Assembly: GCA_030765805.1 (NCBI GenBank) | Contig: JAVCDH010000048.1 | Location: forward strand, 1 to 64,000 | DNA from: Candidatus Euphemobacter frigidus | GTDB taxonomy: Bacteria > Auribacterota > Erginobacteria > Erginobacterales > Erginobacteraceae | Length of the DNA stretch: 64,000 nucleotides | Reading direction: 5' to 3' | Shown here: in pieces, positions 1 to 64,000 of the stretch | Numbering within the stretch: position 1 is the stretch's first letter | How the letters are laid out: each line of letters starts with the position of its first letter | Translations under genes and position numbers: made by a program | Notes under the pieces: generated by a model | Databases searched by the model: none | Seen by the model: the letters and a program-made list of their open reading frames with translations, nothing else | What the model was told of the DNA's origin: nothing

Positions 1-750
1 GTTTTCGTCGGAACTGACGAAGTCCATCTGGCCGACCACCACCGAGGCGGTCGCGTTGTTAAAGGTAGGGATGCTATCATAGATCAGAACCCGGTTGTTC
101 TCCCGGTCGGCGAGGAAGACCTGTCCCCCGGAGATGTAGAGACGGCGGGGGTTTTTTAACGTATTGCTATCGGAAGGAATACCTTCTGGTGTCTGGTTTG
201 GAAACTTATAACTTTCCAACCCGGGCTGGCCGATTACCATCTGGGCGGTGGCGTCATTCCAGGCCGGCACCTGATTGAAGACTATGGACCGATTATTCTC
301 TGCGTCGGCGATCAGAAGTTGTCCGCCGTAAATCTGGACATCATCCGGCTTATGGAGTGTATTGGCGTATGGGACATCAGGGTCCTGGCCGGTCGGATCC
401 TGATTGGGGCCATTGCTGACCATATCGGCCTGGCCGATCACCACCTGAGCGGTGGCGTTGTTCCAGCTCGGTACCGGGTCATAGATTAAGACCCGTTGAT
501 TGAGGTAATCGGCGACAAAGAGTTTCCCGTTGTATATCTGAATCCCCCCGGGCCACCACAGAGTATCAGCATCCGGCGGTGAGACAGGATCGAAGGGGCC
601 CCGGTTGGGCCCGTTGTTGAACATGCCGGGCTGTCCGATTACAATATCGGCGGGTTGATCGATCTCAAACGCCCGCAAATATGAGAGCGGGAGGATGAGA
701 ATGAACCCCAAGATAATAATCACAACTTTAATTAGACTCAGGTGTTTCAT
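1..750 (-). CDS. Secreted NHL-type beta-propeller protein (5' part, runs off left edge)
   Basis: The reverse strand is open for 250 codons from an ATG at 750 to the window edge. The protein starts with a hydrophobic signal peptide (MKHLSLIKVVIIILGFILI...) and is then built from repeats of about 80 residues. Each repeat carries a GQ(P/A/M)xM-like strand (GQPGMFNNG, GQADMVSNG, GQPGLES, GQMDFVS) and a second strand of the type LFVADYLNQRVLIYD. This is the pattern of NHL-repeat six-bladed propellers. At least three and a half repeats are visible and the C-terminus is missing. The role is unknown; NHL propellers usually bind ligands or other proteins outside the cytoplasm. A perfect GC hairpin lies 8 bases upstream of the start codon and no good Shine-Dalgarno is seen. 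Confidence 0.8.
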   Translation of the reverse strand, partial: MKHLSLIKVVIIILGFILILPLSYLRAFEIDQPADIVIGQPGMFNNGPNRGPFDPVSPPDADTLWWPGGIQIYNGKLFVADYLNQRVLIYDPVPSWNNATAQVVIGQADMVSNGPNQDPTGQDPDVPYANTLHKPDDVQIYGGQLLIADAENNRSIVFNQVPAWNDATAQMVIGQPGLESYKFPNQTPEGIPSDSNTLKNPRRLYISGGQVFLADRENNRVLIYDSIPTFNNATASVVVGQMDFVSSDEN

Positions 751-757
751 ATAAATT

Positions 758-776
758 AGCCCCGCCTGGCGGGGCT
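758..776. repeat. GC-rich hairpin upstream of the NHL gene
   Basis: AGCCCCGCC, one base, then GGCGGGGCT form a perfect 9-bp inverted repeat. The same two arms, with a 2-base loop and a T tract, form the terminator at 53667-53692. Here no T tract follows, so it is either a dispersed palindrome or a structure in the NHL leader. Confidence 0.6.
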
Positions 777-1024
777 ACTTTATACTAGCTCCGACTTCGT
801 CAGAGTTGTTGGTTAAACTAAAATAATTTCATTCGGGCAATGTATAACCAGGATTTTTTATAGTCCAAGACGGCATTTTACCCCTTGATGTGTAACTCTT
901 TTTGTTGAATAAAAAAGGAAAAGGAAATTACAATATATTCAAGGTTCCCGTGCCTTTTTATAATAAATATAACTCTATTTCCGGCCATGTCAAGGAGGGG
1001 GGCGCTAAAATAAGCGAAAATTTC

Positions 1025-1053
1025 TTGACAAATCGTGCTTTTAGTTCTATATT
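1025..1053 (+). promoter_or_regulatory. Sigma-70-type promoter of the minor-pilin operon
   Basis: TTGACA (1025-1030), a 17-base spacer and TATATT (1048-1053) fit the housekeeping consensus closely. The first gene begins at 1100 with GGAG ahead of its ATG. The downstream bases (TTTAGTATGGTAGGATG) resemble those after the promoter at 2993-3021. Confidence 0.7.
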
Positions 1054-1099
1054 TAGTATGGTAGGATGTGTATAGCTATGATGGGATGATGGAGTAATT

Positions 1100-1510
1100 A
1101 TGAAGGCGAAAGCTAATTCGAATAACGCCGGTTTTACACTGATGGAGATCCTGATTGTAGTACTGATTATCGGCATTCTGGCGATCGCCATCATCCCCAA
1201 GATACTATCCACCACACAGTTCTCCGCGCTCCTGGCGGCGGAGATGGCCGTTACCGATATCCGGGCCACTCAGACCGCCGCCATGTTCGAGAGCGCTTTA
1301 ATGACGATCCAATTTAACGGTGATAGCACTTATATTATGGGCGGGATAACAAAGACACTCCCGGGAGGAGCAACCTCCGGGGCATATACGATAACCTTCA
1401 ACTCATTCGGCGAGCCTACCGTAGGTGTTGGCACCTTTACTATTACCAGCGGGCCAGATAACAAGTCGATAACGATCTTAGCTCTAACAGGAAAAACAAC
1501 GATAAATTGA
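1100..1510 (+). CDS. Prepilin-like protein 1 (FimT/GspH-type minor pilin)
   Basis: The 136-residue protein has a class III prepilin signal: a short basic leader ending in Gly11, then FTLMEI with the conserved Glu at +5, and a hydrophobic helix (LIVVLIIGILAIAIIP). After processing by a prepilin peptidase and N-methylation it would enter a pseudopilus or the pilus tip through the inner membrane. It is the first of four consecutive prepilin-like genes, an arrangement typical of fimT-pilV-pilW-pilX or gspH-I-J-K clusters. The small, beta-rich, Gly/Thr-rich C-terminal half fits a minor pilin. The exact subtype is inferred from gene order rather than from sequence. Confidence 0.8.
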   Translation: MKAKANSNNAGFTLMEILIVVLIIGILAIAIIPKILSTTQFSALLAAEMAVTDIRATQTAAMFESALMTIQFNGDSTYIMGGITKTLPGGATSGAYTITFNSFGEPTVGVGTFTITSGPDNKSITILALTGKTTIN

Positions 1511-1518
1511 GATCTATA

Positions 1519-1956
1519 ATGAACTTTCATCACTTCTTTAGAACCGGATACAGGAATGGCGCCGGGTTTACGCTGATCGAGATCGCGGTAATGATCCTGG
1601 TGGCGGCTATCATCCTCCCGACCCTGATCCTCCCGTTCGTTGAAGGAGTATCTGAGCTGGATCAGCCAATGATAATGACCACGTTAACCTTCCTGGCCCA
1701 GGAGGAGATGGAGACGAGGGTCATCTGTCGTACTTACGACACGGTTGCCGGGTGGGCCAGTACCGCCATTGACGGGTTTCCCGATTACACCAGCGAATGC
1801 GCAATTGATGATACCGTCACCTTCGGTCCGGTAGTCGCTGGAGTTAGAAAGATTACCCTTCGAGTGACCTATAATGATCCTGAACTCGATCCGGATCCGT
1901 TTCTGGAGTTGGTGACGGTCAAAACAGACTGGGGAGCGCCTATGCCACCACCGTAG
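1519..1956 (+). CDS. Prepilin-like protein 2 (PilV/GspI-type minor pilin)
   Basis: From the ATG at 1519 the protein has 145 residues; a TTG at 1507 could add four and would overlap the previous gene. The leader ends at Gly16 and is followed by FTLIEIAVMILVAAIILP, a standard prepilin cleavage site and helix. VRKITLRVTY near the C-terminus resembles the strand conserved in PilV/GspI proteins. The protein ends in a Pro-rich PMPPP tail. It lies directly behind prepilin 1 and is probably translationally coupled to it. I call it a minor pilin that primes assembly or sits at the tip, with the PilV assignment tentative. Confidence 0.78.
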   Translation: MNFHHFFRTGYRNGAGFTLIEIAVMILVAAIILPTLILPFVEGVSELDQPMIMTTLTFLAQEEMETRVICRTYDTVAGWASTAIDGFPDYTSECAIDDTVTFGPVVAGVRKITLRVTYNDPELDPDPFLELVTVKTDWGAPMPPP

Positions 1957-2019
1957 CCAACACCAACGCCAATATCATAGCCGATCACGACGGATTAAAA
2001 ACAGATACGAGGCAACGTA

Positions 2020-2559
2020 ATGAGATATCGTCACCATCATCGAAGTTCGGCCAAGGGATACTCCCTGATCGAGCTGGCACTGGTCATCGTTCTCATGGCT
2101 ATCCTGGCCGGATTCGCATTTCAGGCTATCCTTAAGTCTGTTTCGATCTATGTCACATCTTCCCGGGATTATCTGATGGTATCTCAGGGAGGGAGGATCG
2201 CCATGGAGAAGATGATCCGAGAGGTCCGTGAGACGAATCCCGGGAGCATTGCGGTGGGCGGCGAAACTATCTCCTTCACCAAGCATATCGGAACGCCCGA
2301 AGACCCGAATCTAATGGTAACTTTCTCAAAAAACGGCAGCGAGATCGTGAGAACCACCACCGCGGGGACATTTGACCTGGTTGATAATATCTCCATCTTT
2401 AATCCAAGCCAGGACATCGGCACCAAAGTGGTCACGATTGATTTTACCCTATCGAAAGAAAATACCACTATCCGCATGAGATCCGCAGTCTGGCCACGAC
2501 AACCTGCTCCTGGCGGCGGCATCCCAACACCAACACCAATACCAACACCAACACCCTAA
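2020..2559 (+). CDS. Prepilin-like protein 3 (PilW/GspJ-type minor pilin)
   Basis: This 179-residue protein has a His/Arg-rich leader ending at Gly13, followed by YSLIELALVIVLMAILAG. The residue after the cleavage site is Tyr rather than Phe, which prepilin peptidases tolerate. The following region (RIAMEKMIREVRETNPGSI) matches the start of PilW/GspJ-type proteins. The C-terminus is a PTPTP tail of the kind that links domains in the large secreted protein at 24872-27886. A GAGG lies ahead of the ATG. It sits third in the minor-pilin set, as GspJ/PilW usually does. Confidence 0.78.
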   Translation: MRYRHHHRSSAKGYSLIELALVIVLMAILAGFAFQAILKSVSIYVTSSRDYLMVSQGGRIAMEKMIREVRETNPGSIAVGGETISFTKHIGTPEDPNLMVTFSKNGSEIVRTTTAGTFDLVDNISIFNPSQDIGTKVVTIDFTLSKENTTIRMRSAVWPRQPAPGGGIPTPTPIPTPTP

Positions 2560-2599
2560 AAACAGAAGAATGACTGGGTATATCGAAGGAATATATATA

Positions 2600-2962
2600 A
2601 TGAATCAGCGTTCTAATATAACAAAGAACTCGGAAAACGGGTTGGCACTAGTCGCCTTGATCGCGATCATGCTCATTATCGGGATCGTCGCATATACATT
2701 CGTCAATATTATTTCTACCCAGCTAATATCCCAAGAGGCGCCTTTTAATTCCATAAAATCATTTTATATTACCGAGGGGGCATTGGAGATAGGAAAGAAG
2801 TATATTTCTGATCAGAATGGAACAAGACCGGCGGGATGGCCTCCCGATACCGTTATCCCCCTCTATGATGATGAACCCATGGGAGACGGGACATTTGACC
2901 TCAGTATCAACTGGCCGGCAACCGGTTCTATCACTCTCAACGCCACCGCCAATGTGGATTGA
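2600..2962 (+). CDS. Short PilX/GspK-like prepilin
   Basis: AAGGA precedes the ATG at 2600; an upstream start at 2570 is less likely. The 120-residue protein has a leader ending in Gly14, then LALVALIAIMLIIGIVAYTF. It lacks the Glu at +5, as is usual for GspK/PilX. SFYITEGALEIGKKYI resembles the conserved xFYxAExGLE segment of PilX-type proteins. It is much shorter than GspK and closer to PilX. As the last of four prepilin-like genes it would complete a tip complex. The next gene has its own promoter at 2993. Confidence 0.7.
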   Translation: MNQRSNITKNSENGLALVALIAIMLIIGIVAYTFVNIISTQLISQEAPFNSIKSFYITEGALEIGKKYISDQNGTRPAGWPPDTVIPLYDDEPMGDGTFDLSINWPATGSITLNATANVD

Positions 2963-2992
2963 TTTAAATAAATTTTAAATAAATTTAAATAC

Positions 2993-3021
2993 TTGACAAA
3001 TCAATAATTTCGCCTTATATT
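2993..3021 (+). promoter_or_regulatory. Sigma-70-type promoter of the tandem exported-protein genes
   Basis: TTGACA (2993-2998), a 17-base spacer and TATATT (3016-3021) form a near-consensus promoter. Both the start of the spacer (AATC) and the downstream TTTATGTATGGGTAGATG resemble the promoter at 1025-1053, which suggests co-expression of the two units. Confidence 0.65.
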
Positions 3022-3073
3022 TATGTATGGGTAGATGTTTGAAACAGTAATAATTTTGAAAAGGAGGTCGCAA

Positions 3074-4414
3074 ATGAGAATGCTGCCGGGAGTTTGGGGG
3101 TCGGTGGTATTCTGTCTGTCCCTGTTCTTTATCTTTTTGCTTAGCAACCCCGCCTGGGGAGAAGCAACCAGAAGATTGGCCGAGCAGGTCGATCTGCCGA
3201 CCAAAGGTGGCGGCGAGGGCGGCTTCATCCCGCCCGGGGCCGGCGTCTTCGGAAAGGCCAAGTTCCAGTTTTCCGGATCCGGCGGGTGCTACTCCTACGA
3301 TCCGAGGGTCTACTCCTCTCCCCCCAGCAATATCAGCCAGATGGGACCGGGTCACTGCGGGAGCAATGAACATATCTACTTCGATGGATCGTCCACCGTT
3401 AGCGGCCATGTGAACGTTCCCCAGTCGATTGTGGACGAGGTCGCGGGGGGAAACTTCACCCATCTTCAAGGCGGTTGGTCCTGCTCCGTAGGAACAAAGC
3501 TCCCCGTCGGGATGACCGGAGAAGAGGGAGATTTGCGGGAGTTTCAGGGACCCCGTAATACTTCCCAACTCCAGGGCTGGAAACCAAGCGAGTGGCCGCC
3601 GGAGGGTACGTATAACTCGGGCACCCCCTGCTGGCCGTACGATCCGGGCTATGCCGCCTTTCCGGTCGTCGATCCCCAGTGGGACAAAGACGGAGACGGG
3701 GATACCGACACGGCCGATTATGACTACTTCGTCACTCAAGGCGGCTTTGCCGCTGAACGAGGAGGCGGAGGCGGCGAGATTTCCTATACCGCGAAGGACG
3801 ATCCCACGATTATGGTGATGGACAAAGGAGTTCTAGTCCCGGCCAGTGAGGGGCAGGATTACTATATCGACGAGAACCATAACTTCGTCGGGACCTGGAA
3901 GACAGTCTACTTCACCGGGACACAATATCGATTCAATAACTTCCAAAGCGGGGCGAGTCAGTCCTATCACTACACCGGTAACATGGACTTTTACTGCGAA
4001 AACTTCCATCATGGGGGGAGCAATAACATGCTCCTTGACCCCAACGCGAGCATCGTCATGGCGGTGAAGAACAGCATCGTATTTGATGGTGAGTCGGACT
4101 TCAATGTTGGTGGGTCGTCCAGCCAGTTTGACGTGGTCTGTACCGGAACCACGGTCAATATCGGTGGGTCCGCGGACGGAACAGCCGGTTCCGTCTATGC
4201 CCCCAACGCCAACATAGTGATTGAGGGGGCCGGCTGGATCTACGCAGCAATCATCGCCAACAGCGTCGAGATCGGAGGAAGCCGCTCAATCTGCTATCCA
4301 CTCAATTATCAAGGGCCGAACGGAGGAGCCGGAGGCAGTGGAGGTGGCGGCGGGGGTACGCCGATTAATCCCCCATCAAGAGAAGACTGGAAAGAGATAA
4401 TCATCTCCGATTAA
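3074..4414 (+). CDS. Exported Gly/Asn-rich protein A with PilX-like C-terminal region and calcium-type loop
   Basis: AAGGAGG at 3061-3067 fixes the start at 3074, giving 446 residues. A signal peptide (MRMLPGVWGSVVFCLSLFFIFLLS...AWG) leads into a mature protein with seven cysteines. Around mid-protein DKDGDGDTDTADYD is a dockerin/EF-hand-like calcium loop. The C-terminal third (MLLDPNASIVMAVKNSIVFDG...SVYAPNANIVIEGAG...AAIIANSVEIGG) resembles the beta-helical region seen at the end of some PilX-like pilus assembly proteins. A Gly-rich stretch and PINPPSREDWKEI close the protein. There is no prepilin motif, so it is probably exported by Sec and may act with the minor pilins just upstream. Its paralogue follows in tandem. 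Function is inferred from context only. Confidence 0.6.
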   Translation: MRMLPGVWGSVVFCLSLFFIFLLSNPAWGEATRRLAEQVDLPTKGGGEGGFIPPGAGVFGKAKFQFSGSGGCYSYDPRVYSSPPSNISQMGPGHCGSNEHIYFDGSSTVSGHVNVPQSIVDEVAGGNFTHLQGGWSCSVGTKLPVGMTGEEGDLREFQGPRNTSQLQGWKPSEWPPEGTYNSGTPCWPYDPGYAAFPVVDPQWDKDGDGDTDTADYDYFVTQGGFAAERGGGGGEISYTAKDDPTIMVMDKGVLVPASEGQDYYIDENHNFVGTWKTVYFTGTQYRFNNFQSGASQSYHYTGNMDFYCENFHHGGSNNMLLDPNASIVMAVKNSIVFDGESDFNVGGSSSQFDVVCTGTTVNIGGSADGTAGSVYAPNANIVIEGAGWIYAAIIANSVEIGGSRSICYPLNYQGPNGGAGGSGGGGGGTPINPPSREDWKEIIISD

Positions 4415-4478
4415 CTATAGATAAAAGCATTGGTTCAATTTTATTACACCATAAAATAATATAACAGGGAGAAGTGCA

Positions 4479-5831
4479 ATGAAAACTGTGCCGGGAGGAT
4501 GGGCGGTGGTAGTGTTTTTCCTGATCACTCTCTTCATTCTGCCAATTAGCAATGATGCCCGGGGGGCATCGAGGAGCGTGACCGAGCATGTCGTACTGCC
4601 GACTGAACCCGGCGGCGGGAGTGGGGGATATTTCCCGCCCGGGACCGGTGTCTTCGGGAAGACCAAGTTCCAGTTGACCGGGTCTGGAGGATGCTACTCC
4701 TATAACCCGACCGTCTATCCTATACCCCCATCCAGCATCAGTAATATGGGACCGGGGCACTGCGGGAGCAACGAGCAGATCTATCTCTCGGGGTCGGTGA
4801 CGGTCAGCGGGCATGTCAATGTCTCTCAGTCGATTATGGACGAAGTCCAGGGGGGTGACTTAACTCACCTGCAAGCAGGCTGGTCTTGCGGAGTTGGGAA
4901 CAAGCTCCCGATTGGCACCACTGGAGAAGAGGGGGATGACCGCGAGTTTGCCGGACCCCGGAATACCTTCCCACTCCAGGGCTGGTGGCCGCCGGAAGGG
5001 ACCTATAACTCGGGCACCCCCTGCTGGCCGTATGATCCCGGCTATGCCGCCTTCCCGGTCATCGATCCCCAGTGGGACAAGGATAATGACGGGGATACCG
5101 ACACGACCGATTACGACTATTACGTCCAGCACGGCGGTTTTGCCGCGGAGAACGGGGGACCAACCGGTGAGATCTCCTACACCCAGAAGGACGACCCCAC
5201 CATCTGCGTCATGGACAAGGGAGTCCTGATCCCGGCCAGCGAAGGACAGGCCTGGTACGACGACTACTACATCGACGAGAATCATAACTTCGTCGGGACC
5301 TGGAAGGAGGTCTACTTTACCGGAGATCAGTACCGTTTCAACAACTTTGAGAGCGGGGCGAGTCAATCTTACCATTACACCGGAAATATGGCATTCTACT
5401 GCGATAACTTCCACCATGGGGGGAGCAATGACATGCTCCTTGACCCTAACGCGAGCATCGTCATGGCGGTGAAGAACAGCATCGTGTTTGACGGCGCGTC
5501 GAACTTCAACGTGGGTGGAAGCTCCAACCAATTTGATGTGGTCTGCACAGGGCCCACGATCGATATTGGGGGGTCCGCGAACGGGACGGCTGGCAGCTTC
5601 TACGCCCCCAACGCGGACATGGTAATCGAAGGGGCCGGCTGGATCTACGCGGCGATCATCGCCAACAGCGTCGAGATCGGAGGAAGCCGGTCGATCTGTT
5701 ATCCGCTCAATTACCAGGGGCCGAACGGTGGAGCAGGTGGCGGGGGCGGCGGGGGCGACGGGGGCGATGGCGGTACACCGGTTAATCCCCCATCAAGGGA
5801 AGACTGGAAGGAGATTATCGTCTCCGATTAA
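4479..5831 (+). CDS. Exported protein B, tandem paralogue of protein A
   Basis: GGGAGAA precedes the ATG at 4479. The 450-residue product aligns with protein A over its whole length. It shares the signal peptide, the calcium-type loop (DKDNDGDTDTTDYDYY), all seven cysteines (plus one extra in the TICVMD segment), the YAPNA...AAIIANSVEIGG C-terminal region and the final NPPSREDWKEI. Differences are concentrated in the first 60 residues, around the calcium loop, and in a short AWYDD insertion. The gap after gene A is 64 bases without a visible promoter, so the two are probably co-transcribed. Transcription should end at the double hairpin at 5831-5908. The duplication looks old enough to have diverged but not decayed. 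Confidence 0.6.
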   Translation: MKTVPGGWAVVVFFLITLFILPISNDARGASRSVTEHVVLPTEPGGGSGGYFPPGTGVFGKTKFQLTGSGGCYSYNPTVYPIPPSSISNMGPGHCGSNEQIYLSGSVTVSGHVNVSQSIMDEVQGGDLTHLQAGWSCGVGNKLPIGTTGEEGDDREFAGPRNTFPLQGWWPPEGTYNSGTPCWPYDPGYAAFPVIDPQWDKDNDGDTDTTDYDYYVQHGGFAAENGGPTGEISYTQKDDPTICVMDKGVLIPASEGQAWYDDYYIDENHNFVGTWKEVYFTGDQYRFNNFESGASQSYHYTGNMAFYCDNFHHGGSNDMLLDPNASIVMAVKNSIVFDGASNFNVGGSSNQFDVVCTGPTIDIGGSANGTAGSFYAPNADMVIEGAGWIYAAIIANSVEIGGSRSICYPLNYQGPNGGAGGGGGGGDGGDGGTPVNPPSREDWKEIIVSD

Positions 5832-5870
5832 TCCGGTTTAAGCATGCTTATAGGCGTGCTTAAACCGGAT
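5831..5870. terminator. Long inverted repeat behind the exported-protein genes
   Basis: ATCCGGTTTAAGCATGC pairs with GCGTGCTTAAACCGGAT around a 6-base loop (one G-T position). It starts at the stop codon of gene B and is followed at once by a second hairpin, so the two together probably stop transcription. Confidence 0.6.
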
Positions 5871-5875
5871 TGTGT

Positions 5876-5908
5876 AAAAAATACAGGGCTGAGGCCCTGT
5901 ATTTTTTT
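5876..5908. terminator. Bidirectional intrinsic terminator
   Basis: AAATACAGGGC, TGAG, GCCCTGTATTT form a perfect stem preceded by an A tract and followed by a T tract. It can therefore work on either strand. It closes the plus-strand pilin/exported-protein unit. Confidence 0.8.
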
Positions 5909-6017
5909 CTACCAATCCATTCCGGAATTGTAAATAATTAAAACGTTACTGTGGGATCCCAACATTTTTAATGTCGTGGACCCACAGATAATCAAAGATA
6001 TTCCAAGACAGTCCGTC

Positions 6018-6848
6018 ATGTCTAACCCGGTCAATCATCGTAAAGTCAGTAGATTTCTTCGCCCCGCCGTGATTTGTTTTCTCTGGCTGGTGGTGATGGT
6101 GGTCTTCTTTCATAAGGAGATCATTCCCTCCTTGGCCGGGAGTTCTTCCTCCATCCCCCTCCTTCAGGCCGGACTTCCCGACCTGGTGGGGGATGAATGG
6201 ATGGGGATCTTCTTCAATGGTCGGCAGACCGGCTACACCCATACCGTTCTCTACCCCTATCGGGAGGAAGGGTTTTACGGTTCCGCCCTCGACAGTACCA
6301 TCTGGCTGGAGGTCTCTTTTCAAGGCCGGACAAACCAGGTTCATATTCATAGTTTCTGCCTGATCGCCCCGGGCGGGGAAATCGAGCGACTGAACGTCTC
6401 CGTTAAGTCCGCCGCTCCGCCTTTCAACCTGAAAGCCCGGCTGGAAGATAATCATTTAAAGGTAATAGCCAGTTACGGCGGGAAGGAGAAAGAATTAACC
6501 TTCCCCCTCCCCAACCCTTCGCTTCCGCTTTACGCGCTCACCCCCTTCTTTTCTCTTCGTCCTTTAAGAGAGGGAGAGTCCTTCTCCATTCCCACCCTGG
6601 ATCCTCTGGCCAGCCTGTCCGCGGGGCGGCCGGAATCGGGGAATATCCGTTTCGAAGTGACCGAGAAGACGGAGGATGGTTACCGGTTGCTGGCTTTCTA
6701 TGGCGGGATGACAGTCGATATACGTCTGGACACGACCGGGAAGGTGCTGAAGATCGCAACCCCGCTCGGGTGGATGTTGGTGAAACAAAGCTCGGATGAG
6801 GTTATGGCATACCTGGAGAATACCGAAAAATATGATAAAGACAGATAA
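6018..6848 (+). CDS. Membrane-anchored periplasmic protein of unknown function upstream of an ABC exporter
   Basis: The ATG at 6018 gives 276 residues; a GTG at 5976 would add 14. Neither has a clear Shine-Dalgarno. One N-terminal transmembrane segment (FLRPAVICFLWLVVMVVFF) anchors a periplasmic domain. DEWMGIFFNGRQTGYTHT resembles a segment that often precedes transglutaminase-like domains, but no Cys-His-Asp core is present. The next gene starts inside the 3' end of this one, so it is translationally coupled to the ABC ATPase. That points to a role with the exporter, perhaps as a periplasmic partner. The domain family was not recognised. Confidence 0.6.
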   Translation: MSNPVNHRKVSRFLRPAVICFLWLVVMVVFFHKEIIPSLAGSSSSIPLLQAGLPDLVGDEWMGIFFNGRQTGYTHTVLYPYREEGFYGSALDSTIWLEVSFQGRTNQVHIHSFCLIAPGGEIERLNVSVKSAAPPFNLKARLEDNHLKVIASYGGKEKELTFPLPNPSLPLYALTPFFSLRPLREGESFSIPTLDPLASLSAGRPESGNIRFEVTEKTEDGYRLLAFYGGMTVDIRLDTTGKVLKIATPLGWMLVKQSSDEVMAYLENTEKYDKDR

Positions 6849-7575
6849 ACTAACCAAGGTCTTCGGGGATAAGACGGCGGTCAGGGACCTGAACCTGGAT
6901 ATACCGAGAGGGGAGCTGTTCGCCTTTATCGGACCGAACGGGGCCGGGAAGTCCACCACCATCAAGATGCTGGTCGGGCTCCTCCTGCCGACTCGAGGGA
7001 GGGCCTTAATCGGCGGATATAATATACAAGAGAACTCGGTTGAGGCGAAGAAGCTGATCGGCTACATCCCTGATTTTCCCTACCTTTACGAAAAGCTCAC
7101 CGGCCGGGAGTTCCTGCGATTCGTTGGCCGGGTCTACGGCATGGACGACAGAAGCATTGTCGAATCGATCGAAGAATATCTTGATCTCCTCGGACTCCGC
7201 GATCAGGCGGATGAATTGATCCGGAGTTATTCCCACGGTTATCGTCAGCGATTGGTCTTCGCTGCGGCGTTTCTTCATGATCCACGGGTCTTGATCATCG
7301 ATGAGCCAATGGTGGGGCTCGACCCCAGGACCGCGCGGTTGATCAAGGATAACCTGATAGAGCGCTGCCGGAGGGGCGCCGCTGTCTTTATGTCGACTCA
7401 CACCCTGGCCGTTGCCGAGGAGATCGCAGATCGGGTCGGTATTATCCATGAAGGGGAGTTGATCGCCTGCGGGAGTCTGGGGGAATTGAGGAAACAGAGC
7501 GGGGTAGACGGGCGGTTGGAGGAGGTGTTTTTAAAGTTGACGAAAGAAGAGGACAAAGAAAGTGAACTAAAGTGA
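6832..7575 (+). CDS. ABC transporter ATP-binding subunit (ABC-2 exporter type)
   Basis: From the ATG at 6832, which overlaps the preceding gene, the protein has 247 residues. It shows Walker A (GPNGAGKST), a signature-like SYSHGYRQRL with Gly-Tyr in place of the usual Gly-Gln, Walker B (VLIIDEPMVGLDP) and the switch His (STHTLAVAEEIADRVG). The layout is that of CcmA/NatA-type ATPases that power ABC-2 permeases. The last residues (ESELK) and the TGA stop are already read from the first units of the GTGACTAAA repeat array that fills the junction with the permease gene. The substrate is unknown. Confidence 0.9.
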   Translation: MIKTDKLTKVFGDKTAVRDLNLDIPRGELFAFIGPNGAGKSTTIKMLVGLLLPTRGRALIGGYNIQENSVEAKKLIGYIPDFPYLYEKLTGREFLRFVGRVYGMDDRSIVESIEEYLDLLGLRDQADELIRSYSHGYRQRLVFAAAFLHDPRVLIIDEPMVGLDPRTARLIKDNLIERCRRGAAVFMSTHTLAVAEEIADRVGIIHEGELIACGSLGELRKQSGVDGRLEEVFLKLTKEEDKESELK

Positions 7576-7629
7576 CTAAAGTGACTAAAGTGACTAAAGT
7601 GACTAAAGTGACTAAAGTGACTAAAGTGA
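7567..7629. repeat. GTGACTAAA minisatellite at the ATPase/permease junction
   Basis: About six perfect 9-base units GTGACTAAA run from the ATPase stop codon into the permease leader. Each unit contains an overlapping GTG start and TGA stop. Because the unit is a multiple of three, the permease frame stays open through it and would be read as repeated Val-Thr-Lys if initiation occurred at a GTG in the array. The same unit recurs at 23078-23170, 33855-34143, 35533-35602 and, degraded, at 46650-46735. Confidence 0.85.
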
Positions 7630-7664
7630 GCAAAATACAAATTAGAATATGGGATTTTATCTTT

Positions 7665-9329
7665 ATGCGTTATTTATTTCTTCTTCGGCGGGATCAATTG
7701 AGGAATGGTCTTCGCGAATTGCTAAAAAAGGGGCGGATGAGGTTCTTCATCGGCGTTTTCGTTCTCCTGGTGGTCGGGGCGGGGATCTTCGCTGGTTTCT
7801 ACCGGAGTTTTCTCTTCCTTCAAACTTTTCTGGGGGTGGGAGAGATTCTGATCGACCGGCTGATCTATCTTCTGACCTTTGCTCTCTTTATTATGCTGAC
7901 CTTCAGCAATACGGCAATCTCTTTCCAGCTTCATCTCAAGGGCGACGAGACCGCCTACCTCCTTACCCTCCCCCTCCCCCACTCTATCGTATTCCGGTTC
8001 CTGCTCCTGGAAGGGATCTTCTTGAGCACCTGGGCCACAGTCTTCCTCATCTTTCCCGTGATTCTGGCTTATGGGCTGACCCATCAACTCTCTCTCTATG
8101 CCTACCTCTCGCTTCCCTTCTTCGCGGCCGGGTTGGCCATTCTGGCCGCGTTGATTGGAATTCTGATCGCCGCTTTGATCCCGCGCCTATTAATGTTGAA
8201 AAAGACCAAAATAGCGATTATCATAGTAATTATCTCGATCGCCCTCTCCGCTCCCCTCTGGCATAAACTAATTCCCGCCGTTGCACCTGACACCGGGCGG
8301 GATGTACTCCTCCTCAACAAGCTGCTCGATCATAGCCGGATCACACTCAGTCCCCTTCTTCCCGGGTTCTGGGCCGCGGAGGGATTTATCCAGGCCGCAA
8401 AAGGAAGAGTTGTCAGGTCGCTCGGATTTCTCGCGGTACTGACGGTCAACGCTCTCTTGGCCTGGCAGGTCGTCGAGCTGACTGTTGAACGAACATATAT
8501 TAAAACCTGGTCTATCTATCACAGCCGTAGAGCGCCGAAGAAGAAAAAGTTACACCGTAAGGGGAAGGAAGCGTTATCGGCAGTCTTTTCCTTCCTCCCC
8601 TCTCCCACCCGGGCGCTCCTGGTCAAGGACCTGAAGACATTTCTCCGGGAACCGGCCCAGTGGCTCCAGGCGGTAATCCTCTTCGGACTTTTAACTATCT
8701 ATATTCTGAATATCAAGAACATGCCTCGTAACGTCTATCAACCCTTCTGGAAAAACCTGATTACGTTTTTCAACATGGGGGCTACTTCGCTGATCCTGGC
8801 TACACTAACCACCCGCTTTGTCTACCCTTCGTTCAGCCTGGAAGGGCGGACGTTCTGGGTGCTGGGTCTGACTCCAATTCGAAGATCGGCCATCTTCCGG
8901 ATCAAGTTCTGGTCCAGCTTTATCGCGGCAGTTGTGGTTACCGTGCCATTGATGCTCCTCTCCAATCACATACTGGAGGTCTCCGGCTTGATGACGCTGA
9001 TTACCTGCGGGGCGATAGTATTGATGGCGGGGGTACTGGTGAGTTTAGCGACCGGGCTGGGAACAATCTTCCCTCAATTCACCGAAGATAACCCGGCCCG
9101 GATCGCTTCGGGATTCGGCGGGACCCTCAACCTTATACTCAGCCTGATCTATATCTCGCTTATGGTCGGCGCGCTGGCACTCGCATGTCACCCAGGGGAA
9201 ATGGGGACGGCCGCCGGTCATTCCCTAACCCCCGTGCTCGCGGTGGTCTTCGTCCTGCTTCTTTCCATCCTGGGGAGTTACCTCCCGTTTAAGCTGGGTA
9301 TCCGGGCACTGGAGAAATGTGAGTTTTAA
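7665..9329 (+). CDS. ABC-2 type transporter permease
   Basis: I place the start at the ATG at 7665 (MRYLFLLRRDQL), with GGGA about ten bases ahead. The frame is open back to a GTG at 7572, but that extension is only (VTK)n from the minisatellite plus ten residues. The 554-residue protein has two sets of hydrophobic segments separated by a soluble loop of about 120 residues (WSIYHSRRAPKKKKLHRKG...). This fits a duplicated exporter permease of at least ten helices. It should form the membrane channel for the ATPase encoded just upstream. The substrate is unknown. Confidence 0.85.
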   Translation: MRYLFLLRRDQLRNGLRELLKKGRMRFFIGVFVLLVVGAGIFAGFYRSFLFLQTFLGVGEILIDRLIYLLTFALFIMLTFSNTAISFQLHLKGDETAYLLTLPLPHSIVFRFLLLEGIFLSTWATVFLIFPVILAYGLTHQLSLYAYLSLPFFAAGLAILAALIGILIAALIPRLLMLKKTKIAIIIVIISIALSAPLWHKLIPAVAPDTGRDVLLLNKLLDHSRITLSPLLPGFWAAEGFIQAAKGRVVRSLGFLAVLTVNALLAWQVVELTVERTYIKTWSIYHSRRAPKKKKLHRKGKEALSAVFSFLPSPTRALLVKDLKTFLREPAQWLQAVILFGLLTIYILNIKNMPRNVYQPFWKNLITFFNMGATSLILATLTTRFVYPSFSLEGRTFWVLGLTPIRRSAIFRIKFWSSFIAAVVVTVPLMLLSNHILEVSGLMTLITCGAIVLMAGVLVSLATGLGTIFPQFTEDNPARIASGFGGTLNLILSLIYISLMVGALALACHPGEMGTAAGHSLTPVLAVVFVLLLSILGSYLPFKLGIRALEKCEF

Positions 9330-9334
9330 CTTGC

Positions 9335-9469
9335 TCAACGAATCATCCCCGCCTTTTCTTTCGCCTTCTCCAGGCAGTCGCGGGCAGCGGCAAAATCCGG
9401 GTTTAATTTCAGCGCCCGGATGAGATGATCGACCGCTTCTTTATACTCTCCCCGCCGGAATCTCAAGCC
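9335..9469 (-). pseudogene. TPR remnant downstream of a GT-C gene
   Basis: Directly behind the stop codon of the glycosyltransferase at 9470, and in the same frame, the reverse strand encodes RRGEYKEAVDHLIRALKLNP...AKEKAGMIR and then a stop. This is a typical C-terminal tetratricopeptide unit, close to those ending the GT-C proteins at 11103-14492. It has no start of its own. It is best read as the orphaned tail of a TPR-bearing glycosyltransferase, left by recombination or cut off by a new stop codon. Confidence 0.65.
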
Positions 9470-11023
9470 TCAACGCAGCAAATCATTCCTTATGTGGACC
9501 GGCAAGTTCCCCTGGAAGATGAGGGTATATTCATCCTGATGGGTTTTTAGGAATTCAAAAACGATTTCCCGCCATCCAGGGGGATAGTTCCGGTCTAGAT
9601 TCAGGAAACAGACACAGGCCGGGGGATTTCTCCGCAATTCCCCCGCGAAATAATCCGGGCTGAAATATCCCCGCGCCTTTTCATCTTCCCCGATAAAATT
9701 TATGAACGTCGGCCTCTCGTCATACGTGACAAACGTTTCATCCATCCGGAAAATAGGATGGCCAAACCAGATGCCGACCACCTTTTCATCTTCGGGAATT
9801 ATCTCCAGTAAATCCTGGATATGACATAAAGTTTTCATGGTTGAATATTTCTTACTGGGGGATAATGCTAAGTACTGTCTATCTGGAGCCCGGGGACACG
9901 GGAGGGTTCCTGACAATTCTGTCACGGCGATTGGGAAAGTCAATGTCCCAGCCGTGAGAGCAACCAGTATCAGGAGAAACATAATTATGCTCTGCCATCG
10001 TCGGTAACATACCAAAAAATATATATACGGTGTAAACAGAAGCAATACCAGTATCACGGGAGCAAGGTATTGTTCGAAATGCGGATTCAATCCGGGGAGA
10101 GAACAAATGACCCCTCCAAGGGCGCCACATCCCGTCCAGGCAGCCACTCCGGATTGACGGAAAGAAAACCGACCCCAAGCCGCTATTCCCGCGATCATGA
10201 GAAGGATTATATAGCCATACCGGGCAGCGAAGAACAGCGCCCCCTTACGGCTGAAGATTGCCGCGGTTAAAATAATCCCGGATTTATATCGTAACATGAA
10301 GAGATGCGCCCGGTAAAGATTCTCCCAGAGCGAATATCCGGACAACAGGAAAACGCTTTCAGTAAAAACCAAAGCCACCGCGGATCCGGCCGCGATCATA
10401 GACAAGATTTTTAATAACCCGCAAAAATGCCGCGCGCAATAAATATAATAGCCTGCTCCCGCCCCCAGAAGAAGAAGTCCGTATTTTGGAGTAAACATAA
10501 CCGATAAAAGCGCCAGGGCCGCTATAAGACCGATTCGGATTAAATTCGGCTTCATGAACATTATCACCATGGCCGCGATCGCCGGCAGAACGGCAAAATG
10601 GTCAATGCTGTATTCCGAGAAGAATGCTCCCAAATCCGGATCAAACAGGACCAGAATAAACGGGATGAAACCCCACAACCATTTTCCCGTAACCCGTCTC
10701 CCGTGAAAAGTGAAAATTCCCCACAGTAATATAATGAGGAGGGTGTTGAAAATTCTCAGCTCAAGAACAAGATACGCGGTGGTGGGGAACAGCCGGAAGA
10801 ACGGCAATGTAAATATATACCCCAGGATTGGGTAGGTGCACCAGAAATCAACATGCGGTTGGAGACCTTTCGAAAGCAGCCACAAGTAATGGAGATGAAG
10901 ACATTCATCAAAATAGGGGAAGTGAGCCAGAACGCGCAACTGAATTACCAACAATCCTAATAGGAGAACCGGAAAAGCCAGGTAACTGTTGAGCTTATCC
11001 AAAAATTTTCCGTTTATTTTCAT
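9470..11023 (-). CDS. GT-C fold (ArnT/PMT-like) membrane glycosyltransferase
   Basis: The 517-residue protein is an integral membrane protein with about ten hydrophobic segments. An acidic motif (HFPYFDECLHLHYLWLLSKG) follows the first helix. An Asp/Glu in that first extracytoplasmic loop is the catalytic signature of GT-C glycosyltransferases such as ArnT and protein O-mannosyltransferases, which use lipid-linked sugars. The C-terminal 120 residues are soluble. Unlike its neighbours it has no TPR in its own frame, but a TPR fragment follows the stop. Donor and acceptor are unknown; pilins or secreted proteins encoded nearby are plausible acceptors. Confidence 0.75.
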   Translation of the reverse strand: MKINGKFLDKLNSYLAFPVLLLGLLVIQLRVLAHFPYFDECLHLHYLWLLSKGLQPHVDFWCTYPILGYIFTLPFFRLFPTTAYLVLELRIFNTLLIILLWGIFTFHGRRVTGKWLWGFIPFILVLFDPDLGAFFSEYSIDHFAVLPAIAAMVIMFMKPNLIRIGLIAALALLSVMFTPKYGLLLLGAGAGYYIYCARHFCGLLKILSMIAAGSAVALVFTESVFLLSGYSLWENLYRAHLFMLRYKSGIILTAAIFSRKGALFFAARYGYIILLMIAGIAAWGRFSFRQSGVAAWTGCGALGGVICSLPGLNPHFEQYLAPVILVLLLFTPYIYFLVCYRRWQSIIMFLLILVALTAGTLTFPIAVTELSGTLPCPRAPDRQYLALSPSKKYSTMKTLCHIQDLLEIIPEDEKVVGIWFGHPIFRMDETFVTYDERPTFINFIGEDEKARGYFSPDYFAGELRRNPPACVCFLNLDRNYPPGWREIVFEFLKTHQDEYTLIFQGNLPVHIRNDLLR

Positions 11024-11102
11024 GGAAACAGGTATCTTATTTTTTCGCTCCGCCCCAAAGCATTACTCGGGAAAAAATAAATAAGATTATCGATCCTCTT
11101 CA

Positions 11103-12632
11103 TTAAAACACCTTCATGAATTTCTTCAATTGCTTCTCTTCCCGTCGAGCCTGTTCCCATCTTCCCAATTTATTTAAAACCAATATATATTCCTCAAAAG
11201 TGTTTTTCGCTTCTTCTCTCTCTCCCAGAATCAGTTGAGCTCGGGCCTTGAGCAGATATGAGTATGCCATGGCCGGATTAACTATTATTGATCTATCACA
11301 GAATTCGATTGTCTCCTGAAAATTACCCCGTTTAAAATAATAGTCAGCCAGCATATGATAAAATAATTCACTCTTCCCCTGCTTCTTAATAGCTTCATTC
11401 CAGATGGTCGGGCTATCTTTCCAGAGACGGCAACGGTGCGCGCTTAAGATAGCCAGGGAAAGGATAATTGCCGTCCAGAGAATAATAATACCATATCTCC
11501 TTATTCTTCTCGGCCCCTGCCGCATAAGCCGATAAAATATCCATCCCCCGATATAAAAAAGTCCCGCGCCAGAAAGATAAATAAATCTGTGCGCCACCAC
11601 CTCGACCCCGGCAAAAGGGATAAATCTCAATACCGGGAATAATGTGATAATAAAAAAAACCGCGCCCCGGACAAGGGATCTGTTGCCTCGATACAACCAT
11701 AATCCAATCAGCAGAGAGAAAATGAGGAAGAAAGAAAAGAAGAAGGGCGGTTCCCAGAAATTGATGCTCTTCGGAAAGATGTAGATCGGTGATAGATTGA
11801 AGGGAAGAATCAGATGAAGGAGATAAAACTTACAATTCCCGAACATTAAAATTACGTTCTCAAAACTAAAATCGAGGTGAGCGGCGCTCCCAGGTTCGCG
11901 GACCACCTGCATTCTCAGGGCAAACCAGCCGGTCGTCAGGGCCAGGAAAATAAATGGCAATATCCCTTTGAGTTCCCGGCTGGTGATTCTCTTTTTTTCA
12001 GAGTAAATCCACAAGAGTAGAATCACCGGCAGAGTTATCGCTAAAGCTTTAGATAACAGCGCACAGATGAAAAATAATAACGACAGAAGATACAAACTTT
12101 TCTTTTTATCGCTCTGGAAAAAGTAATACGAAAGAAAAGACGCAAGGTAGAAACAAATAAAGAGAAGGTCTTTTCGGGCCGAGATCCAGGCCACCGCCTG
12201 GACCTGGAAAGGGTGGACCAGAAAGAGGAGCGAACCCGCCAGGGCCACCGGGATTTTATCGCTCAGCCGGTAAAAGAGAAAAAAGACCAACCATCCATTG
12301 ATCAGGTGAAGAATGAGACTGTGGAGGTGATAGGGATACGGGTTCGGGCCGAAGAGATGGTATTCGAAGAAGAAGATCGCCGTCACCAGTGGGTGATATT
12401 CACTCACCACCGAGGTGGTGAATATCTTTCCCAGGTTCCGGGCGGAAAATCCCCGGACCAGGGGATTTTCCAGAAGCTGGGCCGGATCATCCCAGTTAAT
12501 AAAGCTGTTCTTTAGAATGGGAGAAAATGTGACTGAGCCTACAATCAGCAAAATAATCAGGGACAACTCAATCTTAAAATTTTTACTTCTAAAATTTTTA
12601 CTTCGCAAAAATTTTAACTGATTTTTTTTCAT
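11103..12632 (-). CDS. TMTC-like GT-C glycosyltransferase with C-terminal TPR
   Basis: I use the ATG at 12632; a GTG at 12656 lies inside a dispersed repeat. The 509-residue protein has the bacterial TMTC-like layout: SFINWDDPAQLLENPLV after the first helix with the catalytic Asp pair, a second conserved segment (LLFLVHPFQVQAVAWISARKDLL), about ten helices, and a soluble tail with TPR units (SELFYHMLADYYFKRGNFQETIEFCDRSI). Proteins of this family are thought to transfer sugars from polyprenyl donors to proteins on the periplasmic face. It is one of several paralogues in the window. Confidence 0.8.
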   Translation of the reverse strand: MKKNQLKFLRSKNFRSKNFKIELSLIILLIVGSVTFSPILKNSFINWDDPAQLLENPLVRGFSARNLGKIFTTSVVSEYHPLVTAIFFFEYHLFGPNPYPYHLHSLILHLINGWLVFFLFYRLSDKIPVALAGSLLFLVHPFQVQAVAWISARKDLLFICFYLASFLSYYFFQSDKKKSLYLLSLLFFICALLSKALAITLPVILLLWIYSEKKRITSRELKGILPFIFLALTTGWFALRMQVVREPGSAAHLDFSFENVILMFGNCKFYLLHLILPFNLSPIYIFPKSINFWEPPFFFSFFLIFSLLIGLWLYRGNRSLVRGAVFFIITLFPVLRFIPFAGVEVVAHRFIYLSGAGLFYIGGWIFYRLMRQGPRRIRRYGIIILWTAIILSLAILSAHRCRLWKDSPTIWNEAIKKQGKSELFYHMLADYYFKRGNFQETIEFCDRSIIVNPAMAYSYLLKARAQLILGEREEAKNTFEEYILVLNKLGRWEQARREEKQLKKFMKVF

Positions 12633-12645
12633 GATTGTATCTTTT

Positions 12646-12697
12646 GTGGGAGCCACGCCCCGGTGGGGCGATTATCGGGGCTGGAAGCCCCTCCCAT
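12646..12697. repeat. REP-like palindromic repeat (GTGGGAG...CCTCCCA family)
   Basis: A bounded palindrome reading TGTGGGAGCCACGCC...GAAGCCCCTCCCA lies between two GT-C genes. Related units form the cluster at 14519-14657. Confidence 0.65.
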
Positions 12698-12713
12698 AGA
12701 CAATTTATTGAAG

Positions 12714-14492
12714 TTATTCCGCCGCCGCCAGATTATTGCGGACGGACTGGAGATTCGGGTCCAGTTTCAGCGCCCGTCTCCATTGAGCCCGGGCTTCATC
12801 CCCCCTCCCTTGGTTGGCGTAGATAACTCCCAGATGATCGTAGCCGAGAGCATAATCCGGGTTTAAATCAATCACTTTCCGGGCATAATCCTCCGCTTCT
12901 TCCCAGTAATGCTGAGAAGCAAATAGCTCAGCAAGGTAATCATAAACAAGGTAATTATAGGGGGTTAACTTCAGCGCCGATTCATAATCCTTCAAAGCCG
13001 GCACCACCTCTCCCTCCCGATAAAAGAAACGGCCGCGAGTATAAAACGCGCGGGGGAACCAGGGATAGATCCGGATGGCATTTTTCAGAGTCCGCAGCGC
13101 CTCATCCTTTCTCCCCTGTTCCCACAGCGCTTCCGCCAGGTTAGTATATACCGCCACCGTCGTCGAGGGCGTAGAAAACGATTCAAGAGCCATCCGGTAG
13201 TATTCCTCCGCCCGCGGAAAGTTACCTTTTTCAAGATATGTGCTCCCCAGATTGCTCAGGGCGGTAACACTACCCGGAGAATAATTGAGAACGTCTTCCC
13301 ATAATCGCCGGGGACTCCGCCAGACCCGGTTTCTTTTCTGGATCAATGTTCCCCAGCATAAAAAAACGATGATGAAACTGATATTAAAGAGCCACCGCCA
13401 TCGCCCGGTTCGTAATCTTGATCCTGCCTTCAGCGCCAGAGTAGCTCCCACAAGCGAGAAACCCGCCAGGGGCAGATAGAGGTATCTATCGGACACAAGA
13501 TGGGGTGTCCTAATTATATTTAAAAACGGGAGAAGAGAAATTATAAATATTCCCCAGCCCAGCAGCAGGAAGCGGGATTTGAAGATGCCGCTGAGGATAC
13601 AAGCTGTTCCCAGGCAAACAAGAAGGCAGAGCCAGAGCAGAGGAAGAGTGAAGACGCCCCCGGAGAGGGGAAGAGTATAATCAAGGCAAAGATTAACGGG
13701 TAAGAACGCCACTCTGAGATAATGAAGAAAGGAGGAGACAATCAGAGTCAACCCGCCGGTGGTCAATGACACAGCATCAGGCGCCGGGCCGACCCGGTTC
13801 ATGATTCCGAACCTGATCATCACCCAGATGCCGGTGGTTAATAAGTAACCGCACCAGAAAAAATATCGCCGGCGCCGACCGGGGAAGGAAAATACTAAGC
13901 ACTGAAGAAAGAGCCACACCGGAAGAACAATGGCTGGTTCCTTGCTGGCGAGCGACAAAATATAAAACAAGAGGGAGATGGAATACCACGCTCCGCCGCT
14001 ATTGCCGGAGAGTGATCTCGTGGCCGCGATCAGGGTGAGCATAAACCAGAAGAACATCAGGGGTTCATCCAGAAACGAAATGCAGGTTATGGTCTCAGTC
14101 TGGGCCGGATGGAGGGCGAAGAGCGCGGCGCTGACTACCCGGATGTTTGATGGAACTCCCAGCAAACGAAGGTAAAAATAGAGTAGAATAACGTTCGCCA
14201 GGTGGAGGAGAAGTTTGAAGAGATGATAGCCCCAGGGATTCAAACGCCAGAAGGCATACTGGGGAAAATAAAACGCCACTGTAATAGGGCGGTAGCGCTT
14301 GGGAGAGAGCTGGAAATAGTCGGCGGTAAAAAGCTTGGGGAGGAAGGCGGGATTTTTGATAAAGGCGCTCTCCACAATCTGGGGGAGATCGTCATAGACA
14401 AAAGGGACCTGGAAGGCGTTTCCGTAGGCGATCACGGTCGCCAAGCAGATCAATAACAGCCGAAACCATTCTTTTTTAAAAATCCAAAACAT
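12714..14492 (-). CDS. TMTC-like GT-C glycosyltransferase with several TPRs
   Basis: The 592-residue protein begins with a helix followed by VPFVYDDLPQIVESAFI, the acidic catalytic loop of this family. It continues with AALFALHPAQTETITCISFLDEPLM, the counterpart of the HPxQxExVxWIxxRxDLL segment. The last 190 residues carry at least four TPR units (SNLGSTYLEKGNFPRAEEYYRMAL; GYDHLGVIYANQGRGDEARAQWRRAL). TPRs may recruit acceptor proteins or partner subunits. It is transcribed on the same strand as its paralogue at 11103, with a palindromic repeat between them. Confidence 0.82.
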   Translation of the reverse strand: MFWIFKKEWFRLLLICLATVIAYGNAFQVPFVYDDLPQIVESAFIKNPAFLPKLFTADYFQLSPKRYRPITVAFYFPQYAFWRLNPWGYHLFKLLLHLANVILLYFYLRLLGVPSNIRVVSAALFALHPAQTETITCISFLDEPLMFFWFMLTLIAATRSLSGNSGGAWYSISLLFYILSLASKEPAIVLPVWLFLQCLVFSFPGRRRRYFFWCGYLLTTGIWVMIRFGIMNRVGPAPDAVSLTTGGLTLIVSSFLHYLRVAFLPVNLCLDYTLPLSGGVFTLPLLWLCLLVCLGTACILSGIFKSRFLLLGWGIFIISLLPFLNIIRTPHLVSDRYLYLPLAGFSLVGATLALKAGSRLRTGRWRWLFNISFIIVFLCWGTLIQKRNRVWRSPRRLWEDVLNYSPGSVTALSNLGSTYLEKGNFPRAEEYYRMALESFSTPSTTVAVYTNLAEALWEQGRKDEALRTLKNAIRIYPWFPRAFYTRGRFFYREGEVVPALKDYESALKLTPYNYLVYDYLAELFASQHYWEEAEDYARKVIDLNPDYALGYDHLGVIYANQGRGDEARAQWRRALKLDPNLQSVRNNLAAAE

Positions 14493-14518
14493 TGAAGTTG
14501 TCTATCTCCCACAACTCT

Positions 14519-14657
14519 ATGTGGGAGGGCCTTCCCGGCCCGATTGCCCTGTCCCTGTGGGAGGGCTTTTAAAGCCCGATTGCCCGGCCTTTTGTGGGAG
14601 GGGTTTGTAACCCCGATTGTTCGGCCTCAGAATCGAGGTTGAAAACCTCTCCCACAG
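14519..14657. repeat. Cluster of four REP-like units
   Basis: Three direct units of the form TGTGGGAGGGCTTTTAAAGCCC followed by CGATTG(C/T), and one inverted unit (AATCGAGGTTGAAAACCTC plus TCCCACAG), sit downstream of the truncated GT-C gene. They supply that gene's last 30 or so codons and its stop. The unit at 12646-12697 belongs to the same family. Confidence 0.75.
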
Positions 14658-15015
14658 GCGATAGAAACCGGTAACCCAGCAATCCAGTCACTACTGGCAG
14701 CGTTATCTGAGCGGCACAGCCCGGAAAAATGCCCCTGACGACGGGAGAACAACCCAAAAACCACCCGATGCTGAGGAAGAGAAACCAGAGGCTGCTGGTA
14801 AATCCTACTGACGGGTGGCCGAGATTGAAGGCAATTTCACCTGAAGAGACAAAATGACGGGCAAAGACGACGTATATCCAGCTATCGTCTAAGGGAAATC
14901 CTATTGAACTATAGGTTAGAACCGGGGAGATATAGAGCTGGATGATCGCAAGTTCAGCCAGGATGACTAATCCGAACCAGAATGTTTTTCGATTGAAGTT
15001 CACCACGAAGATCAC
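14569..15015 (-). pseudogene. Truncated GT-C glycosyltransferase (N-terminal fragment)
   Basis: Only 148 codons remain of what is normally a protein of 450 or more. The first helix and acidic loop (GFPLDDSWIYVVFARHFVSSGEIAFNLGH...GFTSSLW) match the start of GT-C-type membrane proteins. After about residue 115 the reading frame runs into REP-like units, which supply the tail and the stop. The start is uncertain: GTGs at 15015 and 15003 lie in an inverted repeat of the ACCACGAAGAT type. This is probably a decayed gene rather than a small functional protein. Confidence 0.65.
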
Positions 15016-15101
15016 CCCCGTACGGTTACCCTACGGGGCGGAAAAAGGACACGAAGGAACTCTATTTTGTTCCATTCACTTTCCTTCGTAATCTTCGTGG
15101 T
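15002..15101. repeat. Inverted repeat element with ACCACGAAGAT ends
   Basis: ACCACGAAGAT at the left and ATCTTCGTGGT at the right bound about 100 bases with further internal complementarity (CACGAAGGA/TCCTTCG). It abuts the start of the truncated GT-C gene. Confidence 0.5.
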
Positions 15102-15144
15102 TTAACTGCTCTGGATTTACAGAAATTAGCACCTTCGGCGCAAA

Positions 15145-15210
15145 TTTGGAGTGCGCAAGCTCGCTTGTGCTTTTCGTATAATCGCGGTAGCAAGCTACCG
15201 CACTCCAAAA
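15145..15210. repeat. Palindromic repeat with TTTGGAGTGCG ends
   Basis: TTTGGAGTGCG and CGCACTCCAAA bound two inner stems (CAAGCTCGCTTG and CGGTAGCAAGCTACCG). This is a REP-type palindrome upstream of the small membrane-protein gene's terminus, with no coding potential. Confidence 0.6.
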
Positions 15211-15252
15211 TTATTGTCAAAGATGCGGCTTTAGACGCAAAATTCCAAAGTA

Positions 15253-15468
15253 CTAATACGGATTGGAGAAGTAATAGGCCATGAACAGAAAGAAGAGCCC
15301 GATGATGATGAAGATGATTCCCACCGAGATCCGGTACTTTAGTGTTTTGTGATCAGTTGAGACAATCTGGTTCAATAGTCCGCTTAACTTAATCAACATT
15401 CCGGGGGCAACCAGGAACAATATTCCCGATATCAACGCGATTAAACCTATTAAGATAAAAGCTGTCAT
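15253..15468 (-). CDS. Small two-helix membrane protein at the end of the pil operon
   Basis: The 71-residue protein has two hydrophobic helices (FILIGLIALISGILFLVAP and ISVGIIFIIIGLFFLFMAYYF) separated by a short polar loop. Its start overlaps the pilQ stop by four bases (ATGA), so it is translationally coupled to the secretin. No family was recognised. A role in the inner membrane beside the pilus machine is possible, but only context supports it. Confidence 0.6.
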   Translation of the reverse strand: MTAFILIGLIALISGILFLVAPGMLIKLSGLLNQIVSTDHKTLKYRISVGIIFIIIGLFFLFMAYYFSNPY

Positions 15469-17711
15469 CTCCTCCGACTCCTTTTCATCGCTTTGGTAAT
15501 AGTCCGGCCTTGAAATTCACCTTTATTCCCTTCTTTCTCCTCCACCTTGCTCTCTTCTCCCTCTTCTTCTTCCGGTTTCTCCGGTTCGGGTTCTTTGGCG
15601 CTCTTATAGAGATAGGGTCTGACCTGATCGTCCTCAACATAACGAACATCTTCCAAGGCATCCGGAGGAGATTTCTCCAGCATAATCTTCTCGTAGGCGG
15701 AGAGTTCCATATCTTCCGTAACAATCCTGGCGGTGATAAAGATCAAAAGGTTGGTCTTTTCAAGCTTGGTATACTCTTCCTTAAAGAGGTAACCAAGGAT
15801 GGGAATGTCACCCAAGAGAGGAATCTTGTCCTCCTGATCAACAGTTACGCTGGATATCAGACCGCCAATAACGATAGTATCTCCATCGTTGATTGTGACA
15901 TTAGTATCAGCCTCGCGAATTTTGATAATCGGATAACTACTGTAGACCTGGTTGCCCTGATTGTCTACCGAGTAGGCATTTTCGTCCGTCGTACTCACCG
16001 CCGGGTGGATAATCATGTTGATGCGATCCCCGTCACCCTCTTCCCTGGCCCGAACCTGGGGAATCACCTTCAAGGTTATGCCGATCTCCTTCCATTCATC
16101 GACCGAGGTCCCCCCGACCGCGCCCCCACCTTCGGAACCGACCTCGGTCTTCAGGATCGGGTACCGCTCCCCGACGAATATCTTGGCCGCGTAATTCTCA
16201 TGGACAATAATACGGGGGTTGGAGAGGATGACGATATTCCTGTCGGTTTTCATCGCGCTCAGCATCAGATTGAAGTCCGCCGCGCCCAGAACCGCTGAGT
16301 AGGCCTGCCCGGAAGTAGTCAGATTGGTCAGTGTGTCTGAGATAGTATTGACATACTTATCAATGATTGTATTTGTGTCGGTATTATCATAACCCTGCTT
16401 TTCGAAATAATCATGCACTTTTGTTACTGTGAGATCGCACGACTGGGAAGGTCCGGTATTACCATTTATTCCCCACTTTGATATATCCTTATTGGTGTAG
16501 TCATAACTTTGGTATCCTTCACCTGTGATTATATTGGTGATCTTGTTCTCATCACTCCACTCTATATTGTTGACGGTTTTATTCTCTTTCTCTCTCTTAA
16601 ATTCACGACCAAATTTTGCTTCCAGGCCGCCCGCGCCAATCTGCCACTGGTTCAGAGCCTGGGTCCAGTTGATTCCAAGACGGAACTCCCGGTCAATCGG
16701 AACTTCCAGGACCTTGGCGTCGATCATGATCTGGGGCGGTCTCTGGTCGATCTTCTTGATCACCTTATCGACCCGGTCCAGGACGGTCTGGATATCCTGG
16801 ACGATCAGGGTCCGGGAGCGGACGAACTCGGTGGCGGCTTTCTCCTCCGCCCTCGCGCCGAAGGTCTCGGTTGCCTCAAATTCGAACCCGGTATACTGCT
16901 TGGTCTGGAGGACCATCACCTTGCCCCGGGCGCTGATCATGGGCTCGATCGCTTCTTTGGCATCGTTGGCATCGATATACTTCAGTTTGAATATCTTTAC
17001 CACTAAAGGTTCCGCCGCCTCTACTGCCACCCTCTTCTTCGCTTCCTCGATCGCCTTCTGAGCCGCGGCCGCTTCCAGGGCCGCCCCGGCGGCGTTCTCC
17101 TCCTGGATCTTCTCCATGGTGGTCACCCGCAGGATGTTTCCGCTAACCTGGTAGCTCAAACCCTGATCCACCAGGATCGTATCCAGGGCGTTGATGATCT
17201 TGACGTTAGTGAAGTCGACCGTGACTTTTCCCTGGACCTCCGGCGCCAGAGTTATGTTGAAGTTATAGGCCTTGGCCAGGCTCCTTAGAACAACCCGGAT
17301 GTCCTCATTCACGAACTTTAAGCTGCCCCGTTTCTCCAGTTGTTCTTTCAATGAGATATCGACAGGCTCGTCCTCCGCCGGGGGGAGAATGGTGGGGGGC
17401 TCCGCTTTTTTCAACGGAACCGGTTTCGCGTGCTCATCCTCCTTCGGGCTTACCTCTCCGGCAAGAGAAGAGGGGATGGCTCCGTCCCGCGCTACGGAGG
17501 AGAATTCATTCTTGATGTCTCCCTGAACCGGATCGGCCGGGTGCTCCTCTTGCCGCAGTTCCTGTTTAATCTTCTCCATCGCCAGGATAATTTTTCTATC
17601 CATCCCGGGGGCCGCTTTAAGGGGTTGAGACGGGATCAGGTTAAGTCCCATAGAAAGAGCAATCAAAATCAGAATTGAGGTATGGATCGGCAGTCCGGTT
17701 ATTTTTTTCAT
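15465..17711 (-). CDS. pilQ: Type IV pilus secretin PilQ
   Basis: The start at 17711 (MKKITGLPIHTSILILIALSMG) is preceded by GAGGA and gives 748 residues with a signal peptide. A Pro-rich linker leads to an STN/secretin N-domain at about 125-200 (LKFVNEDIRVVLRSLAKAYNFNITLAPEV). A second N-domain follows at about 235-345 (VVKIFKLKYIDANDAKEAIEPMI). The C-terminal secretin barrel includes VILSNPRIIVHENYAAKIFVGERYP and GDTIVIGGLISS...KIPLLGDIPILGYLFK. The acidic tail (EPEKPEEEEGEE) is unusual. PilQ forms the outer-membrane pore for the pilus. It ends a minus-strand operon pilMN-pilO-pilP-pilQ. Confidence 0.95.
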   Translation of the reverse strand: MKKITGLPIHTSILILIALSMGLNLIPSQPLKAAPGMDRKIILAMEKIKQELRQEEHPADPVQGDIKNEFSSVARDGAIPSSLAGEVSPKEDEHAKPVPLKKAEPPTILPPAEDEPVDISLKEQLEKRGSLKFVNEDIRVVLRSLAKAYNFNITLAPEVQGKVTVDFTNVKIINALDTILVDQGLSYQVSGNILRVTTMEKIQEENAAGAALEAAAAQKAIEEAKKRVAVEAAEPLVVKIFKLKYIDANDAKEAIEPMISARGKVMVLQTKQYTGFEFEATETFGARAEEKAATEFVRSRTLIVQDIQTVLDRVDKVIKKIDQRPPQIMIDAKVLEVPIDREFRLGINWTQALNQWQIGAGGLEAKFGREFKREKENKTVNNIEWSDENKITNIITGEGYQSYDYTNKDISKWGINGNTGPSQSCDLTVTKVHDYFEKQGYDNTDTNTIIDKYVNTISDTLTNLTTSGQAYSAVLGAADFNLMLSAMKTDRNIVILSNPRIIVHENYAAKIFVGERYPILKTEVGSEGGGAVGGTSVDEWKEIGITLKVIPQVRAREEGDGDRINMIIHPAVSTTDENAYSVDNQGNQVYSSYPIIKIREADTNVTINDGDTIVIGGLISSVTVDQEDKIPLLGDIPILGYLFKEEYTKLEKTNLLIFITARIVTEDMELSAYEKIMLEKSPPDALEDVRYVEDDQVRPYLYKSAKEPEPEKPEEEEGEESKVEEKEGNKGEFQGRTITKAMKRSRRR

Positions 17712-17715
17712 CTGT

Positions 17716-18213
17716 TTAGTCCTCGGGCATGGTAAGTATATACGACTGTCCATCTTTTTCCAATGTTATCCCATAATTTCCCACTTTAATCAGCAGGTAT
17801 CCTTCAAACTCTTCTCCCACCCCGACAATGGCGCCGTTTATAGTGGCGGCCCGGCCGGGGATAACCCCTGAGAGCGTGAAATCTTTCCAGTCACTCGACT
17901 GTTTATCATTTTTAGTCACCGGGGGAGGCTGAAAAGGATCTCTCCCCCACGGTTCATCGGCAATAGTGTTCTGCATCCGGACCAACTTCTCATTCAGAGG
18001 GGGGAGTACTCCCCAATCCGATTTCGCGGCGACCGGCTTGGTTGAAACCTCGACCGTGGCAGCAGCCGGGGCCTGTGTTTGTGCCTCTACCTCTGTCTTC
18101 TGACCCGCTGACTTCTTTTTCTTCGAGACGGTGCTAAGACTATTATATAGAACGAAGGCCAGGACCGGGATCAACACGATAATAAAGATTTTTTCTTTCT
18201 TCTTTTTATCCAT
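17716..18213 (-). CDS. PilP-like inner-membrane protein
   Basis: The 165-residue protein has one N-terminal membrane helix (IFIIVLIPVLAFVLYNSL) after a Lys-rich start, a low-complexity Ala/Thr/Gln linker, and a C-terminal beta domain (DFTLSGVIPGRAATINGAIVGVGEEFEGYLLIKVGNYGITLEKDG). The last part resembles the PilP/GspC homology-region domain that binds the secretin N0 domain. AAGGA precedes the ATG, and the stop lies four bases before the pilQ start. Gene position between pilO and pilQ supports the assignment. A membrane helix in place of a lipoprotein signal makes it GspC-like in topology. Confidence 0.75.
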   Translation of the reverse strand: MDKKKKEKIFIIVLIPVLAFVLYNSLSTVSKKKKSAGQKTEVEAQTQAPAAATVEVSTKPVAAKSDWGVLPPLNEKLVRMQNTIADEPWGRDPFQPPPVTKNDKQSSDWKDFTLSGVIPGRAATINGAIVGVGEEFEGYLLIKVGNYGITLEKDGQSYILTMPED

Positions 18214-18275
18214 TATTTTTTTCCTTCGGAAAAAATACTAAGAAACAGTTCCCCGCCTTAAAAATTCATGGATAG

Positions 18276-18836
18276 TTACCGGATATCGGGCCGGCTCAAA
18301 TAAGTTGTTAACTCCAACTCCACCTGGAGATTATTCTCTTCCCCCTTCGAAGCCGGTAGGTTGTGATTGGCCATGATCGCCAGATCGGAGACGGATATTA
18401 TAATCGGCAAGTTGGCAATATGCTCCAGGAACTCTCCAAGAACCCGGTACGGGCAACGGGCGGAGATATTGATCTCATATACTCGCAGGGTGCTTGCTTC
18501 ATCCTCAATCGGTACTTCGGCGGTATCCCGCCTCGAGATCTTAAACCCGACTTCCCGCGCGGCCTCCGTAATCGCCTGATAGATAAGTTCGATTGTTCTT
18601 GGATACTGCGTCTCCAGACGCTCCAGCCTCTCTCGCGCGGTCGCTATCTTGGCCCGAATCGTGGGGATATCGGCTTTCTTCAATTCCACTTCAGCAATTT
18701 CCTTGTCGAGCGCTTTTGCCTCTTTCTGAAGCCGTTCAAGCTTTCCGGAAACCGGGCCCAAGACAAAGAGCCGGAATATAACCAGGAGAAACACCACTCC
18801 AAATAAGATGCCCAATGCTTTCAGCGTATAATTCAT
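18276..18836 (-). CDS. pilO: Type IV pilus inner-membrane protein PilO
   Basis: The 186-residue protein has one N-terminal helix (ALGILFGVVFLLVIFRLFVL), a coiled coil (GKLERLQKEAKALDKEIAEVELKKADIPTIRAKIATARERLERL) and a ferredoxin-like C-terminal domain (VYEINISARCPYRVLGEFLEHIANLPIIISV). This is the PilO layout. PilO pairs with PilN to link the cytoplasmic PilM ring to the secretin. It lies between the pilMN fusion and pilP, separated from pilMN by a hairpin. Confidence 0.88.
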   Translation of the reverse strand: MNYTLKALGILFGVVFLLVIFRLFVLGPVSGKLERLQKEAKALDKEIAEVELKKADIPTIRAKIATARERLERLETQYPRTIELIYQAITEAAREVGFKISRRDTAEVPIEDEASTLRVYEINISARCPYRVLGEFLEHIANLPIIISVSDLAIMANHNLPASKGEENNLQVELELTTYLSRPDIR

Positions 18837-18861
18837 AATTTAGCTCACTACTTTAATTTAG

Positions 18862-18890
18862 TGAACCGACTGCCGCAAGCAGTCGGTTCA
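18862..18890. promoter_or_regulatory. Intergenic hairpin between pilMN and pilO
   Basis: TGAACCGACTGC pairs with GCAGTCGGTTCA around a 5-base loop. The outer arm overlaps the pilMN stop codon. No T tract follows, so it may adjust downstream expression or protect the mRNA rather than end it. Confidence 0.5.
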
Positions 18891-20774
18891 GTAAATTAAA
18901 GTGCAACGAAAACTGAAGGTGCCTTTATCGATATCCTCCGAGATCTTCTCCACATCTTTGAAGAATGGTGAATTCTCTACTTCAACAATGAATTGAGTCG
19001 CCCCGGAATGAAGAGACGAATCCGGATCGTGTACCCGCCCGCTGCAAAGAATGCGCTGGAGACCTTCCCCCTCTTGAGAGATGATCTCGGAGAGGATGGC
19101 GGTGGGCGGAGTAATCCGGCTGAACTCTTTCAGAATCCCTTTCCAGTTCGGTTGGCGGAGGGAGGAATAAAAACCGACTTTTTCCCGGGCAATCAGTTGG
19201 GTATGCAAACCCGATAGCTCTTTATAAGGTCCCAGTTCCCCTTTCAGGATGTCTAATTGTTTTTGTTTTATCGCTACAATCTTTTCTTGCTGGGGGATCA
19301 GGGCGGCTTTCGAGCGATAAAATAGAAAACTAATAATAAATAAGGCCACTACCGGAACCAGGATCAGGATCTTGCGACGGAGAACATTTTGCAGAATCTT
19401 ATCCAGTGGGGGGACGAAATTAACTTCCCATCTCCGGCTTAAGGAGAGCGCCACCGCCCGGGCTAAACGAGGAAAGAGAGCTTGCGCCGTCTCATCGGAA
19501 GAGAGCGACTCGTGAAATCGGATCCGGTTGGAAATCCCGATCAGCTTAACCGGGGGACGCAGTCGTTCTCGAAAGAATTTATCGAAACCGGTGAGCAAAG
19601 CGCCGCCGCCACAGAGATATACCCGGCTTACTTCTTCTTCCCGATAGAGCTGGCGGTAGTATTCCAGAGAGCGTTTGCTCTCCTTGACGATCTTCTCCAG
19701 TACCGGGCGAACCATTCCCGCGATCTGGGAGATCGTAAGAGTATCCTTTAAAGTTTGGGTGCCGTTGGACTGGAAGAGATCAGCTGTCTTTTTTATCTCC
19801 TCAGCTTCCTTCCATGAAATCCCATCCCTGACACCAAAGGTCTGGCCGGCCTGAATGATAGCCTCGGTAATATGCGTTCCACCGGTCTCGAACTCCCGGC
19901 TAAAATGGAGGATGTCTTCTTTATAGATGGAGACCTGAGTATGGGTCAGGCTGATATCGACTACCGCCACTGCCCCGTTAGCATCCGGGGAGGGCAATAT
20001 ATTAATATAATCTTTCCAGACAAATGGGAGCGAAGGCAGCGCGGCTACCTGGAGACCAGCCTCTCTCAGGAACCCCAGAATACGGCTGACGGTCTCCCGG
20101 CTTACCGAAGTAACGATGTAATTTAACTTTCCTCCGGGGCGCGCTGTCTCACTCTCCACAGCGGTGTGCCGGATCAATGCCTTATCGATGTTGAAGGTTA
20201 CCCTTCTGCCGGCTTCCAGCCGGCAGGCGCTATCCAACTCCGCCTTCGGCATCCGGCTCAACTGAATCAAGCCGGTATTTACCTGGTTTCCCCGGAGGGC
20301 ACAGACCACGTTTTCCTTCCCAGCCCTGGTTTGGGAAAATAATTCTTTTAACCGTTTGGCGAAGTTTTCATTCTCAAAGAGGCTCCCTCCCCCCGGACCC
20401 GGCTGAAATTCCTGTATAGCGTATCCTCCGATCTCCCACCCATCCGAGACCGGGTAAAGCTGGATCAATTTAACCGATGAAGAACCGATATCCAGTCCCA
20501 GAAAGGCGTTCCGGCGCCGGGAAAAACTACCTCCCATGATCAACTTCCCCGGTGTTGTTGTCGGCCGCGGGGGCACGGAAGGCGCGCTAAGCGCCGCTTT
20601 TAGTTGGCTTTCTTTTTCCCCGGTTGATGGGGGCGGTAACATTCCGGGTGGAGGAGAGACAGGTTTGTTTTTGGCGCCGGGTTTCTCGGCCCGTCCGTTG
20701 TTGATATCTTCCAGCCCCGCGAAGATGGAAGATATATCTTTCTGCAAACCTGATTTTTTCTTTTCCTCGGGCAT
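18888..20774 (-). CDS. PilM-PilN fusion protein
   Basis: The start at 20774 (MPEEKKKSGLQKD) gives 628 residues; an upstream in-frame extension to 20822 is read from a dispersed repeat and is discounted. A 75-residue Pro-rich extension precedes the PilM actin-like ATPase (AFLGLDIGSSSVKLIQL). Further PilM motifs include VAVVDISLTHTQVSIYKEDILHFSREFETGG and VYLCGGGALLTGFDKF. At about residue 455 the PilN part begins with VNFVPPLDKI, the counterpart of the PilN INLLP motif that docks into PilM. It continues with a helix (ILILVPVVALFIISFLFY), a coiled coil and a ferredoxin-like domain. PilM and PilN are separate genes in most T4P systems, so this fusion fixes the complex at 1:1. Confidence 0.88.
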   Translation of the reverse strand: MPEEKKKSGLQKDISSIFAGLEDINNGRAEKPGAKNKPVSPPPGMLPPPSTGEKESQLKAALSAPSVPPRPTTTPGKLIMGGSFSRRRNAFLGLDIGSSSVKLIQLYPVSDGWEIGGYAIQEFQPGPGGGSLFENENFAKRLKELFSQTRAGKENVVCALRGNQVNTGLIQLSRMPKAELDSACRLEAGRRVTFNIDKALIRHTAVESETARPGGKLNYIVTSVSRETVSRILGFLREAGLQVAALPSLPFVWKDYINILPSPDANGAVAVVDISLTHTQVSIYKEDILHFSREFETGGTHITEAIIQAGQTFGVRDGISWKEAEEIKKTADLFQSNGTQTLKDTLTISQIAGMVRPVLEKIVKESKRSLEYYRQLYREEEVSRVYLCGGGALLTGFDKFFRERLRPPVKLIGISNRIRFHESLSSDETAQALFPRLARAVALSLSRRWEVNFVPPLDKILQNVLRRKILILVPVVALFIISFLFYRSKAALIPQQEKIVAIKQKQLDILKGELGPYKELSGLHTQLIAREKVGFYSSLRQPNWKGILKEFSRITPPTAILSEIISQEGEGLQRILCSGRVHDPDSSLHSGATQFIVEVENSPFFKDVEKISEDIDKGTFSFRCTLIY

Positions 20775-20796
20775 GATTATTTTGAACCGCTGAATT

Positions 20797-20843
20797 GAAC
20801 CGCAGAGACGCAAAGAACGCAAAGGAAAAACTGCTATAGTTTA
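20797..20843. repeat. GAACCGCAGAGACGCAAAG repeat, left end of a decayed element
   Basis: GAACCGCAGAGACGCAAAG, continuing AACGC, then AAAAACTGCTATAGTTTAT, matches the repeat directly downstream of the GxxExxY gene at 24405. On the reverse strand the last bases still read Asn-Lys-Leu-stop, like the Tyr-Lys-Leu-stop end of that gene. An inverted copy lies at 21078-21114. Confidence 0.7.
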
Positions 20844-20910
20844 TTTCGTAAATTAGACAAGCTTATTGATAACATCCCATTTTCTTGAGCTGGTCGGCTA
20901 TTTAACAATT

Positions 20911-21000
20911 GTCACATTGCGAGGGAGGTACGACCGAAGCAATCTCCTTTAAAACCGGAAGAGATTGCTTCGTCGTTCGTTCCTCATTCCTCGCAATGAC
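20911..21000. repeat. Inverted pair of CATTGCGAGG...CGAAGCAATCTC palindromic repeats
   Basis: One unit (20911-20946) and an inverted unit (20961-21000) face each other around a 14-base spacer. A third unit of this family lies inside the type IIG coding sequence at 62605-62639. The pair sits between the two inverted GAACCGC repeats, where a gene is absent. Confidence 0.75.
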
Positions 21001-21066
21001 TCGGATTTTGGGGGTTTCGTTCAGTCACTATTTAAGAAATGTATCTTTGATATTGTTTCAAATCAT

Positions 21067-21873
21067 TCAAACTCTTATTTTTTCCTCTGCGTTCTCTGCG
21101 TCTTCGCGGTTCATTATTTTTTGTTTTTCAAGAATCTCATCGGCCAGACGGCCGTAGTCCTCCGCGCCCCGGGAACCCGGAGCGTAGATATGTATCGGCT
21201 CATTGGCACTGGGAGCCTCCGCCAATTTTGAATTAACCCTTATGATCGTGCGGAGAATCCGGGAACTGAAATAATCCTTTAAACCTTTGAGAACGTCCCG
21301 GCTGATGGAAGTTCTCCCGTCATAAAATGTGGGCAATATCCCCAGGATCGCCAGTTGATAGTTAAGACGACTCTTAACAATATCAATCGTATGGAATAGT
21401 AACTTCATCCCTTCCAGAGCGTAGTAATGGGCTTGAATAGGGATCAGGACCTCATCCGCCGCCGCCAGGGCGTTTATGGTCAATAGACTTAAAGAAGGCG
21501 CGCAGTCAATAGTTATATAATCATATCCATGGATGATGGAAGAAGTTTTATTCTTTAAGACGCTCTCCCTCCCCATAATATTAGCCAGGTCAAGATCGGC
21601 CCCGGAGAGGAGGATAGTGGCGGGAATTATATCGAGATTATAAACCCCGGTTGGATAAATCGCCTCCGCGATTTCAAACCCATCATCTGTCAGGATCCGA
21701 TGAATGCTTCTCCCCGGATCAACCTCAATACCCAGGCCCAGGGTGGCGTTGGATTGCGGATCAAGATCGATGAGCAGTACCCGAGCCTCCCGGGCCGCCA
21801 GACAGGCGCTCAGATTTACGGCGGTAGTGGTTTTTCCGCACCCACCTTTCTGATTGACGATCGCGATAATCAA
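21067..21873 (-). CDS. ParA/MinD-family ATPase in the pil cluster
   Basis: The 268-residue protein starts at a TTG at 21873 (MIIAIVNQKGGCGKTTTAVNLSACLA), since the deviant Walker A motif must begin the protein. LLIDLDPQSNATLGLG, YITIDCAPSLSLLTINALAAADEVLIPI and YALEGMKLL are classic ParA motifs. It has no N-terminal HTH, so it is a small chromosomal-type ParA. It lies between pilT and pilMN, far from both parB genes. It could position the pilus machine at a pole or serve chromosome segregation. Its last 16 residues come from a dispersed repeat. Confidence 0.88.
   Translation of the reverse strand: MIIAIVNQKGGCGKTTTAVNLSACLAAREARVLLIDLDPQSNATLGLGIEVDPGRSIHRILTDDGFEIAEAIYPTGVYNLDIIPATILLSGADLDLANIMGRESVLKNKTSSIIHGYDYITIDCAPSLSLLTINALAAADEVLIPIQAHYYALEGMKLLFHTIDIVKSRLNYQLAILGILPTFYDGRTSISRDVLKGLKDYFSSRILRTIIRVNSKLAEAPSANEPIHIYAPGSRGAEDYGRLADEILEKQKIMNREDAENAEEKIRV
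21078..21114. repeat. Inverted GAACCGC-type repeat fused to the 3' end of parA
   Basis: TTTTTTCCTCTGCGTTCTC followed by TGCGTCTTCGCGGTTCAT is the reverse complement type of the repeat at 20797. It lies inside the parA reading frame and encodes MNREDAENAEEK near its C-terminus. Confidence 0.75.
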
Positions 21874-21946
21874 GTGAAATCTTTCTCTAAAAAGGTTTCA
21901 GTGAAGGGACCATCTTGGCCCCATTTATTTCAGCTCCAATCTCTGA

Positions 21947-23014
21947 TCATCCCTCCTTAAACTTCTCCGGTATATCACGGAAACTGTCCATATCCTTAAC
22001 GTGCCCGATGGCTTCTTCATAGCTCACTTTTTCGTTAAGAACCAGTTCTTTCAGAGACTGATCCATGGTGTGCATTCCATATTGGGCGCCGGTCTGGATC
22101 TGGGTGGGGATCTGATGGGTCTTATGTTCCCTGATCACGTTTCTTACGCCGGGGGTTCCAATCATAACCTCGGTCGCCACCACGCGCCCCGCCCCGCTCT
22201 TCATCGGCAGCAGAATCTGGGCCATTACACCCTGGAGACAGCCGGCCAGTTGGATCATGATCTGTTTCTGCTGCGCGGGAGGAAAGACATCTATCAACCG
22301 GTCGATCGTCTGGGCGGCGTCCGGGGTATGGAGACTGGATATAACCAGATGCCCGGTCTCCGCCGCGGTGATGGTGGTGGAGATGGTCTCCAGATCACGC
22401 ATCTCCCCGACCATGAGCACATCCGGATCCTGGCGCAGTACGTGCTTGAGAGCGTTTGCAAAAGAATGCGTATCAGACCCCACTTCCCGCTGCTTGATGA
22501 CGCTCTTTTTATTGGTATGCAGATATTCAATCGGATCTTCGGTGCCTATGATCAGGCAACTCCTCTCCCGGTTGATCAGATCGATCATGGCCGCCATCGT
22601 CGTGCTCTTGCCGGTCCCGGTCGGCCCTGTGATCAAGACCAGGCCGGTGGGTTTTCGGGCCAGTGACTTGACCACTTCGGGAAGTCCCAGCGTATCGATA
22701 TGGGGAATCTCCATCGGGATGGTACGGAAGGCCGCCTCCACGTATCCTTTCTGCATATGGACATTTACCCGGAACCGGCTGAGCCCGGGTAAGTAGAGGG
22801 AGAGGTCGAGCTCGAGGTCTTTTTCGAAGCTCACCTTCTGACTGTCGTTAAGGACCCCGTAGATAAGGGATTTAGTATCATCCGCGGAAAGGGGAGGAAA
22901 ATCTGTCCGGATCAGCTCACCGTCAATCCGGATAATGGGAGGTTCCCCGGTGGTGATATGAAGATCGGATGCTTTCTTGCTGACGACCAGTTCCAGGATC
23001 TCTTTGAGATGCAT
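21947..23014 (-). CDS. pilT: Pilus retraction ATPase PilT
   Basis: The 355-residue protein has the PilT N-terminal PAS-like domain (LELVVSKKASDLHITTGEPPIIRIDGEL), Walker A (GPTGTGKSTTMAAMIDLIN), an Asp box (GTEDPIEYLHTNKKSVIKQREVG), Walker B (DPDVLMVGEMRDLETI), a His box (GHLVISSLHTPDAAQTIDRLIDVFP) and the AIRNLIRE-like element in the form VRNVIREHKTHQIPT. PilT is a hexameric cytoplasmic motor that disassembles the pilus. It shares the operon with a second PilT paralogue upstream. Confidence 0.95.
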   Translation of the reverse strand: MHLKEILELVVSKKASDLHITTGEPPIIRIDGELIRTDFPPLSADDTKSLIYGVLNDSQKVSFEKDLELDLSLYLPGLSRFRVNVHMQKGYVEAAFRTIPMEIPHIDTLGLPEVVKSLARKPTGLVLITGPTGTGKSTTMAAMIDLINRERSCLIIGTEDPIEYLHTNKKSVIKQREVGSDTHSFANALKHVLRQDPDVLMVGEMRDLETISTTITAAETGHLVISSLHTPDAAQTIDRLIDVFPPAQQKQIMIQLAGCLQGVMAQILLPMKSGAGRVVATEVMIGTPGVRNVIREHKTHQIPTQIQTGAQYGMHTMDQSLKELVLNEKVSYEEAIGHVKDMDSFRDIPEKFKEG

Positions 23015-23077
23015 AAATTAGCTCCCGTAGTCTATCCCGATTCATCGGGGGTCACTACTTTATCTGAATAAACTTTC

Positions 23078-23170
23078 GAACTTTAGTCACTTTAGTTCAC
23101 TTCGAACTTCAGTCACTTTAGCTCACTTCAAACTTTAGTCACTTCGAACTTTAATCACTTTAGCTCACTT
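23078..23170. repeat. Degenerate TTTAGTCAC minisatellite between the two pilT genes
   Basis: Units of the form ACTTTAGTCACTT(C)GA alternate with AGTTCACTT/AGCTCACTT variants, the reverse-strand form of the GTGACTAAA family. The array runs into the stop codon of the second pilT gene, whose last residues (Lys-Val-Ser-stop) are read from a unit. Confidence 0.8.
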
Positions 23171-24254
23171 TAAAAGTATCCGTCCCGGTAAATATCCCCT
23201 TGATCGCCAATTCCAGGAGTTCGGGGTTGGCCGAGTTCTCCATCGCGTCCTCGTAGCTGATCTTACCATCTTGATAAAGCTTCAAGATGGACTGATTGAA
23301 GGTCTGCATGCCGGATATCTTTCCCGCTTCGATGGTCTTGTGCAGTTCTTCCGTCTTGCCCTCCATGATCTGTTTTCGCACGGTCGGGGTGGTGATCAAC
23401 ACTTCACATGCCGGCACTCTCCCCTCCCCGTCTTTCCGGACGATCAACCGCTGGGCGACTATCCCCCGGAGGACGAAGGAGAGCTGCGTCCTGATCTGAG
23501 GGTACTGGTAGGCGGGGAAGAAATTAATAATCCTCTCCAGGGTCTGGCTGACCTCAATCGTGTGCAGGGAGCTGATGACCAGGTGTCCTACTTCCGCCGC
23601 CATGATCGCGCTGGTCATCGTCTCCAGGTCCCGCATTTCTCCGATGACGATAATGTCAGGCGCCTGTCGGATGACATATTTCAAAGCGGATGGAAAGCTC
23701 CGGGTATCATATCCCACTTCCCTCTGATTGATTATGCATTTGTCTTCCCGGTAGGTGAACTCAACCGGGTCTTCAATCGTAATGATATGTTTCTTCTTCT
23801 GCCGATTAATATAATTGATCATGGCCGCTAGTGTCGTACTCTTGCCCGATCCGGCGGCGCCGACGATCAGAACCAATCCCCGGGGCTGCAACGCGAGTTT
23901 CTCCATAACTTCTACCGGTAGGTTGAGATCGGCAAATGTCTGCACCTCCCGCTTGATTCTCCGGCAGACGAACGCCATCGCTCCATGCTGGTAAAATAGA
24001 TTGATCCTGAATCTGGGTCCTTTCCTTAGTGCATACGCGACATCCATCTCCCGGTCATTTTCCAGTAGACGGAGTTGTTTTTCATCCAACACATGCCGGG
24101 CGAACCTCTCCATGTCATTCTCGGTGAGGGGAGGATGTTCGGAGTATGGTATTATCTCCCCGTTGATTCTCAGGTTCGGCGGCTGGCCGGCCTTCAGGTA
24201 AAGGTCCGAGGCCTGCCGTTCTTCCATGGTCTGTAATAGCTGTTCAAATCTCAT
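23160..24254 (-). CDS. Second PilT paralogue (PilU-like ATPase)
   Basis: From the ATG at 24254 (MRFEQLLQTMEERQASDLYLKAG) the protein has 364 residues. It has Walker A (GAAGSGKSTTLAAMINYIN), ITIEDPVEFTYREDKCIINQREVG, Walker B (APDIIVIGEMRDLETM), a His box (GHLVISSLHTIEVSQTLERIINFFP) and VRKQIMEGKTEELHKTIE. Substitutions in the Walker A (Ala-Ala for Pro-Thr) and arrangement next to pilT fit PilU, an accessory retraction motor. An alternative start five codons upstream is possible. Confidence 0.88.
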   Translation of the reverse strand: MRFEQLLQTMEERQASDLYLKAGQPPNLRINGEIIPYSEHPPLTENDMERFARHVLDEKQLRLLENDREMDVAYALRKGPRFRINLFYQHGAMAFVCRRIKREVQTFADLNLPVEVMEKLALQPRGLVLIVGAAGSGKSTTLAAMINYINRQKKKHIITIEDPVEFTYREDKCIINQREVGYDTRSFPSALKYVIRQAPDIIVIGEMRDLETMTSAIMAAEVGHLVISSLHTIEVSQTLERIINFFPAYQYPQIRTQLSFVLRGIVAQRLIVRKDGEGRVPACEVLITTPTVRKQIMEGKTEELHKTIEAGKISGMQTFNQSILKLYQDGKISYEDAMENSANPELLELAIKGIFTGTDTFKVS

Positions 24255-24277
24255 CGTAACTAACCACAAAATATTTT

Positions 24278-24400
24278 GAACCGCAGAGACGCAGAGAACG
24301 CAAAGAAAAAACTGTTATAGTTTATCAACCGAACTCTTAATCTTTTTTAGAACCGTGGTGTTATATTCCTTCTAATTATAAGTTAAACATCTTTAAAATA
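24278..24400 (-). pseudogene. Decayed 3' end of a GxxExxY gene with its flanking repeat
   Basis: A GAACCGCAGAGACGCAGAG repeat at 24278 continues into bases that on the reverse strand read YNTTVLKKIKSSVDKL-stop. This parallels the intact neighbour's FNVPVLKEGIKRLVYKL-stop. The rest of the gene is gone. It is therefore a relic of a second, tandem GxxExxY cassette. Confidence 0.6.
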
Positions 24401-24867
24401 TTTTGAACCGCAGAGACGCAGAGAACGCAAAGAAAAAACTACTAAAGTTTATAAACCAGTCTTTTTATGCCTTCTTTAAGCACCGGAACATTAAAATTTA
24501 GTATTAAGCCTAACTTCAAGTTAAGTAGTTTGAGATACGTTAAAACCTGTGCCTCATGGATCGGTAAAATTTTTTCTACTGCTTTTAATTCAACAACTAC
24601 CAATCCGCCCACCAAAATATCCAGTCGAAAACCACAATCTAATTTGACCCCTTTATATATAAGTGGCAACGCTTTTTCTTTTTCAAATAAAATATTCCTC
24701 AATACTAACTCTCGCGCTAAAGCTGCTTGATAAGCGGATTCCAGAAGTCCCGGACCAAGTAGTTTATGAACCTCTATCGCGGCTCCTATTATCTCCGATG
24801 ATAAATTATTTTCTTCCATCAACCTTTATTGTTTCCTTTGCGTCCTCTGCGTCTCTGCGGTTCAAAA
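24401..24867. mobile_element. GxxExxY cassette bounded by 32-bp inverted repeats
   Basis: The left end reads TTTTGAACCGCAGAGACGCA and continues GAGAACGCAAAG. The right end is its reverse complement with one mismatch (CTTTGCGTCCTCTGCGTC then TCTGCGGTTCAAAA). Only the GxxExxY gene lies between them, with the stop codon touching the left repeat and the start codon near the right one. Related ends occur at 20797, 21078 and 24278. The structure looks like a small mobile or mobilised unit. There is no transposase, so the means of movement is unknown. Confidence 0.6.
24442..24822 (-). CDS. GxxExxY family protein (PD-(D/E)XK-like)
   Basis: The 126-residue protein carries the family signature GAAIEVHKLLGPGLLESAYQAALARELVLRN and the nuclease-like core KLDCGFRLDILVGGLVVVELKAVEKI, with Asp and Glu-x-Lys in the positions of a PD-(D/E)XK active site. 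It ends with the typical HEAQVLTYLKLLNLKLGLILNFNVPVLKEGIKRLV. The biochemical role of the family is not established. Full length and intact catalytic-type residues suggest it is functional. It lies within near-perfect inverted repeats. Confidence 0.85.
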   Translation of the reverse strand: MMEENNLSSEIIGAAIEVHKLLGPGLLESAYQAALARELVLRNILFEKEKALPLIYKGVKLDCGFRLDILVGGLVVVELKAVEKILPIHEAQVLTYLKLLNLKLGLILNFNVPVLKEGIKRLVYKL

Positions 24868-24871
24868 CGTC

Positions 24872-27800
24872 CTACCTGGAGACTGGAATATCTCCGCAAG
24901 CCCCATAGTACACCCGGGTAACTCCCTTCACCGCCCAGAGGCCGGAACTGCACCGGAAGATCCCGGGATAGTCGGTGCCGTCGCCCCAATAATCGGCCGG
25001 GACCGGGTAATCTCCTGAACCACCGAAGTAGAATCGACTGACGCCCCGGATCGCCCAGAGGCCGCTGGAAAAGCGGACGATCCCGATATCCGCCGATCCA
25101 TCACCATCGTAATCCCGGGGAAGAGGAAGATCGCCGCTCACGCCGAAGTAAGCCCGCGTCACACCACTCACCGCCCAGAGGCCGGTGGCCGGACGGAAGA
25201 CGGCAAAGTCGCAGAACCCATCCCCGTCGTAGTCCCCCGGCATGGGATAATCGGCAGTGGACCCGAAGTAGATCCGGGTCAAACCGCGGATCGCCCAGAG
25301 GCCCGAACTTCCCCGGAAGACCCCGATATCACAGATCCCATCACCGTCGTAATCTCCCGGGACGCTGATATCGTTCCCACTCCCGAAATAAGCCCGGGTC
25401 ACATAGGAATCATAGGACACGGCCCAGAGACCGTCTGAACTCCGGAAAATTGCCAGATCAGTGGTCCCGTCCCCGTCATAATCCCCGCTAGCCGGCATAT
25501 TCCCGGCCTGGCCGAAGAAGGATGTCCCCACGAAACGAACCGACCACAACCCGGAGGAAGGCCGGAAGATCCCGATATCAGAGGTCCCGTCACCATCATA
25601 ATCACCAGCTTGAAGGATAGGCATCGGCGTGGGACCGGCAGGAGTTGGGGTTGAAACCTTGGCCGTCGGCGTGGGGGTCGGGATTATCACCGTCGGCGTG
25701 GGTGTTGGAGAGGGGATTTTGCATATCGTCAGTATCCACTCCTCCACCTCCCCGCTGTTACCGCCTGAATCGTTATAGACCAGGAGCGTCCAGGTTCCAT
25801 GGATAGACTCTCCGTTAAGATCAGAGAAAAATCCTACCGGGCGGTACGATCCCAGGTAGGGAGCAACATTGCTGCTATCCGTAATGATCTTATCCGCATC
25901 GTCATCAAAGATAGTCTTGTAGAGAGCGTGCTCGCTGAGCTGGTGCTTTTCGAATAAACAAACGTCGGTATTAGACGGTGATCTCATATAAATGCCTATA
26001 TTATCGAGGTCCCCGGAGCACTGGGCAGTAACCTGGGCCATTACTCTGGTAACCTCCCCGTAATCAGTAACATTAATCTCATCTGCATACGTGCCTATAT
26101 CAGTCCAGGAGAAAGTGGCTCCCTGGTAATCTTTACATACAGGGGGAGGCGGTGTCGGTGTGTGGGGTGGCGGTGTTGGTGTTTTATAGTCCACGGGGGT
26201 GAGTGTCGGCGTGGGGATAACCGCGGTTTGGGTTGGGGAAGGTGAGGGTGTGTGGAGAGGGCAGATAACCAATTGCCAGTCTTTGCCCATCCGGGCCCAG
26301 TCCTCGCAGGGCGGCATATCGGGCAGTTGTTCGCAGACAAAGTCATTGAAGACGACCAGATTCCATTCCCCGGCGATCTCCTCCTCGTAAAAATCATAGA
26401 GATGCCCCGGGCCGGTGGGTTTCCATCTGCCGAGGTACGGGGCCAGACCCTCGGCAATTCCCTGTGGAGCGGAGTCATCAAACCAGGTGGCGGATAGAGA
26501 GTGCTCGCTCAGTGAATGCTTAGCAAAGAGAGTCACAACCGTCTCCTTGGGGGATACCAGAAACATCCCCACATCATCGAGGTCACCTTCCTTCGTGATA
26601 TCAAAATTCTGGATCTTAACGGTGACTTTTTTAATTTTACCGGTGGTGGGACCGGGAATCGGCCACCAGGTTACCTGTTGCCCGGGAGCAGTGAAAGCAT
26701 CTCCAAAAGAGGTTGGACACTCCCCTTCGGGTGTGGGAGGAGGGGTTAGCGTTGGTGACACCGATGGCGTAACCGTCGGCGTCGGCGTGACTGATGGCGT
26801 CGGGGTCGGCGTCGGGGTCGGCGTTGGCGTCGGAGTTACAGTCGGGATCGGCGTTGGCGTCGGGGTCGGCGTTGGGGTTGGCAGATAATCCCAACAGGCT
26901 ATGATCAAACTCCAATCAGTCACGTCGCCCGGGTTGCCCGCATCACCGTTATAGACAATCAGAGACCAATCGCCGGTCATGGTCTGGTTATTGAAGAGAG
27001 CCAGACTCTCCACCGGACGATATAAGCCTATATAGGGGGCGACACTGGTTGTAACGGGCTGATCCGCGGCATCATCGAAGGTTGTTAAATAAAGCGTAGG
27101 TCCGGATAAATCGCCTATCTCAAATAACCCGACATTAGTCGGCTCGGGCGACCGGAGGTACATCCCAATCAAGGAAAAATCGGACGCACAGTCGGCGCTG
27201 ATATTCAGATTTACATCGGTAATAATACCCGGGTTGCCGATATGTATCATACTCGTGGTCTCACCCACGCTCTGCCAGGAGAAGGCGGTGCCGGGATATT
27301 CGCGATACACTATCGGACCGGGTGTTGGAACGGGCGGTACAACCGGTGAGGGTGTGGGGACAGGCGTAACCTCATTGATGATCAGAGTCCAGTCGGTGAT
27401 AGCGCCGTGGTTCTGTGTCGAGAACGCGTCGTTGTAGACGGCGAGTGTCCAGGTTCCGGTCATCCATTCCCCATGAAAATTGGAAAAACTCTCCCCCGGG
27501 CGAAATGACCCCGCGTAAGGGGGCATGCCTTCGGTAATAATGATCGGGGCAGTGTCAATAAACCGGGTCAGGTAAAGAGATTTACCTGTTATTGAATAAG
27601 TTGCCATATCAAAGAGATAGATAGTTTTTCCTTCTGGACCTGGAGATGTCAGCATCATGGTGTTATTATTAAAGCCCATATAGGTCTGCGCGCTATTGAT
27701 GAAGAGGCTGACATTGGTTACTAAACCGGTATCGGGGACATTGAGATCATAAGTATATGTTCCCTGTTCAGGCCATTCCAAAAGCCCCCCGGGATATTCG

Positions 27801-27886
27801 GTCGCCAGTGCCGGGTGCGAAAGAGAGGTAAAAAGCAGGACCGCTATGGGAAATATTGCATACCGTGTATACCGGGGCGTCTTCAT
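24872..27886 (-). CDS. Large secreted protein: four P-domain-like modules plus C-terminal FG-GAP-like repeats
   Basis: GGGGGAG precedes the ATG at 27886. After a signal peptide ([28 protein letters not shown]) the 1004-residue protein has four modules of 130-150 residues. They resemble proprotein-convertase P domains, with recurring PYxGxxRPxxxxxxFxxxxxxGxWxLxVYND and a closing DWTLII. PTPTP linkers separate them. From about residue 766 six repeats of about 40 residues follow ([21 protein letters not shown]...YFG), each with a calcium-type DxDGDG loop, ending in DIPVSR. No protease domain is present, so it may be an adhesin or a scaffold. The protease encoded upstream ends in the same repeat module. 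Confidence 0.8.
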
Positions 27887-28458
27887 TTTCTCCCCCTCGT
27901 AAATTGGTTTTTAGTAATTTCTTTAGCTATTGAACTTTCGCTCCGGTGGGGTAAACCCGCCGGGGGCGTTTGTTGTTCGCTGGTTGATTAGCTGTTGAAC
28001 TTTCTCCCCTGCCGGATAAACCAGCAGGGGCCGATTTGGTTCTGGATCATTCCTTTAGCTATTGAACTTTCGCTCCGGTGGGACAAGCCCACCGGGGGCG
28101 TAAACCCCTGCCGGTTCATCCGGCAGGTGAATCAGTTCATCGGCTAACTCCCTAAATCCACTCAAATCAAAAGGCCCCTGTGACTTCATATCACAGGTGA
28201 ATAAGTTCACCGGCTATTCCTCTTGAACTTTCTCCCCTGCCGCGTAAAGTGGCAGGGGCCGATTTGGTTCTGGGTCATTCCTTTAGCTATTGAACTTTCG
28301 CTCCGGTGGGACAAGCCCACCGGGGGCATTTTTTTCTGTTAGTAGCTTTTGAACTTGCACTCCGGTGAGACAAGCTCACCGAGGATGTCTCCTTCATTTA
28401 ATCTCAATGCGTTCTTCCCCGCCCCGTTTTCCTGGGGGCGACTTTGCGGTTATAAATT
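27887..28458. repeat. Cluster of eight hairpin repeats with TTTAGCTATTGAACTTTC-type flanks
   Basis: This 572-base gap contains no gene. It is filled with GC hairpins such as CCGGTGGG-acaag-CCCACCGG and CCTGCCGG-ttcat-CCGGCAGG, spaced 40-80 bases apart. Most carry the flank TTTAGCTATTGAACTTTC upstream. Two carry its complement type, TGAATCAGTTCATCGGCTA, downstream, so units are present in both orientations. Arm sequences differ but remain complementary, which indicates compensating changes. Similar units lie at 56160-56340. No T tracts are present apart from one near 28327. Confidence 0.8.
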
Positions 28459-31400
28459 CTAATGGGTTACCGGAATATCATACAGGTTGCCGTAGTAGAC
28501 TCGGGTCAAGTCCTTAAGCGCCCAGAGACCGGAACTTCTCCGGAAGATGCCGATCTCATCGACGCCGTCCCCGGTGTAATTTGCCGGGACCAGATTATCC
28601 TCCCCTCCTCCAAAATAATACCGGCCGAAGTTATAGACCGCCCAGAGGCCGTTGGACTCTCTGAATACGGCGATATCATCCCCCGGCAGGAGATCGTACT
28701 TCGCTGGTACCGGGGTGTCGTTGGAGCTGCCGAAATAGACCCGCTGGAGATCCCGGATCGCCCAGAGACCGGTTGAGGGGCGGAAGATCGCCGCCTCCGC
28801 CAACCCCGGCAGCAGGCTGTTGTAATCCCCGGGAACCGGGAGATCACCGGTGGTCCCGAAGTAGAACCGGGTAACGCCGCTCGCGGCCCAGAGACCGGAG
28901 GTATTCCGGAATATCGCGATATCATCGAGGCCGTCGCCATTATAATCGGCCGGAACCGGCGTATCGTCCTCGTCTCCGAAATAGATCCGGCTCAGGTTCC
29001 GGATCGCCCAGAGGGAGTTCGCGGGCCGGAAGACGGCCAGGTCGGTCGTCCCGTCGCCATTGTAGTCCCCGGGGGCGGGGATATCGCCTTCCGTTCCGTA
29101 ATAGACCCGGCTCAGGTTCCGGATCGCCCAGAGTCCGTTGGTATAACGGAAGAGGGCGATATCCGAGGTCCCGTCCCCGTTATAATCACCCGACCCGATG
29201 ACCGGATTCTCCGGGATTGTCGATTCCCGATCCGGGCGACTCACGACCAGCGCGTAAGGCTGTGGTCCATAGGGGACATTATAACCGCTCACGGTGATGG
29301 TGTAGTCGCCGGAATCCGGGTACTTGATATCCACCCCTACCACGTTATTGGTCCGGTCGTAGAGGGTCGGGCAGCTGACTACCGCCCGGAAGAGGTAGTC
29401 AAAGGTGATCCATTTAAACCAGCCTATCATATCCATATACTCCCAGCTTCGTTCCGCGATCGGCTCCAGATTATCCACCCCCCAGGAGAGATCGTCGTCG
29501 GGGAGTACGATGGCCAGGAAGAAATCGCCGCAGCTGATGGTCACACCAAGCTGGGAGAAGTCGATAATATGCCATCCCTCCTTTCTCAGAGTTGAGGTCC
29601 CTGATGCCAGGAGAGTACCGGGACCACCACCACTGCCGCTGTAAATCCGATATTCAAAGGTCTTGGAATATGATCCCGACTTCGATTTTAGATAGAACAT
29701 CCCTCTCTCCAGCGTTGCCGGATAACAGGTTGGGGTAAAACGAACCGCTTCAATGCCATTCTCAAAAGCGGTGTTATAAGCCGTAGAAATACCGCTCTCA
29801 TAGGCAATCGGGCCGGCCAGAATAGCGTTATTGGGATAATAAATAGTCCCGGTGGGCCCGGTCACGGTCAGGTCCAGGTCGTTGACCAGCGCCCCTTCCG
29901 CCGGGGTAGAACCCGGATAGTCGGTCCAGGCCAGTGTCACGCTGAGAGGATAGAACACCGGGGAGAGATTGACCTGGTATTGATCCGTCTCACCGGTCGA
30001 GAGGCCGCTGGCGACATCATAATAATAGAAATCAGGTGAAGAACTTGAGAATATGGTTGAACTGAGATCGACCCTCCCCCAGCCTTCCACGTTGTTGGGG
30101 CGGGGCGAGTCGGGAATCTCCTGATATTGCCCGGTCCCGTACTGGCCGGGAGAGATGTCCTTCGCCCCGTTGATCAGCGTCGCCTTGATGAGCGCGGCGC
30201 TGGGGTCGGTTGAACCGGCGAAGTCCGCGTAGTATTCCCGAACCAGGGCCGCCGCGCCGGTGACCAGCGGGGCGGACATGCTGGTGCCCCCGGAGAAGAC
30301 GTAATAAGTGGCCTCACCACCGGTCAATCCGCCTTTCCCCCAGAGAATATCAGCCGAAGAAGAAACCGCCTGGGTCCGGCAGGAGATGACATTGGTCCCC
30401 GGGGCGACCAGCTCGGGTTTGTAACGGGCGGCCCGCTGCGCTCCCCGGGAACTTAAGGCCGCCATACCATCGGGATCGTCGGAGACATAGCTCCCGCTGA
30501 TCGGCGCGGAGGGAAAGCAAGCAGGCCAATACCAACCGTAGGTTGAGTTGTAGGCGGGGACGGGACTGGATGTGGGAGGGCGATCGTTCTCAGTCGCGCC
30601 AACCGCGACGCAGTTCTTGGCGGTGGCGGGTGGGCCGACCGAGTAGAGATCGATCACACCATCGAAGTTCGCGTCTACGCCAAAATCCCCAGCGGCAAAG
30701 ACGATCAGGAAGTCCTTGTTATCCCAGCTGAACTCATCGACATCTTCACTGTAAGAGGAGTACTCACCAACGTCGTACGAACCCCAACTGTTATTATGGA
30801 CCCGGGCTCCTCCGCCGTAAGCCTGGGCGAATAGCTCATTAAGATCATCCGGCAGTTCGCTTAAATAACCCAGAGCCTGGAATACCAGGAACGCCTCGGG
30901 GGCAATCCCGGCATAGCAGGACGAAGGATAGGAATGAGACGCGGGAGAGGCTCCGGAACGGGCACCATTGCCGAGTACACTTCCGGCAACGTGAGTGCCG
31001 TGGCCGTCCAGATCAACTCCGGTAGTAAGATCCGAAAAAGTAGTAGAGATAGCTAAAACCCGACTTGCTCCGGCGCCGTTCTTAAAATCATTTAAGAGAT
31101 GGGAGGGAGAGACAGAACCATTATCAAGACCGGTATCAGCTATACCCACGATCTGACCGGCGCCGAAGAAACTTCCGGTATTCCAGGCCGTCTCCACCTC
31201 CATTATATCCCGGGCTTCGTTATTGAAAAGCTTCCAGACAGGAGCCTCTTCCACCCACTTGACGCCGGGAATCCCGGCAATGGACTCAATTCGGGCCCGG
31301 GGGATACAGACCCGGAGCTTGGTCTTCCAGGATGTTGTCGTCCTGCGAAGCACCTTGCCTCCCTCCTTCTCTATCAAGGAGATAACACCCTCCTGATCAA

Positions 31401-31854
31401 CCCCCCGGAAGAGCACTACGATGAACTCATCCGCGCCTTCGCTCTTGCCTATCCTGTGGTGGGAGATTAACGCCGGGGCAATGCGGTAGGCCGGCCGGTA
31501 TTCGCCCAGCCAGCGGAGATGAGGTAGTCCGCTCACCTGCTTTCTCCGGCTCGCCTCCATCCTGACAATAAAGGCGAAGTCGGGGATGTAATCCAGAAAC
31601 TCTATACCCATCCGCCGGCAGGATTCCTTCCACTCCTCCCGGATCGGTCCATCGAACTGGAGGATGTAATAGCCGGGGCCGGCGAGAGCGGCCGTGCTTT
31701 TCTCTTCCACCTCCGAAAGAGCGGGAACTGAGATCAGGGGGTCAAACCGGTAACCGGCCAGCTTGATCAACGGAGTCGGGTCCGTGCGAGCCGGGGGTGG
31801 AAGGAGTAAAAGATACCACAGGGATAAGAGAGAGGTGAGTTGATATATTCTCAT
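28459..31854 (-). CDS. Subtilisin-like S8 serine protease with C-terminal FG-GAP-like repeats
   Basis: The 1131-residue protein has a signal peptide (MRIYQLTSLLSLWYLLLLPPP) and a prodomain of about 190 residues. The S8 catalytic residues are Asp in IVGIADTGLDNG, His in DGHGTHVAGSVLGNG and Ser in FSGGTSMSAPLVTGAAAL. A beta domain (SVTLAWTDYPG...LVNDLDLTVTGPTG) follows as in Kp43-type subtilases. The last 240 residues are six FG-GAP-like repeats (GDYNGDGTSDIALFRYTNGLWAIRNLSRVYYG) ending in DIPVTH. In repeats 4 and 5 the calcium loop is degenerate. It is likely an extracellular protease anchored or sorted through its repeat module. A promoter (31860-31888) lies so close to the ATG that the mRNA may be leaderless. 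Confidence 0.9.
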   Translation of the reverse strand: MRIYQLTSLLSLWYLLLLPPPARTDPTPLIKLAGYRFDPLISVPALSEVEEKSTAALAGPGYYILQFDGPIREEWKESCRRMGIEFLDYIPDFAFIVRMEASRRKQVSGLPHLRWLGEYRPAYRIAPALISHHRIGKSEGADEFIVVLFRGVDQEGVISLIEKEGGKVLRRTTTSWKTKLRVCIPRARIESIAGIPGVKWVEEAPVWKLFNNEARDIMEVETAWNTGSFFGAGQIVGIADTGLDNGSVSPSHLLNDFKNGAGASRVLAISTTFSDLTTGVDLDGHGTHVAGSVLGNGARSGASPASHSYPSSCYAGIAPEAFLVFQALGYLSELPDDLNELFAQAYGGGARVHNNSWGSYDVGEYSSYSEDVDEFSWDNKDFLIVFAAGDFGVDANFDGVIDLYSVGPPATAKNCVAVGATENDRPPTSSPVPAYNSTYGWYWPACFPSAPISGSYVSDDPDGMAALSSRGAQRAARYKPELVAPGTNVISCRTQAVSSSADILWGKGGLTGGEATYYVFSGGTSMSAPLVTGAAALVREYYADFAGSTDPSAALIKATLINGAKDISPGQYGTGQYQEIPDSPRPNNVEGWGRVDLSSTIFSSSSPDFYYYDVASGLSTGETDQYQVNLSPVFYPLSVTLAWTDYPGSTPAEGALVNDLDLTVTGPTGTIYYPNNAILAGPIAYESGISTAYNTAFENGIEAVRFTPTCYPATLERGMFYLKSKSGSYSKTFEYRIYSGSGGGPGTLLASGTSTLRKEGWHIIDFSQLGVTISCGDFFLAIVLPDDDLSWGVDNLEPIAERSWEYMDMIGWFKWITFDYLFRAVVSCPTLYDRTNNVVGVDIKYPDSGDYTITVSGYNVPYGPQPYALVVSRPDRESTIPENPVIGSGDYNGDGTSDIALFRYTNGLWAIRNLSRVYYGTEGDIPAPGDYNGDGTTDLAVFRPANSLWAIRNLSRIYFGDEDDTPVPADYNGDGLDDIAIFRNTSGLWAASGVTRFYFGTTGDLPVPGDYNSLLPGLAEAAIFRPSTGLWAIRDLQRVYFGSSNDTPVPAKYDLLPGDDIAVFRESNGLWAVYNFGRYYFGGGEDNLVPANYTGDGVDEIGIFRRSSGLWALKDLTRVYYGNLYDIPVTH

Positions 31855-31859
31855 GCTTT

Positions 31860-31888
31860 ACAATAATATGTAATTACCAATATGTCAA
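31860..31888 (-). promoter_or_regulatory. Sigma-70-type promoter of the S8 protease gene
   Basis: On the reverse strand TTGACA (31888-31883), a 17-base spacer and TATTGT (31865-31860) stand only five bases ahead of the ATG. Transcription would begin at or next to the start codon. Confidence 0.5.
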
Positions 31889-32000
31889 GTTTTTGAGGTG
31901 ATGAATCAAACCTTAAAATCTTAACATATCTCACCTTTCCGCCGTATCATATGCGAAGGAGGATCCGCATCCATCTCCCAATTACAGGCCCCGGTTAGCG

Positions 32001-32031
32001 AAAAGGCCTCCCTTGGTAAGAGAGGCCTTTT
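32001..32031. terminator. Bidirectional terminator behind the major pilin gene
   Basis: AAAAGGCCTC and GAGGCCTTTT form a 10-bp stem around an 11-base loop. The A and T ends allow use on either strand. It lies 39 bases beyond the pilin stop codon and separates it from the protease gene. Confidence 0.75.
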
Positions 32032-32069
32032 CACAAACTTGGTTATATTGCCGTTAAGGCTAAGAAGGG

Positions 32070-32381
32070 TTAATTGGTAATAATCATATGATTGGGCTCA
32101 TCGTATGACCACGTATAGTCCCCAAATACCAGCGAAAAGGTTGTCCCGTCTTCGAAATCGGCGGAGGTGATCGTGACCGGCCACAGACTGCCGTCGGTCC
32201 CAGACGCGAGAGCACTCGCGTGGAAGATATAAACCGCGGACCTCGCGGCGCCGGCCATACCGTCTCTGGCGGCCTTATTGGCCTGATCAACCAGGTCAAC
32301 ATACTTCGGGATCGCGATCGCGGCCAAGATACCGATGATCACGATCACGATGATCAACTCGATTAACGTAAAACCTTTCAT
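32070..32381 (-). CDS. pilA: Major type IV pilin (PilA/GspG-like)
   Basis: AGGAGGTGA fixes the start at 32381; the longer reading frame includes the promoter. The 103-residue prepilin has a minimal leader (MKG) and FTLIELIIVIVIIGILAAIAIPKYVDL, the canonical N-terminal helix with Glu5. The soluble part is short (about 70 residues), lacks cysteines and contains the AARSAVYIF and SLVFGDYTW segments. It would be the pilus subunit, processed by a peptidase not encoded here. A sigma-54 promoter precedes it and a strong terminator follows, so it is transcribed alone and probably at high level. Confidence 0.9.
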   Translation of the reverse strand: MKGFTLIELIIVIVIIGILAAIAIPKYVDLVDQANKAARDGMAGAARSAVYIFHASALASGTDGSLWPVTITSADFEDGTTFSLVFGDYTWSYDEPNHMIITN

Positions 32382-32433
32382 TACTTCACCTCCTGATTCC
32401 GGTTTCCAGTTATGATTGACAACATTAATTAAA

Positions 32434-32450
32434 CGCAAGAACCATGCCAA
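32434..32450 (-). promoter_or_regulatory. Sigma-54 promoter of the major pilin gene
   Basis: The reverse strand reads TTGGCATGGTTCTTGCG, close to the -24/-12 consensus TGGCAC-N5-TTGC. Ten bases separate the invariant GG and GC. The predicted start is near 32424, leaving about 40 bases of leader with a strong ribosome site. The activator gene at 34145-35530 is two genes away. Confidence 0.75.
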
Positions 32451-32613
32451 AAGGATAGGAGATAAAAAAATACAACACTATTCTTTTGCTTTCAAGTAGT
32501 TGCGCAAATATATATTTTAAGTCAAACTGCTCGAATTAACACTTGTGTTAATATTTTAAACGCTTTATTGTTTAATTAGTATCCGATTGTATATATATTA
32601 GACACACCTATCA

Positions 32614-33831
32614 TTATCCTCGGACCACCGCGATCATATCCCACATCGGTAGGAAGATGGCAAGAGCAAAGAGGAGAACACCCCCCGCAATAAAGATGGT
32701 CAGAAGTGGTTCGATCAGGTCGGTGAGAGTGGCAACGGTATATTTAATCTCCTCGTCATAATAGTAGGCGATCGACTCCGCCATCTCGTCCAATCTCCCG
32801 GTCTCCTCCCCCACACTGAGCATATTACTGACCATCGGCGGGAATATCGGCCGTTTCATTATCGAGTTGGAGAGGCCCTTGCCGTCTCTCACCTCGTCCC
32901 GCAGACTCAACAACTCCTCACCAATGACATCGTTGCCTACCGTTAAAGAGATAATCTCGATAATCTTCAGGATGGGAACCCCACTCCGTTCCAGGGTCGC
33001 CAACATCTTGGTAAACCGGAACATCGCCAACTTGGTGAAGAGCGGCCCGAAGATCGGGAGCTTCAGTTTGAGTTTATCCAGTTGATAATGGCCGAACTTG
33101 GTTTTATTAAAACGACTAAGTCCGACAATGAGAGCTACCACGACACCTATGATAACATAATAGTAATGGTTGATAATATGGCTGCTGGCCATCATTAGCT
33201 TGGTCGGCAACGGCAGTTCCAACCCAACTTGTCCGTAGATCGCGGCGAACTTGGGGACTACCATGATATTAAGGATAAAGAAAGCCGCGATCATAATCAC
33301 TACCGCTATCATAGGATACCGGACAGCCGATTTGACGGCTTTTCTGGTCGCCTGCTCGGATTCCAGCAACGACGCCAGACGGTCCAGAACTTCCGGCAGA
33401 GCCCCCCCCGTTTCTCCCGCCAGCACCGTGTTGACGTAGAGATCGGAGAAGACTTTGGGGAACTGCCGCAACGCGTCGGAGAAACTGGCCCCTCCGGTTA
33501 TCTTCTCCTGGATCTGAGAAAGGGTCTTCTGAAGCAGAGCGCTGGTGCATTGCTTCTCCAGGATGTTCAATGAGGTCAGGATCGGAATACCACTCTTGAT
33601 CAGGGAATGGAGCTGCCGGGTCATCATGACCAGGTCTTTGGGCTTGACTTTCTCAAATCGGGCAAAGAGATCTCCCCCCCCCTTTGCTCTGGTCGTCTCC
33701 TCTCTGACCGAGATCGGGGTATATCCCATCTCTTCCAGGTGGCTGATGACCGCTTCCCGGGATTGAGCTTCAAGTGAACCTGATACGGATTTGCCGGTTT
33801 CGCTCCTGGCTTTATAACGAAAGGTGGACAT
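32614..33831 (-). CDS. pilC: Type IV pilus inner-membrane platform protein PilC
   Basis: The 405-residue protein has two GspF domains (residues about 70-190 and 270-395) with typical segments DLVMMTRQLHSLIKSGIPILTSLNILEKQ and MFRFTKMLATLERSGVPILKIIEIISLTVG. Three transmembrane helices are visible (MIAVVIMIAAFFILNIMVVP, HYYYVIIGVVVALIVGL, LLTIFIAGGVLLFALAIFLPMW). AAGGAG precedes the ATG. PilC couples the PilB and PilT motors to pilin insertion and extraction. Confidence 0.95.
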   Translation of the reverse strand: MSTFRYKARSETGKSVSGSLEAQSREAVISHLEEMGYTPISVREETTRAKGGGDLFARFEKVKPKDLVMMTRQLHSLIKSGIPILTSLNILEKQCTSALLQKTLSQIQEKITGGASFSDALRQFPKVFSDLYVNTVLAGETGGALPEVLDRLASLLESEQATRKAVKSAVRYPMIAVVIMIAAFFILNIMVVPKFAAIYGQVGLELPLPTKLMMASSHIINHYYYVIIGVVVALIVGLSRFNKTKFGHYQLDKLKLKLPIFGPLFTKLAMFRFTKMLATLERSGVPILKIIEIISLTVGNDVIGEELLSLRDEVRDGKGLSNSIMKRPIFPPMVSNMLSVGEETGRLDEMAESIAYYYDEEIKYTVATLTDLIEPLLTIFIAGGVLLFALAIFLPMWDMIAVVRG

Positions 33832-33854
33832 ATATATAACTCCTTATTATTAAA

Positions 33855-34143
33855 AAAGTGACTAAAGTTCGAAGTGAGCTAAAGTGAACTAAAGTGAACT
33901 AAAGTTTACCCGCCGTAGCTATGTAATAGCGAAGGAGGGTGACTAAAGTGAACTAAAGTGACTAAAGTGAACTAAAGTGAATTAAAGTGACTAAAGTGAA
34001 CTAAAGTGACTAAAGTGACTAAAGTGAACTAAAGTGACTAAAGTGAACTAAAGTGACTAAAGTGAACTAAAGTGACTAAAGTGAACTAAAGTTCGAACTT
34101 AAGTCACTCCGAACTTTAGTCACTTCGAACTTTAGTCACTTTA
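33855..34143. repeat. Long GTGA(A)CTAAA minisatellite between pilC and the sigma-54 activator gene
   Basis: About twenty direct units of 9 (GTGACTAAA) or 10 (GTGAACTAAA) bases, largely alternating, fill the gap between pilC and the activator gene. Near 34093 the array turns at the palindrome AGTTCGAACT into inverted units that run into the activator's stop codon. A different short repeat (CCCGCCGTAGCTATG... GCGAAGGAGGGTG) is lodged at about 33909-33942. No gene is present. Confidence 0.9.
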
Positions 34144-34144
34144 G

Positions 34145-35530
34145 TCACTGCCGATTGATCTCTATCCCATACTCCCTTATTTTCTTGTAAAGAGTAGCCC
34201 GGGAGATTCCCAATCCCTTGGCCGCCTGACTTATGTTCATTTCGGTCTGGCGGAGCGTCTTTTCGATTGCTTCTTTCTCCACTTCAGCCAGCGAATGGAT
34301 CGCCATTCCGTTGGTCGGTGTTCCTTCCTCCAACCCGGATCCTTTCGCCGGCAGACGCGTTCCGGGCCGACGCCGCTCCGGGATAATGTGGGAGGCATCG
34401 ACCACTCCTCCACCTGTCAGGATAGCGGCCCGCTTGACGACATTCTCCAGATGTCGGATATTTCCCGGCCAGTAATAGCCGAGGAGCTTATTCGAAGCCG
34501 CCAGGGTTACCGCGGTAATCTTTCGGGAAGCAGTTCGATTAAACTCTCTCAATATGTGGGCCGTCAGCAAAGGTAGATCCTCCATCCTCTCGCGGAGCGG
34601 GGGGAGGACCAATGGAAAAGCGCTCAGGCGGTAGAAGAGGTCTTCCCGGAAGCGGCCCCTGGAGACATTCTCTTCCAGGTCCCGGTTGGTGGCGGCGATG
34701 ATCCTCACATCCACCGTAATCTGCTGGCGTCCCCCTACACGCTCAAATGTGCGACCTTCGAAGACTCGCAGTACCTTAGCTTGTGTAGCGGGACTCATGT
34801 CGCCGATCTCATCAAGAAAAAGGCAGCCATGATCGGCTTGTTCAAAGCGCCCTATTACCCGGGTATCGGCGCCGGTGAACGATCCTTTCTCATGCCCAAA
34901 GAGTTCGCTCTCCAGGAGGGTCTCGGGAATGGCGGCACAGTTGACGGAGACAAAAGGCTTATCCATCCTGCTGCTCTGCTGGTGGATCGCCCGAGCCACC
35001 AGTTCCTTGCCGGTTCCGCTCTCTCCCTGAATCAAGACCGTTATATCCTGGTCTTTTACCTTATGGATCAGTGTAAATAACTCCAGCAAAACGGGAGAGA
35101 GCCCGATAATATCTTGGAATCCGGCCGGGCCGGCAAAGAACGGTGTCTTTCTTTCTTCCTGAAGTAGAGAACCGTCGGCCAGAAGAAGCATCCCCACAAT
35201 CTTCTGCAGTTCCGGTCTGGAAAGCAGGACCGGACCAATATCCCAGCTCTTCTTCCGGGTGGTATCGTGAGGAGGAAGTTCCGAACCTTCCGGCGCCGCC
35301 AGGACTATAGGAAGGTCGGGATAATCATTTTTTAGCATTCCGCTTAGAGCAAAGCCCGAGATCAGGGGGAGGTCAAGACGGCAGATAACACCGGAGATAT
35401 TCTTTAACTGGACGATCTGGAGCGCTGTAAACCCCTCTCGGATATGTTGGAATGGAACATCCCATTTTCGGAGTGAATCACACCAACGCCCCAACTGGGC
35501 TTTGTCATGGTTAACCAGGAGAATAGACAT
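34145..35530 (-). CDS. Sigma-54-dependent activator with degenerate receiver domain (PilR-like)
   Basis: The 461-residue protein has a receiver-like domain (1-115), an AAA+ domain (about 145-385) and a Fis-type HTH ([24 protein letters not shown]). The AAA+ part shows Walker A (GESGTGKE), GSFTGA (a variant of GAFTGA that contacts sigma-54), Walker B ([10 protein letters not shown]) and the R-finger region. In the receiver the acidic pocket reads Val-Asn-His-Asp. The residue four before the conserved Pro ([10 protein letters not shown]) is Arg in place of the phosphorylated Asp, and the conserved Lys is Arg (LLSRPEL). It is therefore probably not controlled by phosphorylation. The major pilin's sigma-54 promoter is the obvious target. 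Confidence 0.85.
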
Positions 35531-35532
35531 AG

Positions 35533-35602
35533 CTTAAGTGACTAAAGTGAACTAAAGTGAACTAAAGTGACTAAAGTGACTAAAGTGAACTAAAGTGAAC
35601 TG
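35533..35602. repeat. GTGA(A)CTAAA minisatellite upstream of the activator gene
   Basis: Seven or so direct 9- and 10-base units lie between the ExeA-like gene and the activator start. The array ends three bases from the activator's ATG side, so it occupies its ribosome-binding region. Confidence 0.85.
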
Positions 35603-35646
35603 AAACGGCAAAAGTTAAGGAGCATAGTAAACCCGAAGATCCTCGA

Positions 35647-36486
35647 CTACAATTTTTCCCCGGTAAAAATTGTTTCTCCGAAGATTTTGCCGGATTCCCG
35701 GAAGATCTCCTTATCAATGATATCTTTCTTCCGGGCGAATCCGGTCATCAGGCAGGCGTCACAGATATGGTTGACGCGGCGGGGGATCCCACCGCTCGCT
35801 GAATGAATCAGTTTAAAGACATTGTCCTGGAAGAGTGGTTCCTCCCGGCCCGCTATTTTCAGCCGGTGGGTGATATATTCCCGGGTCTCCTTCTCTTTCA
35901 GCGCCTCCAGATGGCACTTCACCGCGATCCTCTGTTCCAACTGCCTGAGATTCTTCACCTTCCCGGCGAGTTCGGGCTGCCCGACCATGATAAGCGTCAG
36001 CAGGAATTTTTCCTTGGTCTGAAAGTTAAGGAGCAGCCTCATCTTCTCAAAGATCCGCTCATCAGTAATCGCGTGCGCTTCATCAACGATAACAACGGTA
36101 TCCTTGCCTTCGCGATTGTTCTCGATAAGGAGCATCTGGAGCGACTCCAGGAGGGCGTCCTCCAAAAGTTCCGTTTTCCTGGTGGGCAGTTCACTGTATT
36201 TTAAGGTTCTGACTATCGCCCGAAAGAACTCCGCTCCGGAAGCGGGGGGAGAGGTCAGGTAAGCGAAAGAGTACCTGCCCCGGCTGAGAGAATCAAGCAA
36301 GGCGCGGGCGATAAAGGTCTTACCACAACCGTAGACACCCGTCAGCATTGCCGCCCCCATGTTCTCCCTCACCGCGTAGGTCAGCTTCATCAGAGCGTCG
36401 GAGTATTGAGTGAAAGGACAGAGAAATTTAGGGTCGGGGGTATTTTTAAACGGTTTCTCTTTGAGTTTCCAGTATGATTCGTACAT
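35647..36486 (-). CDS. ExeA/MshM-like AAA+ ATPase
   Basis: The 279-residue protein begins MYESYWKLKEKPFKNTPDPKFL, the hallmark of the ExeA/GspA family. It has Walker A (GVYGCGKT), Walker B (VVIVDEAHAI), sensor 1 (LTLIMVGQPEL) and the QRIAVKCHLEALKEKETREYI segment. It lacks the C-terminal membrane helix and peptidoglycan-binding domain of ExeA and so resembles the shorter MshM form. Such ATPases help install the secretin or organise pilus assembly. It lies between pilB and the activator gene on the same strand. Confidence 0.85.
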   Translation of the reverse strand: MYESYWKLKEKPFKNTPDPKFLCPFTQYSDALMKLTYAVRENMGAAMLTGVYGCGKTFIARALLDSLSRGRYSFAYLTSPPASGAEFFRAIVRTLKYSELPTRKTELLEDALLESLQMLLIENNREGKDTVVIVDEAHAITDERIFEKMRLLLNFQTKEKFLLTLIMVGQPELAGKVKNLRQLEQRIAVKCHLEALKEKETREYITHRLKIAGREEPLFQDNVFKLIHSASGGIPRRVNHICDACLMTGFARKKDIIDKEIFRESGKIFGETIFTGEKL

Positions 36487-36510
36487 GTTAAAATTTTTTT
36501 CCGCAAATTT

Positions 36511-38340
36511 TTATTTAGAGAGCCAGCTGGTTATCTTCCGCTGGTAATCCTCGACGTCCTTCTCCGCCAGGATGACGCCTTGATCACGTATCTTCTCTTT
36601 CAGATCAATCGGGATCAACTCCGCCTCCCCTTCTTCAACCGGGGGAACCTGTTCCGGGCGGCCAAGATCAACCATGATCCCGGTCGCACGGCTCATCTCT
36701 TCAACCGTGGTAATCCCGCTCAGCACCTTATCAAGAGCGTCATCTTTCATGAAGACCGCTCCATCCTTCTGAGCCTGTTTCTTGAGCTCCTCCACGGATG
36801 CCTTCTTGAGAATGAGGTGCCGGATCTCGCTGGTAACATCGATAAGTTCCAGGATGGCGATCCGCCCCTTGTAACCGGTCCCCCGGCAGTATTCACATCC
36901 TTTGCCCCGGTGAAACTTGATCCCCGGGTCAAGACCGAACTGCTTCAGGAGCAGCGGATCGGGGTCATAACTCTCCTTGCACTCCGGGCAGATCTTCCGG
37001 ACCAGGCGTTGAGCCATAATCCCCTCCAGGGCCGCGGCGACCAGAAATGGTTCCACCCCCATGTGGATCATCCGGGGAGCAGCTCCGGTCGCGTCATTGG
37101 TGTGAAGGGTGCTGAAGACAAAGTGCCCGGTCAGGGCCGCCTGAATCGCGATCTCCGCCGTCTCAACGTCGCGGATCTCGCCGATCATTATAATATCCGG
37201 GTCCTGCCGAAGAATGGACCGGAGGCCGTTGGCAAAGGTTACGCCGATCTTCCGGTTAACCTGGACCTGACGGATCAATTTCAGCCGATACTCCACCGGA
37301 TCTTCCACGGTAATGATATTTTTATCCAGGCTGTTGACCGTCTGGAGGGCGGCATAGAGCGTGGTGGTCTTGCCGGAGCCGGTTGGTCCGGTATTCAAGA
37401 GGAGGCCATGGGGACGAAAGATAATCTCCTTAAACTTTTTAAGCACGGCTTCGGAGAAACCCAACTGTTCGAGACCGATGGCGATACTCTGGGGATTGAG
37501 GATCCGCAAGACCACGTTCTCCCCGAAGACGGTAGGGAGGATGGAGACCCGAACATCAATATTGTTTCCTTCCACCCGCATCCGGATATGACCATCCTGA
37601 GGTTTCCGGGTCTCGGCGATATTCAGGTTACTCATCACCTTTATCCGGGAGGTGATGGCGGCTTTCAGATGCTTGGGAGGAGACGGAACTTCATAAAGAA
37701 CTCCGTCAATCCGGAACCGGATTCGGAGAACATGCTCATCGGGTTCAATATGAATATCACTGGCTTCGTCCCGCACGGCCTGGGCGAAGATCAGGTTCAC
37801 CAGTTTGGTAATCGGCGCCTCATCGGTCAGATCTTTCAGTTCCGGGATCTCTTCTTCTTCTTCTTTTAACCGGGTCACATCCAGGCCTTCGATCATCTCC
37901 TCTACCGATCCGAGTTTTCTGAAGTAACCGTCGATGATCTTCAATATGTCCTCTTCCGCGCTCAGATACGGATCGACGGAGAGATCGGTATACCCGCTTA
38001 CCTGGTCGATAGCTTCAACATTTCGGGGATCGGCCATTGCCAATCCCAGGTTATTTTCCATGGAGAAGACGGGGATAACGCAGAATTTACGGGCCATCTC
38101 CTCCGGCAGCAACGCGAGTTGCTCTTCTTCAATCGTAAAATTCTTCAGATCGATATAGGCCACCCCCAGTTCATCCGCGATCGATTCATAGACCTGGTCT
38201 TTAGTTAGAAAACCCAGTTCAATGAAAGCCTGTTGGATCGGGCTGGTCCCGGACTTTTCCGCTTCGGCCAGTTGTTCCGGATTGATCAAGCCCTGTTTCA
38301 TCAAACGGGCGACGATTTTTTCTTTATCCGTTTCAAACAT
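36511..38340 (-). CDS. pilB: Pilus extension ATPase PilB
   Basis: The 609-residue protein has a GspE N-terminal domain (1-150; GFLTKDQVYESIADELGVAYIDL), Walker A (GPTGSGKTTTLYAALQTV), an Asp box (ITVEDPVEYRLKLIRQVQVN), Walker B (DPDIIMIGEIRDVETAEIA), a His box (GHFVFSTLHTNDATGAAPRMIHMG) and the zinc tetracysteine (CPECKE...CEYCRG) of extension ATPases. A C-terminal extension of about 40 acidic residues is unusual. PilB powers pilin polymerisation. It is followed by the ExeA-like gene on the same strand. Confidence 0.95.
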   Translation of the reverse strand: MFETDKEKIVARLMKQGLINPEQLAEAEKSGTSPIQQAFIELGFLTKDQVYESIADELGVAYIDLKNFTIEEEQLALLPEEMARKFCVIPVFSMENNLGLAMADPRNVEAIDQVSGYTDLSVDPYLSAEEDILKIIDGYFRKLGSVEEMIEGLDVTRLKEEEEEIPELKDLTDEAPITKLVNLIFAQAVRDEASDIHIEPDEHVLRIRFRIDGVLYEVPSPPKHLKAAITSRIKVMSNLNIAETRKPQDGHIRMRVEGNNIDVRVSILPTVFGENVVLRILNPQSIAIGLEQLGFSEAVLKKFKEIIFRPHGLLLNTGPTGSGKTTTLYAALQTVNSLDKNIITVEDPVEYRLKLIRQVQVNRKIGVTFANGLRSILRQDPDIIMIGEIRDVETAEIAIQAALTGHFVFSTLHTNDATGAAPRMIHMGVEPFLVAAALEGIMAQRLVRKICPECKESYDPDPLLLKQFGLDPGIKFHRGKGCEYCRGTGYKGRIAILELIDVTSEIRHLILKKASVEELKKQAQKDGAVFMKDDALDKVLSGITTVEEMSRATGIMVDLGRPEQVPPVEEGEAELIPIDLKEKIRDQGVILAEKDVEDYQRKITSWLSK

Positions 38341-38346
38341 AAAATC

Positions 38347-38742
38347 TTATCCATTAATCTTCGACTCGGTTAGCAATCTCTCGATCCGTGAAATCAGATC
38401 AGCCGATTTAAATGGCTTAACCAGGTAATCATCCGCGCCCGCGCTCTTCCCCATATCTTTATCCATATCCTGTCCCCGGGCGGAGAGAATAAGGATCGGG
38501 ATGTGGGAATAACGGTTATCAAACTTCAGAAGGCGTGCTACTTTATAACCATCCATCTTCGGGAGCATCAGATCAAGAATAATCAGATCAGGGTCCAGCG
38601 AGCGCGCCTTCTTTAAAGCTTCCAGGCCGTCCTCCGCTATCAGAACCTCGTAGCCGCTTGCCCGAAGACGGATGGAAAGACTATCCAGTAGATCCGGTTC
38701 GTCATCAACCAGTAAAATTGTTTTTTTCGCTTCCGGCATCAT
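38347..38742 (-). CDS. Stand-alone response regulator (CheY/PilG/PilH-like)
   Basis: The 131-residue protein is a complete receiver domain: acidic pair in ILLVDDEPDLL, phosphoacceptor Asp in LIILDLMLPKMDG, Thr/Ser position in ILILSARG, and Lys in DDYLVKPF. No output domain follows. GGGAGGAAG precedes two adjacent ATGs. The stop of the histidine-kinase gene lies 26 bases upstream and pilB starts 7 bases downstream. It probably receives phosphate from the hybrid kinase and acts on the pilus motors. Confidence 0.88.
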   Translation of the reverse strand: MMPEAKKTILLVDDEPDLLDSLSIRLRASGYEVLIAEDGLEALKKARSLDPDLIILDLMLPKMDGYKVARLLKFDNRYSHIPILILSARGQDMDKDMGKSAGADDYLVKPFKSADLISRIERLLTESKING

Positions 38743-38767
38743 TACTTCCTCCCGGTTAATCGGGCGG

Positions 38768-40516
38768 TTAAACAGACTCAGCCTTCGTCACCTCAGCTCC
38801 ACGCCCGGGCACGGATGCCTTATCTTTTTCCAGCACTCCGGTCGCCGCCGCGACAAATTCATTCATGCTGACCGGCTTGCGAAGGGTGGGCAGCATGTCT
38901 TCTCCCAAATTATCCAGCCGATCCTGATCCAGGCCGTAGCCGGTTAAGATAATAACCGGGATATTGCAGGTCTGTTTATTCTGCCTGAGACGCCCCAGCA
39001 CTTCATAGCCACTCATCTTGGGCATGACTATATCCAGAATTATAAGATCGGGGGCATCCTGGAAAGCCTTCATCACCGCTTCTTCGCCATTATAGGCGAT
39101 TGAGAGGCGATAATGAAGGGGCTCTAAAAAATCCTTGTACATCTCGACCAGATCCGGGTCGTCATCGACTAGCAGTACCCGGGGGGCCAATGCTTTGGGG
39201 AGCGAGATGATGAACTTGCTTCCCGCGCCCAATTGACTCTCGACCCATATCTCACCGCGATGAAGGCCGACGATCTCACGGGAGATGGCCAGCCCCAAGC
39301 CGGTCCCCTGCCGGCCGAAGGTTTCGCTCTGGCGGATCTGCTGAAACCGGTCGAAGATCCTCTCCTGATCCTGGGGGCTGATTCCGATGCCGGTATCCTG
39401 GACCCAGAGCAACACATTCTTTTCCTGATCCTGGGCGCCGATTGAGATCTCACCTCCTTCCGGTGTGAATTTTATGGCATTCCCCACCAGATTGGTCAGG
39501 ACCTGGATAATCTGGTCCGGGTCGGCATAGATACTGGGAAAGGTGTCAGCAAGCACCGTCTTGAGCCTGATCTTCTTCTTCTGGGCCGTAAACTTGAGAT
39601 TATCCCGAACCTGGATAATCAAGTCCTGGAGATTAACCAGTTTCTTTTCCAGGGTGATCTTACCTTCATCAGCGCTGGATACTAACAGTAAATTCTCTAT
39701 GATCCGGGTCAAACGATCGATATTAAAACGGACCCGGGTGCAGTACTCAGTCTGCTCTTCGTTTAACTTCCCCGGGATGCCGTCTATTAGCAGAGCAATG
39801 AACTCTCTCATCGCGGTCAGCGGAGTGCGCAGCTCGTGGGAGACATGAGAGACGAATTTATTCTGAAGCTCCTCAATCTTCTTGCTCTCTGAAATGTCCC
39901 GGGCGATCCCCATTATCCCGGTAATTTCTCCATCGGAGTTCCGGACCGGAGAATTAGCTAAAGCCAGATCGATGATTCTCCCATCGGCGCAGATCGCTTC
40001 AAGGTCGAAACGGGGAGAACCCCCTTTTAAGGTCTCCCAGCAGTATTTAATCGCTTCATCACGAACATTGGGGGTAATCAGATCGTACAGAGAACGGCCA
40101 ATCCATTCGTTGCTCTTATACCCCAGTATCTCTTCAAACTTGTTGTTTGTCTCGACGAAAAGGCTCTGTGAATCCAGCAGGAAGATAACGTCATTGGCCT
40201 GATCGAGAAGATTCTTATACCGCTCTTCGGTGTTAACCAGCTTTTTCTCGCTATCACGGAGGGTGGCGGTCAATTTCTCGCCAATAGCTTGATACCTCAT
40301 GCGATTTTGCCGGGCAAAACCGCTCAGCAGCCCGATGATCAGACCCATTAGCAGAAACATCACCCAGATCAGGTCTAAATTGGCAATATGCTGAAGATAT
40401 CCCTTTAAGGCTACCCCGACAAACGCCCCCATCAGGGTTCCCACCAGCACATTTTCCAGGACCAAGCGACCTACCTGTATCTTCCTTGATAAAAAATCAA
40501 ATAACTTGTTGGACAT
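38768..40516 (-). CDS. Hybrid sensor histidine kinase (two helices, PAS, HisKA, HATPase, receiver)
   Basis: I start at the ATG at 40516 (MSNKLFDF); a TTG two codons upstream is possible. The 582-residue protein has two N-terminal helices with almost no periplasmic loop and a PAS domain (YKNLLDQANDVIFLLDSQSLFVETNNKFEEILGY). The H box is FVSHVSHELRTPLTAM, the N box NLVGNAIKFTPEGG, and the G boxes DTGIGISPQDQERIFDRFQ and GTGLGLAI. A C-terminal receiver holds the acidic pair VDDDPDL and phosphoacceptor LIILDIVMPKMSG. With so little outside the membrane it probably senses a cytoplasmic or membrane signal. The neighbouring response regulator and pilB imply control of pilus function. Confidence 0.9.
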   Translation of the reverse strand: MSNKLFDFLSRKIQVGRLVLENVLVGTLMGAFVGVALKGYLQHIANLDLIWVMFLLMGLIIGLLSGFARQNRMRYQAIGEKLTATLRDSEKKLVNTEERYKNLLDQANDVIFLLDSQSLFVETNNKFEEILGYKSNEWIGRSLYDLITPNVRDEAIKYCWETLKGGSPRFDLEAICADGRIIDLALANSPVRNSDGEITGIMGIARDISESKKIEELQNKFVSHVSHELRTPLTAMREFIALLIDGIPGKLNEEQTEYCTRVRFNIDRLTRIIENLLLVSSADEGKITLEKKLVNLQDLIIQVRDNLKFTAQKKKIRLKTVLADTFPSIYADPDQIIQVLTNLVGNAIKFTPEGGEISIGAQDQEKNVLLWVQDTGIGISPQDQERIFDRFQQIRQSETFGRQGTGLGLAISREIVGLHRGEIWVESQLGAGSKFIISLPKALAPRVLLVDDDPDLVEMYKDFLEPLHYRLSIAYNGEEAVMKAFQDAPDLIILDIVMPKMSGYEVLGRLRQNKQTCNIPVIILTGYGLDQDRLDNLGEDMLPTLRKPVSMNEFVAAATGVLEKDKASVPGRGAEVTKAESV

Positions 40517-40524
40517 AACCAAAC

Positions 40525-40746
40525 CTATGATCGAATATCCACGATGATGTTCTTTGACTTCAAAAAGTCGAATAACTTATTGATCTCTTCCTCCACCCCC
40601 TCCAGTTTGATGTAGGCCCAACCGGTATCGGTAGAGAAAGAGGCTTCGATAATTGTGGGGACAACCTCAAACCGTTTTATCATTTCATAGAAGACCGGTT
40701 CATCTTTATAAGTTTTCGGCATTGTGAGTTCTACCATTACACGCAT
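40525..40746 (-). CDS. Small NIL-domain protein
   Basis: GAGAGGTG fixes the start at 40746, giving 73 residues (MRVMVELTMPKTYKDEPVFYEMIKRF...). The pattern of a beta strand, EPVFYEMIKRFEVVPTIIEA, WAYIKLEG and a final helix matches the NIL domain, an ACT-like ligand-binding fold found at the end of methionine-transporter ATPases and as small free proteins. Only 8 bases separate its stop from the kinase start. The ligand is unknown. Confidence 0.75.
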   Translation of the reverse strand: MRVMVELTMPKTYKDEPVFYEMIKRFEVVPTIIEASFSTDTGWAYIKLEGVEEEINKLFDFLKSKNIIVDIRS

Positions 40747-40840
40747 TTTGTACACCTCTCTGCTGTTACCTAAAGTCAATTATTATAATAACATATTTTT
40801 CCCCCTTGTCACGACGTTTTAGTCATAACGAGGAAAAAAA

Positions 40841-43441
40841 TCAATCTTCCAGGACGCGTTCCTTCATCGCCTTGAGGCGCTGCATCGCTTCAAAGGGGGT
40901 TAGATGGTCAAGGTTTATATTCCTCAGTTCGGAGAGAACCGGATGACTTTCCGTCTCAAAGAGATAGAGCTGCCGGGCGGCGCCGGTTTCTCTCGAGCCG
41001 GTATCACCGACTAATCTCGGTACCCCTTCCGCGGAGAGCGCTTCTTCTTCCAGGTTAGTCAGGATTATCCCGGCCCGTTCGATTACCGTCCGGGGCAGGC
41101 CCGCCAGTCTGGCCACCTGGATTCCGTAGCTCTTATCGGTCCCCCCCCTGATCACCTTCCTGAGGAATACCACTTCATTATTCCACTCCCGCACCGCGAC
41201 ATTATAATTTTTCGCTCCGGGAAGTGTTAATTCCAGTTCGGTCAGCTCGTGATAATGGGTGGCGAAGAGCGTTCGTGCTTTCGAGGGAGCGTGATTATGA
41301 AGATATTCGGCCACTGACCAGGCGATACTAATCCCGTCGAAAGTACTGGTCCCCCGCCCGATCTCATCCAGAACGACCAGGCTTCGGGGAGTGGCGTGAT
41401 GGAGGATATTCGCCGTCTCGATCATCTCCACCATAAAGGTACTCTGTCCCCGGGCCAGTTCGTCGGCCGCGCCGACCCGGGTAAAGATCCTGTCCACGAT
41501 CCCGATTCGGGCTGAGTCGGCGGGGACGAAGCTTCCAATCTGGGCCATGAGGACGATCAAAGCCACCTGGCGAATATAGGTCGATTTGCCGGCCATGTTC
41601 GGTCCGGTGATGATGAAGATCTGGTTCTCGTTACCATCCATGATTGTATCGTTTCCCACAAACCGCTCGTCCACCAGGATCCGTTCGACCACCGGATGCC
41701 GGCCGTTTATTATCTCCAGCCGATCGGAGGATTCAATCTCGGGCTTGACATACCGGTTACTAAGGGCCACTTCCGCCAGCGCCGCCAGCGCGTCGATCGC
41801 TCCCACGGCCACGGCGCACCTCTGAATCGAAGGAGATTCTTCCCGCACTGCTTCCCGGATATCTTCGAACAACTTATACTCCAGAGCCGCCGCCGTGTCC
41901 TGGGCACCCAGAACCTTATTCTCATAACTTTTCAGTTCTTCGGTAATAAACCGTTCCGCGTTGACCAGGGTCTGCTTGGGGATATAGTTGTCGGGAACCA
42001 GTGATAGATTGGGCCGGGTCACCTCGATGTAATAGCCGAAGACCTTGTTATACCGCACTTTCAAGGACTTGATCCCGGTCCGCCGAATCTCCGTTTCCTG
42101 GAATCGGCTGATCCAGTTCTTCCCGTCCCGGGTCAGGGTATGGAGTTCATCGAGTTCACTATTATATCCACTTCTAAACATTCCCCCTTCTTTGATGGTC
42201 AGGGGAGGGTTATCGACCAGCGCTTCTTGCAGGAGGGAGACCAGGGCCGGAGGAACTTCCAGATTCTCAGCCTTTTCTCTCGCCGTTTCCGTTCTCAACT
42301 TTTCCAGCACCTTTTTAAGCCGGGGGATGACCTTTAAAGAATCCCGGAGTATAACCAGTTCGCGGGCGTTGGTCCTCCCGCAGGAGACACGCCCGATGAT
42401 CCTCCCGATGTCCCGGATCTCTTTTAAAAGTTCCCGGATGGAGACAAGAAGCGCGCGTTCGCGGGTCAACTCTTCCACTCCATCCAACCGGTTCTTTATT
42501 GATTCAGGAGCGAGGAGCGGCTGAAGCAGCCAGGCGCGGAGTGTCCGGCTCCCCATCGAGGTTACCGTCCGATCAAGGACACCGAGGAGGGTGGCCTTCC
42601 GATCTCCTCCCCGGAGCGGCTCAATGATCTCAAGATTACTCTGGGAGACAGCGTCCATGACCATAAATTCTTTGGAGGAGAATACCGAGAGAGAATGGAC
42701 GTGAGCGAGGGAGGTCTTCAGGTTCTCACTGACGTATCCGATAATCGCGCCGGCAGCGCCGACACCCGATACCAGCTGCTGACACCCGAAGCCGTCCAGG
42801 GTGGCGGTCTTGAACTGCTTCTTCAATGCCTCGTAGGCCATGTCGAAATCAAAGAACCAATCCTCCAGGGGGGTGAGAATAATCCCGGAGATTCGAGACT
42901 CGAACTCTTCCAGATGGGCTGCCAGGGAAACCGGGAGCAGGCATTCGCTGGGCCGGATCCTTTCCAGTTCATTTTGTAGTTCGTCCCGGGAGGTGAGTTC
43001 GGTGACTTTGAACTCACCGGTCGAGAGTTCGAGGTAGGCAAATCCGTATATCTGCCCGAGGCGATGAACCGCCGCCAGGTAATTATTCTTGCCGCTTTTG
43101 AGCAGTTCTTCCTCGACCGCGGTTCCGGGAGTGATAATCCGGATAACATCCCGTTTAACAATCCCCTTGGCCTGCCGGGGGTCTTCTACCTGCTCACAGA
43201 TAGCGACCTTCTTCCCGGCTTTAAGCAGTTTGGCGATGTAACCGTCGGCGGCATGGTGCGGGATCCCGCACATCGGGGTGGTATGCCGGGCGGTCAGGGC
43301 GATCTCCATGATGGGGGCCGCGATCTTCGCGTCCTCATTGAACATCTCGTAAAAATCGCCCAGCCGGAAGAGGAGGATCGCGTCTTTGACGGATGCTTTG
43401 AGCTCCCGATACTGCTTCATCATGGGGGTGGTTTTAGTCAT
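40841..43441 (-). CDS. mutS: DNA mismatch repair protein MutS
   Basis: The 866-residue protein has the mismatch-recognition start (TPMMKQYRELKASVKDAILLFRLGDFYEMF, containing the Phe-Tyr-Glu wedge), connector, lever and clamp regions, and a C-terminal ATPase with Walker A (GPNMAGKSTYIRQVALIVLMAQIG), Walker B (SLVVLDEIGRGTSTFDG) and the His switch (LFATHYHELTEL). Length and motifs fit MutS1. MutS binds mismatches and recruits MutL. It is a conserved chromosomal gene and marks this part as core genome. Confidence 0.96.
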   Translation of the reverse strand: MTKTTPMMKQYRELKASVKDAILLFRLGDFYEMFNEDAKIAAPIMEIALTARHTTPMCGIPHHAADGYIAKLLKAGKKVAICEQVEDPRQAKGIVKRDVIRIITPGTAVEEELLKSGKNNYLAAVHRLGQIYGFAYLELSTGEFKVTELTSRDELQNELERIRPSECLLPVSLAAHLEEFESRISGIILTPLEDWFFDFDMAYEALKKQFKTATLDGFGCQQLVSGVGAAGAIIGYVSENLKTSLAHVHSLSVFSSKEFMVMDAVSQSNLEIIEPLRGGDRKATLLGVLDRTVTSMGSRTLRAWLLQPLLAPESIKNRLDGVEELTRERALLVSIRELLKEIRDIGRIIGRVSCGRTNARELVILRDSLKVIPRLKKVLEKLRTETAREKAENLEVPPALVSLLQEALVDNPPLTIKEGGMFRSGYNSELDELHTLTRDGKNWISRFQETEIRRTGIKSLKVRYNKVFGYYIEVTRPNLSLVPDNYIPKQTLVNAERFITEELKSYENKVLGAQDTAAALEYKLFEDIREAVREESPSIQRCAVAVGAIDALAALAEVALSNRYVKPEIESSDRLEIINGRHPVVERILVDERFVGNDTIMDGNENQIFIITGPNMAGKSTYIRQVALIVLMAQIGSFVPADSARIGIVDRIFTRVGAADELARGQSTFMVEMIETANILHHATPRSLVVLDEIGRGTSTFDGISIAWSVAEYLHNHAPSKARTLFATHYHELTELELTLPGAKNYNVAVREWNNEVVFLRKVIRGGTDKSYGIQVARLAGLPRTVIERAGIILTNLEEEALSAEGVPRLVGDTGSRETGAARQLYLFETESHPVLSELRNINLDHLTPFEAMQRLKAMKERVLED

Positions 43442-43459
43442 GAGAAAGAATAGATTATA

Positions 43460-45250
43460 TCATTTTTGATTTCTTCTCTTCAAGATCTCCCGCGCTTCGC
43501 GAAAAGCCGGAATCCGTTCGGCGGCTTCTCTCCAGACCTCCCGGCTCCGCTGGAAATTATTCAATCGTTGATAACACCGGATCAGCGCGCGGGCTGTTTT
43601 AAAGTCGCTGGGATTTAATCGATATGCCTCCTCCAGAAAAGTCAGCGCCCGAGCGGAGTCTCCGGACTTTAGATTGATCCAGCCTGAGATATAATATCCG
43701 ATGTAATTATCCGGGAAAAACCTCTGTAACTCCAACGCTATCTCCCGAGACCGGGCCGTATTACCTAATGAATAATAAGATTGCGCCATTCTTATCAAAA
43801 TAGTCTTCAGCATATACTTATCCATCGGGGGCAGTTCCGCCTCTGATCGGGCCTCGCTCAGATCCAGCAATTTCTTCCGGGCCTCGGTATCCGCGACTAT
43901 GGCTTTATCCCACATGCCTTTATTAAAATAGGCGACGCCGAGCATACCGGTTGTTCTAAAGAGGCGCGGCTCATGCCGGGCCATCCTCCGGAAGAAGATC
44001 AGCTCGTCCGACCAGAAACTGTTCTGCCGAACGGTCAGAAAGGCAAAACTTATAACGAGCAGAAGAAGACAACCCCCGACCGCGGCGCGGAGAGTTCTCC
44101 GGTCCGGATAGGAGTTGAGCAGTTCGAAGAGGGCGCCGGCCAAGACCATCCATATTCCAATCAGGGGGAGATACATGAAGTGTTCCGCCCAGTAAAGGTA
44201 TCTACCTTCCAGAATGATCGGGACACCCCCGAAAAATGGAGATAGACCGATGACAAACCAGCCGGCGCCGACGGAGATCAAAGGGGTGGAACGTTCGCCG
44301 CGGACGGTTAATCGGACCAGGAACAGAACGCAGGATCCCAGTATCAGCAAGGCGAGCGGATACCAGCCGGGATAGATCAGCTCGAGAGATCGATAAAAAT
44401 GAAGGTGGAGCGGGAAGAAGGCCAGTCTCAGATAGACCCAGAGCCCTTTGCCGAAAGTCAGGAACCGGACCCCAAGGCCGCCGCCCAATCCGGAGAAGAA
44501 GTCGGCCGGCACCACGATGGATGAGCGGAGAAAGAGGTATCCCCCCAGGATGAGGAAAAAGACCGGGAGATACAGCAGCGCGGCTCTCCACCGGCCGCCG
44601 CCCGACAACTGTCCTCTCCCGGAGGCGATGGTAAGCCAGAAGAGGAGGAAGGGCGCTATCATGGCGCCCTCTTTATAGAAGAGCCCCAGGACAAATAAGA
44701 AGATCGACGAGAGATAATAAAGCCGGTTCTTTTCTTTAAGAAACCTCAGAAAAAAATACGCGGACGACAGGACGGCCGACCCCGCCGCCAACCCGCCCAA
44801 TCCGGAAATATAGCTCACCTCCTCAGTCTGAAGCGGGTGAATCCCGAATAGGAGGGAGATAATAAAAGCCGGTCCGGCGTATCCTCCGATCAGACGGCAG
44901 AGGAGAAAGACGAGGATGGTGTTCAGGCAGTGGAAGGCGGTGTTGACAAGATGGAAACCGAAAGGGTTCTCCGCGAAGAGCAGATACTCTACTTTATAGG
45001 TAAGTATGGTCAGCGGCCGGTAGTACTGGGCCAGACCGGCTTCCGGGAACTCAAAGAACGGGGACTTAAATATCGCCGTCCAGTTCTCCCACTCCCGAAG
45101 TCCCGGATTGTCCCTGATATGGGTAGCGTCATCCAATATAAAAGGATTAAACCAGGAATTAAAATAGACCAGAACAACAATCACCACCACCACCCACGGC
45201 CGGCTCCAGATTGGGGTCGGACCTTGTTTATTCACCGGTAAATTATTCAC
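43460..45250 (-). CDS. TMTC-like GT-C glycosyltransferase with TPR tail
   Basis: A GTG at 45250 overlaps the miaB stop by four bases (GTGA). The 596-residue protein carries FNPFILDDATHIRDNPGL after its first helix, with the catalytic Asp pair. ISLLFGIHPLQTEEVSYISGLGGLAAG follows, the second family motif. About ten further helices and several TPR units (VAYFNKGMWDKAIVADTEARKKL; DFKTARALIRCYQRLNNFQRSREVW) complete it. It is the third complete TPR-bearing paralogue here. Translational coupling to miaB is probably accidental to function. Confidence 0.82.
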   Translation of the reverse strand: MNNLPVNKQGPTPIWSRPWVVVVIVVLVYFNSWFNPFILDDATHIRDNPGLREWENWTAIFKSPFFEFPEAGLAQYYRPLTILTYKVEYLLFAENPFGFHLVNTAFHCLNTILVFLLCRLIGGYAGPAFIISLLFGIHPLQTEEVSYISGLGGLAAGSAVLSSAYFFLRFLKEKNRLYYLSSIFLFVLGLFYKEGAMIAPFLLFWLTIASGRGQLSGGGRWRAALLYLPVFFLILGGYLFLRSSIVVPADFFSGLGGGLGVRFLTFGKGLWVYLRLAFFPLHLHFYRSLELIYPGWYPLALLILGSCVLFLVRLTVRGERSTPLISVGAGWFVIGLSPFFGGVPIILEGRYLYWAEHFMYLPLIGIWMVLAGALFELLNSYPDRRTLRAAVGGCLLLLVISFAFLTVRQNSFWSDELIFFRRMARHEPRLFRTTGMLGVAYFNKGMWDKAIVADTEARKKLLDLSEARSEAELPPMDKYMLKTILIRMAQSYYSLGNTARSREIALELQRFFPDNYIGYYISGWINLKSGDSARALTFLEEAYRLNPSDFKTARALIRCYQRLNNFQRSREVWREAAERIPAFREAREILKRRNQK

Positions 45251-46644
45251 TTCTCGCCCCTGATTAAGGCTTCGGGGCGGCGAGAAAAAATAATACTCCC
45301 GAATAGGCTCAAATCGGTTGCCCTTTCAATCCGAACATTGACAAGCCGCCCCTCCATCCCTTCCTTCCAGGGAAAGAAGACAGCCTGACCACTCCGGGTC
45401 CTCCCCTCCCCCCGGTCGGGGAATTTTCGGTTCCTTCCTTCAACCAGAACTTCCACTACCTGTCCCAATAGATTTTGGTTATTCTCGAGGGAGATACTCC
45501 TCTGAAGCGCCAGCAGTTCCTGGAGACGGGCGGATTTTACCGCGGGGGGGATATCATCGTCGAGGTCCGCCGCAGTCGTCTTCGGACGGGGCGAATAAGC
45601 AAATGCGAAGATCCGGTCGAACCGGACCTCCCGAATAAGATCAAGGGTGCGGGCAAAATCTTCCTCGGTCTCCCCTGGAAATCCGACGATAAAATCGGAG
45701 GCCAGGGCGATTCCGGGAATCGCGAGCTGAAGTTCTTGTACTCTTTTCAGATATTCGTCCCGGGTATATCCTCGCCGCATCTTCTTGAGAATGATATCGG
45801 AGCCGGACTGGGCGGGGAAATGAATGGACTCGCAGACCTTTTCCAGCTCCGCGATCGCGGCGATTAAAGCCGGTGAGATATCTTTCGGATGGGAGGTAAC
45901 AAAGCGGATCCGCTCGATCCCCCCCACCGGGTTGAGCCGGCCCAGCAGTCCGGGAAAATCAACTAAATCTCCGCCGCGATCTTCCCCCCGGTAGGAGTTT
46001 ACGTTCTGCCCCAGCAGTGTGATCTCTTTATAACCCCGCTCTCCCAGGGATCTGACTTCCTCGATAATCTCCCCCGGGGGACGGCTGACCTCCCTCCCGC
46101 GGGCGTATGGAACCACGCAGTAAGAACAGAAGTTATTGCATCCCCGGATCACGGTGACCCAGGCTTGAAGGTTGCTCCGCCGGGAAGAGGGGGAGCGGAA
46201 AAATTCATCGGTATCTTCAAACCGGTCAATCAGTACTCGATCACCGGAGAAAAAGAGTTTCTCCAGTTCTTCCGGCAGGCGGGCGAAACTCCCCGGCCCC
46301 AGTATCAGGTCCAGTTTCGGGAAACGCTCCCATAGTTTTTCCTTCCAGACTTGGGCCATACAGCCGATCACTCCCACTATCAATTGGGAGCGTTTCTTCT
46401 TCTCCCGGCGATAGCGGTCAAGCCTTCCCAGGACCCGTTCCTCGGCATGCCGGCGGACGCTGCAGGTATTGAGGAGAATCAGGTCCGCTTCCTTCTCATC
46501 CCCGGTTCGCTGCCACCCCCGAACGCCCAGCATCCCGGCAATACGCTCCGAGTCATGTTGATTCATCTGGCAGCCGAAAGTGCGAAGATAAAACCGGCCG
46601 ATGGGTACCGACTTTGGCAAATTATCAGCATGAGGATCTTTCAT
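45247..46644 (-). CDS. miaB: tRNA-2-methylthio-N6-dimethylallyladenosine synthase MiaB
   Basis: The 465-residue protein has the three expected parts: UPF0004 domain with Cys residues (YLRTFGCQMNQHDSERIAGML, LLNTCSVR, GVIGCMAQ), a radical-SAM core with CxxxCxxC in GCNNFCSYCVVPYARGRE, and a TRAM domain at the end (LLGQVVEVLVEGRN). Two iron-sulfur clusters are therefore expected. MiaB adds a methylthio group to A37 of tRNAs that read codons starting with U. MtaB or RimO are less likely because FGCQMN is MiaB-specific. Confidence 0.94.
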   Translation of the reverse strand: MKDPHADNLPKSVPIGRFYLRTFGCQMNQHDSERIAGMLGVRGWQRTGDEKEADLILLNTCSVRRHAEERVLGRLDRYRREKKKRSQLIVGVIGCMAQVWKEKLWERFPKLDLILGPGSFARLPEELEKLFFSGDRVLIDRFEDTDEFFRSPSSRRSNLQAWVTVIRGCNNFCSYCVVPYARGREVSRPPGEIIEEVRSLGERGYKEITLLGQNVNSYRGEDRGGDLVDFPGLLGRLNPVGGIERIRFVTSHPKDISPALIAAIAELEKVCESIHFPAQSGSDIILKKMRRGYTRDEYLKRVQELQLAIPGIALASDFIVGFPGETEEDFARTLDLIREVRFDRIFAFAYSPRPKTTAADLDDDIPPAVKSARLQELLALQRSISLENNQNLLGQVVEVLVEGRNRKFPDRGEGRTRSGQAVFFPWKEGMEGRLVNVRIERATDLSLFGSIIFSRRPEALIRGEK

Positions 46645-46649
46645 AGCAA

Positions 46650-46735
46650 AGAAGTGACTTCAGTGGGCAGTGAATCAAAATGCCTAAAGTGAACTTCAGT
46701 CACTTTAGGCACTTAAGGCACTTAATTAACTCGGT
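46650..46735. repeat. Degenerate minisatellite relatives upstream of miaB
   Basis: Copies such as AAAGTGAACTTCAGTCACTTT and AGGCACTTAAGGCACTTAA vary the GTGACTAAA theme, partly in inverted orientation. No gene is present in this gap. Confidence 0.55.
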
Positions 46736-46754
46736 CTCAATTCAGGCACTTCTT

Positions 46755-46985
46755 CTACTCGCTCTCATCTTCCTTCCGATGCTCTTCGTAGAGTTCCTGT
46801 CCCTTTTTAATAACTCGGCGTCCCGCCTCGTTCACCGCGCGACCCGCGTTTTTAAAGGTGCGGGCAACTCCTTCGCGGAGCTCCTGTTTTTCTTCCGGGG
46901 TCTTATCCTGATAGAGCAGCCAGAGCCCGTAGGCCAGTGCCGCCAGAATGAGCAGCAGAATCAACTTGAAGAGCCAACGCAGCAT
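46755..46985 (-). CDS. Small single-helix membrane protein
   Basis: The 76-residue protein has one N-terminal transmembrane helix (LFKLILLLILAALAYGLWLLY) and a charged amphipathic tail (EEKQELREGVARTFKNAGRAVNEAGRRVIKKGQEL). Its ATG follows the stop of the CsgG-like gene without a gap, so the two form one unit. No family was recognised. The tail could associate with the membrane or form a coiled coil. Confidence 0.65.
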   Translation of the reverse strand: MLRWLFKLILLLILAALAYGLWLLYQDKTPEEKQELREGVARTFKNAGRAVNEAGRRVIKKGQELYEEHRKEDESE

Positions 46986-47897
46986 CTACTCTGATTTTAT
47001 CAGATCGCCCCGTTGCATATCGGCGCCGGAGACGATCTTGGCGATAGAAAACTTCTCTTTAACGCTGGAGACTTTGATCCGTCCGATCTTCTCAGTCTCC
47101 GCGCCGAGTGTCATTCCGGTATCGGGATCGACCAATGACTCTCCCGGGCGGTAAACATCAAATTCCATCCCATCATCTATCCCCCCCTTGCTTCCGGCAT
47201 TGATATATACCTTGGAAGGGGTCGCCTTGATGATCTTCCCCTGCCAGGGAACACTCTTCAGCCGGGAAGCGATCTTCTGCACCGATTCATCGATCGCTTC
47301 CTGGGTCGCTTTCCCCAGAGGGGTCTTCCGGAATCCGCCCAGATCGCCGCCGAAGTCGGCATTGCTGTAGCCGAGTTTGAGACCGCCGGCGTCGGCGGTG
47401 CCTTCCACCCGGATCGAGTCCAACACCTCGCCGCTGGAGGTATCATATATCCGGACATTGATCGCCACGTGGGCCTGTTCATGGCTCCCCCCGATCCGGA
47501 AGCCCTTGAATCCGATCCCCGCTCCCTCACCGCCTTTCTTCTCTTCAAACTCGGTGACCGCTCCCGAGATCAGGATCTGGGCTTTACCCAGTTTCCCGAT
47601 CGCGGCGGCGGAGCCTTTACCGGTCCGGCCGCTGGCGCCGAGGTCCTGCTCGGCCATGATGGCGTCCAGGTCTTGCCGCTCCAAAACCGTAAATTTTCCG
47701 GTGTCAACCAGAGCGGTGCACATCATCTCCTGCATTCCCCACCCGATCCTCCATTGGCCGCGCCAGCTTGACTTGTTGTCAAACTCGGATACGGCGATCG
47801 TCTTCCGGGGGGCGGCGGTCGCGTCCGGAAGACCGACAAGACACCATGCTGCCAGCAGGACCGCGATTAAAGAACAAACATTCACTACTTCTTTCAT
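46986..47897 (-). CDS. CsgG-like secreted protein
   Basis: GGAGGGGAGA precedes the ATG. The 303-residue protein has a signal peptide (VCSLIAVLLAAWCLVGLPDATA) and the CsgG/LpoB-type fold: KTIAVSEFDNKSSW, MMCTALVDTGKFTVLERQDLDAIMAEQDLG, AQILISGAVTEFEE, VAINVRIYDTSSGEVLDSIRVEG. The Cys in the signal region is not in a clear lipobox. A C-terminal extension (KIIKATPSKVYINAGSKGGIDDGMEFDVYRPGE) resembles a FlgT-like domain. CsgG is an outer-membrane secretion channel, but many homologues have other envelope roles. The partner gene downstream is a small membrane protein. Confidence 0.82.
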   Translation of the reverse strand: MKEVVNVCSLIAVLLAAWCLVGLPDATAAPRKTIAVSEFDNKSSWRGQWRIGWGMQEMMCTALVDTGKFTVLERQDLDAIMAEQDLGASGRTGKGSAAAIGKLGKAQILISGAVTEFEEKKGGEGAGIGFKGFRIGGSHEQAHVAINVRIYDTSSGEVLDSIRVEGTADAGGLKLGYSNADFGGDLGGFRKTPLGKATQEAIDESVQKIASRLKSVPWQGKIIKATPSKVYINAGSKGGIDDGMEFDVYRPGESLVDPDTGMTLGAETEKIGRIKVSSVKEKFSIAKIVSGADMQRGDLIKSE

Positions 47898-47920
47898 TAT
47901 CTCCCCTCCTTTTCCAGTTT

Positions 47921-47964
47921 AAGCTGGATTATTCATCCCGGATATGGGATGAATAATCCAGCTT
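47921..47964. repeat. 19-bp perfect inverted repeat upstream of the CsgG-like gene
   Basis: AAGCTGGATTATTCATCCC, a 6-base loop and GGGATGAATAATCCAGCTT make a perfect hairpin between two divergent genes. No T tract follows, so it is a palindromic repeat or a regulatory structure rather than a terminator. Confidence 0.7.
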
Positions 47965-47993
47965 GACGGGAAAAAAGTAAATATATAATTTTT

Positions 47994-49586
47994 ATGAAAA
48001 GAAAAAAATTCAGACTAGGCATTATCTTGCTACTGATCGGGATCACAGCTCTGGTTCATTTTAATTGCTTGCTTCTGGGGTTCAATCTGTTCTAGGACAG
48101 AGTCTTCATACTCGATAACCCTTATATCGGCTTCATCTCATTAAAGCTGATCGGGCGTACCTTCACCTCCTTTCTTGAAGCCGACTATTGTCCGCTTGAT
48201 CACTTGAGTTTCTCTTTAGATTACACATTCTGGAGTTTCAACGCGTTTGGCTGGCATTTCACATCCTATTTAGCATATATATTTAATGTAGTTCTTTTAT
48301 TTCTAATTATTTGCCAACTCTCTCACAAAACCGGCGGCCGATTTCAGACCAGAATGCTTTTAGCCGGTTTGACAGCTCTTTTATACAGTATCCACCCCCT
48401 GCAAGTCGAATCAATCGCCTGGGTCCAATGTCGTTGCCATTTGATGTGCGCCAGCTTTTTTTTACTCAGCATTCTCCTGTATCTAAAATGGGACCAGTCC
48501 CAATCTCAAAAATACTATTGCCTCTCGATTCTCTGCGCTCTCTGCGCGGGACTTTTCAAAGCCAGCGCGGTTTCATTGCCGTTTGTTATAATTCTATTAG
48601 ATTATTATCCGTTACGCAATATAAAAAAAAGAACCTGGAAAAAAAAGATAATTGAGAAAATTCCTTATATTATTGTGGCCGGGTTGATCGCCGAGCTAAT
48701 TATCGTGATCCGTCATCAGGTTAATTATCTCCATCCCATGAACTTGCCATCATTGGTCCATAATCTGATCGAATTCCCCGCGGTTATCACATTTTATCTC
48801 TCTAAAACTATACTCCCCCTGCATCTGGCTCCAATCTATCCCCTTGATCTTACAAACAACCTTATGATGATAGTCTTTTCCTGGTTATTCACAGTCGGTT
48901 TTGCCGTGTTTGCCGTAATAAATATAAGCAGACGCCCCGCCATTTTAAGCGGAATTCTTCTGTTTATAATACTTCTTCTCCCGGGGGGTGGTTTGGTACG
49001 CTCGGGCTCCACCGTCTTAGGAGACCGATATGTGTTGCTGGCGGATATACTGCTTTTTTTCGGATTAGCCTGGATTATTATCAAGGCCCTTCATTCGGTT
49101 TCTTTCCGGTGGCCGGTTGCTGCTTTGACCATTATCTGGGCAGCTTTTCTGGTCTGGAAGACCGTTACCTATACCGCTCTCTGGGATAACGCAATAGCCT
49201 TAACCCATCAGGCTTATGATCTATATCCCCAATCAAAGATAATCGAGCATTTTATGGCAGGAGCATACAACAATACTGCTCTGGAGGCGGTCGCTCAAGG
49301 CGATTTAAATCAGGCCAAAAAATATCTCAAACAATCATTGGCGATCAAGCCCGAAGCAGCTACTTATAAAAATTTTGCCTACTTATCGATCAAACAAGAC
49401 AAACTGGATAAAGCTATTAAATATTATCAGAAAGCGTTAGAATTAAAACCGGCTTTGAATGATTTAGTCACGATCCACTATAGTATGAGCAAAATTTATC
49501 TGCGAAAAGGAGAAACAGAAAAGGCTGATCTGGAATTGAGAAAAGCCTCAATGTTCCGGGAAATAATAATTCGGGCAAATCGATGA
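47994..49586 (+). pseudogene. TMTC-like GT-C glycosyltransferase interrupted by an in-frame amber codon
   Basis: From the ATG at 47994 the frame reads MKRKKFRLGIILLLIGITAL...LLLGFNLF, then TAG at 48093-48095, then DRVFILDNPYIGFISL and a complete family protein to 49586 (531 codons with the stop). Aligned with paralogues (NWDDPAQLLENP, ILDDATHIRDNP), the TAG replaces the first residue of the acidic pair that holds the catalytic carboxylate. The rest is intact, with the HPLQVESIAWVQCRCHLM motif, many helices and three TPR units. A restart at TTG 48204 would lack helix 1 and the active site. It may be a recent nonsense mutation, a sequencing error or a readthrough site. Confidence 0.75.
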
Positions 49587-49605
49587 TTCCCAATCTATAT
49601 AAATT

Positions 49606-50781
49606 TTATTTCATCAGATAGATCGTTTCCCCGGCAATAATCGTCCTCTTTACATTGTAATGTTTATCCATGATGACCAGATCGGCGTCCATCCCCCGCC
49701 GGATATCTCCTTTCCGGTTCTCCACTCCCAGCAATCGGGCCGGATTAAGGGTCGCCAGAATCAGCGCTTTCGAGAGCGGGATACCGGTGAACCGGACAAC
49801 GTTCCGCAAGGCGTAGTTCATCGGGACCATACTCCCGACCAGTGTCCCGTCCAGAAGACGGGCGCCGCCGGCATCGACAATAACCTCTCTACCCCCCATA
49901 ATGAATTTCTTGATCCGCCTTCCCAGAACCGCAATGCCATCGGTAACCAGCAGCAGGCGATCGATGGGCTTGAGGTGGAAAAGCAGCCTGATAATAACCG
50001 GTGAGAGATGGATCCCGTCACAGAGAATCTCGACATTAACCTTCTCCGACTCCAGGATAGCGCCAACGGCGCCCGGGCACCGGTGGAGGAGCGGGGGGTA
50101 GCTGTTAAAGAGATGGGTGGCATATGAGATCCCGGTCTTGATGGCCAGCCGGGCAGTCTCGTAATCGGCGGTGGTGTGACCAATCGCGGGGATGACGCCG
50201 TTTCGTCTCAACAGACGGATCAACTTCCGCGCCCCCTTTACTTCCGGGGCCAGAGTCATTATCTTGATCGATCCGGGGGCCGCCTCCAACAGTTCCTTGA
50301 CCTCGCTCTCGTCGGGCCTCCTTATAAAGCGAAGGGGTTGAGCCCCTCTCTTACCGATATTGAGGTAGGGGCCTTCCAGGTTGATTCCCAGTATCTCGCC
50401 CCGGCCTTTCTTCTCCGCGCAATGAGAGCCGATATAACTAACAATCTTCAGAAGGCTCTTCCGGGAGGAAGTCGCGATCGTGGGCAGGGCCGCGGTGATC
50501 CCGAAACGGGCCAGATATTTCATTATACCGAGGACCATCCGTCCCTCGTTATCGGAAAAATCATTCCCCCCTCCCCCATGGACGTGGAGGTCGATAAAAC
50601 CCGGGACGAGATACCTTCCCCGGGCATCGATCACCGTACGGACAAATTCCGGTGGGGGGACACTCTCCGGCAACAACCTTTTAATTTTGCCGTTGCTAAC
50701 CACGAGCCCTCCTCGTGATGGCGTATACCCCGGCCTTAAAATAAGGGCATTGATTATCGCGGTTGCTTGTCGGGAAGTCAT
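49606..50781 (-). CDS. nagA: N-acetylglucosamine-6-phosphate deacetylase NagA
   Basis: The 391-residue amidohydrolase shows the metal-binding HVHGGGGNDFSD, a Glu ligand in GINLEGPYLN, His ligands in PAIGHTTADYETA and YATHLFNSYPPLLHR, and the catalytic Asp in LLVTDGIA. It ends with the usual NPARLLGVENRKGDIRRGMDADLVIMD. NagA deacetylates GlcNAc-6-phosphate to glucosamine-6-phosphate in amino-sugar recycling. Its ATG overlaps the folC stop by one base, so they are co-translated. Confidence 0.94.
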   Translation of the reverse strand: MTSRQATAIINALILRPGYTPSRGGLVVSNGKIKRLLPESVPPPEFVRTVIDARGRYLVPGFIDLHVHGGGGNDFSDNEGRMVLGIMKYLARFGITAALPTIATSSRKSLLKIVSYIGSHCAEKKGRGEILGINLEGPYLNIGKRGAQPLRFIRRPDESEVKELLEAAPGSIKIMTLAPEVKGARKLIRLLRRNGVIPAIGHTTADYETARLAIKTGISYATHLFNSYPPLLHRCPGAVGAILESEKVNVEILCDGIHLSPVIIRLLFHLKPIDRLLLVTDGIAVLGRRIKKFIMGGREVIVDAGGARLLDGTLVGSMVPMNYALRNVVRFTGIPLSKALILATLNPARLLGVENRKGDIRRGMDADLVIMDKHYNVKRTIIAGETIYLMK

Positions 50782-52154
50782 TAACCTGATTTAATAAATT
50801 GTTTTAATATTCTTCGGGCTTGCCCGATCAACCGCAGGGAACCGGTGACGCAGATCAGTGAAGTTCGGGGTTCCATGCCCGGCGGGGCGGAAGGACAAAC
50901 ACGGTAGCAGTATTTAAAGGCCGACTCAAGTGATTTACGGGCCAGGACCGGTATTTTTTTCGGGCCGGTCAGAGATCGACAGGTCCGGGCCAGGGCTGAG
51001 GAGGCGAGACCACGCTCTCCCTCCGGCTGAACGGCAATCACCTTCCGGGCCAGAGGGACCAGGGGACGGCAGATCGCTTTGACGTCTTTATCGGCCAGTA
51101 CTCCCAGGATGAGGATGACCGGACGGTCCCCGGCCACCATCCGCAGTGTCTTCGCGCAGACAAGGGCGCCGGCTTGGTTATGCGCGCCATCAAGAATGAA
51201 ATCCGGTGCCCCCGGGATAAATTCAAAACGTCCGGGCCAGGATATCCGGCTCAGGGCAACCCGAATCCGGGAAATCGCTACCCGGAGATTACGAGACTCC
51301 CCCTGTTCCCAGGCGGCGAGCGCGGTCTCGCAGTTCCGGACCTGGTGTTCTCCCAGCAGGGGGAGATAGAGGTCCCGGTAGACTCGCCGGGGGCCGTGGA
51401 CGGTGAGGAGCTGCCCTTTCATGGTCCACTCCTTCACATCGCTCCGGTAGTTTCGGCTCACTTCGACAAAGGGGGCGGCCCGCTCCCGACAAAGTTTCTT
51501 CAAACATGAGAGCGCCTCCGGCCTGGTTACGGCAGTCACCAGAGGAACCTTTTCCTTGACGATGCCACCTTTTTCCCGTGCTATCCGACCGAGGCTTTTG
51601 CCCAGGTACTGCTGATGTTCCAGGGCGATGTTAGTAATAATCGAGACCCGAGGTTCAACCACATTGGTAGCGTCCAGCCTCCCCCCCAGTCCGACCTCCC
51701 AGACCACCGCGTCCGCTTTCATCTTTTGAAAATACCGGCAGGCCAGAGCGGTAACCACTTCAAAATAGGTGGGGTGGGAACATCCCGAGCTTTCGGCCAC
51801 CCGGCTGAGTAACGGCCGGATCTCTCTCAATCCGGCCAGAACCTCCCGACGGGAGATCAGCCGGTTATTGATCCGGATCCGCTCCCGAAAATCTTCCAGG
51901 TGTGGGGAAGTGAAGAGGCCCACCCGCTGATGGGTGGTCCGAAGCAACGCCTGAAGAATCGCCGCGACCGACCCCTTTCCGTTCGTCCCCGCGATGTGAT
52001 AGAAGACCAGCCCATGGTGGGGATTTCCCAGGAGCTCCAGAAGCCGGCGGATATTGTGGAGACCCAGCTTGGTCCCGAAGAGACGGAGGCGGTAGAGAAA
52101 CTCCAGCCCCTCGTTATAATTAGTGATCTTATCTACCAAGTTCTTTTTAGTCAT
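50781..52154 (-). CDS. folC: Bifunctional folylpolyglutamate/dihydrofolate synthase FolC
   Basis: From the ATG at 52154 (MTKKNLVDKITNYNEGLEFLYRL) the protein has 457 residues; an upstream start would overlap murC. It shows the Mur-ligase-like ATP site (HIAGTNGKGSVAAILQALL), the FolC motif TSPHLEDFRERIRIN, EVGLGGRLDATNVV, and HNQAGALVCAKTL in the C-terminal domain. FolC glutamylates folates. It lies 7 bases behind the murC stop, forming a murC-folC-nagA unit. Confidence 0.93.
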   Translation of the reverse strand: MTKKNLVDKITNYNEGLEFLYRLRLFGTKLGLHNIRRLLELLGNPHHGLVFYHIAGTNGKGSVAAILQALLRTTHQRVGLFTSPHLEDFRERIRINNRLISRREVLAGLREIRPLLSRVAESSGCSHPTYFEVVTALACRYFQKMKADAVVWEVGLGGRLDATNVVEPRVSIITNIALEHQQYLGKSLGRIAREKGGIVKEKVPLVTAVTRPEALSCLKKLCRERAAPFVEVSRNYRSDVKEWTMKGQLLTVHGPRRVYRDLYLPLLGEHQVRNCETALAAWEQGESRNLRVAISRIRVALSRISWPGRFEFIPGAPDFILDGAHNQAGALVCAKTLRMVAGDRPVILILGVLADKDVKAICRPLVPLARKVIAVQPEGERGLASSALARTCRSLTGPKKIPVLARKSLESAFKYCYRVCPSAPPGMEPRTSLICVTGSLRLIGQARRILKQFIKSG

Positions 52155-52161
52155 TATTGTA

Positions 52162-53544
52162 TTATTCACTGAGTTGCCGGGAAATTCGCCGGGCCAGATC
52201 ACTCAGGGTCGGGTCGCGGGCGCCCATAATCAAGATGACTTCTCCGCTTCGCGGATGACGAACGAGATCAGAAAGAAGTTCCTCCCGCCCCGGCAAGGCC
52301 AACACCTCTGCCGGCCCGGCGATCTCCGCGGCAAGCTCCCGAGACCCGAAGCCGGATTGGATAGTCCCCCCGGCGTAATAGACGGGGAGGATGAAGAGCC
52401 GGTCGCATTTCCGGAGACCCCGGGAAAAGGCCGCGGCCAGTTCACGGTGAAGACGGCGGAGAGGAGCAAAGCCGTGCGGCTGATAGACGGCGGTCACCCG
52501 GGGTCCGAAGAGACGGGCGCACGTAAGCGCGGCAGTGATCTTGGCCGGATTATGGGAGTAATCATCGATCACCACGAGCTCCCCTGATGAATAGACGACC
52601 TCCATCCTTCTCTTCAAACCGGGGAAATTTTGCAGCGCGGCCGTCATTCGGTCGAGGGTAATACCGGCCCGGGACGCGGCCGCTATCGCCGCCAGGGCGT
52701 TATAGATATTATGGAGTCCGGGGAGAGGAAGCGCGAATTCCTCCCCCGAGAGTTCGAAAGTGGATCTATCTCCACTGAAGCTGACTTTCCGGGCCTGAAG
52801 ATCGGAAGGAGAGCGAATGGAGTAGATAAGAGGATGGGCGTTGCCGCTCAACAGATCACGACTCTCCGGGCAGTCCGCGTTGAGTACCAGTCCATCCCGG
52901 CAGTTCCGCGCGAACCGGGAGAAGATCTCCCTCAACCGCTCAATCGGGAAGTGATCGGGGGATATATTGGTTATGACACCAAGAGAAGGCTGATACTGAT
53001 CCAGCATCCCGTCGCTCTCATCAGCCTCAAAGCAGAACCATTCCGACCTACCCAGTCGGGCGTTTCCCCATCCTTTCCTCTCCCCTTTCAGAGGTGCCCC
53101 GATAACGAAGGTGGGGTCACAACCGTTCTGCTCCAGTATCCAGCCCAGGAGCGCGGTGGTGGTGGACTTTCCATTGGTCCCCGCCACCGCCAGTGTTCTT
53201 TTTCCCCGGGCCAGATGCCATAGGTACTCCCCGCGGCTCATGACCGGGACCCCACGCCGTTTTGCCTCAATAAGATCCGGGATATCAGCCTCCACCGCTA
53301 CCGAGGTCACCGCCTCCTCCACCGACACCAGGCCGGAGCCATCCTGGGGGAAGATGGCGATCCCCTCCCCTTCCAGGCAGGTCCGAAGATCCGAAGCCTC
53401 TCCCCGATCGAAGAAGCGATCGGAACCGCTCACCGCTTCTCCCTGCCAGCGGGCAACCTGGGCCAGACCGCTCATTCCCACTCCGCCAATTCCAATAAAA
53501 TGAATCTTTTTCTTATCAGATAATTTTTTTTGAACTTTTTGCAC
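52162..53544 (-). CDS. murC: UDP-N-acetylmuramate--L-alanine ligase (MurC-type)
   Basis: The 460-residue protein starts at a GTG at 53544. It has the N-terminal Rossmann motif HFIGIGGVGMSGLAQVARWQGEAVSGSD, the ATP site AGTNGKSTTTALLGWIL, FEADESDGMLDQYQPSLGVITNI and the C-terminal DDYSHNPAKITAAL. These are MurC signatures. Mpl, which recycles tripeptide, is similar and not fully excluded; the lack of other mur genes nearby leaves this open. The product acts in the first amino-acid addition to peptidoglycan precursors. Confidence 0.85.
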   Translation of the reverse strand: MQKVQKKLSDKKKIHFIGIGGVGMSGLAQVARWQGEAVSGSDRFFDRGEASDLRTCLEGEGIAIFPQDGSGLVSVEEAVTSVAVEADIPDLIEAKRRGVPVMSRGEYLWHLARGKRTLAVAGTNGKSTTTALLGWILEQNGCDPTFVIGAPLKGERKGWGNARLGRSEWFCFEADESDGMLDQYQPSLGVITNISPDHFPIERLREIFSRFARNCRDGLVLNADCPESRDLLSGNAHPLIYSIRSPSDLQARKVSFSGDRSTFELSGEEFALPLPGLHNIYNALAAIAAASRAGITLDRMTAALQNFPGLKRRMEVVYSSGELVVIDDYSHNPAKITAALTCARLFGPRVTAVYQPHGFAPLRRLHRELAAAFSRGLRKCDRLFILPVYYAGGTIQSGFGSRELAAEIAGPAEVLALPGREELLSDLVRHPRSGEVILIMGARDPTLSDLARRISRQLSE

Positions 53545-53597
53545 TAAGTAGTGTCTATCTTTATGGAAAAATTTGTAATATTTTTTCTAAAAAAATA

Positions 53598-53625
53598 TTG
53601 ACTTGTTTTTATAATATGGTATGTT
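53598..53625 (+). promoter_or_regulatory. Promoter of a possible orphan small RNA
   Basis: TTGACT, a 16-base spacer and TATGTT lie about 40 bases ahead of a strong terminator. A TATAAT inside the spacer is an alternative -10 element. No protein gene lies downstream on this strand. Confidence 0.45.
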
Positions 53626-53631
53626 TAGTTA

Positions 53632-53692
53632 CAAATGACTAAAGCCATCGTTCTCGATGGTGAATAAGCCCCGCCACGGCGGGGCTTTTTTT
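53632..53692 (+). ncRNA. Possible small RNA with two hairpins
   Basis: Between the promoter and the terminator at 53667-53692 lies about 60 bases that can fold into CCATCG-TTCT-CGATGG and then the terminator stem. An ATG at 53635 opens only ten codons (MTKAIVLDGE-stop) without a ribosome site. It may be an sRNA, a remnant leader or a peptide; no known RNA family was recognised. Confidence 0.35.
53667..53692 (+). terminator. Strong intrinsic terminator
   Basis: AGCCCCGCC, AC, GGCGGGGCT form a 9-bp GC stem followed by seven T. It ends transcription on the plus strand although no plus-strand gene precedes it. Confidence 0.85.
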
Positions 53693-53752
53693 ATCTGCTG
53701 ACCAAATGCTCGTGCTTGCATCCCAATTTATCGGTGGCCAGACACCAGATGA

Positions 53753-54094
53753 TTACCTCGCAATCTTATTAATAATTTTGCGCAGATCCTCCATCCTTTC
53801 ACTAACTTGCTTCTCAGTTCTTCTCTCCCATTTTGGGTACGGGGCAAATAAGACAAAAAGGAAACGTTCCATAGAGGCATTGGATAGCTTCAAATCATTA
53901 CTAAATGATCCCCCCATTCTCATCCTCCAATAATACTCCCCCGGTCTCACCACTTTCCCAAACAAATCTACATGTAGCTTTCTTGCCCTACGATTTACCC
54001 ATTCAAAAGCTTCATCATAGGTCATATTAAGTTTCCGGACTAAAGACGGAATCTCTTCTTCTGAATATCTATCTTTTAATTCATATTCAGGCAT
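53753..54094 (-). CDS. Hypothetical protein of 113 residues
   Basis: The reading frame from the ATG at 54094 encodes a charged protein with no membrane segment (MPEYELKDRYSEEEIPSLVRKLNMTYDEAFEWVNRRARKLHVDLFG...). It has Trp/Tyr-rich EYYWRMRMGG and a C-terminal helix (TEKQVSERMEDLRKIINKIAR). No family was recognised. It lies 61 bases behind the first parB gene, on the same strand, with an AT-rich hairpin between (54126-54148). It may therefore be the end of that transcript. Confidence 0.5.
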   Translation of the reverse strand: MPEYELKDRYSEEEIPSLVRKLNMTYDEAFEWVNRRARKLHVDLFGKVVRPGEYYWRMRMGGSFSNDLKLSNASMERFLFVLFAPYPKWERRTEKQVSERMEDLRKIINKIAR

Positions 54095-54125
54095 CGCTCT
54101 TCATTATCGATTAACAGCATGATTT

Positions 54126-54148
54126 ATTATTCATTGTTAATGAATAAT
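54126..54148. repeat. AT-rich hairpin behind parB copy 1
   Basis: ATTATTCATT, GTT, AATGAATAAT form a perfect 10-bp stem just beyond the parB stop codon. It lacks a T tract and may only weakly slow transcription. Confidence 0.4.
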
Positions 54149-54155
54149 CTTTGTA

Positions 54156-54941
54156 TTAAAGGGCTTCCAATATCTTAAGAAGTAACTCCTTCAGGTCCTT
54201 CCGACTGTTAAAATCCACCATCAATTGTTCTGTTTTTTCGCCCTGCCGGATAGAGATGCCTTTCCACCACTTCGGCCCTACCACTCTTTTGATATCCCGC
54301 TCCATGGCGTTGAATTCCTTCTCCTCCGGGCTAAGCTCACTCGGCGGCCGCGCCTGGTCGACCAGCAGCGCTGTCTGCGTGATGGTGAGACCGTCGTTGA
54401 TAACGCGATCCGCTATCTTGAGCTGCGCTTCCTGATCTCTCAATTTCATCAGGACCTTGGCGTGACCGAAGGTGATGCTGCTTTCGTGAACGTACTTCAA
54501 TACCCGGGGATGGAGGATATGGATCATCCGCAGAAAATGAGAAGCTGTTGTCCGGTCTATCCCCAGCTTTTCGGCCAACTCTTCCTGGGTATATTTATAG
54601 GTCTCTATAATCTCCTGCATCGCCATCGCCCGCTCCAAAGGAGAGAGATTGAGCCGGACGATATTCTCCACCAAGCCCTTGATTAAAATATCCGCTCCTC
54701 CCTCGCTGTCCTTATCGACCGCGGGGATCTTCTCCCACCCGAGTTGATCCATCGCGTAGAGTCTTCTCTCCCCGGCAATCAGTTGAAAATAATCCTTCTT
54801 CTTCGAGACGACAATCGGGCAGAGCAGGCCGTGGGTTTTAATCGAATTGACCATATCTTCGATATCCACCCTCCCGCTTTTGAAACGAAGTCGATATCCC
54901 TCAATCTTTATTTTATCCCGATCGATCATCAAGAGTTTCAT
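54156..54941 (-). CDS. parB: ParB family protein, copy 1
   Basis: The 261-residue protein has the ParB CTP-binding N-domain (PIVVSKKKDYFQLIAGERRLYAMDQLG, with the GERR motif), a VENIVRLNLSPLERAMAMQEII segment and a helix-turn-helix (YTQEELAEKLGIDRTTASHFLRM), followed by a C-terminal domain of the usual size. AAGGAG lies ahead of the ATG. It differs from copy 2 at only about a dozen of 261 positions. A parS-like palindrome lies 23 bases upstream of the start codon. No parA is adjacent. It may still bind chromosome partition sites, or it may regulate this island. Confidence 0.9.
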   Translation of the reverse strand: MKLLMIDRDKIKIEGYRLRFKSGRVDIEDMVNSIKTHGLLCPIVVSKKKDYFQLIAGERRLYAMDQLGWEKIPAVDKDSEGGADILIKGLVENIVRLNLSPLERAMAMQEIIETYKYTQEELAEKLGIDRTTASHFLRMIHILHPRVLKYVHESSITFGHAKVLMKLRDQEAQLKIADRVINDGLTITQTALLVDQARPPSELSPEEKEFNAMERDIKRVVGPKWWKGISIRQGEKTEQLMVDFNSRKDLKELLLKILEAL

Positions 54942-54963
54942 GGCTTAATCTCCTTATACATAA

Positions 54964-54985
54964 AAATGTGCCACGTGGCACATTT
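54964..54985. promoter_or_regulatory. parS-like palindrome 1, upstream of parB copy 1
   Basis: AAATGTGCCAC and its reverse complement form a perfect 22-bp palindrome with the core CACGTG. The inner 16 bases (TGTGCCACGTGGCACA) match the classical parS consensus TGTTTCACGTGAAACA at 12 positions. Identical palindromes lie at 57167 and 59151. Confidence 0.7.
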
Positions 54986-55089
54986 GAGCGTAGAATTTAA
55001 CTTTTTAAGCGGTTTTCCCAACATTTTTGTCAGTCTATTTCCCATAAAGTTAATACCCTTATTAATACCCTTATAATAAGATACTACCT

Positions 55090-56133
55090 CTATTCGCCCA
55101 AGAAGGTCCAACGTGCACCCCGGCCTTTCCCTACACAGACAACCCGATTATTCTTTTTCAGGCTGCCCAATATGGTTTGAATCCATTCCCTGCCAACGCC
55201 GGGACAGTCCGCCTCTAGTTCTGAGAGTGAAAATGGATTTTGTATCTTCTTCAATGCATCGAGAACCAGCTCCATTTTCGCGCCCCGGGGTGCTTCCATC
55301 TCGCCGACTCGGGCTTCAAACTCCCTGTAGGCTTCTTTGAGGATGAAGAGCAGGTAGTTTATGTAGGGCCAAGGATCATGTTTCCTCTGATGCCAACCCT
55401 CGGAACTGATCCGTAGGGTTTCATAATAGCGTTCTTTATTCTGTTCAATGATTCGTTCCAGACTGATGTATCGTCCAACTTCAAATCCAAGTCGATAACA
55501 GGACAAAAGCAGGAGAAGCCGAGACACCCGTCCATTGCCATCACGAAACGGATGAATGCATAAAAAATCCAGATTAAGGGCGGCTAACAGGATCAAGGGA
55601 TGGATTCGAACATTCCTCAGTCCTTCGTCGAATTCCATCATCAATTCGCGTACGGCGCCCGGCGTTTCTTTAGGAGAAACAGTTTTAAAACGTATGGTCC
55701 GTTCTCCCTTCGGTGAGAGTTCGATAATATCAACGGGCTTCTCTTTGTACCGGCCCGCATCCCATATTTCTCCCCGGCATAGTGTGTGTAACCGTAAAAC
55801 CGTTTGTTCGGAAAGTGAGATATTTTTACATTCCGAATGAATCCAGTTCAATGCTGAGCGATATCCCGCGACTTCTTCTTCGTTGCGGTCTTTATAAATC
55901 GGGGTGCCGAACATCACGATTTTGATCCGGGTTGGGTCCACTTCTACGCCTTCAATACGGTTGGATGAAACGGCGCTTTCAATGAGAGCGTGTTCACGAA
56001 GCGCCTTTAATTTTTGCGGAGACTGGCGCGTAAAAAGCTCCTGCTTCCCTCGATACTCGGTCAAATTCGCAATCAACCACCCGGTCGCCATGGGGATGGA
56101 CGGATGCTTATCTAACATTTTTAATGTCTTCAT
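55090..56133 (-). CDS. Fic family protein (probable AMP-transferase)
   Basis: The 347-residue protein contains the full Fic motif HPFRDGNGRVSR with catalytic His and the phosphate-binding loop. An N-terminal inhibitory-type segment (SAVSSNRIEG, matching the S/TxxxE-G/N motif) identifies an auto-inhibited class II Fic enzyme. The C-terminal 80 residues form a winged-helix-like domain (PFSLSELEADCPGVGREWIQTILGSLKKNNRVV). Fic enzymes usually AMPylate target proteins, and some are toxins. It lies between two nearly identical parS-parB units and hairpin repeats, which suggests a mobile or selfish cargo gene. Confidence 0.9.
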   Translation of the reverse strand: MKTLKMLDKHPSIPMATGWLIANLTEYRGKQELFTRQSPQKLKALREHALIESAVSSNRIEGVEVDPTRIKIVMFGTPIYKDRNEEEVAGYRSALNWIHSECKNISLSEQTVLRLHTLCRGEIWDAGRYKEKPVDIIELSPKGERTIRFKTVSPKETPGAVRELMMEFDEGLRNVRIHPLILLAALNLDFLCIHPFRDGNGRVSRLLLLLSCYRLGFEVGRYISLERIIEQNKERYYETLRISSEGWHQRKHDPWPYINYLLFILKEAYREFEARVGEMEAPRGAKMELVLDALKKIQNPFSLSELEADCPGVGREWIQTILGSLKKNNRVVCVGKGRGARWTFLGE

Positions 56134-56159
56134 AATTCTCTATCAGTGATTAGCGACAA

Positions 56160-56340
56160 TTATACTTCTGCTCCCCGGGGATAAACCCCGGGGGGGCGCA
56201 AAGACCCCCGTGGCTTTACGCCATGGGTGAACAAGTTCATCAGCTACCAAGCACCTTCCCCGCCAGTCCCCTGCCGGTTTGGTCCCCCCCGATGACGCGA
56301 AGCGTCTTTTCGGGGTCCGGCAGGTGAATCAGTTCGTTAA
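56160..56340. repeat. Hairpin repeats of the TGAATCAGTTCATCGGCTA family
   Basis: Several GC hairpins (CCCCGGGG-ataa-CCCCGGGG, and CCTGCCGG...CCGGCAGG carrying a second hairpin in its loop) with TGAACAAGTTCATCAGCTA and TGAATCAGTTCGTTAA flanks fill the gap between fic and parB copy 2. They match the cluster at 27887-28458. Confidence 0.75.
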
Positions 56341-56358
56341 TAACTAATATCTTCCGCA

Positions 56359-57144
56359 TTAAAGGGCTTCCAATATCTTCAATAGTACTTCCTTCAGGTC
56401 CTTCCGACTGTTAAAATCCACCATCAACTGTTCTGTTTTTTCGCCCTGCCGGATAGAGATACCTTTCCACCACCTCAGCCCTACCGTTCTCTTGATATCC
56501 CGCTCCATGGCGTTGAATTCCTTCTCCTCCGGGCTAAGCTCGCTCGGCGGCCGCGCCTGGTCGACCAGCAGCGCGGTCTGCGTGATGGTGAGGCCGTCGT
56601 TGATAATGCGATTCGCTATCTTGATCTGCGCTTCCTGATCTCTCAATTTCATCAGGACCTTGGCGTGACCGAAGGTGATGCTGCTTTCGTGGACGTATTT
56701 CAATACCTGGGGATGGAGGATATGGATCATCCGCAGAAAATGAGAAGCGGTTGTCCGGTCTATCCCCAACTTTTCGGCCAACTCTTCCTGCGTATATTTA
56801 TACGTTTCTATAATCTCCTGCATCGCCATCGCCCGCTCTAAAGGAGATAGATTGAGCCGGACGATATTCTCCACCAAGCCCTTGATTAAAATATCCGCTC
56901 CTCCCTCGCTGTCCTTATCGATAGCGGGGATCTTCTCCCAGCCGAGTTGATCCATCGCGTACAGTCTTCTTTCCCCGGCGATCAGTTGAAAGTAACCGTT
57001 CTTCTTCGAGACGACAATCGGGCAGAGGAGACCGTGGGTTTTAATCGAGTTGACCATATCTTCGATATCCACCCTCCCGCTTTTAAACCGCAGGCGATAG
57101 CCCTCGATCTTTATCTTTTTCCGATCGATCATCAAGAGTTTCAT
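56359..57144 (-). CDS. parB: ParB family protein, copy 2
   Basis: This second 261-residue ParB repeats copy 1 with about twelve substitutions (for example Asp-Lys to Lys-Lys near residue 9, Lys-Asp to Asn-Gly near 48, Val-Gly-Pro-Lys to Val-Gly-Leu-Arg near 232). GERR, the LSPLERA segment and the helix-turn-helix are intact. The DNA identity extends upstream through the ribosome site and the parS-like palindrome and stops close to the stop codon on the other side. Its upstream bases resemble the third palindrome region more than the first. Both copies appear functional. Confidence 0.9.
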   Translation of the reverse strand: MKLLMIDRKKIKIEGYRLRFKSGRVDIEDMVNSIKTHGLLCPIVVSKKNGYFQLIAGERRLYAMDQLGWEKIPAIDKDSEGGADILIKGLVENIVRLNLSPLERAMAMQEIIETYKYTQEELAEKLGIDRTTASHFLRMIHILHPQVLKYVHESSITFGHAKVLMKLRDQEAQIKIANRIINDGLTITQTALLVDQARPPSELSPEEKEFNAMERDIKRTVGLRWWKGISIRQGEKTEQLMVDFNSRKDLKEVLLKILEAL

Positions 57145-57166
57145 GGCTTAATCTCCTTATACATAA

Positions 57167-57188
57167 AAATGTGCCACGTGGCACATTT
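57167..57188. promoter_or_regulatory. parS-like palindrome 2, upstream of parB copy 2
   Basis: This is the same perfect 22-bp palindrome as at 54964, at the same distance (23 bases) from the ATG. The flanking TTGACA-type element about 60 bases farther upstream (reverse strand) could be the -35 region. Confidence 0.7.
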
Positions 57189-57330
57189 AAGCGTAAAATT
57201 TAACTTTTCAAGAGATTTATCTCGTCTTTTTGTCAAGTATTTTCCCTGTATTGCAGGAAGATCACAGCTTTGCCGTTTTACAATCCCGAGTAACGAAACC
57301 GTCGATGGATTACGGAAAGCCAGGAAACGG

Positions 57331-58371
57331 TTATGGCCCTATTTTCTTGCAATTAATCCGGTCTTCCAGTTCTCGCAGGTTCCGGATGATTTGCTCCCAA
57401 GCCAGAGCCTCGCCAAAGATCATTTCCCGCATACGGGCATAATCGGCCCGAAGTATAGGCATGCGTTCTTCTGGAGGTACGAGGTGGAAATTACCTGATG
57501 TGGCCGTCTCGTAGTGCGCCCAGGCTGATGCAAAGAACAACTGCTTGTGCGCGACAACACGATCGAGCAAGGAGCAGCGATTAAGTGCCTGTTGGCCGAT
57601 ATCATGCTGCGAGAGCTGGCAGAGATCGTAATAATGGCGCGATATACCTTCTGCCGCGGGCTTGTCTGTCGGCCGATGGAATTCAGCATGGAGGATCGTA
57701 GCCTTCTCCCAAAAGGACCTCCGTGCGTCCAGAACGTATACCCGGCACGAAGTGGCCACCTTGAACGCCTGAGGAAATACTTCGGCCGCGTATGGTCGAA
57801 CTTCGTGATATTCGGCAGGCCAATCGTCAGAACGCGCCCCCATTTCGAGTCGTATGGCTGGACGGATATAGCCCGGCAACTTAATTTCCATGTCGCTTCG
57901 CGGATACGTGAAGATGACAGTTTGAGGATCGGTCGTATCTATTTCAAGGCTCCAATCCAAATCGCCGATCACCGACACAAAGTCCGTACGAAGTGCCGGC
58001 AGCAGTCGATCACGGATTACCTGCCGGCACGCGGCGACCAGAGCTTTAATGCGGCGCCGGGATTCTTTACTGCTAATTCCGATTTGCTCCGGATCGCGGT
58101 CATCCGCGAAACCAAGGCCTCGTCGGCTGAGCGAAAGATCCACGTCTTCAGAGAACCGTTCTATCGCATCATAAGCTTTCGATAACGATGTCCCCCCCTT
58201 GAAGATCATCTGCGGTCGAAACTGCATCACCTCATAAATGCGATGCAATACCCAGCAAACCCAAAAATCCTTTTCAATGATTGCGGGTGACCGAACCGGG
58301 TGCAGAACTGGTGCCGAACGTCGGAAAAGTTCCGCGCGTTCCTGTTGATGGGCCCGGGCGATTCGATCCAT
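57331..58371 (-). CDS. AbiEii/AbiGii-type nucleotidyltransferase toxin
   Basis: The 346-residue protein has the nucleotidyltransferase motifs of the family: FKGGTSLSKAYDAI (Gly-Gly-Thr-Ser motif) and RFSEDVDLSLSRR, with the Asp pair that binds metal. VRSPAIIEKDFWVCWVLHRIYE is the family's conserved leading segment. AbiEii proteins are toxins of type IV toxin-antitoxin systems that act in phage abortive infection. The start overlaps the antitoxin stop by one base, so the pair is translationally coupled. Confidence 0.88.
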   Translation of the reverse strand: MDRIARAHQQERAELFRRSAPVLHPVRSPAIIEKDFWVCWVLHRIYEVMQFRPQMIFKGGTSLSKAYDAIERFSEDVDLSLSRRGLGFADDRDPEQIGISSKESRRRIKALVAACRQVIRDRLLPALRTDFVSVIGDLDWSLEIDTTDPQTVIFTYPRSDMEIKLPGYIRPAIRLEMGARSDDWPAEYHEVRPYAAEVFPQAFKVATSCRVYVLDARRSFWEKATILHAEFHRPTDKPAAEGISRHYYDLCQLSQHDIGQQALNRCSLLDRVVAHKQLFFASAWAHYETATSGNFHLVPPEERMPILRADYARMREMIFGEALAWEQIIRNLRELEDRINCKKIGP

Positions 58372-58988
58372 CAGTTCTTTTCCTCACGAGCGATTAGCTC
58401 GATAATTGGCTTCAGCCAGGCAGGGGCATAACGGAGGTTGCGTTTCAACTCCTTTTTGTCTTTTGGGGAGAGTTTCGAGTGGAGATGGCCGATTATATCC
58501 GGGGTTACTCCATTCTTTCCGAGGTGGCGGAGTGCCTGGAAGAAGAACGGAGCGGTCTGTCCCTTCACGTCCATCGTCTTGGGCCCACGGTTAAGCAGTT
58601 TGATAGAGTAAGGACCGATCGTCACTGTTCTGGTTCGCCCGTTTGTATAGTAAGTAATCTTTGCCGGAACCTGTGTTGTGAGCCCGAGCATGTTAGCTGC
58701 GTAGGCGCCGGATGGGATAACACGCAGTCCGTTCTTCCGAGCCCACACCTTGACCAGCTCGTCCGGTGACTGAATCATCGGCTCATTCAGTAGCCTGCCC
58801 ATCAGAGGGATCTCATACAACCCACGTCCTACCCGGTGGATCTCTCCCTGCCGGACCAACCGGGACAGTGCCTGAGCCACGGCGCCCCGTGTTCCAAGAT
58901 CCAATAAATCTCTGACCGGGACAGCTTCGCCCTTCCTTGCAGATAGTCTCGCAACTATCTTTTCAGCAATAGGATGCACAACTTTCAT
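58371..58988 (-). CDS. AbiEi-like antitoxin (DUF6088 type)
   Basis: The 205-residue protein has an N-terminal winged helix (ARLSARKGEAVPVRDLLDLGTRGAVAQALSRLVRQGEIHRVGRGLYEIP) and a C-terminal alpha/beta domain (RVIPSGAYAANMLGLTTQVPAKITYYTNG). Antitoxins of this family bind inverted repeats in their own promoter and neutralise the AbiEii toxin. A perfect 13-bp inverted repeat lies just upstream at 58998-59029, in the position of such an operator. The toxin gene follows directly. Confidence 0.85.
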   Translation of the reverse strand: MKVVHPIAEKIVARLSARKGEAVPVRDLLDLGTRGAVAQALSRLVRQGEIHRVGRGLYEIPLMGRLLNEPMIQSPDELVKVWARKNGLRVIPSGAYAANMLGLTTQVPAKITYYTNGRTRTVTIGPYSIKLLNRGPKTMDVKGQTAPFFFQALRHLGKNGVTPDIIGHLHSKLSPKDKKELKRNLRYAPAWLKPIIELIAREEKN

Positions 58989-58997
58989 AGTTTATTT

Positions 58998-59029
58998 ATG
59001 TCACAAAAATAGATCGATTTTTGTGACAT
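58998..59029. promoter_or_regulatory. Operator-like inverted repeat upstream of the abiE pair
   Basis: ATGTCACAAAAAT, a 6-base spacer and ATTTTTGTGACAT form a perfect palindrome ten bases upstream of the antitoxin start. This is where AbiEi antitoxins are known to bind in autoregulated operons. Confidence 0.7.
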
Positions 59030-59035
59030 TATATC

Positions 59036-59128
59036 TTATCTTGTCCAGCGCGCAAGTCTAATTGCAAGCCACCTACAGAGAATTTGAAGAACGAGCGGTA
59101 TCAATACCGGTTTATCACCTTGTTTCAT
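59036..59128 (-). other. 30-codon reading frame in place of parB behind the third parS-like site
   Basis: The conserved parB leader (AAGGAGATTAGGCC) and its ATG are present at 59128, but the codons that follow (MKQGDKPVLIPLVLQILCRW...) do not resemble ParB and end after 30. It may be translated as a leader peptide of the abiE transcript, or it may be a chance frame left by deletion of parB. Confidence 0.35.
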
Positions 59129-59150
59129 GGCCTAATCTCCTTATACACAA

Positions 59151-59172
59151 AAATGTGCCACGTGGCACATTT
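59151..59172. promoter_or_regulatory. parS-like palindrome 3, orphan copy upstream of abiE
   Basis: The 22-bp palindrome is identical to the two parB-linked copies. The surrounding 80 bases, including the ribosome site on one side and TTTTGTCAAGTATTT on the other, are also conserved. No parB follows; the next gene on that strand is the antitoxin at 58988. Confidence 0.7.
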
Positions 59173-59231
59173 GAGCGTAAAATTTAACTTTTCAAGAGGT
59201 TTGTCTCGTCTTTTTGTCAAGTATTTCTAAT

Positions 59232-60455
59232 TCATCCCAGGAAGCTACTCTTTTTGGTGTGATACCTCTTAGCCAACTTATAAAAAACTTGCAACTCTGA
59301 ATATGTCCGGAAAGAGTACCTATCTTGAAATTGATAAAATGGGGTTTTGGAAATTTCCACATCAAATTTCCTCTGCATCTCCTTTGAGCTTATGATAAAG
59401 AGTCTGGTCTGGAATTGGGTTAGCTGGTGGAGTCTTAACAACCCCTTAGTAATATCTGTCGTATGTTCCACTTCAAAGGCATAAACCGGGAAATCATCTT
59501 TAAGCCAGATAACATCAATACGTTGGACTGTGTGAATAATCCTGCTCATAGAAAAATGCGGAATATTTTTTAACGATGTGATCTCCGATAAAGGAGTACC
59601 ATTATAAATCTTTGATTTATCCGCGCAGTAGGTATCAAATCCCAATAAATTACCTAATTCAATCAGCATCCCTTCAATTTCTTCATGCTTGAATTGAGCT
59701 TTTTTCTCTACCTTTTGAGGTAACTCCTTTGGTGGATGATATTCAATAATCTTCTTATAATCTAACGCTTCTATTTTTCTTACGCCTCCCTGGAGATATA
59801 CACCATATATTTTCTCTTTCTTAATAAAATCCAGTCGCCCTACTAAATCTTGGATAGGTTTTGGTTGTTTCCAGGATATTATATTCTTCAAGAGGATGGC
59901 ATATTCTCCATCGAATAAAACACTCTGCAATTTTCGTTTAGCGATTTCCTCTTCTGAAAGTCGATAAATATTTTTGGAAATTTCGGCAGTCCCTATAAAC
60001 GTTTGCCCCTTTTTACCGGCTTGATAAAAAACTATCTTTGTTCCGGTTAATAATTCCCTCCTATTAGGAGTTCTTTCATTAATCCCCCAAACTCCTGTTT
60101 GCATAAGTTTGTCGTAAACCTCTCTGGCGGGAAGAAATTGCCCCTCTTTTCTGATATCGTTTACCACAAAGATAAAATGCTTCCCTCCCTTCTTGGCTGA
60201 AATCTCTTTTTCATAGTTGTCGGCAGGCTCAACCCATTTTCTTAAGGCGAAAATCCCTTTACCCAGACTCTGAAAAATACTTCTATCTCTTTTTTGCTTA
60301 ATATCCTGATTAAGCTGAGCGTTCATCGTCGCCCAGGGCGTCTTCCCGGAAGTTTCAAGCATCCCTTTTTCCTGAGCAAGATCTGTTATTTGCCGGTAAT
60401 TTAGAGGTTTGCCCACACTCTCTAAAATTTTTTCCGCAGCCTTCTTAAAATTCAT
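59232..60455 (-). CDS. HARE-HTH domain protein with PD-(D/E)XK-like C-terminal domain
   Basis: The 407-residue protein starts with a HARE-HTH domain at about 1-75 (NFKKAAEKILESVGKPLNYRQITDLAQEKGML...WATMNAQLNQDI). A second, related segment lies at about 90-165. The C-terminal part contains RIDVIWLKDDFPVYAFEVEHTTDITKGLLRL, with Asp and Glu-x-Glu in a nuclease-like arrangement, then FQTRLFIISS. HARE-HTH domains are linked to restriction enzymes and DNA modification. It overlaps the upstream nuclease-like gene by 11 bases and is AT-rich. A restriction or defence role is likely, with the exact activity unproven. Confidence 0.7.
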   Translation of the reverse strand: MNFKKAAEKILESVGKPLNYRQITDLAQEKGMLETSGKTPWATMNAQLNQDIKQKRDRSIFQSLGKGIFALRKWVEPADNYEKEISAKKGGKHFIFVVNDIRKEGQFLPAREVYDKLMQTGVWGINERTPNRRELLTGTKIVFYQAGKKGQTFIGTAEISKNIYRLSEEEIAKRKLQSVLFDGEYAILLKNIISWKQPKPIQDLVGRLDFIKKEKIYGVYLQGGVRKIEALDYKKIIEYHPPKELPQKVEKKAQFKHEEIEGMLIELGNLLGFDTYCADKSKIYNGTPLSEITSLKNIPHFSMSRIIHTVQRIDVIWLKDDFPVYAFEVEHTTDITKGLLRLHQLTQFQTRLFIISSKEMQRKFDVEISKTPFYQFQDRYSFRTYSELQVFYKLAKRYHTKKSSFLG

Positions 60456-61212
60456 TTTTTCGCCCTTTTAATACTCTTATGAATTCGTCGCTTTCATAAA
60501 GAATGTGATCTACACCTTTTGGATCCACAATGAATATTGCATGGAAATGATTTAGATTTGTTATATATGAAATACAGTTGATATAAATATTCTTCTCCGA
60601 AAATTGATATTGGTTTAATAAGAGAAGAATTTTCCCAAATTGGATTTTTTGTAGCTTCTTTGCTTTTAATGATACTAAACGATTGAATAACCGACAAGCC
60701 TCTGCCTGAATTTCTTCCTCATATTTGACTCTTGTTGGCCCAATAAATCCAATAACTGACAGAGAACGATTTATTTTCTTAACTATACATTTGAACGAGT
60801 TTTGTTCAAAAACATTAATCTCAGATGACTTTGAAAAGTTTGTAGTTTTTGACAAGAAATCAAGAATTCTTTTCTCAAGAACTTTTTTAATCCTCCCGAA
60901 ATTAGGAAATGGGCGGTTAAACTTAATAAAATAATGTCCCTGTAATATATTTTGATCTAAGGCCTTTTGTTCTATTGATTTTGTCAATTGCCTCATTGAA
61001 TTCAGAATAGATAATATGGGAAATTCTTTTTCTGCGACTTTTAATATATCCATGATTGTAGTAACTTCAACAGCATATTTGTTACTCCCGATTGAAAGGT
61101 AATAATCAGGTGGCTCATCTCCTTTTTCCCATTGAACATTCTCACATCTTTTAATATCTACTAAAAAAGAATTAAATCTCTCCTTGCAAAATTCTTCTCT
61201 CTTGGAACCCAT
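60445..61212 (-). CDS. Probable PD-(D/E)XK-type nuclease of unknown family
   Basis: The 255-residue protein contains GDEPPDYYLSIGSNKYAVEVTTIMDI, in which Pro-Asp and a following Glu-Val-Thr fit the core of a PD-(D/E)XK nuclease with a non-standard third residue. The rest is Lys/Asn/Ile-rich and has no recognised domain. The gene is strongly AT-rich, like the neighbouring 3' half of the type IIG gene. It overlaps the HARE-HTH gene by 11 bases and follows the IIG gene after 132 bases on the same strand. The three are probably expressed together. Confidence 0.55.
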   Translation of the reverse strand: MGSKREEFCKERFNSFLVDIKRCENVQWEKGDEPPDYYLSIGSNKYAVEVTTIMDILKVAEKEFPILSILNSMRQLTKSIEQKALDQNILQGHYFIKFNRPFPNFGRIKKVLEKRILDFLSKTTNFSKSSEINVFEQNSFKCIVKKINRSLSVIGFIGPTRVKYEEEIQAEACRLFNRLVSLKAKKLQKIQFGKILLLLNQYQFSEKNIYINCISYITNLNHFHAIFIVDPKGVDHILYESDEFIRVLKGRKNEF

Positions 61213-61344
61213 ACTAATAAATTCTCTATATAATGAAATAACCTTTCCTTAAAAATGTTATGATGAAATATGGTTTATCTTATTTTTAAGTTTAAAATTC
61301 TTACACGTATTTTCTTCTAAAAAAGCCCTGAAGTAGCGGTAAAA

Positions 61345-64000
61345 TCATTTTAAAGATTCCTCTACAATCCTAATTTCTTTTCCACTCAATCCATATAATT
61401 CATAAACAAGCTGATCGATTTGGTTGTCGGTGGCTTTGATCTGGCGCTCAAGTTGTGTTTTTTCTAGCGGTGATCTAGCTTTTTTAGCCTTTTTCTTCAA
61501 CTCTAAAATCTTCTCTACTTGTTTAACTACTCGATCATGGCTTTCTTTATCCATGGGATCTAGAAAGTTCATTTGTGGAATCGGCAGTCTATCTAAATGC
61601 ACTTTCTTTAATTGAGCAATGCTCTTCCTGTTCGTGATCAATTCATTTGTGTAATAAAAGTTGCAAAATTTAGAATTAATCAACCCAAGAATAAATTCGT
61701 ACTTAGCCCGAGATTTTTTATTAAATAGAAAATACAGAGACTGCTCCGGGAAAAGATTAGAATTGTCCAATGTAGCAATTAGACGATCACCAGTTTTTCT
61801 AATCAAAATTTTAGGCCTTGCGCCTAATTTTTTTTCGTCAGTTGTTCTTCCTGTAATATTTTCTCTTTTGAATTCAAACCAATAACTTTTTTTCATCATG
61901 TATCGATCTATGCTGTCTCCTTTTAAAACTTCAATCTGGGATGTCTTTTCTTTATTTTCGGTTATAAGTGAAGACTTCCCACCAAAACCAGACGTTGATT
62001 CACAAACTTGCTCCAACAGAAAAAAATTTTGGTTTTTAATTTTCTCAATAACATCCATAACTTCTTTTGATTCATAATACTGGAAAATATAATAAGGATT
62101 ATCCGAGAATTTCTTTTGTAAGATTTCAACACAAGGCTTCCCAAATTCACCTATACAGACTTTCTTCATGGCTGGGGATTTCGCTATTTTGCTCAACACA
62201 AAAATCAAAGTATCTGCTGTTACCACTGGGAATGGGGCATTGTATTGCAAATAATGAATATAAAAACCCTTGAGAATTCTTTTTCTTAAACTAATAAACT
62301 GTTCATTGAAGCCTAATCTGTCTGGAACAATGAAGCTAAAAAACCCTCCTTTAGTAACCAGATTAAGACCTTGGGCGATAAAATATTCATACATATTTGG
62401 AGCATAAGTATTTCCTTCGAATTTGCAGACTAAATAATCAATTTGTCTTTTTGACAACATCAGGGAACCAAAGCGTCCTGAAAGAGATATCCATGGTGGA
62501 TTACCGATAACGGCATCGAAGCCGCCTTTTTGCATAATCTCCGGGAATTCGGCGTTCCAATCGAAGGCGTTGATTTTTTCGCGGTCTTCGGGGGTAAAGG
62601 AAATGAGATTGCTTCGGTGCTCCGCACCTCGCAATGACGGGATGGAGGATTGGTCCATCTCATAAAAATCGGGTCCGATCAGGGAGTTTCCGCATTTGAT
62701 GTTGTTACCCAGATCCGGCAGCGCCCTCTCCCGCCAGAGTTTCATCTGCCGCTCCAGCGTATCCTGATTCTCGTTCTCCAGGACCTTGAGGAGGAGACTG
62801 AGCTTGGTTACTTCCACCGCCTGGCTGTCGATATCCACACCATAAATGTTGTTGAGCAGAATCCGCTTCTTCTCCCGGGTGGTGAGATACCACTGGCCGC
62901 CCTTCCCCTGATAGATCGGCATCTCGGGTTTCTTGCCGGGCACGTATTTTCGGAGAGCAGTCTTTGAGATATATCCTTTATGGCCCAGCTGGGGGATAAG
63001 GTTGTTGAGATACCAATCCCGGTGATAGTCGTTCAGATAGGTATAAGCGCCGATCAGAAAAGAACCGGAACCGCAGGCGGGATCGAGTATCCGTAGTTTC
63101 TCTATCTTTTTCGGTGTCTTGCCCTCGCAGAGTTTTCCGATGGTATTCTTGACGATATAATCGACGATATAGGTCGGCGTATAATATACCCCGCCGGCTT
63201 TACGGACTTCCGGTTTCTCCTCAATCTTAGCGTGATGTCCCTCGGTCAGCGTAATGACTTTTCCCAGAAACTGCTCATAGATGTTGCCGAGAATATCCGC
63301 CCCCAAGACCGAGAATTCATACGGGCTTTCCGGGTAATAAAGCTGTTTGAAGATCTCCTTCAAGACTTTGTCATCAATCTTGAGGCCGAGCGTCAATTCG
63401 TCGGGAGGCGTTATTAAATCTTTCTCCTGTCGAAAGTGAAAGAGCCCGGAGTTGTATTTATCATCGGCCAGGCGATATACCTTCTTCAGACGTTCATATA
63501 TATCGGTTCCATTTATTAAGGCCTGCAGTTGGCCATAGGATTCAATTCCCCGATCTTCGCAGATGCGGAGGAAGATAATCCGGTCGATCGTTCTCTGGAC
63601 GGCAAAGTTGACTTCCTGTATTCCCAGGGAAGGATTTCTCAGAGCAATATTCCGCGCCAGGAGCGTTCGCCAGTTCTCAATCTCCTTGAGAAATTCCACG
63701 TCGACTTCCTGGGTGGTTCTCTTCCGTTTGGATTCGACGTATTTATCAAAGAGCCCTTCGAGAACCGCCTGCTTGGAGAAGATGGAGGTGATCTCTTCCC
63801 ACCTGTCCAGGTATTCTTTATAAGCAAGATAGATAACCCGAGCATTGCCAGGTTTATCCCCGAGGTGAGGGCGGACGCGGCAGTCATAGACGGCAAACTC
63901 TTCAAAGTCGGTGAGGATCGAGAGGGGGAGCCCGGCGGACCAGGCATAGCGGCGGAGTTGGTAGGCGGGGCTGACCTCCCCTTTTATATCAACGGAGGGT
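61345..64000 (-). CDS. Type IIG restriction-modification enzyme (Eco57I-like), 5' end beyond right edge
   Basis: The frame is open from the right edge, so a GTG at 63699 is not the start; about 100 further codons (including LTDFEEFAVYDCRV) are visible upstream. The protein then has DVEFLKEIENWRTLLARNIALRNP and the adenine methyltransferase domain with SAM-binding DPACGSGSFLIGAY and catalytic NPPW (near 62500). The C-terminal half holds the target-recognition region and ends with a helical segment. The N-terminal nuclease domain is partly outside the window. The 3' part beyond about 62470 is AT-rich while the 5' part is not. A dispersed palindrome at 62605-62639 is translated within the linker before FTPEDREKI. 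Confidence 0.9.
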   Translation of the reverse strand, partial: PSVDIKGEVSPAYQLRRYAWSAGLPLSILTDFEEFAVYDCRVRPHLGDKPGNARVIYLAYKEYLDRWEEITSIFSKQAVLEGLFDKYVESKRKRTTQEVDVEFLKEIENWRTLLARNIALRNPSLGIQEVNFAVQRTIDRIIFLRICEDRGIESYGQLQALINGTDIYERLKKVYRLADDKYNSGLFHFRQEKDLITPPDELTLGLKIDDKVLKEIFKQLYYPESPYEFSVLGADILGNIYEQFLGKVITLTEGHHAKIEEKPEVRKAGGVYYTPTYIVDYIVKNTIGKLCEGKTPKKIEKLRILDPACGSGSFLIGAYTYLNDYHRDWYLNNLIPQLGHKGYISKTALRKYVPGKKPEMPIYQGKGGQWYLTTREKKRILLNNIYGVDIDSQAVEVTKLSLLLKVLENENQDTLERQMKLWRERALPDLGNNIKCGNSLIGPDFYEMDQSSIPSLRGAEHRSNLISFTPEDREKINAFDWNAEFPEIMQKGGFDAVIGNPPWISLSGRFGSLMLSKRQIDYLVCKFEGNTYAPNMYEYFIAQGLNLVTKGGFFSFIVPDRLGFNEQFISLRKRILKGFYIHYLQYNAPFPVVTADTLIFVLSKIAKSPAMKKVCIGEFGKPCVEILQKKFSDNPYYIFQYYESKEVMDVIEKIKNQNFFLLEQVCESTSGFGGKSSLITENKEKTSQIEVLKGDSIDRYMMKKSYWFEFKRENITGRTTDEKKLGARPKILIRKTGDRLIATLDNSNLFPEQSLYFLFNKKSRAKYEFILGLINSKFCNFYYTNELITNRKSIAQLKKVHLDRLPIPQMNFLDPMDKESHDRVVKQVEKILELKKKAKKARSPLEKTQLERQIKATDNQIDQLVYELYGLSGKEIRIVEESLK
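62605..62639. repeat. CATTGCGAGG...CGAAGCAATCTC repeat inside the type IIG gene
   Basis: The unit GAGATTGCTTCGG...CCTCGCAATGACG has the same ends as the inverted pair at 20911-21000. On the coding strand it is read in frame as SLRGAEHRSNLIS, adding about twelve residues between the SAM domain and the NPPW motif without disrupting the frame. Confidence 0.8.

What the first reader, a model, noticed from the sequence alone, without database searches (positions are those of the whole stretch)
3074..5831. Tandem exported proteins linked to a minor-pilin set
Two paralogues with signal peptides, seven shared cysteines, a calcium-type loop and a PilX-like YAPNA...AAIIANSVEIGG region follow four prepilin-like genes. 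They occupy the place where PilY1-like tip adhesins are found in other T4P systems. Together they may form an alternative tip complex with calcium-dependent adhesion.
Basis: inference. Interest (0 to 1): 0.6.

Follow-up and report, generated by a model that had tools for sequence, protein, structure and literature searches.

The report
Pilus-tip protein split into two genes
Two exported proteins next to a set of minor pilus genes look like the cut-off outer half of a pilus-tip protein that most bacteria make as one chain, now made and exported separately, which suggests how a detachable tip adhesin can arise.

Summary
Window 3074-4414 and 4479-5831 encode paralogues (78% identical) with signal peptides, seven shared cysteines and an EF-hand-type loop, directly after fimT-, pilV-, pilW- and pilX-like genes. 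The 'PilX-like' region is Pfam DUF7305, which in most proteins read here is the outer module of a PilX-type prepilin in one chain. In a genome of the same family (G003), the same operon position holds one fused PilX-DUF7305 gene. In the window the chain is cut in the loop between two strands of the pilin domain, and the outer half has gained a signal peptide, ribosome site and its own promoter. Both ends of the exported proteins keep features found in fused proteins: an N-terminal R-x-[VIL]-x-E-x-V strand and a C-terminal tryptophan tail. A similar tail ends 16 of 17 PilY1 proteins examined. PilY1 itself is missing from the five closest genomes. I infer a two-chain pilus tip in which the exported beta-solenoid docks on the PilX stub by beta-strand complementation. 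Docking is not shown: both structure predictions were low-confidence. Split pilins and PilX-PilY1 strand addition are known separately; this is a new variant.

The parts
1025..1053 (+). sigma70-like promoter of the minor-pilin operon (TTGACA-17-TATATT)
   Evidence: pattern scan, 11 of 12; a consensus match only
1100..1510 (+). FimT/FimU-like minor prepilin
   Evidence: Pfam N_methyl E 6.7e-7; same order in G001-G004
1507..1956 (+). PilV-like minor prepilin (ATG 1519 likely start)
   Evidence: N_methyl E 0.026, below cut-off; synteny
2020..2559 (+). PilW-like minor prepilin
   Evidence: N_methyl E 3.4e-5; synteny
2570..2962 (+). PilX stub (ATG 2600 likely start): prepilin helix plus the first strands of the pilin domain, ending ..NATANVD
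   Evidence: hhalign to fused PilX-DUF7305 N-termini, probability 98.8, ending at the S-T-G-x-V strand; alignment A2 with fused G003
2993..3021 (+). own sigma70-like promoter of the exported pair (TTGACA-17-TATATT)
   Evidence: 11 of 12; 13 of 3000 shuffles reach it; also in G001 (12 of 12) and G002 (11 of 12), not in G004
3074..4414 (+). exported DUF7305 protein, copy 1 (446 aa; signal peptide 3074-3160)
   Evidence: Pfam DUF7305 E 5.6e-7; alignment A1
3161..3199 (+). predicted N-terminal donor strand EATRRLAEQVDLP
   Evidence: aligns with the strand after the cut in fused G003, ARRVIAERV; R, E, V invariant in 6 of 6 rows of A1
3683..3718 (+). EF-hand-type loop DKDGDGDTDTAD
   Evidence: sequence; motif spacing recalled
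4025..4297 (+). DUF7305 core, copy 1
   Evidence: Pfam profile positions 86-178
4376..4411 (+). C-terminal tryptophan tail SREDWKEIIISD (predicted donor strand), after a Gly-rich linker
4479..5831 (+). exported DUF7305 protein, copy 2 (450 aa; signal peptide 4479-4565)
   Evidence: Pfam DUF7305 E 8.2e-7; 78% identical to copy 1
4566..4601 (+). predicted N-terminal donor strand of copy 2, ASRSVTEHVVLP
5076..5111 (+). EF-hand-type loop DKDNDGDTDTTD
5424..5702 (+). DUF7305 core, copy 2
   Evidence: Pfam profile positions 85-178
5793..5828 (+). C-terminal tryptophan tail SREDWKEIIVSD of copy 2
5828..5915 (+). double hairpin, likely terminator, after copy 2
   Evidence: folding -50.1 kcal/mol, z -10.65; not flagged by the pattern scan
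15465..38340 (-). type IV pilus machine of the same contig: secretin 15465-17753, PilM 18888-20822, PilT-type ATPases 21947-23014 and 23160-24269, major pilin-like 32070-32450, PilC 32614-33831, PilB 36511-38340
   Evidence: Pfam; the pilin-like ORF by eye

Best explanation
The locus encodes a two-chain pilus tip. A one-chain modular tip pilin (PilX-type prepilin carrying a DUF7305 beta-solenoid) has been divided in the hairpin loop between two strands of its pilin domain. The first half (2570-2962) stays a prepilin that enters the tip with the FimT-, PilV- and PilW-like subunits. The second half exists in two tandem copies, is exported through a cleavable signal peptide from its own promoter, and docks from the periplasm on the PilX stub by supplying missing strands of the pilin sheet: an N-terminal strand (RRLAEQV) and a C-terminal tryptophan strand (EDWKEIIV) on a Gly-rich tether. 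The solenoid is then displayed at the pilus tip in place of PilY1, as adhesin or receptor. Shown: homology, the cut site, synteny, conservation of both terminal segments, purifying selection, absence of PilY1. Inferred: docking, strand complementation, tip location. Unknown: the ligand.
For: One fused gene in the same operon position in G003 (521 aa, no stop). The fused form is usual: PilX-like N-terminus plus DUF7305 in 21 of 37 solenoid-matching ORFs from this phylum and others, and in 5 further proteins fetched later. The stub profile ends at the S-T-G-x-V strand of the fused profile; the strand after it lies at the start of the mature exported protein in all 5 split copies of G000, G001 and G002 and in G004. 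C-terminal W-x-[EDK] in the last 30 residues: 19 of 21 fused, 5 of 5 split, 2 of 11 others (the two are one ORF with its N-terminus cut off and one with a PilX-like N-terminus by eye). PilY1 C-termini: W in the last 16 residues in 16 of 17, against 18 of 110 other ORFs. The one profile hit among solved structures, weak, is ComZ, whose solenoid sits between penultimate and last pilin strand (PMC6561018, passages). AlphaFold models in print join PilX and the C-terminal strand of PilY1 by strand addition (PMC11046646, PMC13190605, passages). PilY1 over cut-off in 0 of 5 genomes. Both copies under purifying selection.
Against: No direct evidence of contact between the two chains. Structure models are poor (mean pLDDT 40.1 and 37.6), and the joined-chain model did not show the predicted pairing. 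ComZ is matched only at E 0.41. The C-terminal tryptophan could mark shared descent rather than docking; the fused proteins are related and 14 of the 21 built the profile. The two M. xanthus PilY1 strands given in PMC11046646 have no tryptophan. An own promoter and two copies suggest more exported protein than tip sites. G003, fused, groups with the split G001 (94/93), so the history is not a single simple step.
Confidence: 0.58

Rival explanations
1. The exported proteins are pilus-dependent secreted effectors (as TcpF and CofJ are for type IVb pili): they hook onto the minor pilin by one end, are pushed out by the pilus and released, and act away from the cell.
For: Separate export, own promoter and two copies fit a product made in excess. 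TcpF and CofJ bind their tip minor pilin through a flexible N-terminus (PMC9565799, passages).
Against: The conserved C-terminal tail also occurs in one-chain proteins that cannot be released, and in PilY1, a tip protein. No sequence relation to TcpF/CofJ was tested.
Confidence: 0.17
2. After the split the exported solenoids have left the pilus and are free or surface-bound proteins; the PilX stub is a normal short PilX that works without them, and shared position is historical.
For: Other exported or non-PilX DUF7305 proteins exist in the survey (for example L055, L065, L070 and the 1312-aa ORF of the window's own genome, L020).
Against: Those lack the tryptophan tail where the C-terminus is complete, except L106 (the completed L065), which ends in W; all split copies keep the tail, keep the N-terminal strand, and stay beside the stub.
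Confidence: 0.15
3. The two-gene form is the older state and fused genes arose by fusion; no fission took place here.
For: Within the order, split genes are in G000, G001, G002 and G004; the only fused one, G003, nests with G001 (94/93).
Against: Outside the order every PilX-associated DUF7305 protein read here is fused, in several families and phyla. Split ancestral in the order with later re-fusion in G003 remains possible.
Confidence: 0.1

Closest known systems
One-chain PilX_N-DUF7305 modular minor pilins (Pfam PF14341 + PF23981)
   Same: DUF7305 solenoid, neighbouring minor pilins, strand segment after the S-T-G-x-V strand, C-terminal tryptophan tail
   Different: here the prepilin part and the solenoid are two genes, the second with a signal peptide; this family also has an inserted EF-hand-type segment, and the split copies have more cysteines
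ComZ of Thermus thermophilus (PDB 6QVI)
   Same: GspK-like tip pilin with beta-solenoid; in ComZ the solenoid lies between penultimate and last strand of the pilin fold
   Different: one chain; sequence match only E 0.41
PilY1/PilC tip adhesin with PilX
   Same: exported, encoded with fimT/fimU, pilV, pilW, pilX, C-terminal tail with tryptophan (16 of 17); printed models show C-terminal strand addition to PilX
   Different: no PF05567 propeller, smaller, solenoid instead
Geobacter PilA-N / PilA-C split major pilin
   Same: pilin divided into adjacent helix and globular genes by proposed gene fission (PMC5174107); heterodimeric subunit (PMC11046646)
   Different: major pilin, no added module; here a tip minor pilin
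CofB-CofJ and TcpB-TcpF
   Same: exported protein held by a tip minor pilin through a terminal peptide
   Different: type IVb, N-terminal peptide in a trimer cleft, no shared descent of the partners claimed

Membership tests
PilX_N-DUF7305 modular minor pilin | DUF7305 domain over curated cut-off | tested here: met
   30.1 and 29.5 bits against 27
PilX_N-DUF7305 modular minor pilin | prepilin N-terminus in the same chain | tested here: not met
   signal peptide instead; prepilin part is the preceding gene
PilX_N-DUF7305 modular minor pilin | one-chain homologue at the same locus in a relative | tested here: met
   G003, L019 2614-4179
PilY1/PilC | PF05567 beta-propeller domain | tested here: not met
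   no hit in the window proteins; 0 of 5 genomes over cut-off
PilY1/PilC | exported protein encoded with fimT, pilV, pilW, pilX | tested here: met
PilY1/PilC | C-terminal strand that completes the PilX sheet | tested here: inconclusive
   shared tryptophan tail; joined-chain model pLDDT 37.6
ComZ-type solenoid pilin | beta-solenoid inserted before the last pilin strand | tested here: inconclusive
   solenoid-like strands in residues 225-378, mostly pLDDT 55-70; ComZ rank 37, E 4.2, by fold and E 0.41 by profile of fused relatives
Split pilin (PilA-N/PilA-C type) | pilin divided into two adjacent genes with a fused relative | tested here: met
Split pilin (PilA-N/PilA-C type) | the two chains form one subunit | not testable with these tools
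   no multimer prediction or binding assay
Calcium-dependent adhesin | calcium binding needed for adhesion | not testable with these tools
   only an EF-hand-type loop in sequence

The most novel reading that the evidence does not exclude
One-chain solenoid pilins (ComZ/PilX-DUF7305), PilY1 and the split proteins here are three forms of one design: the display module returns to the pilin domain with a C-terminal tryptophan strand that closes the PilX sheet, in the same chain or from another. The window family has moved from the one-chain to the two-chain form, and G003 back again, so strand complementation in trans is an evolved, reversible step, and the natural fused/split pairs make it directly testable.
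Probability: 0.3. Interest if true: 0.75.

Novelty: new variant of a known kind. Interest (0 to 1): 0.55.

Why it matters
Models say that PilY1 is held at the pilus tip by adding a strand to PilX, but how such a two-chain tip could arise is open. A family in which the same tip protein is fused in one genome and split in its neighbours, cut in a strand-to-strand loop, is a natural experiment for that question. It also proposes a function for DUF7305 proteins (tip display modules) and a simple sequence mark, the C-terminal tryptophan tail, for finding tip proteins that lack PilY1's propeller.

Tried and rejected
Structure of the mature exported protein from 4 rows: mean pLDDT 40.1, only weak solenoid matches, none with E at or below 0.001. 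Structure of stub, intergenic stretch and copy 1 read as one chain: pLDDT 37.6, three stub strands, no reliable pairing with either terminus; I do not count it for the docking model. Search for relatives in viral contigs with A1, a G031 fused protein, a G293 fused protein and the G004 protein: none. Plasmids: none. Wider surveys around G085 and G194 for an independent test of the tail held only 4 and 17 genomes and added one new genome, G384. Mutual exclusion of PilY1 and DUF7305 (17 and 33 of 384 genomes, no overlap) is not significant, P 0.21. Assembly artefact: rejected, because split genes recur in G001, G002 and G004. One fission event: not decided, see the tree. Naming the phylum: the only named record is 'uncultured bacterium'. 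Literature: 'DUF7305' in 0 papers; 'gene fission' with 'minor pilin' in 4 papers, of which I read passages of two, none on a split PilX; the preprint on strand complementation cited in PMC13190605 is not held, so whether it describes the tail is unknown.

Full report
What is there. Window 780-5915 is a minor-pilin operon: FimT/FimU-like (1100-1510), PilV-like (1507-1956), PilW-like (2020-2559) and PilX-like (2570-2962) genes, then two exported paralogues (3074-4414, 4479-5831) and a strong double hairpin. The same contig carries a secretin, PilM, two PilT-type ATPases, PilC, PilB and a pilin-like gene, so a type IV pilus machine is present.

The two exported proteins. They are 78% identical with dN 0.130 and dS 0.986. 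Pfam gives DUF7305 in both and nothing else. NCBIfam gives nothing for them. No solved structure matches their profile at E 1 or better.

Relatives. The long form is confined to the window's family: 4 of 44 phylum genomes. G001 has one split copy after a 115-residue PilX stub. G002 has one copy after a stub, cut by a contig edge, and a second on another contig, preceded by the C-terminal end of a further copy. G003 has a single ORF of 521 residues that runs from the PilX prepilin helix into the solenoid, after fimT, pilV and pilW. G004, in a sister family, has fimT, pilV, pilW, a PilX stub and a shorter exported DUF7305 protein. So 4 of 5 genomes are split and 1 is fused.

What is usual elsewhere. 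DUF7305 is over its cut-off in 10 of 44 phylum genomes and 33 of 384 surveyed. I read the loci the tool returned, not every match. In one search, 37 ORFs matched a solenoid profile at E 1e-3 or better: 21 also matched a PilX-like N-terminal profile (one chain), 5 were the split proteins of G000 (two), G001, G002 and G004, and 11 were neither (among them Tad-like and long exported proteins; L062 and L066 lack their N-terminus, L064 and L065 their C-terminus). In the window's phylum the fused genes of G010, G018, G019, G026 and G031 lie beside other prepilin-like genes (by eye). Of 18 fused N-termini, 6 reach PilX_N at E 0.01, the best at 7.7e-13.

Where the cut is. The stub profile (4 rows) aligns to the fused N-terminal profile, G003 left out, over positions 17-129 of 171 with probability 98.8, ending at the S-T-G-x-V strand. 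In fused proteins the next strand is of the type R-T-V-x-V. In G003 the chain reads FTAVGKVGD-ARRVIAERV. In the window the stub ends NATANVD and the mature exported protein begins EATRRLAEQV; in G004 the stub ends FTASGSVGD and the exported protein begins QNAVRQLRERV. R, E and V are invariant in all six rows of alignment A1 and present in G004. The cut therefore lies in the loop between two strands of the pilin domain (strands inferred from the alignment, not from a solved structure of this family).

The C-terminal tail. Fused proteins end with a short strand-like segment with tryptophan, for example YKMISWEEEP, YSVDHWQEKE, FVINSWKDI. W-x-[EDK] in the last 30 residues: 19 of 21 fused (L056 has W in another context, L069 none), 5 of 5 split, 2 of 11 others (L062, N-terminus missing; L068, PilX-like N-terminus by eye but not scored). 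Among proteins fetched afterwards, 5 of 5 new PilX-type proteins have W in the last 16 residues; of 2 new or newly completed others, L101 has none and L106 ends in W; the remaining rows of that call repeat proteins and were not counted again. The rows are related, 14 of the 21 built the profile, and these counts are not independent events. PilY1 proteins from 16 genomes show a similar tail: W in the last 16 residues in 16 of 17 proteins with a readable C-terminus, against 18 of 110 other ORFs of at least 150 residues (Fisher P 4e-10; one PilY1 locus, L088, was masked and dropped; L094 is the exception). Examples are GRQSWEHVLLP, LKTLLNWREVF and VQINMWREISQQ.

Why this suggests a mechanism. ComZ, the one profile hit of the fused family among solved structures (E 0.41), has its beta-solenoid between the penultimate and last strands of the pilin fold (PMC6561018, passages), so its chain returns to the pilin domain after the solenoid. 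AlphaFold-Multimer models of PilX-PilY1 show the C-terminal strand of PilY1 added to the PilX sheet (PMC11046646, passages; PMC13190605, passages). The simplest reading is that the tryptophan tail is that last strand in one-chain tip pilins, and the docking strand when the module is a separate protein. In the window both the segment after the cut and the tail are on the exported protein. This step is inference.

Expression. A promoter-like site of 11 of 12 precedes the first exported gene (2993-3021), close in sequence to that of the operon (1025-1053). Sites of 12 and 11 of 12 stand at the same place in G001 and G002; G004 has none. Chance in shuffles was 13, 1 and 24 of 3000 for G000, G001 and G002.

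History. A tree of the four minor pilins groups G001 with G003 (94/93) and G000 with G002 (93/95), rooted on G004. With fused genes usual elsewhere, either the split happened before the order and was reversed in G003, or it happened more than once. Cysteines number 7 and 8 in the mature proteins of the window, 7 in G002 copy 2, 5 in G001 and in the part of G002 copy 1 that is present, 1 in G004 and 1 in fused G003; their increase in the split family is suggestive only.

Replacement of PilY1. PF05567 is over cut-off in 0 of 5 genomes of the order examined (best hit in the window's genome E 0.155). Genomes with PilY1 (17) and with DUF7305 (33) do not overlap among 384, but chance alone gives that with P 0.21.

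What failed. Both structure predictions are too poor to test docking. No held paper names DUF7305.

Verdict. It is a new variant of known kinds (modular tip pilins; split pilins; PilX-PilY1 tips), with a clear and testable docking model.

Noticed in passing
window 24872-27886, 28459-31854; L017 10270-12669; L018 3328-6129; L020 4982-8920: Several unrelated exported proteins end in the same tandem repeats of the type [19 protein letters not shown]; one such protein is divergent to the minor-pilin operon in G001, G002 and G003. It may be a shared surface-anchoring or export domain.
   Followed up: no
G000:C42, L020 4982-8920: The window's genome has a third DUF7305 protein (open frame 1312 aa, cut by the contig end) with Pro-Thr-rich stretches and the same terminal repeats, and no tryptophan tail.
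   Followed up: partly
window 54156-54941 and 56359-57144: Two nearly identical ParB/Spo0J-like genes flank a Fic-like gene (55090-56133), next to a nucleotidyltransferase-like gene (57331-58371) and a restriction-methylation-like ORF (61345-63699): a possible defence or mobile island; named by eye only.
   Followed up: no
L014 1-150 (CAKZYZ010000218.1): The public contig contains what looks like an Illumina adapter just before the end of a further copy of the gene (adapter recognised from memory).
   Followed up: no
L045 677-5655: G031 carries two consecutive minor-pilin sets, each with its own fused PilX-DUF7305 gene: duplication of the whole set rather than of the outer module alone.
   Followed up: no
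window 5976-6848: A membrane-anchored protein of unknown family follows the exported pair in the window and in G002 (L016 16066-16956), before ABC-transporter genes; no Pfam hit.
   Followed up: no

Follow-up and report, generated by a model that had tools for sequence, protein, structure and literature searches.

Type IIG restriction-modification enzymes modify their own sites, cut unmodified foreign DNA and restrict alone. Why, then, does one of them in Candidatus Euphemobacter frigidus share a strand with two further nuclease-like genes, here called A and B? The locus is a new combination of known parts, not a new kind of system. The reading that we favour, with about even confidence, is a stacked restriction cassette in which the IIG enzyme acts against unmodified DNA, B acts against modified DNA and A is the partner of B.

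Layout and composition of the locus

The window, the whole 64,000-nucleotide stretch analysed, contains the three genes on the minus strand, as do all features given below, in the order type IIG enzyme, A and B. The type IIG gene (61345..63999) overruns the window edge and is complete on the contig, where it continues to position 64278 and encodes 977 aa. Its identity, already proposed in an earlier note on this DNA, was borne out by an N-terminal HSDR_N nuclease, an N6-MTase/Eco57I domain and a TaqI_C specificity domain, all in one chain, and by the PADLOC REase_MTase_IIG profile (E 4e-155). Beyond the window, 15 bases separate the gene from an upstream Xre/RES toxin–antitoxin pair. Gene A (60445..61212; 255 aa) follows after a gap of 132 bases, in which no promoter- or terminator-like match was found. 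The start of gene B (59232..60455; 407 aa) sits within the 3' end of A, and the 11-base overlap described in the same note was confirmed (ATGAATTTTAA). No BREX or Dnd core genes were found among the neighbouring ORFs read at the locus.

GC3 was 0.31 in the IIG specificity half, 0.26 in A and 0.39 in B, compared with 0.64 in the N-terminal half of the IIG gene. A single AT-rich block thus runs from the specificity half through A to B and ends at a truncated parB-like leader (59122..59192), which contains a 16-bp palindrome (TGTGCCACGTGGCACA) at 59154-59169, stops just past its start codon and is likely the 3' end of the cassette. A second IIG copy, encoded on contig C41, has similar flanks (86.6% DNA identity over 62495-64282 and 82.7% over 61343-61452), and its specificity (TRD) part is unrelated to the one found here (61461..62490; 33% GC). 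Considering the shared AT-rich block, A and B may have arrived together with the specificity half of the IIG gene, and this possible co-acquisition leaves room for a functional link between them.

The specific coupling of A and B to the IIG enzyme that had been proposed found no support in the neighbourhoods of their relatives. Neither gene was found behind any of the eight other relatives of the IIG gene with a readable downstream side, and neither B nor an IIG gene was found beside A, within contig reach, at any of 14 further A loci. A regular association of the IIG family with A or B was rejected, as the other readable IIG relatives had neither downstream. The gene in this position varies from one relative to the next, and most Chloroflexota relatives lack it or have an unrelated one. 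In several relatives other small genes lie a short way downstream, and two of these look like nucleases, one on C41 (394 aa, weakly Mrr-like, with a 4-base overlap) and one in G010 (HNH_5-like).

Domains and relatives of gene B

The earlier description of B as a HARE-HTH protein with a nuclease-like core was right on both domains but overlooked an EVE domain lying between them. The N-terminal HARE-HTH domain (residues 1-74; 60234..60455; PF05066, E 2e-18) scored 67 bits against a Pfam cut-off of 25.9. The EVE domain (residues 118-238; 59742..60104; PF01878, E 6e-5; PDB 2p5d, E 3e-5), a predicted modified-base reader, scored 23.5 bits against a cut-off of 23 and is therefore barely over it. It is of the MJECL36/PRK00809 type and is the sole EVE match found in the genome. 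The C-terminal nuclease domain (about residues 250-400; 59256..59708) matched the PADLOC REase_II profile PDLC03534, and its D-x(13)-E-x-E motif (D314, E328 and E330) is conserved in distant homologues. Since HARE-HTH and EVE exceed their Pfam cut-offs and the nuclease domain belongs to a large family, B is a genuine gene.

Model confidence was about 75-87 over most of the nuclease domain, and the best fold matches of the C-terminal model were type II restriction enzymes (BsaWI, probability 0.92; BsoBI, 0.69; also EcoT38I). A profile search of PDB sequences with this domain matched none. The whole-protein model (mean pLDDT 48.3) was poor outside the nuclease domain, including the EVE part, so the EVE and HARE-HTH assignments rest on sequence profiles.

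A hand-made DNA pattern was successful in retrieving relatives of the nuclease. The family includes stand-alone proteins, proteins with added sensor domains, and proteins joined to a methyltransferase or encoded next to one (L070, L072, L073, L103, L107 and L069, and by motif only at L010). Fusions to EVE were detected at L074, over the Pfam cut-off, and at L112 and L078, under it; fusions to a HARE-like HTH were detected at L107 and L109, both under the cut-off. No similarity was detectable between the EVE domain of B and the EVE parts of these homologues, and the sensor was thus apparently acquired on more than one occasion. As the family is also found in ordinary type II pairs, modification dependence is not intrinsic to the nuclease. 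Modified-base reading has been proposed for EVE as well as for HARE-HTH, and with a nuclease of a type II family in the same chain, B is best interpreted as a type IV-like restriction enzyme that depends on modification. The two domains point to B recognising modified DNA by itself, which the earlier note did not list among its options.

Family and predicted fold of gene A

Homologues of A were retrieved with a hand-made DNA pattern; 25 of its 37 matches were unconfirmed as homologues and were excluded, many of them looking like other proteins with a PDF...EVT motif. A was found in 14 other genomes, and its homologues come from several phyla (phmmer E down to 2.7e-50), so it is a genuine gene and not a chance frame. 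No family profile matched it. A defines an undescribed nuclease-like family, rare but widespread in scattered bacteria of several phyla, in which a conserved Thr replaces the usual Lys. Searches of plasmids and phages with A by tblastn returned nothing, the plasmids being empty even at E 10, and peptide-pattern searches of viral and genome contigs with A or B alone were likewise empty.

Structure prediction, suggested earlier as a check on the nuclease-like folds of both proteins, supported such folds in both, and gave A a model with a mean pLDDT of 88. Its alpha-beta-beta-beta-alpha-beta core (residues 4-98; H4-20, E26-30, E37-41, E44-52, H65-86 and E92-98) is predicted to be PD-(D/E)XK-like. 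The invariant residues of the family are E6, PPD34-36, AVE47-49, T51, K146 and K183; D36 lies before strand 2 and E49 in strand 3, in the PD-(D/E)XK order. The catalytic Lys two residues after the Glu is missing and is replaced by Thr51, which is found in all members of homologue set A2; T51 was demanded by the search pattern, and the G010 protein, found without the pattern, also has Thr. K146 or K183 might stand in for the catalytic Lys. In its predicted core topology and the positions of its Asp and Glu, A resembles the PD-(D/E)XK superfamily (Hjc, VRR-NUC, TSEN), from which it differs in the Thr and in having no family profile match and no significant structural match: fold searches of PDB and BFVD gave only partial, non-significant matches to TSEN15, Hjc, RecU and VRR-NUC, and a profile search of PDB sequences matched none.

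The surroundings of A homologues are variable and consist mostly of housekeeping genes, and most homologues have no nuclease neighbour. At three other loci, A homologues adjoin nuclease genes, with different partners: a VRR-NUC-like gene with a 4-base overlap (L102), DUF7669-NucS (L008), and HNH and Mrr-like genes (L071). A B-type nuclease was detected in 3 of the 12 A genomes surveyed, on a different contig from A each time, and recurrence of A with B was rejected on these counts. The homologue neighbourhoods thus placed both families near restriction genes in some genomes, in line with the earlier note, but showed no A beside B as far as the contigs reach. The A–B partnership rests on a single overlap in a single genome.

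Readings of the locus and known systems

In the stacked cassette, the IIG enzyme would modify the sites of the host and cut unmodified foreign DNA, and B would work separately as a type IV-like restriction endonuclease that depends on modification. With help from HARE-HTH, its EVE would read a modified base, perhaps a modified cytosine as other EVE enzymes suggest; cleavage close to that base would fall to the PD-(D/E)XK-type domain, and the IIG mark would be spared. The make-up of B suggests a protein for recognising and cleaving chemically modified DNA that is probably viral. By reading and cutting such DNA, it would catch phages whose modified DNA evades the IIG enzyme. A may be a nuclease-like protein that works with B, to which it would be linked in translation, and could serve as an accessory subunit or as the second nuclease of the pair. 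If this is true, one cassette joins restriction of unmodified and modified DNA, and its nuclease bears two different proposed modified-base readers, so that the division of recognition between EVE and HARE-HTH could be tested directly. It is very doubtful that the segment from the IIG specificity half through A to B moves as one exchangeable unit because its parts cooperate, as a two-nuclease, double-sensor (HARE-HTH and EVE) module matched to the IIG specificity, in which A, as a Thr-variant PD-(D/E)XK protein, would gate or complete cleavage by B.

Alternatively, the three genes could be unrelated neighbours in a defence island, A being possibly inactive or a non-defence protein. The mostly housekeeping surroundings of A homologues are consistent with this, as are stand-alone B-type nucleases on plasmids; the A–B overlap and the single AT-rich block, which reaches from the IIG specificity half past A and B to the parB-like leader, make it rather unlikely. 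It is unlikely that B, alone or with A, is a type II restriction enzyme without its own methyltransferase, the host being protected by IIG methylation at the same or an overlapping site. The frequent pairing or fusion of its nuclease family with methyltransferases of several classes would suit such an enzyme, and the shared AT-rich block would fit a joint transfer of specificity and nuclease. However, IIG enzymes restrict unaided, no other relative of the IIG gene with a readable downstream side has a homologous A or B behind it, and ordinary type II enzymes lack an EVE reader.

Two-subunit restriction enzymes are known, and A and B could form one heteromeric endonuclease, each giving part of the active complex, which would be compatible with the stacked cassette. 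The 11-base overlap and the nuclease genes adjoining A homologues at three other loci argue for this, but those partners vary, most A homologues have no such neighbour and A is without the usual Lys, so that we regard a heteromer as distinctly unlikely. Comparative-genomics papers have proposed that restriction endonucleases, HARE-HTH fusions among them, act as backup effectors for BREX and Dnd systems, and several IIG relatives have small downstream genes (two nuclease-like). By this reading, A and B would be backup effectors, perhaps suicidal, that respond to inhibition of the IIG enzyme or of its methylation. We regard it as highly improbable: the downstream gene changes each time and is missing or of another kind in most Chloroflexota relatives, the locus shows no sensor of IIG failure, and A homologues exist without an adjoining IIG gene.

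The stacked cassette can be set against several known systems, although we know of no tested enzyme with exactly the architecture of B. The type II restriction enzymes of PADLOC REase_II PDLC03534 accompany C5 or N6 methyltransferases. B has the same C-terminal nuclease domain but no dedicated methyltransferase, whereas the members found directly beside one have no evident EVE, except possibly at L120 (convergent to the methyltransferase). EVE-PD(D/E)XK proteins are an established class of type IV restriction candidates (Bell et al. 2020, PMC7641849), with the EVE-HNH enzyme VcaM4I as a biochemical cousin (PMC7897488). Like them, B combines EVE and nuclease in one chain without a dedicated methyltransferase gene; unlike them, it adds an N-terminal HARE-HTH, and its type of EVE differs from the EVE parts of other proteins sharing its nuclease. 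Fusions of HARE-HTH to restriction endonucleases have been proposed to discriminate modified DNA (PMC10853773) and are associated with Dnd and BREX (PMC10853773, PMC12839542). B shares with these the HARE-HTH, the endonuclease domain and a nearby modification gene, and differs in the intervening EVE and in having a type IIG enzyme as neighbour. Complementary protection by BREX and type IV restriction is described in PMC8565348, for an island with BREX and BrxU. Although the enzymes of that island are unrelated to those found here, BrxU being of the GmrSD family, its division of labour resembles the one predicted for the cassette, with restriction of unmodified and of modified DNA side by side.

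Layout and history of the locus

The window covers the first 64,000 of the 97,562 bases in contig C2, part of the 2.26-Mb draft genome of Candidatus Euphemobacter frigidus. As the earlier note described, three same-strand genes lie together, all on the minus strand: a type IIG restriction-modification gene (IIG; 61345-63999, running on to contig position 64278), gene A (60445-61212, 255 aa) and gene B (59232-60455, 407 aa). IIG is truncated by the window edge; its complete product has 977 aa, contains an N-terminal HSDR_N nuclease, an N6-MTase/Eco57I domain and TaqI_C, and strongly matches the type IIG enzymes of PADLOC. Gene B starts inside the 3' end of gene A, and this overlap, confirmed at 11 bases, is of a kind typical of translational coupling. 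Between the IIG stop and the start of A lie 132 bases in which no promoter- or terminator-like match was found, so transcriptional read-through into A is possible. An Xre/MbcA-type antitoxin and a RES-domain toxin are encoded 15 bases upstream of IIG (L004:8295-8762, 8803-9138; contig C2 64294-65137), and an AbiEi/AbiEii pair (57331-58988) and a Fic-domain protein (55090-56133) follow downstream on the same strand.

A second IIG copy is found on contig C41 of the same genome (L006:12726-16882); the two share the N-half and differ in the specificity part and in the gene that follows. The N-halves are 86.6% identical (51% GC), the specificity half on C2 (61461-62490; 33% GC) is unrelated to that on C41, and similarity resumes in the final 110 bases. 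GC3 is 0.31 in the specificity half, 0.26 in A and 0.39 in B, versus 0.64 in the IIG N-half and 0.56-0.60 in the downstream AbiE pair; given this common low GC3, the specificity half, A and B form a single compositional block. Beyond B, at a distance of about 40 bases, lies a leader (59122-59192, minus strand) that elsewhere in the genome precedes a parB-like gene. It holds an exact 16-bp palindrome, TGTGCCACGTGGCACA, with a parS-like CACGTG core, present in three copies in the window where none is expected by chance. On C41, IIG is followed with a 4-base overlap by a 394-aa, weakly Mrr-like gene (29% GC, QVKRK motif), and the same leader occurs 37 bases after it. The compositional block and the shared leader together suggest joint acquisition of the IIG specificity half with A and B as one cassette.

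The parB-like gene is present in three near-identical copies (window 54156-54941 and 56359-57144; C41:16984-17616; 95-97% protein identity), each preceded by the palindrome-bearing leader and each coming after a defence or toxin-antitoxin set (AbiE, Fic, and IIG with the 394-aa gene). No ParA-like gene was noticed beside them. From their sequence context, the copies look like markers of cassette ends. Immediately upstream of the C41 IIG copy, with 4 bases shared, there are likewise an HTH gene and an AbiEii-like toxin gene.

The protein encoded by gene A

No family in Pfam, PADLOC, NCBIfam, PHROGs or the PDB sequences matched A at a meaningful level, and its own phylum (44 genomes) yielded one homologue. 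A search of 84,980 species genomes with a DNA pattern based on the common PD...EVT motif retrieved 37 stretches, 12 of them clear homologues by phmmer, including the genome of the own-phylum homologue found before the pattern search; profile searches added two more. The protein is infrequent (2/400 and 3/392 genomes in two phyla, genomes already known to hold it included). Conservation of P35, D36, E49 and T51 is partly by construction, since the search pattern fixed or favoured these residues. E6, P34, G92, Y94, K146 and K183 are conserved and were not set by it, and the own-phylum homologue, found prior to pattern design, shows the same motif.

The predicted model is good (mean pLDDT 88.4, pTM 0.79), and its elements run H-E-E-E-H-E, as expected of a PD-(D/E)XK fold; D36 immediately precedes strand 2 and E49 lies within strand 3. 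Structure searches returned only partial, non-significant matches, the likelier ones being PD-(D/E)XK members (TSEN15, Hjc, RecU and VRR-NUC). On the predicted fold, D36/E49 and these matches, A is a nuclease-like protein, as the earlier note proposed. Thr occupies the position of the expected Lys. Many other proteins from diverse bacteria carry a PDF...[FY]G[VI]E[VIM]T motif with Thr at the catalytic Lys place (L018-L023, L028, L033, L035-L041, L045, L046, L049, L051-L054), and perhaps make up a wider Thr-variant group.

Domains and relatives of the gene B protein

The HARE-HTH and nuclease-like core previously described in B are borne out, and an EVE domain is newly recognized between them (residues 118-238). 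Its Pfam score is just above the cut-off, searching PDB sequences gives the same assignment (2p5d, UPF0310 protein MJECL36, E 3e-5), and it is the sole EVE match found in the genome. EVE domains are known chiefly in connection with modified cytosines. At the C-terminus, B has a domain of the PADLOC REase_II family PDLC03534, which keeps D314, E328-x-E330, T333, G338 and R341 in distant homologues. The AlphaFold2 model is confident in the nuclease part only (about 75-87 over most of it), where the helix-strand order is compatible with a PD-(D/E)XK fold; the nearest solved structures are the type II enzymes BsaWI (probability 0.92), BsoBI and EcoT38I, all with E > 0.001.

Closest to the B nuclease by sequence are ~245-aa proteins with a HARE-like HTH from other bacteria (E 1e-28 versus L105), seen in L107 and L109 (below cut-off) and in L105 and L106 (by alignment). 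Other bacterial relatives follow an N6/N4 methyltransferase gene (L070) or form the C-terminus of a methyltransferase fusion (L069; L010 by motif only). On viral contigs, the nuclease lies at short spacing beside D12 N6 methyltransferases (L072, L075, L077), adjoins a C5 methyltransferase and Vsr (L073) or is fused to EVE (L074, L078). On plasmids, the nuclease is part of proteins of 420-437 aa in which Pfam detects neither HARE nor EVE, and no DNA methyltransferase was annotated near them in the three loci read; those on plasmids of Variovorax and Sphingobium (L011, L012) stand alone near copper-resistance genes. The EVE of B has no detectable similarity to those of other EVE-nuclease proteins, so the nuclease family seems to have gained EVE more than once. 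In the phylum of a Phycisphaerales MAG (G052, the genome of locus L043), some part of B was matched in 68 of 392 genomes, and no single match covered all three domains; within the samples searched, B is therefore by sequence a new combination of known modules. In two-gene sets resembling A-B (L106:403-1538, L104:51-2247, L078:206-1713), an HTH- or EVE-fused relative is followed by a nuclease-like or uncharacterised second gene (DUF6997, DUF6996-DUF6997 or a 135-aa PD-(D/E)XK-like ORF).

Recurrence of the three genes and proposed mechanism

Neighbours of A homologues are mostly unrelated genes, and no homologue has B or a IIG gene beside it, several of the homologues being on contigs of only 3-5 kb. 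Three homologues have nuclease genes of another kind next to them: one for a DUF7669-NucS protein (L008), one for a VRR-NUC-like protein, overlapping by 4 bases (L102), and an HNH/Mrr-like cluster downstream of a methyltransferase-like ORF (L071). Neither A nor B was found behind any of the eight other IIG relatives with a readable downstream side; in some, different small genes follow at short distance, in G010 an HNH_5-like one. The repeated pairing with IIG genes that the earlier note named as a check was not seen in these loci. That note proposed A and B either as effectors triggered when IIG modification fails or as a restriction system shielded by the IIG methylase; its observation is confirmed and its interpretation supported in part, both ideas being less probable than the reading given below. 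What our analysis adds is the EVE domain and nuclease family of B, the delineation of the A family together with a fold model of good quality, the absence of repeated IIG pairing and evidence suggestive of local co-acquisition.

From the gene overlap alone, we infer that A may work with B. The reading with the most support makes the locus a stacked restriction cassette: the IIG enzyme would handle unmodified DNA, and B would handle modified DNA. This reading draws on which domains are present and on families described in the literature (PMC7641849, PMC10853773, PMC11037411, PMC8565348), among which HARE-HTH has been suggested as a reader of adenine methylation or of cytosine modification (PMC11037411).
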